In this document: positions 1 to 21,627 of the stretch, piece after piece | Layout: each line of letters starts with the position of its first letter | Position numbering within the stretch: position 1 is the stretch's first letter | Source of the DNA: a virus | Direction: 5' to 3' (one strand) | IMG/VR virus record: IMGVR_UViG_3300017788_001924 | Coordinates: 1-21,627 of that record | DNA: 21,627 nucleotides | Translations under genes and position numbers: made by a program | Notes under the pieces: model-generated | The model's input: the letters and a program-made list of their open reading frames with translations, nothing else | Database searches by the model: none | What the model was told of the DNA's origin: nothing

Positions 1-7
1 CAGAAGA

Positions 8-532
8 ATGACTCCCAGTAAAAGCCCAGATCGGCATACCTTCCAACGAGAGGGCTATGAGAAGCGCCAGGCTGAAAAAGGCGAGCCTGTCAACGACGAT
101 TATCTCGATATGTTCGCCAAGATTATCGAGGATCACAATCGCAAATGGGACGATCCTGCTAGCCGTGAAAGAAATATGGAATGGGATCTCGTTACTACAG
201 ATTGGATTCTAGAAAAAGTTCGCGCCTCCGAATCGTATGCACAGAATTTATATGCGGCTATGTGCAACAATGGTTTCATCAAACTAGAAGTGATACCTGT
301 GCTCAAAAGCGAAGAGTGGTCCTGTTCTTGGCGATACGCAGGAGGTATTATTGCGGACATGCGGCAGGAAGGAGATTACATCGATTGGTATTGCTCTGGC
401 ATTCGGCACGAAGACGGTACCGAACAAGATAAGTATGTAGGAGAAGGTTGTATTACCGACGAGATCCGGAATGATCTCCAACGTCTTGGTTGGGCAGTAG
501 CACCCGATGGAGATTGGACTAAGTTTGAATAA
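8..532 (+). CDS. Conserved-type phage hypothetical protein, 174 aa
   Basis: I cannot assign a function. The product is acidic and soluble-looking, with no signal peptide or membrane segment. It is Trp- and Tyr-rich, with a compact core around residues 55-150 that includes SCSWRYAGGIIADM and GDYIDWYCSG. That tryptophan-rich core resembles, from memory, hypothetical proteins of T4-like cyanophages and related marine phages; this was not checked. The ATG at position 8 is used, but the frame is still open through the seven bases upstream, so the true start could lie outside the window. The first 27 residues are highly charged and could be a non-native extension. The gene is followed after 30 bases by another small plus-strand gene, consistent with a shared transcript. 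Confidence 0.72.
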   Translation: MTPSKSPDRHTFQREGYEKRQAEKGEPVNDDYLDMFAKIIEDHNRKWDDPASRERNMEWDLVTTDWILEKVRASESYAQNLYAAMCNNGFIKLEVIPVLKSEEWSCSWRYAGGIIADMRQEGDYIDWYCSGIRHEDGTEQDKYVGEGCITDEIRNDLQRLGWAVAPDGDWTKFE

Positions 533-562
533 TCTAATCTAATAGGAGAAAAGTAAAATAAA

Positions 563-757
563 ATGAGCTTCATGCTTTTTGAAGTTTGGACTGAAGACGA
601 AGAAGGTCATCAGGAATTGATAGAAACTACTGCCAGTATGTCAGAAGCTGTAAAACTAGCAGAAACAGCAGTATTAGATGGTGCGTTTGCCGCAACTATT
701 TTTCAAGAAACCGAAGACGGAAACTCAAGAGAAATTGAGCGATTTGAAAGTGCTTGA
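563..757 (+). CDS. Small acidic hypothetical protein, 64 aa
   Basis: This is an uncharacterised, strongly acidic protein, predicted as a short beta strand (MLFEVWTED) followed by an amphipathic helix and a C-terminal acidic tail. It has no cysteines, membrane helix or recognisable motif. An AGGAG ribosome site at 544-548 lies 14 bases before the ATG at 563. That spacing is long, and a second in-frame ATG at 572 is possible but further away. The stop codon (755-757) sits inside the -35 hexamer of the promoter for the next gene, so transcription of that gene is set up at the exact end of this one. The layout (two small uncharacterised genes, then a promoter) is typical of phage accessory blocks. 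No function is proposed. Confidence 0.65.
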   Translation: MSFMLFEVWTEDEEGHQELIETTASMSEAVKLAETAVLDGAFAATIFQETEDGNSREIERFESA

Positions 758-782
758 CATTTAAAGTATTATGCAATATAAT
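754..782 (+). promoter_or_regulatory. Perfect sigma-70-type (early-type) promoter
   Basis: The sequence shows TTGACA at 754-759, a 17-base spacer, and TATAAT at 777-782: both hexamers and the spacing match the bacterial housekeeping consensus exactly. The predicted start of transcription is about 789, giving a leader of about 25 bases that contains an AGAGG ribosome site (802-806) before the ATG at 814. In T4-like phages such strong host-type promoters usually drive early genes. The -35 box overlaps the stop codon of the preceding gene. Confidence 0.85.
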
Positions 783-813
783 GTTTACTATTGCAACTCA
801 CAGAGGCTTAATT

Positions 814-1974
814 ATGGCAAACCTAAAGGCTAAAAATATTAGTACTAATCGTGGAAAAGATCCTATTCCAAAATGGAATGATTGTGAAAACTGGTCAACT
901 GATCAATATTATAAACATTTTCGAGATTCAATGGACTATTATCGACTTGAATTTAGTAGCAAGGATCTTAAACCAAAAGTAATTAGTTGGATGAGCGCCA
1001 ACGGGTATACCAAAGATCAAATTAAATCATTTAAAGATACCAAAGATTATCGCTGTAACTCGACGATGGGTGGTATCGCGGCTAATCTTTTAAATGGTAT
1101 GCTTCCAGTAAGATCAGATTTCAATGAAGGTCGAAACACAGCACTATGGCTTGGAGAGCAAATTTCGAAAGCCATTGAAGAAGGTAAGAATGATTATGCG
1201 CCTGAAACTGATGACGCTGTTAAAAATGTTGCCTATGTACCCAATATTCAAGAAAGACTTCATGAAACAGCAGTAAAAATGACTGAAGAAATCGAAGATG
1301 CTATCGAGAGCTTTCAAGCGGACCCAGAAGCATTTGATCCAAAAGCATTTAAAGTTTCTAGCCTTTTACGATCAAAGCAGGTAAAGGCTGCACATGCTCG
1401 GCTCATTAAAGGTTTTTACGAGGGAAATCTCAGCGAGTTGACTGAGGCAAGTCTAGGAAAAGACGAACAACTTAAAGAAGCGTACCGACATCTTAGCAAA
1501 TCTCAAATTAAAAAAATAATCGCATTCTATCAAGAAGTCTGTTCTGCATGCGATATGCTTTTACAAGAAGCCAAAGTTAATAAAAAACCTCGAGCTAAAC
1601 GTCCCACTGACAAGGCAAAGGTTGTTTCTAAACTTAAATATCAAAAAACATTCGAACCACTAAAGTTGGTATCGATCAATCCACAGGACATCATAGGTTC
1701 TAAAGAACTATGGATCTACAACACCAAAAGCCGTAAGTTAGGGAAATATGTTGCTGCAGAATATCAAGAACTCGGAGTCAAAGGCACAAGTATTACAGGC
1801 TTCGATGAAAATAAATCTGTACAAAAGACACTTCGAAAACCCGAAGATCAAATCAAAGAATTCAAATCTGCAGGCAAAGTACAGTTACGCAAATTCCTAG
1901 AAGATATTAAAGCAGTAGATATCAAGCTCAACGGACGTATTAACGAAGAAGTAATACTGTTAAAAGTCCAGTAA
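814..1974 (+). CDS. Phage hypothetical protein, 386 aa, expected early gene
   Basis: I do not recognise a named family. The reading frame is open back to a TTG at 754, but that codon is the -35 box of a perfect promoter, so I chose the ATG at 814, seven bases after an AGAGG ribosome site. The protein is rich in charged residues. It is mainly helical up to about residue 250, including a long helical stretch around 140-250. A very basic linker follows (about 254-275, many Lys and Arg), then a C-terminal region (about 277-386) that looks beta-rich and includes KELWIYNTKSRKLGKYVAAE. The basic linker could suggest nucleic-acid contact, but no catalytic motif is visible. The strong host-type promoter points to early expression, unlike the structural gene that follows. 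It may be a protein shared among T4-like phages; this was not tested. Confidence 0.8.
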   Translation: MANLKAKNISTNRGKDPIPKWNDCENWSTDQYYKHFRDSMDYYRLEFSSKDLKPKVISWMSANGYTKDQIKSFKDTKDYRCNSTMGGIAANLLNGMLPVRSDFNEGRNTALWLGEQISKAIEEGKNDYAPETDDAVKNVAYVPNIQERLHETAVKMTEEIEDAIESFQADPEAFDPKAFKVSSLLRSKQVKAAHARLIKGFYEGNLSELTEASLGKDEQLKEAYRHLSKSQIKKIIAFYQEVCSACDMLLQEAKVNKKPRAKRPTDKAKVVSKLKYQKTFEPLKLVSINPQDIIGSKELWIYNTKSRKLGKYVAAEYQELGVKGTSITGFDENKSVQKTLRKPEDQIKEFKSAGKVQLRKFLEDIKAVDIKLNGRINEEVILLKVQ

Positions 1975-1990
1975 TCTTTTAAAAATGGGC

Positions 1991-2022
1991 GGATAAATAC
2001 TCCAAATAAGGAGTGTTTATCC
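1991..2022 (+). promoter_or_regulatory. Leader hairpin masking the ribosome site, with an overlapping late promoter
   Basis: Two 13-base arms (1991-2003, GGATAAATACTCC; 2010-2022, GGAGTGTTTATCC) pair along their full length with a single G-U pair, around a six-base loop (AAATAA). The right arm abuts the ATG at 2023, and the stem buries most of the AAGGAG ribosome site (2008-2013). The left arm contains ATAAATA (1993-1999), the T4 late-promoter core. A late transcript would be expected to start near 2005, in the loop, and so lack the left arm. No T-run follows, so this is not a terminator. Confidence 0.72.
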
Positions 2023-4989
2023 ATGCCTGATCAGGGGCGAGTTGCTGTTGCTGATTCCTTCAGAAGAATCTTTCTCCAGCCAAATAGCGTAACTATTTCT
2101 GCAGATGACGTCGATGATCAATTAACGTTAGTCGCAGGAAACTTCATCGAATTTGTTGTTAACGAAGGCAACGATACCTTACAAATAAACGCCAATTCTA
2201 CGATTTCTGCTGCATTCGATGGTGGAAATGTTCAGTTCGTCACAAACTTTTTAAATACAGACGCATCTACTAATACCACTACAGGAGCTGTTAGAATCGT
2301 TGGCGGACTAGGAGTAGGCGGCGCGATCTATGCCAGCAGTATACAGGCCACTCCGATTGGATCGTCAACGAGGGCCTCGGGAGCATTCACATCGTTAGGG
2401 GCCACTGGTACAACCACACTAGAAGGTACTGTAAACATCAACGGTGCTGACGTAAGCACAACTATCAATCCTAGCGGAATCGGCACAGTAACTATAAACC
2501 CTGCTACTGCCGGTACCATTAATAACATGAGTATCGGTGCCACTACCAGAGCCGCCGGTAACTTTACTACACTAGATGCAAACAACACAACTACACTATC
2601 AGGTGCTGTTAACGCAACCGGTTCGAATGTTAATTTAACTCTTTCTCCTACAGGTACGGGAGTAGTTACTATACAACCAGCTGGTGGATTGACTATCAAT
2701 CCAACAACGACCGGTACTATTAATAATACCAGCATCGGAGCCAACACCAGAAGCACAGGTGCGTTTACTACTCTAACTGCAAATAATCTAACAACTGTAA
2801 CCGATAGCACTCAGAGTAGTTCAACATCAACAGGAGCATTAGTAGTTACCGGTGGAGTAGGGATCGGTGGAAATATATATGTTAACGGAACAACCAATCT
2901 CACAGGTGATATAACCGCAACTGGAGATCTAGCGGTAAACGGTGGGGATATCACCTCTACTGCTACAACTGTTAATTTAATAAACTTAAATGCAACAACT
3001 GTAAATTTTGCAGGAGCAGGAACTGCAATTACCATAGGTTCAACCAGTGGATACAGTGATATTAAAAATGAATTACGCCTAACTAAAAATACAGCAGCAT
3101 CGTCTACTTCTACAGGAACTTTAATTGTTACAGGCGGTGTTGGAATTAGCGGTAATGTTCATGCCGGAGGAACAGGAAATTTTGTTGGCATAACATCTAG
3201 TGGTACGGTTTCTCTAAGTCCTGCCAATGCTAATGTCACAGCAAGTCCAACAGGAACAGGTACAGTAACGATCAATCCTGCCACTGCTGGTACTATCAAT
3301 AATATGAGTATCGGTGCCAGTACCAGAAGTACCGGTGCATTTACAACTCTAGATGCTAATAACACCGTAACATTTACTGGTACAGTTTCATCTAATACAG
3401 GAACTAACAATCAGAGTTATACCACAACCGGCGCTGGTGTTATCACGATAACATCGGGCACTGTTGGATCTATGGATAACATAGCCGTTGGCACTTCTAC
3501 ACAGGCTGCTGGATCATTCACCACTTTAGCGGCTTCTGGAAACACAACTTTTAACGGTATCAATGCCACAGCAAGTTTACAGCCAACCGGAACAGGTACT
3601 GTAACTATTAATCCTGCTACTGCTGGTACTATCAATAATATGAGTATTGGCGCCAGTGCCAGAGGCAGTGGTGCATTCACAACTTTAGGCGCTGACAATG
3701 CCGTAAACTTAGATACAGGAACAAACAATCAAAGTTATACTACAACTGGTGCTGGTGTTATCACGATAGCATCTGGAACCAAAGGCACTATTAATAATCT
3801 AAGCATTGGTGAAACAACTGCCAGCACAGGAAGATTTACTACTGTCGAGTCGACAGCAACAACAGGAACTGCTCCGTTTATAGTTGCGTCAACAACTATG
3901 GTTTCTAATTTACAATCTCAAACAGCTAGTAAATTACACACAGCTAGATCAATAAGTTTAAGTGGATTTGTGAGCGGAAGTGCAAATTTTGACGGCAGCG
4001 AAAACATTTCGATATCTACAACCACAGGAACTCAGCTCGTTCTCGGAACAGCGACCTCTGGCCAATATGCATCAACTATTAACATTAGTGGCTCGGGGTT
4101 AAGTATTACAGCACCAAATGCCGATGACGGAACCGCCTATACAATAACTTCGTCAGCAACATCGAGCAACACCATCAACTCTATCGTATTTCGAGATGGT
4201 TCGGGAAATTTTTCAGCAGGGACAATCAGCGCGGCTATCAGTGCTTCTACAATTTCATCTAGTGGTACTGTTGATTTAAACCCTGCAAATGCAACGGTAT
4301 CTCTAAGCCCGTCAGGAACAGGCACAGTAACGATCAATCCTGCCACTGCTGGTACTATCAATAATATGAGTATCGGTGCTACTACTCGTAATACTGGTGC
4401 GTTTACCACATTAACTAGTAATGGAGCAACTACATTCACTGCTAATACAGCATCAACAAGCACAACATCGGGAACACTAGTAGTCACAGGTGGCATCGGA
4501 GTCAGCGGCAGTGTGAGATCATCATCGGCAGTTATTACCAATTTACGAGCAAGTAGTTCTTTCGAAGTTGGTCAAATAAGAACCACAACATCAACATTCC
4601 AGCAAATAAATACCGATACAACTAATGATATAGACTTGTCATTGGAATTTTTTGCTGGTCAAGATACACTACAATATATTAAAATATCTGTCCTAGGGTT
4701 ATATGTTAATGACATTTTTAGTCCCACAGCATGGGCAAGAATTAATAAGCATATAGTTTCTGGAATATGGTACAATGGTTCGGTATATCAATTAGATGGA
4801 GCCGTTGTCGAACATCAACCATTTAATTCGGATAGTACAAACTTTGCAGCAGGAACTACTCCGAGTGCAGGCAAAGTTCAACTGTTAATCGTATCTGGAT
4901 TTCCGACGTTGAGATTAATTAACAGAACCAGTCCTTCAATAAATTCTGTTACATATTGGACATATAAGATCGAGGTACAAAGATGGTAA
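2023..4989 (+). CDS. Repetitive tail-fibre-like structural protein, 988 aa
   Basis: This is probably a virion fibre or baseplate-associated protein. Composition is typical of a beta-structured fibre: Thr, Ser, Gly, Asn and Ala dominate, with almost no Cys. A non-repetitive head (about 1-80) starts with a short charged stretch. About seven copies of a module follow, with consensus GTVTINPATAGTINNMSIGA then TRxTGAFTTL, starting near residues 149, 219, 408, 468, 521, 574 and 762. They are interleaved with four copies of a second module, GTLVVTGGVGISGN-like, near 85, 266, 360 and 811. The last ~130 residues are non-repetitive, with aromatic and charged residues, and are the best candidate for a receptor-binding or capping domain. 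An AAGGAG site is nine bases upstream of the ATG but lies inside a strong hairpin that also overlaps a late promoter. The gene overlaps the next by seven bases. Confidence 0.85.
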   Translation: MPDQGRVAVADSFRRIFLQPNSVTISADDVDDQLTLVAGNFIEFVVNEGNDTLQINANSTISAAFDGGNVQFVTNFLNTDASTNTTTGAVRIVGGLGVGGAIYASSIQATPIGSSTRASGAFTSLGATGTTTLEGTVNINGADVSTTINPSGIGTVTINPATAGTINNMSIGATTRAAGNFTTLDANNTTTLSGAVNATGSNVNLTLSPTGTGVVTIQPAGGLTINPTTTGTINNTSIGANTRSTGAFTTLTANNLTTVTDSTQSSSTSTGALVVTGGVGIGGNIYVNGTTNLTGDITATGDLAVNGGDITSTATTVNLINLNATTVNFAGAGTAITIGSTSGYSDIKNELRLTKNTAASSTSTGTLIVTGGVGISGNVHAGGTGNFVGITSSGTVSLSPANANVTASPTGTGTVTINPATAGTINNMSIGASTRSTGAFTTLDANNTVTFTGTVSSNTGTNNQSYTTTGAGVITITSGTVGSMDNIAVGTSTQAAGSFTTLAASGNTTFNGINATASLQPTGTGTVTINPATAGTINNMSIGASARGSGAFTTLGADNAVNLDTGTNNQSYTTTGAGVITIASGTKGTINNLSIGETTASTGRFTTVESTATTGTAPFIVASTTMVSNLQSQTASKLHTARSISLSGFVSGSANFDGSENISISTTTGTQLVLGTATSGQYASTINISGSGLSITAPNADDGTAYTITSSATSSNTINSIVFRDGSGNFSAGTISAAISASTISSSGTVDLNPANATVSLSPSGTGTVTINPATAGTINNMSIGATTRNTGAFTTLTSNGATTFTANTASTSTTSGTLVVTGGIGVSGSVRSSSAVITNLRASSSFEVGQIRTTTSTFQQINTDTTNDIDLSLEFFAGQDTLQYIKISVLGLYVNDIFSPTAWARINKHIVSGIWYNGSVYQLDGAVVEHQPFNSDSTNFAAGTTPSAGKVQLLIVSGFPTLRLINRTSPSINSVTYWTYKIEVQRW
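2467..4440 (+). repeat. Degenerate coding repeats in the fibre gene
   Basis: The protein modules of the 988-aa fibre are visible at DNA level as diverged direct repeats, most with synonymous differences. Two copies are far more alike than the rest: 3262-3317 and 4324-4379 are identical over 56 bases although about 1 kb apart. A second pair (about 3408-3458 and 3726-3776) is also closely similar. Such islands of identity within otherwise diverged copies suggest recent recombination or gene conversion between modules. Confidence 0.8.
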
Positions 4990-5255
4990 ACAAAAATATT
5001 GATTTAACAATTAAAATTCGTACTAACATAAACGGGTTTGATCTCGAAATTAGAAAATTTCAAGATCGAATAAACATAATGGCTATAAATCCGATCAACG
5101 AGGGTCACAAAATATCTAAGTTCATTGAAATTGATCAAGAAAACATCACTGAAAATAATCTGTTAGATTTTGTATCAGAGAAGATAAATTTAAATGATTT
5201 TGTAGAAAGAGCCAGAAATATGTTCTCAGATCCCAACTCTATAATAACAGAGTAG
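4983..5255 (+). CDS. Small hypothetical protein in the fibre block, 90 aa
   Basis: This is a 90-residue protein of unknown function. It is Ile- and Asn-rich, with a predicted beta N-terminal half (residues 5-35) and a helical, acidic C-terminal half. There is no signal peptide, membrane segment, cysteine motif or repeat. The ATG lies inside the last codons of the 988-aa fibre gene (seven-base overlap, ATGGTAA), with a GAGG-type ribosome site just upstream, so it is probably translationally coupled to the fibre. Position between fibre genes suggests a small fibre chaperone, hinge or assembly protein, but the sequence alone does not show this. Confidence 0.72.
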   Translation: MVNKNIDLTIKIRTNINGFDLEIRKFQDRINIMAINPINEGHKISKFIEIDQENITENNLLDFVSEKINLNDFVERARNMFSDPNSIITE

Positions 5256-5265
5256 ATAACATCAG

Positions 5266-5272
5266 ATAAATA
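5266..5272 (+). promoter_or_regulatory. Candidate late promoter (ATAAATA) almost touching the next start codon
   Basis: ATAAATA at 5266-5272 matches the core of T4-type late promoters. With T4 geometry (last A at about -6), transcription would begin near 5278, two bases before the ATG at 5280. No ribosome site is visible upstream of that ATG. The site may therefore yield a nearly leaderless mRNA, or may be a chance match in AT-rich DNA. Confidence 0.45.
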
Positions 5273-5279
5273 GTTAATC

Positions 5280-6422
5280 ATGGTTAAAAATCCGATAGAT
5301 CAAGCATTAGAACAACTAAGTTCTGCAATTAAATCACAGAATTCGACCTCTATCGATATTACAGAATTTCTTAAATCATTACCTAAGAGAGCACTTTCGG
5401 GAGATCATATCTCTGGAGGAAAAATATTAAATTTTTCTAGCTCAGGCATCGTTGATCAATCTACAAAACAACAGATTCTGATCAAAGACGATTTAGTTAA
5501 AATTTCTACGTTAGAAATTGATACAATAAAAGATAATTTTAATGTCCAGGGAAAAATAAAATCTGAAAGCTTAGAAGTTAGTGGATTATTAAAAGCCGGA
5601 ATTCTAGAAGTTGACGAAATACGTGCAGATGTAAAATTGGAAAAACATAGTCCATTAGAATTTAAATCAAATAAAGAAGAATCGATCTACGGAAAAGGGT
5701 TATTATGGTCAGGAACCGGATCTACAAAACAATTAGTTTTAGTTGCTAATCCTGATAGATTTTTTGTATCTGAAAATATTGATCTGGCCAAAGACAAAAT
5801 AATATCTATTAATAATGTTATCGTCCTGAACGAAAAAGAAATTGGACCTAGCGTAACCAAGAGCAATTTAAAAGAGCTAGGAAGATTAAAAGGTTTAACT
5901 GTCGATGGCGACATAACCATTAATCAATATGCTTTTTATAATTCAGATTCTGATAGGCTAGGGCTTGGCACTGACGAACCTCACGGGGCATTAAGTGTTG
6001 CCGAAGACGGTATCGAAGTTATAATAGGCACCAGAGAAAATACAAGAGGATTGATCGGAACATATGCCAGTAACCCATTCGATATAATAACTGATTGTAA
6101 ACCTAGAATTAGTGTAGCAGCTAATGGCGATATAACATTAGGAAATCGAAATCAAAATCCTGTTCAAATTTCAATCCACGGTAAATTATCCGTAAGAGTT
6201 AATAATCCAGACCCCGAGGTCGATTTACATGTTAACGGACCGATAAGATATCATGGTCATATCCATATGTATAACTCTGTCTACCCATCATCAGGAGAAT
6301 ATTCCAAAGGAGACATAGTTTGGAACAATAATCCAAATGTAGGAATGTATGTTGGATGGATTTGTGTGGCTAGCGGAAATCCAGGACGATGGGCTGCATT
6401 TGGTCCTATAGTGAATATGTAA
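5280..6422 (+). CDS. Fibre-like structural protein, long paralogue, 380 aa
   Basis: A likely virion structural protein of the tail-fibre or baseplate type. Residues about 125-380 align closely, without large gaps, to almost the whole of the next gene's product. Shared blocks include GKGLLWSGTGSTKQL, TKSNLKELGRLKGLTVDG, DSDRLGLGT, a GTYAS segment and a C-terminal GDIVWN...GWICVASGNPGRW signature. Similar GDIVWN...GWVC ends occur at the C-termini of many phage fibre proteins, where they may bind or cap. The first ~124 residues are unique to this copy: a helical segment, then short beta repeats (for example NVQGKIKSESLEVSGLLKAG). There is no Shine-Dalgarno site before the ATG, only a late-promoter-like ATAAATA seven bases away. 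It is separated by one base from its paralogue. Confidence 0.82.
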   Translation: MVKNPIDQALEQLSSAIKSQNSTSIDITEFLKSLPKRALSGDHISGGKILNFSSSGIVDQSTKQQILIKDDLVKISTLEIDTIKDNFNVQGKIKSESLEVSGLLKAGILEVDEIRADVKLEKHSPLEFKSNKEESIYGKGLLWSGTGSTKQLVLVANPDRFFVSENIDLAKDKIISINNVIVLNEKEIGPSVTKSNLKELGRLKGLTVDGDITINQYAFYNSDSDRLGLGTDEPHGALSVAEDGIEVIIGTRENTRGLIGTYASNPFDIITDCKPRISVAANGDITLGNRNQNPVQISIHGKLSVRVNNPDPEVDLHVNGPIRYHGHIHMYNSVYPSSGEYSKGDIVWNNNPNVGMYVGWICVASGNPGRWAAFGPIVNM

Positions 6423-6423
6423 A

Positions 6424-7290
6424 ATGAATAATCAAGATCAAAAAATCAATGCTGTAATTAATGCGCTTAACGATCTATTTGAGAGCAGATCTGAAGAAAT
6501 TAACTTAACTGATATTCCTTTTTTAGAATTCAAATCTGGAAAAAACGGAACATTGGTTGGTAAAGGTTTATTATGGTCCGGACAGGGATCAGCAAAACAG
6601 TTGATATTTACATCAAATCCCGATAAATTTTATAGCTCCGAAGCCATTGATCTTGCTGCTGGAAAAAATCTTTCCATTAATAATGTTTTTGTTATAAATG
6701 AAAAGGAACTGGGACCTGGTATAACTAAAAGCAATTTAAAAGAACTCGGAAGATTAAAAGGATTAACAGTCGACGGATCTGTTAACATTAACCAATATTT
6801 ATTTTATGATGCTGATACCGATCGTTTAGGTTTAGGAACTGATACACCTAATTCCTCAATCAGTATACTCGAAAACGGAGTAGAAATAATTTTAGGAACC
6901 ACTGAATATAATAGAGGTTCTGTAGGAACCTACGCATCGAATGATTTCGATATAGTCACTGATAATACTCCCAGAATTTCTGTATCGGGGGGTGGAGATA
7001 TCGAACTTGGAAATAAAAATTTCGGACCAATAAAAGTTACCGTTAACGGTAAATTTGGTATAAATGTTTCTCAACCAGATCAGAGAGCAGATCTTCATGT
7101 GTCAGGCGCCATTAAATTCAACGATAAAATCCACCTAAGCGGGATAGAGCCACCGACCTTCGGAAATCATGTTCAAGGTGATATTGTTTGGAATTCAGCC
7201 CCCTCCACAAATAGTTACATAGGATGGGTCTGTGTACAATCTGGAAATCCGGGACAATGGCTTCCTTTTGGTCAGATACAGCCTAAGTAA
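6424..7290 (+). CDS. Fibre-like structural protein, short paralogue, 288 aa
   Basis: This is a tandem paralogue of the preceding 380-aa protein. From about residue 28 to the end it matches residues ~125-380 of that protein, including the GKGLLWSGQGSAKQL block, TKSNLKELGRLKGLTVDG, TDRLGLGT and the C-terminal GDIVWN...GWVCVQSGNPGQW signature. It lacks the ~100-residue N-terminal region of the longer copy, so the pair probably share a beta-rich fibre body and tip but attach differently. Two related copies side by side could form a heteromeric fibre or offer two receptor specificities (inference). The ATG follows the upstream stop by one base, with no clear ribosome site, so translational coupling is likely. 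Its stop overlaps the next start codon (TAATG). Confidence 0.82.
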   Translation: MNNQDQKINAVINALNDLFESRSEEINLTDIPFLEFKSGKNGTLVGKGLLWSGQGSAKQLIFTSNPDKFYSSEAIDLAAGKNLSINNVFVINEKELGPGITKSNLKELGRLKGLTVDGSVNINQYLFYDADTDRLGLGTDTPNSSISILENGVEIILGTTEYNRGSVGTYASNDFDIVTDNTPRISVSGGGDIELGNKNFGPIKVTVNGKFGINVSQPDQRADLHVSGAIKFNDKIHLSGIEPPTFGNHVQGDIVWNSAPSTNSYIGWVCVQSGNPGQWLPFGQIQPK

Positions 7291-7898
7291 TGAATTGTCT
7301 TGTTATCGGTAACGGCGAAAGTCGTAGAGATTTAAATTTTTCATCAGCTGATTTTGTTACATATGGATGTAATGCAATACATAGAGATTGTCATATTGAT
7401 CATCTTATCTGTGTCGATTCTAGGATGGTTGTAGAAGCTTTAGAAAATCCAAAAACCAATGACTCGATAATATATACAAGAAAAAATTGGATTGATCAAT
7501 TTAAAAATTTTAAAAATGTTAGATTAGTCCCGGAATTACCTTATCAAGGAAATCAACGACCAGACGACCCGTGGCATTGGGGAAGTGGTCCATATGCAAT
7601 TTTATTAGCCGCTATCGATCATCACGAAATAAACATCGCCGGAATGGATCTCTACGGACTCGATGGTAAAGTCAATAACATTTATAAAGATACCCCTAAC
7701 TATTCAAAATCAGAAAAACCCGAAGTAGATCCTAGCTATTGGATATACCAGATTGGTCGAGTGTTTGAATGCTATCCAGATAGGCAATTTCGAATTTTCA
7801 ACAACGACGATTGGAATTTACCGAGAGAATGGAATTTATCAAATGTTACCAAAGAAAATTTATACGATCTTGCAAGGTCTATAAATATTCCTGTATAA
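7290..7898 (+). CDS. Rossmann-like sugar-transferase-type protein, 202 aa
   Basis: This resembles the fold group around DUF115/MptE-like proteins and GT42-type sialyltransferases; I treat that as a tentative placement. The N-terminus gives a beta strand and glycine turn (CLVIGNGESR, residues 3-12). Then come YGCNAIHRDC (25-34), a VDSRMV segment with Asp43, a HWGSGPYAI block (96-104), and IAGMDLYG (116-123) followed by an Asn- and Tyr-containing VNNIYKDTPNY. That order (glycine-rich entry, SGPYA helix, GxDLxG loop, N...Y) is what suggests a nucleotide-sugar enzyme. There is no membrane segment. It starts inside the stop of the upstream fibre gene (TAATG), and a second glycosyltransferase lies 0.85 kb downstream. 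Possible roles are modifying fibre proteins or host surface glycans. Confidence 0.6.
   Translation: MNCLVIGNGESRRDLNFSSADFVTYGCNAIHRDCHIDHLICVDSRMVVEALENPKTNDSIIYTRKNWIDQFKNFKNVRLVPELPYQGNQRPDDPWHWGSGPYAILLAAIDHHEINIAGMDLYGLDGKVNNIYKDTPNYSKSEKPEVDPSYWIYQIGRVFECYPDRQFRIFNNDDWNLPREWNLSNVTKENLYDLARSINIPV
7880..7887 (+). promoter_or_regulatory. Candidate late promoter TATAAATA upstream of the QueD-like gene
   Basis: An exact TATAAATA (the T4 late consensus) lies at 7880-7887, inside the last codons of the preceding gene. Predicted transcription starts near 7893, giving a leader of about 93 bases to the ATG at 7986. A TATAAT at 7894-7899 with a poor TTGCAA 18 bases upstream offers an alternative sigma-70 reading. 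The 87-base gap 7899-7985 otherwise holds only the AGGAG ribosome site (7974-7978). Confidence 0.4.
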
Positions 7899-7985
7899 TT
7901 ACAACAAGCGGTCTCTTAAGGCATTCACCCCGCTATATAAATTCTGCATGTCATCAAACTTGCTCATTTATAAAGGAGACTAGAG

Positions 7986-8552
7986 ATGGCAAATTTTCTT
8001 TCAACAAAAACTTATGGCAATGACAGAGGTCTTTCATGTTGTTTCCGTCAATGGCGTAGCACTCACAGTCATTGCAGCCTACTTCATGGCTATAGCATTG
8101 GCATTCGTCTTGTATTTGAGTCTGATACCCTTGATAGTCGTAATTGGGTTATGGACTTCGGTGGACTGAAAGCTTTCCAGCAATGGGCAGAATGGCAGTT
8201 CGACCACACGTTAGTCATTGCTGAAGATGACCCTTATCTACCATTTTTTAAACAAATGAGTAATTTAGGTGATCCCCCAACATCCGGTACCGGTACTGTT
8301 GATAAAATCAAACCTCACGAGAGAAGAGCTATATGCGATCTTCGTATCGTAGAAGCAGTCGGCTGTGAAAAATTTGCCGAATTAGCGTATCGCACAATGA
8401 ACGAAATACTGATAGCCTACCAAAAGGGTCAAAATTGGACACATCCAGACGGTCGTGTTTTTGAAGCACGTTATTCTGTAGGACAAGGTGTTAAATTAAA
8501 ATCCGCAGAAGTATTCGAACATGAAGGTAATTCTGCGATCTACGAAGGATGA
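7986..8552 (+). CDS. QueD/6-pyruvoyl-tetrahydropterin synthase-family protein, 188 aa
   Basis: This is a member of the PTPS/QueD (6-carboxytetrahydropterin synthase) family, which converts dihydroneopterin triphosphate to a pterin used in queuosine and other 7-deazaguanine pathways. Family landmarks are visible in order: LSCCFRQW at the N-terminus, THSHCSLLHGYS (residues 26-37, with catalytic-type Cys30 and His34), VMDFGGLK (55-62), FDHTL (72-76, Asp73 and His74) and a late Glu in AEVFEHEGNS. At 188 aa it is longer than bacterial QueD (about 120 aa), with an insertion at about 80-110 and a longer C-terminus. The usual HGH zinc motif is HGY here, so one canonical zinc-ligand His is replaced. 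An AGGAG site sits seven bases before the ATG. No folE, queC or queE is in the window. Confidence is good for the family, low for the exact substrate. Confidence 0.8.
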   Translation: MANFLSTKTYGNDRGLSCCFRQWRSTHSHCSLLHGYSIGIRLVFESDTLDSRNWVMDFGGLKAFQQWAEWQFDHTLVIAEDDPYLPFFKQMSNLGDPPTSGTGTVDKIKPHERRAICDLRIVEAVGCEKFAELAYRTMNEILIAYQKGQNWTHPDGRVFEARYSVGQGVKLKSAEVFEHEGNSAIYEG

Positions 8553-8740
8553 ACAGTCTAGAAAAGATATGGGCCAGGGCTACCGGGCACTTGATGGGGC
8601 AAACGGACAACGATCGTCCGGATGTTCCCATCCTTACTGTTCGTGAAGCTCGAATAGCATTGTTCCTAAAAACTTTCTGGGTGGCCATACATGTCGTTAC
8701 CTGCTTCTTCATCATCGCTAATGTAATCAGGCACTGGTAA
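8549..8740 (+). CDS. Small single-helix membrane protein, 63 aa
   Basis: An uncharacterised small membrane protein. Residues 1-38 are polar and mixed-charge (SLEKIWARATGHLMGQ, then a short acidic and Pro-rich stretch). Residues 39-60 (FLKTFWVAIHVVTCFFIIAN) form one strong hydrophobic helix, and the chain ends in RHW. The likely topology is cytoplasmic N-terminus with a C-terminal anchor. The ATG overlaps the QueD-like stop (ATGA), so translation is probably coupled; the AAGGA at 8544-8548 is too close to act as a normal ribosome site for this start. The stop overlaps the following start (TAATG). Size and topology would fit a lysis accessory or envelope protein, but there is no direct evidence for either. 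Confidence 0.7.
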   Translation: MNSLEKIWARATGHLMGQTDNDRPDVPILTVREARIALFLKTFWVAIHVVTCFFIIANVIRHW

Positions 8741-9438
8741 TGATAAACGTTATTTGTCTTAAACACGGATCTAAGTATGGTGTCGAATATGTAAACATAC
8801 TCTATAATATGATATCTCGACACCTCACCTTACCTTATAGATTCGTATGCTTTACAGACAATCCAAAAAATCTTAATGAAAAAATTGATATTAGAATCCT
8901 TCCTCGAATAGATAACATACAAGGATGGTGGTGGAAACCTTATATTTTTCGAAAAGGTAATTTTGATCACAAGGATATTAATTTATTTTTTGATCTCGAT
9001 ATGGTTATAATCAATAACATAAATCATTTTATAGATTACAAGCCGGGAAAATTTGTTGGATTAGAAGATGTAGGTAGGGTATGGGGTAATCGCCCCCCTA
9101 AGCTAGGAAGTGCTGTTTTAAGATGGCAGGGTGACGAATATCATAAGATTTGGGAAGGTATAGAACTCGATCCTACAACAACTAGAAGATTCCATGGAGA
9201 TCAAGATTATATCTGGAGTATCTGCAGATACGAGATAGAATTTTTTCCCTCAGATTGGATTAAAAGTTATAAATGGGAAGTTAGGAGTCAATCAGAACTA
9301 GTCCGACATTCCGGAGGATTTACATTTAAAAATATATCTAATCCAGTAGTTTCTGAATCAACCTCAGTGCTGGCATTTCACGGAACTCCGAATCCTCACG
9401 AAGTACAAGATCCGATTATAGTTGACAACTGGCGTTAA
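8740..9438 (+). CDS. Glycosyltransferase, GT-A type with DxD motif, 232 aa
   Basis: Probably a nucleotide-sugar-dependent glycosyltransferase of the GT-A fold. The order of motifs is characteristic: an N-terminal strand (INVICLKHGSKYG), a VCFTDNP segment (35-42), QGWWWKPYIF (61-70), the metal-binding FFDLDMVI with Asp85 and Asp87, a later HGDQDYIW (152-159), and a closing AFHGTPNPHEV (212-222). The late His-Gly and DQDY blocks are typical of enzymes that set the acceptor and catalytic site. There is no signal peptide or membrane anchor, so it acts in the cytoplasm. At 232 aa it is a compact single-domain enzyme. It starts in the stop codon of the membrane protein (TAATG). The acceptor is unknown: fibre protein, phage DNA or host glycan are all possible. 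Its 3' end contains the promoter of the next gene. Confidence 0.78.
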   Translation: MINVICLKHGSKYGVEYVNILYNMISRHLTLPYRFVCFTDNPKNLNEKIDIRILPRIDNIQGWWWKPYIFRKGNFDHKDINLFFDLDMVIINNINHFIDYKPGKFVGLEDVGRVWGNRPPKLGSAVLRWQGDEYHKIWEGIELDPTTTRRFHGDQDYIWSICRYEIEFFPSDWIKSYKWEVRSQSELVRHSGGFTFKNISNPVVSESTSVLAFHGTPNPHEVQDPIIVDNWR

Positions 9439-9450
9439 ATGTCATATAAT
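9422..9450 (+). promoter_or_regulatory. Perfect sigma-70-type promoter of the UV endonuclease gene
   Basis: TTGACA (9422-9427), 17 bases, then TATAAT (9445-9450): an exact match to the housekeeping consensus, partly within the 3' end of the glycosyltransferase gene. With -10 at the usual place, transcription would start at about 9457, which is the A of an in-frame ATG. This predicts a leaderless uvsE mRNA and early, host-polymerase-driven expression in the middle of a block of probable late genes. Confidence 0.82.
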
Positions 9451-9456
9451 GATACT

Positions 9457-10479
9457 ATGACTAAACGTATCGGTTTTGCTTGCAAATGGATCGACCGTCC
9501 TGATCAGGTAGACGGTATCAAACCTAAAGACGACTGTAAAAAATACAATACAGGATCTACCACTGTCGCTTGGTTAAATAGACAAACCAAGGAGGTGGCT
9601 GTAGAGAAGCTCTGGTCTCTAATGGAACAGAATATCGAATCGTGCCGCCTGCTTGTAGAACGAGTAGGGAGTTTAGATGAAGATCTTAGAATGGTACGAC
9701 TTAGCAGTGATATACTGCCTGTATACACTGAGCCGACTTGGGGCTGGTTTTGGCGGCTTCCTGATGTCAGAGAATACTGTGCTCGAGGATTTTCGAGAGT
9801 GGGTGACTTGGCCCGTGAGAATCGGGTTCGCCTTAGTTTTCATCCCGGTCAGTTTACTGTGCTTGCAAGTGATAATCCGGATATTGTCAGTCGCAGTATA
9901 GAGGAATTTGAATATCATGTGGACATGGCTCGTTGGATGGGTTACGGACAAACGTTCCAAGATTTCAAGATCAATGTCCACATCGCAGGTCGACTGGGAC
10001 CAGATGGCATACGTGCTGCGCTGGCTAGGATGACACCTGAAGCTAGGAATACACTTACTATCGAAAACGATGAGATGACTTGGGGCATCGAGGACAGCCT
10101 TGAATTAGTTAACGACTGTGCCCTGGTGTTAGACATACATCATCATTGGGTTAAGACCGGGGAATATATCGACGCGAATGACGATCGTATTAAAAAAATC
10201 ATCGATAGTTGGAGAGGTGCTCGTCGTCCTGTCGTCCATTATAGCGTTAGTCGTGAAGATTTACTCGTCAGTCATTGTACTGTCACTCGCCCAGATATGC
10301 AATCTTTATTAGCACAAGGTTACAAAAAAACCAAGCTTCGTGCCCACAGTGATTTTATGTGGAATTCTGCTGTTAACGATTGGGCATTAACTCATTCCGA
10401 ATGGGCCGACATGATGATAGAAAGCAAAGCTAAAAATCTTGCTAGTAGAGCACTTTACGAATATAAACAAAAATCATAA
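9457..10479 (+). CDS. uvsE: UV damage endonuclease (UvdE/UvsE family), 340 aa
   Basis: This is a UV damage endonuclease: a metal-dependent TIM-barrel enzyme that nicks DNA 5' of pyrimidine dimers and other lesions, starting excision repair. Family blocks are clear: IGFACKWI near the N-terminus, RLSFHPGQFTVLAS (His129), INVHIAG (His175), TIENDE (Glu203), LDIHHHW (Asp226, His228/229) and PVVHYSVSRED (His261), matching the metal-ligand positions expected. In the Thermus enzyme a modified Lys lies two residues before the last His; here that position is Val259. I chose the ATG at 9457 because the ATG at 9439 lies between the -35 and -10 boxes of the gene's own promoter and adds six non-family residues. 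A stop-to-terminator gap of one base follows. The gene looks less AT-rich than the neighbouring glycosyltransferase, which may point to separate acquisition. Confidence 0.92.
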   Translation: MTKRIGFACKWIDRPDQVDGIKPKDDCKKYNTGSTTVAWLNRQTKEVAVEKLWSLMEQNIESCRLLVERVGSLDEDLRMVRLSSDILPVYTEPTWGWFWRLPDVREYCARGFSRVGDLARENRVRLSFHPGQFTVLASDNPDIVSRSIEEFEYHVDMARWMGYGQTFQDFKINVHIAGRLGPDGIRAALARMTPEARNTLTIENDEMTWGIEDSLELVNDCALVLDIHHHWVKTGEYIDANDDRIKKIIDSWRGARRPVVHYSVSREDLLVSHCTVTRPDMQSLLAQGYKKTKLRAHSDFMWNSAVNDWALTHSEWADMMIESKAKNLASRALYEYKQKS

Positions 10480-10504
10480 AAAAGCCCTCCGAAGAGGGCT
10501 TTTT
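10480..10504 (+). terminator. Bidirectional intrinsic terminator
   Basis: The stem GCCCTC (10484-10489) pairs with GAGGGC (10494-10499) across a CGAA loop, and the flanking A-run (10478-10483) can extend it by pairing with the T-run (10500-10504). Read on the plus strand it terminates uvsE. Read on the minus strand the A-run becomes a U-run, so it can also stop the convergent EF-hand gene ending at 10519. Confidence 0.88.
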
Positions 10505-10518
10505 CATATACCAATTAA

Positions 10519-10833
10519 TTACTTGGTTTTTGGTTTTCGGCCACGATTGGAACCGGTAGCCTTTTTAACAGCAGCTTTGGCTTTTGATGCATTTTTTACT
10601 ACTCCGGCGACAGCCTTTTCTTTAACTTGCTTTGCATCTTTAATATCGACTTTACCGTCCTTGTTAACATCGGCAGTGGCTTTAACACCCTCTACTGTAT
10701 TTTGGACAGCTGCCTTAGCATCTGCGGCATCTACTTTGCCGTCATTGTTAATATCAAGACTCTTAGCACTTCTGTTGAAGTAAAATAAAGCCCCAACTAC
10801 AACTACGGCCGCGATTGCTAATAAGATTTCCAT
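10519..10833 (-). CDS. Membrane-anchored two EF-hand (dockerin-like) protein, 104 aa
   Basis: A small calcium-binding-type membrane protein of unknown role. Residues 3-19 are a single hydrophobic helix (an uncleaved anchor or signal-anchor). Two 12-residue EF-hand loops follow: DINNDGKVDAAD (27-38, ligands D27, N29, D31, D35, D38) and DVNKDGKVDIKD (55-66, ligands D55, N57, D59, D63, D66). Each is followed by an Ala-rich helix, as in dockerin or Excalibur-like repeats. The tail (80-104) is very basic, Lys- and Ala-rich, ending KPKTK. The AAGGAG ribosome site is eight bases before the start (complement of 10842-10847). A GTAAATAA sequence just upstream on the same strand may be a late promoter. 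It is convergent with uvsE across a shared terminator and divergent from iscU. A virion or periplasmic role is possible. Confidence 0.82.
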   Translation of the reverse strand: MEILLAIAAVVVVGALFYFNRSAKSLDINNDGKVDAADAKAAVQNTVEGVKATADVNKDGKVDIKDAKQVKEKAVAGVVKNASKAKAAVKKATGSNRGRKPKTK

Positions 10834-10900
10834 AATTTAATCTCCTTGTGGTTTATTTACACTAAATATTCAGTACATAATTATTTTCTGGATATAAATC
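10834..10900. promoter_or_regulatory. Divergent 67-base promoter region, EF-hand gene / iscU
   Basis: On the minus strand GTAAATAA (complement of 10853-10860) would place a late start near 10848, just before the AAGGAG site of the EF-hand gene. On the plus strand CTAAATA (10862-10868) is a weak late-core match with a predicted start near 10874. TATAAATC (10893-10900) abuts the iscU ATG and is too close to drive it. The iscU ribosome site is poor (TGGA, 10889-10892). No sigma-70 consensus is present. Confidence 0.4.
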
Positions 10901-11296
10901 ATGGCTTACAGCGATAAAGTTATTGATCATTACGAAAATCCTCGTAATGTTGGCAGCTTTGACAAAAACGACACTAGCGTAGGAACAGGAATGGTTGGAG
11001 CACCGGCCTGCGGTGACGTGATGAAGTTACAGATAAAGGTAGACGAAAATGGCATTATATCCGATGCACGTTTTAAGACGTATGGATGTGGTTCAGCGAT
11101 CGCGAGCAGTTCGCTGGTTACGGAGTGGGTCAAAGGCAAAACTCTCGATCAAGCTGCTACTATCCGGAACACAGAAATTGCCAGCGAGCTTGCGCTCCCG
11201 CCTGTCAAGATCCACTGCTCTATCCTCGCGGAAGACGCGATCAAAGCAGCCATAGAAGATTATAAGAAAAAACATGATTCCCAGCCCGTGCAATAA
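10901..11296 (+). CDS. iscU: Fe-S cluster assembly scaffold IscU, 131 aa
   Basis: This is the scaffold on which Fe-S clusters are built from desulfurase-derived sulfur and iron, then released to carriers. All key features are intact: PACGD with Cys37 and Asp39, YGCGSAIASS with Cys63, and the HscA-binding LPPVK (99-103) followed by His105 and Cys106. Length (131 aa) and motif spacing match bacterial IscU (about 128 aa), so it is the single-domain Isc-type scaffold rather than SufU or a NifU fusion. No iscS, hscB, hscA or fdx is in the window, so the protein would have to use the host desulfurase and chaperones; the preserved LPPVK supports that. It appears less AT-rich than the structural genes. 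Its last 23 bases overlap a hidden DUF1289 gene, starting an iscU-DUF1289-iscA operon. The ribosome site is weak (TGGA). Confidence 0.95.
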   Translation: MAYSDKVIDHYENPRNVGSFDKNDTSVGTGMVGAPACGDVMKLQIKVDENGIISDARFKTYGCGSAIASSSLVTEWVKGKTLDQAATIRNTEIASELALPPVKIHCSILAEDAIKAAIEDYKKKHDSQPVQ

Positions 11297-11450
11297 AATA
11301 TGCAAGTTGGATTCTAATAATATCTGTATTGGCTGTAAACGTACTATAAACGAAATCACTCAATGGAGTATGTTTTCTGATGAAGGCAAACTTACTGTTT
11401 TAGAGAGAATAAATGATCAACATGACCGAGTTAGCAGCACAGAAAGTTAA
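11274..11450 (+). CDS. Hidden DUF1289-family four-cysteine protein, 58 aa
   Basis: A short gene in a different frame from both neighbours, overlapping the end of iscU by 23 bases and the start of iscA by 38. The protein begins MIPSPCNKIC and continues with NICIGCKRTINEITQWSMFS, then SDEGK and a helix. This is the signature of DUF1289: C-x3-C, C-x2-C (Cys6, 10, 18, 21), the GCxRTxxEIxxW core and a following D/E-rich helix. Family members are small proteobacterial proteins whose cysteines are thought to bind metal or an Fe-S cluster; the function is not established. The N-terminal SPC matches the family start, supporting the ATG at 11274. The ribosome site is weak (AAGAAA), so coupling to iscU translation is likely. 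Its location between scaffold and carrier genes suggests a role in cluster assembly or transfer. Confidence 0.85.
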   Translation: MIPSPCNKICKLDSNNICIGCKRTINEITQWSMFSDEGKLTVLERINDQHDRVSSTES

Positions 11451-11742
11451 AGAATTTTTATCTAAAAGAGGGAAAGGCCTGGGTATTAAAATCGGAGTAA
11501 AAACTACCGGTTGCTCGGGATTAGCCTATGTTTTAGAATATGTTGACATAGAGCAAGGAAAAGAACACTGTATGGAACACTACGAAGTTAATGGTGTTCA
11601 AATTTATATAGATCCCAAACATAGACCCTATCTCTACGGAATGACTATGGATTGGATTAAAAAAGGTCTTAATGAAGGATTTGATTTTATTAACCCAAAT
11701 GAACGAGATCGCTGTGGCTGCGGAGAAAGTTTTCGAGTCTAA
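11413..11742 (+). CDS. iscA: A-type Fe-S carrier protein IscA (HesB family), 109 aa
   Basis: An A-type carrier that accepts Fe-S clusters or iron from the scaffold and delivers them to apo-proteins. The three invariant cysteines are present: Cys34 in TTGCSGLAY, and Cys101 and Cys103 in the C-terminal CGCGESF. Length is as in E. coli IscA (107 aa). The IscA, SufA and ErpA subgroups are hard to tell apart from sequence alone; the partnership with iscU favours IscA. I chose the ATG at 11413 (GAGAG at 11403-11407, five bases away) over the ATG at 11422, which is 14 bases from it. The coding sequence is more AT-rich than iscU next to it, so the two may have been gathered separately. The stop codon overlaps the convergent zinc-ribbon gene by four bases, and transcription probably ends at a terminator inside that gene. 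Confidence 0.93.
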   Translation: MINMTELAAQKVKEFLSKRGKGLGIKIGVKTTGCSGLAYVLEYVDIEQGKEHCMEHYEVNGVQIYIDPKHRPYLYGMTMDWIKKGLNEGFDFINPNERDRCGCGESFRV

Positions 11743-12026
11743 TATTTTCCTACAGGTAGTTCTACACTAGCTGGCATATCCCAAATCTTCTTTCGCTCAA
11801 CTCCTTTACGTTGAGCGAATTTTTTTGTGTCACAGTTGCTACAACAATGAAAATAGTTGTTACTCAACCGCTTAGTTTGTATATGCTTTAAATCTCTTTC
11901 AAACGTCTCACCACAATTATCGCAGAGAAAAAATGCTATAGTCTTTTTTCGTTCGTATTCGTGAACAGTACCCAATTTACTGGATCGCCGATAGGTTACT
12001 GTTACAATTTCACTTTTAATGTACAT
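11739..12026 (-). CDS. Zinc-ribbon-type phage protein, 95 aa
   Basis: An uncharacterised protein with a four-cysteine metal site: CDNC (Cys35, Cys38) and HCCSNC (Cys61/62, Cys65), about 23 residues apart, as in a zinc ribbon. The N-terminal 30 residues are beta-like and basic (KSEIVTVTYRR). The C-terminal region after the cysteines is highly charged (KKFAQRKGVERKKIWDMPAS) and may contact nucleic acid. Resemblance to small hypothetical proteins of T4-like phages is from memory. The frame extends upstream to 12104, but that start lies inside the next gene and reads through its promoter region, so I chose the ATG at 12026. There is no ribosome site; a TAAATA sequence on this strand predicts transcription starting exactly at the ATG. 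Its coding DNA contains the antisense terminator of the iron-sulfur operon. Confidence 0.75.
   Translation of the reverse strand: MYIKSEIVTVTYRRSSKLGTVHEYERKKTIAFFLCDNCGETFERDLKHIQTKRLSNNYFHCCSNCDTKKFAQRKGVERKKIWDMPASVELPVGKY
11792..11826 (+). terminator. Intrinsic terminator of the iscU operon, embedded in an opposing gene
   Basis: A perfect 10-bp stem (TTCGCTCAAC at 11792-11801 with GTTGAGCGAA at 11810-11819), an eight-base loop and seven Ts (11820-11826) form a strong rho-independent terminator for plus-strand transcription leaving iscA. On the minus strand the hairpin is not followed by a U-run, so the zinc-ribbon gene can be read through it. The arms encode part of FAQRKGVERK in that protein. 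Confidence 0.88.
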
Positions 12027-12097
12027 ATTGTTATTTACATTAGGCTTGTAAAAATTTTGAATAAATACCAAAGTAGACAAATTTTCTGAGGTATAAC
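12027..12097. promoter_or_regulatory. Divergent 71-base region with late promoters both ways
   Basis: On the plus strand ATAAATA (12061-12067) gives a predicted late start near 12073 and a 25-base leader with a GAGG ribosome site (12088-12091) six bases before the ATG at 12098. On the minus strand GTAAATAA (complement of 12031-12038) predicts a start at about 12026, the A of the zinc-ribbon ATG. A weak ATACC/GGTAT pairing (12065-12069 with 12090-12094) could partly mask the plus-strand ribosome site in read-through RNA. Confidence 0.55.
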
Positions 12098-15000
12098 ATG
12101 GCAAGAAAAGTTATTGATGTTGGTCTATCCAACAATGACGGTACTGGCGATAGTATTCGTGACTCGTTCAAAAAAGTAAATGATAATTTTCAAGAATTGT
12201 ACGGATCTCTCGGGTTAGGAGAAAGATTATCATTTAGAGGGCTAGAAGATACTCCCGGATCGTATCTAAACCAACAAGGAAAATTATTAGTTGTTAATCA
12301 AACACAGGATGGATTAGAGTTTAGGAGTCTCCTTGCAGGAACTTCTATGGCTATTGATTATGATAATGTTACCGGATCTATTACACTACGACCGTTAAAT
12401 CAAGATGTTGTAAACGATACCACTCCTCAGTTGGGCGGAAATCTTGACGCAAGATCTGGAGGTGTTAACTATAAGATTTTCAATTTACCTGCACCTAGCG
12501 GTCCCACAGATGCTGTAAACAAATCCTATGCCGATACTAAAATTTCTTTATCCGGTGTTGATGCTGTGGATCCAGAAACTGGTCTAACCAACGAAGCATT
12601 TGGTACAATGACTGGTCCGTTGGTTCTTTCAAGAAATCCAGTTACTGCAGACGACGACGATTATGATGGACTCATCGCTGCTACTAAAAGATATGTAGAT
12701 AGATCTAGTTTTTCTAGTACTACATCCTTATACGTAAATCTCGGAGGTAGCGATAATCGTACAGATCTTTCTGAAGATAAGCAAGGAAGATCTCCGGCAT
12801 ATGCGTTTAGAACATTAGAAAAAGCATTAAAAGAATGCGAAAGAATTATTGCTGAAAGCCCTTTTGAGCTTAGTGTATATAAGAAGAAATTAGTTTATAA
12901 TAACGGACTCCCCTGTACTTTAACTAAAATAGAAACAGCATTAATAGAAGATCCGTTGAATCTGGGATCGTTCATCCAAGCAGGAAGCGGAGCAGTTATT
13001 ATTCCTAGGATGCTGATAGAAAGTTTTACCCTGAGAAATCCCGGTACTGGGTATAAAGCAGGTGATGTTATACAGATAGGGTTACCATCAAATCCTGGAA
13101 CATTTACCAGCAGAGCCAGTGTCAAAGTTTTGAGAGTAAGTAATGTAAACGGTGCGATTTTAACTTACGAAATCGTCGGAAGAGGAAATTATACCGGTCT
13201 TCCCGGAGTATTAGATGTCGGATCTACTTTATCTGTACCCGTTGCCGGATCGGTAGGTGCCGGTGCAACATTTGATTTAACTTACAGCGTAGCAGAATTA
13301 TCAGTGACTGGCCAGGGATCAGGTTATGGTCCAGTGAGTATCAGAATATCAGCCGGCGGTGGCGAGGGTGCAGCGGCAACAGCGATCGTATCAAATGGTT
13401 CTATAATCGGAACGACTCTCCTTTCAGGTGGAGGTGGTTATACATCCCTACCAACAGTTCAAGTATTTTTACCTAGATTGTTTGTTTTTACCAATGGAGC
13501 CAGAACAGATTTTTCATCATCATTAGATCCGCTAGCACAAGATATAAGAGAAGGTCTTGGCATACGAGGAATAACATCAGGAGCAATAGCAGAAATTCTA
13601 TCGCACAATGCTTCCCTAGACGATACGTTATCTGGTTATCCTACTGGTACAGGTAAAAACGAATTATTTGATGTAGGTGTGTTAAGCGGTTGGTTCATCG
13701 ACGGTGAAGAACTCGAATACGGCGAATTAATTAAAACAAAACAAATAACAGTACAAGTAGAGTCTGGATCGTTCGAAGAAAACTACCCGTTGAGAGTTTC
13801 AAATAACGTTTCTATTATCGGAGAAGAATTTAGGCGAACACTGATCCGTCCTAAGCCAGGTATCAGTACTAGTCCTTACACACAGATCTTTTTTAGAAGA
13901 GATCCTATTATCGATAACATACGGGTAACAGGTCTATACGGAATTAATTTAGCAACTAATACCACTGCAGCTTTAAGTGCCAGAACCGGAACCATCACAG
14001 TTACCTTAGGTTCTCCGGGAACCAACACGAATTGGATTGGAAAAATATGGAAGTGTATTCCCACCAGAGGCGAGGGAGTAGTCACTCAAATTTTAAGTTC
14101 TACACAATTTAAAGTTAGAATACATGATGATTTAGATAGCACAGCAACTATAGCTCAAGGAGCTATATTTGTAGGAACTATTAGTAGCACAACACTAACA
14201 GTCGAGTCTGTTACCTCTGGAACTATCACCGTTGGTATGGAAATAAATGCAATCGGAGCTACTACCATACCGATCGGAATAAAAATAGAAGAACAGCTCA
14301 CCGGGGCGATCGGAGGAACAGGAACTTATAGACTTAACAAAGGTTATAAACTTCCAAACTCAACTTCTATTTTTGGATCAAACTGGCAGATTTATACTGT
14401 AAATGAATACGGATTTCATTATCTAACTGATCCTAGCAGACCTATATATCCTCTGTTAGAAAACATCGGAAGAAACGTTAATGCTGCAACTCTATTAAAA
14501 TTAAACAAATTATTCATCCAAGAAGAAGTTATTGCATATGTTAATAGAACCTATGCAGCAACAGGTTACAATGAAGAATTATGTAAAAGAGATATCGGTC
14601 TGATAATCGATGCCATAGTCTATGATCTAATATATGGAGGTTATACTCGATCAGTCGAGGCGGCCTTAAAATATTATCAAAGTGTTAGCGGATTAATCGC
14701 CATAGGACTAACCGGAACTCCAGAATCTGGATTTTTAGATATAATTTCAAATTCTCAAAAATCAGCTACATTAGGTGCTATCTCATTCGCTGCCACATTA
14801 GCTGATCAAACTGTAAGAAATAATTCTTTAGAAAAATTTAATATCAATCCAGAAGCTGTACAGATAATTAATTTTTCATTAACGAGAGAACCTCTGGCAA
14901 CTGGAATCATAGCTGCATTAATGAATACCATCTATCAAATGCTAGATGATCCGAGAAATGTCAACTTCCCTAAAGATAACAGAGAAATGGATGTATTCTT

Positions 15001-18000
15001 GTGTAACGACGCTAACATCTTACGTCAGATTACCATACAAGGACATGGCGGATTCGCGCAGGTTCTAGATCCAGAAGGTCAAATTTTAAACAAATCACCA
15101 TATTCACAGCAAGGTTCTGTATTCTCGGCAAGTAATAATAAACAAAGATTTGCAGGAGGTATGTTCATTGACGGATATACCGGTAATCAATATTTTAGAA
15201 TTAGAAGTAAAACAACATCTGGTCCAGAAGCCAATTATGTATTTGAAATTGATAAACTATACAGAAGACCACAACTTCCATGTACTTTCGTTGTACAAGG
15301 TATAGTTTATAAAGTTAACTATTTAAGAAACTTTGTTTATAGTTCGGGACCAAATGGTTCAAGTGCTACACTAGTATTGGACAGCTCAAGTCCTTATCCC
15401 GATGCGATTGCTGGAATTATTACAGGATGCACTGCAACTGGCAACGGAACTCATGCTACTATTACCTTTCCGTCAGTCCGGGGATTTGCCCCTTTTACAG
15501 TAGGAAATCAAATCGACGTCAGCGGTTTTGGTGGAGATGCTGCTGGGTATAACGGAATACATCGAGTAACTGAATGTACTACTACGTTTGTTAGATTTGT
15601 TAGTGGTGAAACTGATCCAGGTACTGGCGGCACGGTTGCAGAAAATTTTGAATTAATCACGGCTGGATACAGAAGCCTGTTAAGTAATGACTGGACACAA
15701 CTTAACGATATGGGATATGGTCTTTTTGTAACCAACGGAGGTATTTCAGAAGCAGTAGGTATGTTTACCTACTATTGCTACACCGCTTATTTTTCCTTAA
15801 ACGGGGGACAGATTCGTTCTGTGGGAGGATCTGCTGCACACGGCGTTTACGCACTAAGAGCAGAAGGATCAGATCCAAAAGAAATCCCTGATGACTGTTT
15901 TATTAGTAGAGATTTTATTCAAAGTGTAAAAACATATGCTATCGGCCAATACGGAAACGCCAGGGGTGATAATGAATTATACATCACCAATTATAATTAC
16001 GAACCGTTAGCCGACAGTCAACTAGAAGTACTACACTATAGAACCTCAACAGCTAGAGACGGTATAGCAATCACAGGAATGACCCAAAGTGGAACAAAAA
16101 CTGTATTAACTGTCGCCGGTGCTAACTCACATTTTCAATCTAAAGATCATATACAGATAACAGGTATCGTTTCATCCAGCCAATTTTCAACATTATTTAA
16201 TTACCAAAGAAATGTATCAGATTCTTTTAGCGGTGTTTTTAGAATCGATGCTGTTGACGCCACAACGATAACTATTGATTTTCCGTCAACAGGTGCTTCT
16301 GGATTTGCCGGTATTACAGTTACTGGCGGTTCTTGGACTGATGGAACAGCTACATTAACTTTTGCTAATCAGACATTCAATCCTTATGTAGTCGGTCAAA
16401 AATTCATAATCAGTGGGGTAGCACCTGCCGGGTACAATAACAGTGGGACCGCTGTAACTTTAACCGCGGTAACACCTACAAGTATTTCATATGCGCTGGC
16501 AAGTAATCCAGGAGCATGGGTCAGTGGCGGTGCATTGCCTGCAATGGTTAGAGCAACAGGCGTCAGAAGAGATTATGCTATCAATAGTATTTTCTACGGA
16601 GACGGATCTAGTGGAGGGGGGATCCCAGACCAGGTGGCTAGAGTATTTTTAGAACCAATTACTACCAATCCCGGAGAAACTGGTCTCTATGCCGCAATAG
16701 GTAATAATGATCCGGTGACTATTAGGCAATCAAGAAAACTATGGTTAGACGGAGTATCTGGAACATCGGTTGCAAAAGCATCGACAGCATTATTATTCGA
16801 TGACGACGATCCGGATTTTGACGTAAATGATGTTATCACATATTCAACAGGAGATTTGGCCAGAAGAACTGGCGGATACCAAGAAGCATTCGCTAATTTA
16901 AGAGAAAGTTACAGATACATTCAAATTACTGCTAAATTTTCACAAAGAAAGGTAGGTAATCTGTACTACGGAGCCGTAGGAAGTTCCAATATCAGTGTCA
17001 ATACCATTACTGATCAATTCGATATAGCCAAATTAGCAACTGGTAATTATTCTTTCCATTGGTATGGCGTTGAATATATCACAACAGGATATACTCCAGC
17101 GGCGGGGCCAGATGCTGCATACATTACATTAGATAAACCTCTACAACATCCTATATCCGGCTATCAAAGTGAAACGACTTTACAGGTTGGTCCAAAATAC
17201 GGAGTAACCGGATCAATCACTATAAAGATATCAACATTAAGAGCCACTGCGTTTGACTTGTTAGATATCGGTTCGGGAAGTTATGCAGATACTAATTATC
17301 CAAATAACATTTTTGGTCCATCTGTAAACGCCAACAAGCCCGATAATGAAGCTGCCGAAATAGGAAAAGGTCGTGTATTTTATACGACTATCGACCAAGA
17401 AGGAAACTTTAAGGTCGGTAAACTGTTTGGAATTAACCAATCAACCGGTGAAGCTACACTTAGTGCTAGAATTTCATTAAGTAATATTTCATCCTTACAA
17501 TTAAGTCAAGGTGTTCCAATTAACGAATTTACCGCAGATCCTAATTTTTCAAGTCCCAGCGGAACATCAGTAGCGACAGAATTGGCTACGAAATTATATA
17601 TCGATAGAAGATTAGGTCACGACGGTTCTGATAAACTAAATTCCGATCGAATAGGTCCAGGATTTATCGATACTACCGGTAAAAATTTCATGGTTGATAA
17701 TTTCAACATGAACAATGCTGGTAGAATCATCAACATGAAGAATCCAACCGCGTTAGACGATGCTGTTACATATAGATGGTTGAGTCTTCCGCATTTAAAC
17801 GGAAATAATGGTTCTGTGACTATTCCGAACTGCACAGTTTCTGGAAATGGAACCACTGCAACTGTAACCTTTGGAGGAACACCTATATTTGCTTCTGCTC
17901 CGTTTGTTGCAGGTCAGATAATAGGAATTACTGGTTTTACAAATTCCGGATTTAATACTAACAAAGCCACTGTGATAACCTGTAATACAACCACATTGAC

Positions 18001-19720
18001 CTATGCCAACACAACTAATGCATCGTCGGCTAACGGAATTATTTCTGCTGCTGCTAGAGGAAATCTCCTTGTTTATACAGGAACTAATACAACAGACATA
18101 GACGAAACAAATGTTGCCAGAGATGGTTTCACTAATGCAACTGTGATTGGTGATATCGATGTAACTCTAAATGATACATTAAGAACTATAAATTTTCAGT
18201 TAGTCGGAGAAACTATTGTTAATGCCGATATTAGTCAATCTGCCGCCATTGAACAGAAAAAATTAAATCTTTCTAATGCTGTTGCAACTACTAATTCATC
18301 ATTGTCAGTTTCGGCCACAGCCTCTGGTAATATCGTTACATTGACATATGCTAGTCAATCAGATGCAATTACTGGACTGGCTACTGTGCCCTTTGCTGCG
18401 GGAACCAGGATCGTTATCAGTGGCTTTGCTAATAATGCATTAAATGGAACTTTTGTTGTTAGATCAACGACACCAACACCATCTAATACTACATTAGGCT
18501 ATGATTGTCCTGCGTTAAACAATACTGTGATCACTACTCCAGTAACCGGCGGTACTGTTATAGCTGAAAGAGGATTGAGCACGTTTAACACGGCTAATTT
18601 TACCGTTTCTAACGGCCATGTTACGGTAAAAGATAATGGTCTACAGTTGGCTAAATTAGTCAAAGTTGCAAATAATCGAGTGATTGGATACACGGGAGGT
18701 GATGCGACTGGTAATGCCACTGAAGTAGAGTTAACAACTGTTGTATCTGCAGGGGGCGCAATACTTCTCAATCAGTACAACAATGTCGGTGTGCTTTTTG
18801 CATCAGTCGGTGGTCCTAGTACTACTCCTACTAGACCTCAGATGCGAGTATTATTTGCTAATCATAATGTTCTCGGCCCAGGTGGTACCGCCGGAGGAGT
18901 CGCCGGAGCCGATGCCGAAAATACTGTAAGAAATCTAGTAGCTCGAGATACTAACGGTGATACTGATCTTCGAAATCTCAGACTCGAGGGTAGTCTAAGA
19001 ATGAGCAGGCCGGGAGTTAGTGCTCTCGGAAATGATGCTGAATATGTCATCGCTGATCTCGCAGCAGTAACCAGCGGAAAATCAACAGTGATATATGCTC
19101 CAGGAACGGCAGGTAATAGAGGTAGTATTGTTTTATCCGTGAGCGATGCCGGCACAGTAGCAGATTATAATCTTTATAAAAATGCCCAACACAGATTTCA
19201 AGATAGAGATGGTTCATATGATAACACTCATATAATTACAAAATCTATTAGTACAAATCCAGATCTTAGTGTTTCAAACACTGCAGGACAGATCAACGGA
19301 AAATGGACATTACGTGGTACATCAAGTTTTGAAGCTACCTATGCTGACCTAGCAGAATATTATGAAGCAGATCGAGAATATGAAGTAGGTACAGTATTGG
19401 TTTTTGGCGGCGACAAAGAAGTTACAACTTCAAATGTAAAAGCTGATCATAGAGTAGCGGGTGTTGTTTCTAATACCGCAGCCTACACTATGAACCAGGC
19501 ATGTCCTGGTATTAAAACTTGCGTAGCATTACAAGGTCGTGTGCCAGTCAAGGTAGTAGGAAAGGTAAACAAAGGAGATCTAATTGTTACATCAGGTATA
19601 CCAGGTGTGGCGATGGCAGCAACCGGAGATGTCAAGGTTGGTACGTTGATAGGTAAGGCCATTGGATCTTACAATTCAGACAGGATTGGAACTGTTGAAG
19701 TCTCAGTGGGAAGAACATAA
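12098..19720 (+). CDS. Giant multi-domain virion fibre protein, 2540 aa
   Basis: A very large structural protein, probably a tail fibre or tail-associated adhesin. The N-terminus (1-40, [20 protein letters not shown] then NDNFQELY) is a module shared with the next gene and common in T4-like phage fibres. A segment at about 85-150 ends in DAVNKSYAD, a tail-fibre linker motif. Residues ~205-255 ([22 protein letters not shown]) resemble the entry to a phage beta-helix. A helical insert lies near 780-960. Between about 1110 and 2140, about five beta modules recur (ATVTF, PFxxGxxIxxxGF, T-rich, GG) near 1110, 1328, 1410, 1910 and 2071. The C-terminus (about 2405-2540) starts [12 protein letters not shown] and resembles Peptidase_G2-type self-cleaving chaperone domains. 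A late promoter and GAGG site precede the ATG. Confidence 0.88.
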
Positions 19721-21627
19721 TGGCTAAGAAAACTATAAACATAAATCAACCGCAGGATTTTATTAACATTGGTTCTGCACCTAACAGCAAAGACGGAGAC
19801 AGCCTACGGGCAACATTTGCGAGATTAAACGATGCTATAGATAATATTGATTCTAATTTTTCAGAATTATATACTGCGGTTGGTCAACCAGTTGATGGCA
19901 ATCTTAAAACTGATATTGTTGGTAGTGTGTTTGCTGATGACAGCAGTGTAATTGTTGACAGCATTGATTCAAAAGTAACTGCTGATACAGTCACTGGTGG
20001 TGCTATTAGAATAACTGGTAGCACTATCGATACCGTTGACAGCAGTTCAATCGTGATAGATCAAGCGGTATCATTGACTAGTGATGTGACAGTAGGTGGA
20101 GATATTTTACCTGTAACTAATCTAGGTGGAAATCTTGGCAGCGAATCGAGACGATTTAGAGACTTATATCTAAGCGGTAACACCATTAACCTAGGTGGTA
20201 TCGAACTCAGTAACATCGGCGGGTCATTGACTACCAGTGCTCCTATAGTATCAACTGGAACGATCTCAGCACCTACTGGCAGCATAGAAACTATCTCTGT
20301 GACCGAAGGTGGTAGCGGCTATAGTTCCGAACCATTGGTTACTGTCAGTGCTCCTGACACAGGCGTAACTGCTACAGCGACCGCTACTGTTTCATCGGGT
20401 TCTGTGATTAGCATTAGTGTTACAAATCCAGGTAGTGGTTATACTTCTACTCCGTCTGTGACTGTGGCCGCCCCGGAACCAACACCGAACAAAGTTACTG
20501 TGAGTCTTTCAGCAGCCAGTGGTAACAACTGGGGGTCGGGCGGTGACGAAATCACAACAGGTGTCTACGCCTATCAAGTTTGGATTGTGTTAACAGATAG
20601 ACCATTAACATTAGTTGAAGCTCCTGCAGCAGAAAATAATTTTCTAGGAGTTTGGCAAACACAACTTGGAAGTCCTTATATTCCGTTATCCTATGGAAAT
20701 ATCTTTACTTCATTAGAAAGTTGGACAGGATTAAGCGGATCACCGTATGTTGGTAATATAGAATTCATCGACGGAATAGGTTATCCAAAATATCTAATAG
20801 GATCTGCAATTTCTAACAGTGAAGGGGCGATCTCTTCTATCACTAGTTTCACAGATGAAGAACTATATTTTAACTGGGCAGATGTTAATGTCGTCTCAGA
20901 CGAATCTATAGTGGTAAGAGTTGGCAGGGCTAACCAGTTTTTTGTAGGCGACAATGCTCCTGACCCAGATCTTTATGATCCTCTACCTGCTAGCATTTAT
21001 TGGGATTCTTGGTTCAGCCCCACGGTCACTGATTACAACTCTCCGCAACCGACAGTCTCGGTTACATTTACTGCTGCTGCAATATCGCAAGGGAAAAATA
21101 CACTAGATTCTTTATCTGTAGATTTTCCTACAGTTTCAGCAAACGTAGATCCAGATTTTAATTTTGATCAAACAGTATCTATCATAGATAAAAATAGTTT
21201 AAACAATACTATAATCTTTCAGTTACAACCTAGAGATGACGACAACTACTCGGTAGAGACTAATTACGTTGTTCCGGTATATACTGTACAGCCAAATACC
21301 ATAACCACAACATTTGTAGCAGGCAGCGAGGGAGTACAGGCAACAGCCTCGGCTGTTCTAGAATTAGTGAATGTGACTAGAGCTCCTAGTTATAACGATA
21401 TCCAAGATTTACCCACTATCCCCGCAGATGTTTCAGACTTAACTGACACTGAAGGATTATTAGGAGGTGGTGGTGCTCAAGGACCACAAGGAGATCCAGG
21501 TCCACAGGGCGATCCAGGAGATCCAGGACCACAGGGAGATCCAGGACCACAGGGAGATCCAGGACCACAGGGAGATCCAGGACCACAAGGAGATCCAGGA
21601 CCACAAGGAGATCCAGGTCCACAGGGA
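19720..21627 (+). CDS. Fibre-like protein with collagen-like repeats, partial (636 codons)
   Basis: The reading frame opens at the ATG overlapping the previous stop (TAATG) and stays open to the window edge, so the gene is cut off at its 3' end. The N-terminus ([20 protein letters not shown], then NFSELY) is the same module that starts the 2540-aa neighbour. Residues ~130-155 contain [15 protein letters not shown], a common phage fibre motif. Two GSGYxSxPxVTV beta modules follow at about 195-250, like those near the N-terminal third of the neighbour. Next is a longer globular region (about 265-565) with several Trp. From about residue 582 a Gly-rich linker leads into Gly-Pro-Gln-Gly-Asp-Pro repeats typical of phage collagen-like stalks, which trimerise. 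A receptor-binding tip or chaperone domain may lie beyond the edge. Coupled translation with the upstream fibre is likely. Confidence 0.85.
21481..21627 (+). repeat. 18-bp tandem repeats encoding a collagen-like stalk
   Basis: From 21523 an 18-base unit (CCAGGACCACAGGGAGAT with G/A and A/T third-position changes) repeats at least five times to the window edge, preceded by less regular units from 21481. Each unit encodes Pro-Gly-Pro-Gln-Gly-Asp, that is, two Gly-X-Y triplets. The near-identity of units suggests recent expansion and a length that can vary by slippage or recombination. The array is incomplete here. Confidence 0.9.

Follow-up and report, generated by a model that had tools for sequence, protein, structure and literature searches.

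The closest described systems are the genes of bacteriophage T4 whose longer transcripts form an inhibitory structure and whose late transcripts are made without the 5' portion of that structure (PMC3014915, PMC2988022). T4 genes 49, segB and I-TevI and Aeh1 mobE are, like the gene described here, late genes lying inside an early or middle transcription unit (PMC2988022), but their hairpins control nucleases, and T4 soc, a late virion protein gene as in the present case, is listed under control by inhibitory structure (PMC3014915). The DNA studied is a stretch of 21,627 nucleotides, referred to as the window (IMG/VR record IMGVR_UViG_3300017788_001924, positions 1-21,627), a fragment contig from an uncultured T4-type phage containing a hairpin that, judged by its sequence, most likely joins the T4 gene e-type switches. 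A textbook switch of a few T4 lysis and nuclease genes would thereby reach an environmental lineage, where it would govern a fibre-like virion gene. A second point of comparison is the PeSL cassette of T4-type phages, in which a terminator-like stem-loop is paired with an early promoter. These cassettes also place stem-loops and promoters at exchangeable gene junctions, but the stem in the window surrounds a late promoter and a start site.

Sequence and predicted fold of the hairpin

The features of the locus are collected in Table 1. The initial annotation had described a near-perfect 13-bp stem ending at the ATG of a fibre gene and burying most of the AAGGAG, and both points hold, with 1991-2003 pairing with 2010-2022, a sole U.G wobble between T1998 and G2015 and the right arm ending directly before the ATG at 2023. 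The GGAG is fully paired and the first two A are in the loop, the distance from AAGGAG to the ATG being 9 nt. The ATAAATA is in the left arm as had been claimed (1993-1999), and because in T4 about one helical turn separates the late TATA box from the start downstream of it (PMC2988020), the late start is expected near 2005 within the loop, again in agreement with the earlier description. The minimum free energy is -34.6 kcal/mol compared with a mean of -18.4 in dinucleotide shuffles (z -5.68, 0/200 as stable), with a z of -4.76 when a longer stretch is folded, and the unpaired probability of the GGAG in the predicted fold of the read-through RNA is 0.00.

Table 1. Coordinates of the hairpin, its flanking genes and the internal controls in the window
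Feature	Position	Strand	Basis
Sigma-70 promoter with full consensus TTGACA-17-TATAAT, from which early read-through is proposed to arise	754-782	+	12/12 match
Upstream gene, 386 aa, phrog_11903, putative early/middle gene	814-1974	+	PHROG E 4.7e-66
Left arm of hairpin, GGATAAATACTCC	1991-2003	+	Fold; predicted to belong to read-through RNA only
T4-type late promoter box GATAAATA within left arm	1992-1999	+	ATAAATA at 1993-1999
Hairpin loop AAATAA, late transcript start expected at 2005	2004-2009	+	Fold; T4 box-to-start distance
Shine-Dalgarno (SD) AAGGAG, GGAG paired in read-through RNA	2008-2013	+	Sequence, predicted fold
Right arm, GGAGTGTTTATCC: SD plus TGTTTATCC, promoter-complementary, abuts ATG	2010-2022	+	Sequence, fold; kept with left arm
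Repetitive fibre-like virion protein gene, 988 aa, proposed late gene	2023-4989	+	Repeats, weak PHROG matches
Internal control, ATAAATA 7 nt before ATG 5280, without hairpin	5266-5272	+	Opening cost 3.7 kcal/mol
Internal control without hairpin, late promoter for the connector-like gene (2540 aa) starting at 12098	12061-12067	+	Opening cost 4.4 kcal/mol

A Watson-Crick pair at 1998/2015 would place ATAAATA on the opposite strand, forming an antisense late promoter, and the wobble may thus preserve the stem while avoiding it. The right arms of T4 segB and I-TevI carry this antisense ATAAATA, which the wobble removes in the window, so avoidance of the box is no general rule. Two other assignments of the hairpin were rejected. 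It is not an intrinsic terminator, having no U tract and being followed directly by ATGCCTG, and a terminator scan detected none at the hairpin or in the interval before it (1975-1990). Neither is it an operator of the gp43 type, in which the DNA polymerase binds a hairpin that precedes the SD and has a conserved loop (UAAC or UAAA, for example), as the SD here lies within the stem and the controlled gene is not a polymerase.

Proposed switch and opening cost of the start site

The hairpin is very likely a cis-acting, stage-specific translation switch, a model for which we infer the actual 5' ends, the timing and the effect on translation as follows. The sigma-70 promoter, earlier called strong and found to match the consensus fully, would drive early RNA for the upstream gene, and as there is no terminator between them this RNA would run on into the fibre-like gene. 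In the early RNA the paired arms would hide the GGAG through to the ATG, leaving ribosomes unable to start. In the late phase a T4-type late sigma factor would read the late box and the RNA would begin near 2005 without the left arm, its 18-nt leader exposing the AAGGAG and allowing the protein to be made. A late gene directly behind a strongly expressed early gene would be insulated in this way, because the early RNA would be silent and the late RNA translated.

The computed energetics are in line with the earlier claim of a closed read-through RNA and an open late RNA, at about 20 compared with about 4 kcal/mol. Freeing the region from the SD to the ATG costs 18-21 kcal/mol in the read-through RNA and 3.4-4.4 kcal/mol in late RNA with any start from 2003 to 2007. 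With the T4 genome as a control and the opening cost of positions -15 to +3 compared between read-through and late RNA, the window gene falls from 21.3 to 5.0 kcal/mol, T4 e from 15.0 to 1.2-4.0, 49 from 15.8 to 3.6, segB from 17.1 to 5.0 and I-TevI from 13.6 to 1.6 kcal/mol. Barriers are low at most ordinary late genes of T4, with 53, 51 and 26 as exceptions, and the starting barrier of the window gene exceeds that of every T4 gene tested. The logic of T4 genes e, soc and 49 had been invoked for this hairpin in the initial annotation; the signatures of e and 49 match, but soc shows only a weak barrier in the same calculation (8.1 to 5.0) and differs from the window gene in this respect.

The window resembles T4 gene e in having a late box encoded within the 5' arm, an SD sequestered in read-through RNA, a predicted late RNA without the arm and the same energy signature. 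It differs in controlling a fibre-like virion protein in place of a lysis enzyme, in its higher computed barrier, and in belonging to an uncultured phage only distantly related to T4 in which the switch is predicted from sequence. In T4 49, segB and I-TevI the left arm reads ATAAATAC... with its complement just before the ATG, as in the window.

The genes on either side of the hairpin

The upstream gene is preceded by a sigma-70 promoter in 48/48 dereplicated lineages, matching 10-12 of the 12 consensus positions (12/12 in 41 lineages) where random windows usually score 7-9, and in nearly all of the 48 the promoter is about 30 nt from the gene start. ATAAATA never precedes the upstream gene in these lineages. 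With a near-perfect sigma-70 promoter in this position, read-through into the next gene is expected unless it is stopped. In cultured T4-type phages, phrog_11903 homologs have nrdA/B, RNase H, ligase, RuvC, glutaredoxin and phoH genes as neighbors or, in PA5oct, adjoin rIIA/rIIB; such neighborhoods fit an early or middle gene and suggest early timing. In the five cultured-phage junctions examined downstream of this gene (L199-L202, L206), ATAAATA is absent.

The start of the controlled gene at 2023 is backed by N-terminal conservation (80%). Its repeats, together with weak matches to PHROG structural and decoration profiles (E about 2e-5), suggest that the 988-aa product is a fibre. A short nucleotide match to a tail-fibre gene of Synechococcus phage BUCT-ZZ01 is present. 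The nucleotide search of cultured phages with the window gave short fibre matches only and a tblastn search with the fibre N terminus gave none, so that these searches offer no cultured host system for studying the gene. An alignment search with the fibre N terminus gave five loci.

Conservation of the hairpin

All 32 bases of the hairpin are identical in one relative lineage represented by four IMG/VR contigs (L004/L003/L002/L085). A third lineage (L089/L090) reads ...CTCT-AAATA-GGAG..., with a C-G to U.G change that keeps the pairing and a loop shorter by one base. Arms varying without compensation in relatives had been named as an outcome that would refute the switch, and no such variation is present, L004 being identical and the change in L089 pair-preserving. 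Otherwise the arms of the window-type class are nearly invariant, and this single one-sided change leaves little variation from which to read covariation. Identity at the upstream gene's fourfold sites amounts to only 26-42% among the window, L004 and L089 lineages, placing synonymous sites near saturation. The flanks of the hairpin have diverged between lineages, as has the adjoining fibre N terminus, where 8/19 fourfold sites are identical to L004. The divergence of flanks and fourfold sites means that the identity of the hairpin reflects constraint, unless there has been very local exchange of the element. A search with a generalized hairpin pattern returned mostly chance matches and was set aside.

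A chance inverted repeat without function would be in keeping with the lack of enrichment of ATAAATA by itself (6 found across the whole window, 10.1 expected), but the absence of any equally stable fold among the shuffles and the exact conservation at near-saturated synonymous divergence leave its probability negligible and in effect refute it. The exact sequence, including the loop, is more conserved than pairing alone requires, and this would suit a translational operator present in all mRNAs, either as a binding site for a phage protein or as a temperature sensor, of the kind carried by T4 genes 32 and 43 (PMC3014915). The promoter, SD and stem together already account for most of the sequence constraint, and the late RNA cannot hold the stem because the left arm contains the late box; such an operator is very unlikely.

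Terminators and hairpins at the same junction in relatives

The sequence following the gene was read at 80 collected loci carrying phrog_11903, and about 50 relatives were compared, these being related lineages and so non-independent samples for the junction counts. The next gene, fibre-like or structural, is with few exceptions directly preceded by an ATAAATA box, and the junction takes one of three layouts. Layout (a) is an SD hairpin as in the window, (b) is an intrinsic terminator followed in most cases by ATAAATA-N7-ATG, and (c) is an inverted repeat around the box and ATG without a terminator. The last divides into class c1, with ATAAATA-N5-ATG and the right arm inside the first codons, and class c2, in which the ATG is within the right arm itself. 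Counted as distinct lineages, 23 have a terminator and 27 a terminator-free late promoter with hairpin-class spacing, the class labels on the tree denoting spacing and terminator absence and the folding being done on distinct junction sequences.

Hairpins of classes a, c1 and c2 give z values of -4.5 to -6.9 (-3.6 for the c1 member L174), compared with 0.15 for one terminator-type junction. The median cost of opening the start site is 9.7 kcal/mol without a terminator and 3.75 kcal/mol with one, and removal of the left arm lowers the cost by at least 6 kcal/mol at 20/29 junction starts compared with 3/40 other late starts of the same loci. In some c1 members the ATG is in a small loop with a cost of only about 5, and the terminator-type junctions L137 and L141 also show moderate structure at the start site. 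The arms of c1 covary, with 28 double-change cells compared with 9.7 in shuffles (0/500), and shifting the register abolishes the signal. Parsimony on the upstream-protein tree requires at least 12 switches between terminator and hairpin, and well-supported branches alone force five changes of terminator state.

A palindromic operator at the DNA level, with a dimeric repressor over the late promoter, has a precedent in T4 I-TevI, a protein that binds an operator covering the late promoter of its gene (PMC2988022). It is a highly improbable reading of the present hairpin, in which the loop is 6 or 5 nt by lineage, so that half-sites would shift by one base, and the T/G mismatch is kept as a U.G wobble; the compensated changes at sister junctions also suit RNA pairing and not one fixed operator.

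The position of the hairpin, with its first base 16 nt past the stop codon of the upstream gene, and the presence of a terminator hairpin in the same interval in many relatives would fit a stem-loop whose main role is to protect or set the 3' end of the early mRNA from the upstream gene, through processing or by blocking exonucleases, with the overlap of the ribosome site incidental. The lack of a U tract and of detection as a terminator stand against this role, as do the three sequence classes that enclose the late promoter and start, one with a coding right arm, which a stabilizer would have no reason to do; terminator-type junctions, moreover, mostly leave the start site open, as the median costs indicate. 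A 3'-end element is accordingly unlikely. The translation switch fits the repeated swapping of terminator and start-site hairpin at a single boundary, which would be expected if selection acts to keep the late gene silent in early RNA, and the exchange, read from the junction sequences, is the strongest independent support for it.

It is rather likely that this uncultured T4-type group insulates one early/late boundary by an interchangeable terminator or start-site hairpin, with c1 as a leaderless switch of the gene e type. The ATAAATA-N5-ATG (or N7) spacing predicts late mRNA that is leaderless or nearly so, and a limited literature search covering titles and abstracts gave no relevant report of leaderless late mRNA in T4-type phages. 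On the literature searched, the terminator/hairpin interchange and the leaderless class c1 are apparently undescribed. The relatives suggest several interchangeable ways of preventing expression of a late gene that follows a very strong early promoter, and a rule is proposed for the exchange of late-gene cassettes next to early genes, which predicts leaderless late mRNAs in T4-type phages.

Other late promoters and the late machinery

Three of the six ATAAATA in the window are just upstream of ORF starts compared with 0.2 expected, and the motif is concentrated before ORF starts in the window, the relatives and T4. Further copies of the hairpin had been expected before other late genes on these contigs, but the opening-cost calculation found none, the remaining late genes of the window and relatives having opening costs of 2-7 kcal/mol. 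The late promoter at 12061-12067 is preceded by an antisense ORF. The gene starting at 5280 encodes a 380-aa structural-like protein whose expected late RNA has no SD, making it a candidate for a nearly leaderless late mRNA, and its orthologs in G003 and G005 have box-ATG spacings of 7 and 6 nt. Most of the L119-L198 junctions have a box-ATG distance of exactly 5 or 7 nt, and several of these carry hairpins with a coding right arm.

Large, near-complete relatives of 270 and 282 kb that carry the upstream gene have matches to a gp55-like sigma factor (E about 1e-25) as well as to a gp23-like capsid protein (E about 1e-100). On the window contig and its closest relatives, which are fragments, neither a gp55 gene (T4 gp55 query and PHROG profile) nor a gp23-like gene was found; the T4 gp55 query is too distant, and the PHROG gp55 profile matched only on larger contigs. 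In G006, near a gp55-like gene, the reverse strand of L117 (2045-2092) has a perfect 21-bp inverted repeat, TTATCTCCGTAATGAATAAATATTTATTCATTACGGAGATAA, with a late box and SD, preceding a 253-aa ORF (MFIYKI...VYIGF) that recalls GIY-YIG nucleases and has no Pfam match at 0.001. A weak 7-bp version of the layout, GGATAAATA...GGAGATTTTATCC, occurs on the reverse strand of the same genome (L107:3799) before a gp10-connector-like gene (MATTIQSIDVG).

Additional features of the window

The start of a UvdE-like UV-endonuclease gene (9439-10479) overlaps a second perfect TTGACA-17-TATAAT, located at 9422-9450. The window also has a 6-pyruvoyl tetrahydropterin synthase-like gene (7986-8552), and IscU/NifU_N-like and Fe-S_biosyn (IscA-like) genes are adjacent at 10901-11742. 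The end of the contig (21416-21627) has a collagen-like (GPQGDP)n repeat within a fibre-like ORF of 636+ aa.

Follow-up and report, generated by a model that had tools for sequence, protein, structure and literature searches.

The window, meaning the whole stretch of viral DNA analysed here (21,627 nucleotides, IMG/VR record IMGVR_UViG_3300017788_001924), carries a gene for a UV damage endonuclease, uvsE, on its plus strand at 9457-10479. An earlier sequence-only reading had named the enzyme, and profile comparison bears this out: the 340-aa product, assigned to PHROG 8420, matches the Pfam family UvdE (PF03851) with an E-value of 1e-38 and 133.6 bits against a cut-off of 24, over profile positions 16-253 of 275. 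It resembles the solved UV endonucleases 2j6v and 3bzj, and its HPGQ, ENDE..W and D.HH blocks align with a solved enzyme of this kind, at the level of blocks and not of residue-by-residue ligands. No unusual feature was found in the protein itself.

Upstream of uvsE lies a glycosyltransferase-like gene (8740-9438, plus strand, PHROG 1962). Behind uvsE is a terminator-like hairpin, AAAAAGCCCTC-CGAA-GAGGGCTTTTT (10479-10504, plus strand, also listed on the minus strand); similar hairpins occur in just 14 of 84 relatives, and a conserved terminator at this place was rejected. A small convergent ORF (10519-10833, minus strand) contains repeated DxNxDGKxD-like stretches that by eye resemble dockerin or EF-hand loops. 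Of a nearby pair of genes, the first (10901-11296) is the IscU/NifU-type scaffold gene (5.5e-55) and the second, which adjoins it (11413-11742), encodes an A-type Fe-S carrier (8.1e-16). Compared with cultured phages at the nucleotide level, the window gave no megablast match, and blastn returned short pieces of the IscU, PTPS and UvsE genes only. The major capsid protein Gp23 (PF07068) was found in two (G006 and G013) of seven contigs searched, which are relatives of the window and mostly fragments, and by this marker the group, made up of uncultured water phages, is classed as T4-like.

Further upstream, a conserved leader element (7907-7955) is situated between a TATAAT promoter and the Shine-Dalgarno (SD) sequence of a PTPS/QueD gene (7986-8552). 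Four covarying versions of its stem (AGAGG/CCUCU, AGCGG/CCGCU, AGUGG/CCACU and UGCGG/CCGCA) account for all 33 elements kept from 43 pattern matches after 10 judged to be inside genes had been dropped. The loop pairs with downstream bases (GGCAU/AUGCC, GACGC/GUGUC, GACUU/AAGUC), and when tails were swapped among the 21 distinct elements, 2 of 2000 permutations reached the observed pairing. In form the element resembles an H-type pseudoknot riboswitch, whose ligand may be preQ1; Rfam 15, searched with 7895-7990 at E<=10, returned one unrelated weak match on the other strand.

A consensus promoter 6 nt before the uvsE start codon

The -35 hexamer TTGACA (9422-9427) falls within the last codons of the upstream gene, which encode V-D-N-W-R-stop (GTT-GAC-AAC-TGG-CGT-TAA). 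After a spacer of 17 nt come the -10 hexamer TATAAT (9445-9450), the discriminator GATACT (9451-9456), whose final base places a pyrimidine at -1, and the uvsE start codon ATG (9457-9459), the A of which is the predicted +1 of the mRNA. Promoters were scored against the sigma70 consensus hexamers TTGACA and TATAAT. With the -35 and -10 at consensus and separated by a distance within the 16-18 nt range, the site scores 12 of 12, confirming the perfect promoter read earlier, and its end lies 6 nt 5' of the in-frame ATG 9457, a geometry that would put +1 on the start codon. The second in-frame ATG described by the sequence-only reading (9439-9441) does sit between the two hexamers, directly after the TAA at 9436-9438, and is judged unused. 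A scan of the 15 nt ahead of ATG 9457 found no SD motif (AGGA, GGAG, GAGG or AAGG). The promoter region has no match in Rfam, and folding of 9457-9516, a test for low structure at the mRNA 5' end, gave an ordinary value (z 0.48).

Perfect 12/12 sites number two in positions 1-20000 (starting at 754 and 9422), and a scan of the whole record returned the same two. A first-order Markov control of the window predicts 0.035 perfect sites per window over both strands, and 2 of 1500 resamplings contained at least two. Looser matches of at least 9/12 are not enriched in the window (52 observed vs 60.7 expected from shuffles) and, being at background level, carry no meaning. The other perfect promoter (754-782, plus strand) is leadered, with 31 nt between its -10 and ATG 814 and a GAGG preceding that ATG. 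Since the phage group also possesses such leadered consensus promoters, leaderlessness cannot be predicted from a perfect promoter by itself; as far as the sequences tell, it is the spacing from -10 to ATG, not promoter perfection, that does. The evidence from a single site is modest, and comparison with relatives therefore had to decide.

Conservation among uvsE loci

Searching viral contigs with the UvsE protein retrieved 80 loci, 81 with the window. The promoter stands directly before uvsE in 50 of these, in 27 it precedes the leading ORF of a short operon upstream, and four have it in neither position. Wherever it occurs in this set, the leaderless ATG comes 5-6 nt past the -10. More divergent UvsE proteins, used in two additional scans, returned 160 loci, of which 83 on the same contigs were dropped by a hand-made list and 77 kept. 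The resulting 158 loci were reduced to 103 distinct ones by scripted removal of near-identical sequences, where distinct denotes more than 3 differences per ~100 nt and not independence by descent; p-values computed on such loci overstate their independence, because the loci are related.

A promoter followed by an ATG 5-6 nt past its -10 is present at 85 of the 103 distinct loci (47 directly before uvsE, 34 before an operon and four before a mini-ORF), the offset being 6 nt in 77 and 5 nt in eight. The same layout occurs in 34 of the 46 distinct loci that were fetched once the rule was known. Where uvsE is not the first gene, the leaderless ATG is the start of the operon's first ORF (the 34 operon loci), and these leader genes encode unrelated small proteins, for example a WYL_2-like one (Pfam, 8.4e-14). 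The predicted leaderless uvsE mRNA is thus strongly supported by comparison. Among the 18 loci that depart from the rule, five have too little upstream DNA, L356 and L377 have a consensus promoter with a gap of 28 or 41 nt, and others are without such a promoter; three of the 18, L037, L043 and L045, do show the layout at a lower score or farther upstream. Of the loci compared that carry the promoter directly before uvsE, just the window, L046 and L077 have an upstream in-frame ATG of the 9439 type; this alternative start is not conserved in the sequences compared, and comparison strongly supports 9457, the start chosen originally.

No sigma70-leaderless match was found in five cultured phages (T4, NCTB, Erwinia Y3, Aeromonas phiAS5 and Dickeya AD1), among which phiAS5 alone has consensus promoters, none of the eight leaderless; in seven group contigs the figure is 24 of 65, with some sites shared between G012 and G013. 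The uvsE genes of four cultured phages have SD sequences or overlapping, coupled starts. At 64 bacterial uvsE loci, mostly from Enterobacterales with GGAG-type SD sequences, no such promoter was found at the start. It follows from these SD-led and coupled starts that the leaderless layout does not come with the enzyme family.

The predicted transcription start and its alternatives

The base preceding the ATG is T or C in all 85 distinct leaderless promoters, and a pyrimidine at this position occurs in only 9 of 47 uvsE starts lacking a leaderless promoter of their own. A pyrimidine at -1 and an A at +1 form the usual sigma70 initiator. In the SD-leadered promoters of the same phages, such a pair is favoured at positions 6/7 past the -10 (20 of 30), and the leaderless ones carry the A of their ATG at precisely this place. 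These observations bear on the most serious alternative, in which the promoter is real and transcription begins a few bases upstream (for example at 9452 or 9454), leaving a leader of 3-5 nt. The 5-nt spacing in 8 of the 85 promoters does betray some slack in the start position, but the invariant pyrimidine and the A at +7, the initiator site that leadered promoters favour, speak against this arrangement and make it improbable. A leader of 3-5 nt is in any case too short for an SD sequence, and translation would therefore still be leaderless in kind.

The start codon moves with the promoter. It is retained despite differing upstream genes and despite longer UvsE N-termini: N-extended proteins begin at the promoter-proximal ATG in L003, L050, L065, L066, L068, L070, L074, L078 and L079. 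At four loci (L053, L064, L080 and L482) the promoter-proximal ATG at +5/+6 begins a mini-ORF of 9-10 codons that ends within the first codons of uvsE, its stop overlapping the start of this downstream gene; here we infer leaderless entry followed by translational coupling into uvsE. The second codon is ACT in 35 of 47 leaderless uvsE genes vs 6 of 47 others, and unrelated operon leaders with a leaderless start begin with ATGACT as well (10 of 17 distinct), so that these opening codons go with the leaderless start more closely than with the family of the protein. As a separate observation, the first gene of the uvsE operon at L045, nucleotidyltransferase-like by eye, starts MTKRIGF, the first residues of leaderless UvsE, as though the promoter had been transferred along with the codons that follow it.

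It could also be argued that the -35 is a by-product of the V-D-N-W codons ending the upstream gene, and that uvsE is expressed by readthrough, with translation coupled at TAAATG (9436-9441) and starting at ATG 9439. A VDNW-type end is shared by 27 of 37 distinct direct loci, and in the window the TAA abuts ATG 9439. Yet the other 10 loci lack this end and retain the promoter with its spacing, the -35 still reading TTGAC[A/T], which argues that the promoter is kept independently of the upstream coding sequence and upholds the proposal that uvsE has a host-type promoter of its own. The D codon that forms part of the -35 is GAC, although the upstream gene otherwise prefers GAT (3 GAC to 13 GAT), a protein end accounts for neither the -10 nor the exact spacing, and a start of the 9439 type is confined to the three loci named above. 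This explanation is accordingly very unlikely; readthrough from upstream could nevertheless supply an additional, leadered uvsE transcript. A functionless chance match to the consensus is extremely unlikely, for although loose promoter-like sites do occur in the window at background frequency, a perfect promoter with an ATG at 5-6 nt is expected 0.0013 times per window under the Markov control, and the layout is conserved in 85 of 103 distinct relatives.

The reading we prefer, with a probability of about 0.87, is host sigma70 initiation at A9457 to give a leaderless uvsE mRNA that starts with AUG. Host sigma70 RNA polymerase would bind 9422-9450 without any phage factor and begin transcription at A9457, so that the message opens with AUG and has no SD leader. 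By analogy with known leaderless mRNAs, the 5'-terminal AUG would be taken by an undissociated 70S ribosome with fMet-tRNA, and the 340-aa endonuclease would be made independently of the phage late programme. The arrangement may bring several gains: the promoter can be accommodated where another gene ends, in a gap of zero length, uvsE expression is separated from the late programme, and leaderless translation may survive in stressed hosts. The type of promoter would fit early expression of uvsE, and the enzyme family a possible benefit under sunlight.

Predicted leaderless starts across the phage group

In five relatives (788,382 bases), promoters scoring at least 11/12 were related to the nearest ATG opening an ORF of at least 50 aa. 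Among 107 such promoters the ATG lies at +5 to +7 in 23 and at +20 to +37 in 35; it is elsewhere within 60 nt in seven, and there is none in 42. AGGAG is frequent among the listed leadered promoters. Two promoter outputs can thus be read from the sequences of this group, a predicted leaderless one (+5 to +7) and an SD-leadered one (mostly +20 to +37). An exact pattern search of 26 contigs gave 47 leaderless matches vs none for the reversed pattern. When 20 distinct matches were read, 16 opened ORFs of 68-284 aa and four opened ORFs of 4-35 aa. The 16 include genes for IF-1, an Rv2179c-like exonuclease, a calcineurin-like phosphoesterase, an epimerase and WYL_2, together with a QueE-like gene (by eye, with a weak radical-SAM match).

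Late promoters may behave in the same way. T4-type late octamers NATAAATA are strand-biased in relatives, with GATAAATA at 37:5 vs 72:72 for the scrambled TATTAATA, and GATAAATA-type octamers precede genes neighbouring uvsE in the window, which lends some support to the late block that had been proposed around it. Late-type matches number 40 in the seven group contigs vs five in the five cultured controls, sets of similar total length and unmatched base composition. In five related contigs (L231-L270) the distance from octamer to ATG peaks at exactly +5 (17 of 94 on the plus strand), and 16 of these 17 have a pyrimidine at -1, as counted by eye. With the geometry of T4 late promoters, an ATG at +5 would again put +1 on its A, which suggests leaderless late mRNAs. 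The group appears to use leaderless starts beside SD-leadered ones, at host-type and probably also at late promoters.

Initiation factor IF-1 (PF01176) is encoded in 10 of 26 related contigs (L207, L217, L499-L508). In the five contigs where its position was resolved, the gene is directly behind a leaderless promoter in G006 and G007, second behind a small leaderless gene in G001 and G015, and leadered in G020. This distribution is compatible with a bias toward leaderless initiation made by the phage but does not demonstrate one. It is a speculative, rather doubtful extension that the phages run a second translation channel, in which leaderless mRNAs come from host-type and late promoters and phage IF-1, itself leaderless-made, shifts host ribosomes in favour of initiation at a 5'-AUG, either during infection or in hosts that are stressed and UV-damaged.

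A phage mRNA starting at AUG is made from PRM, a host sigma70 promoter, for the lambda cI gene. The likeness lies in a leaderless phage mRNA from a host sigma70 promoter; cI, however, is one regulated gene, for the repressor of a temperate phage, whereas here a DNA-repair gene and other genes of T4-like phages are involved, with conservation over dozens of contigs. With the UvdE/UvsE family (PF03851; 2j6v, 3bzj) the enzyme is shared, and what is new is the mRNA start.

In Deinococcus-Thermus, leaderless genes are described as having a -10 motif TANNNT ~6-7 bp before the ORF and no RBS (PMC12340547). As portrayed there, the -10 adjoining the ORF, the missing RBS and leaderlessness as a regular mode recur here, but that is a cellular phylum with TANNNT, whereas these are phages with full TTGACA-N17-TATAAT and a parallel SD-leadered class. 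Huge phages are reported to encode the translation factors IF1 and IF3 (PMC7162821), as the present relatives do IF-1; the term 'leaderless' is absent from the main text of that paper, and a difference is that four contigs here have IF-1 at or second behind a leaderless promoter. According to a review, translation of leaderless mRNAs begins mostly via 70S binding; IF1 and IF2 stimulate it, high IF3 is inhibitory, and a 5' phosphate and (p)ppGpp favour it (PMC9031893). Phage transcripts have been called 'often leaderless' in a text that nonetheless gives UTRs of 26-491 nt for AR9 (PMC5312081). No prior description of a conserved leaderless uvsE promoter in phages was found in the open-access literature searched: leaderless translation is known, and its conserved, group-wide use by phages appears to be new.

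Leaderless mRNA is commonly regarded as a curiosity, except in a few lineages of bacteria and archaea. Starts such as 9457 are open to mis-calling by gene callers that score SD sites. A zero-leader cassette kept over large divergence, alongside an SD-leadered class, supplies naturally paired cases in which to ask what is gained by a leaderless start, and the link between leaderless starts and phage IF-1 becomes testable.
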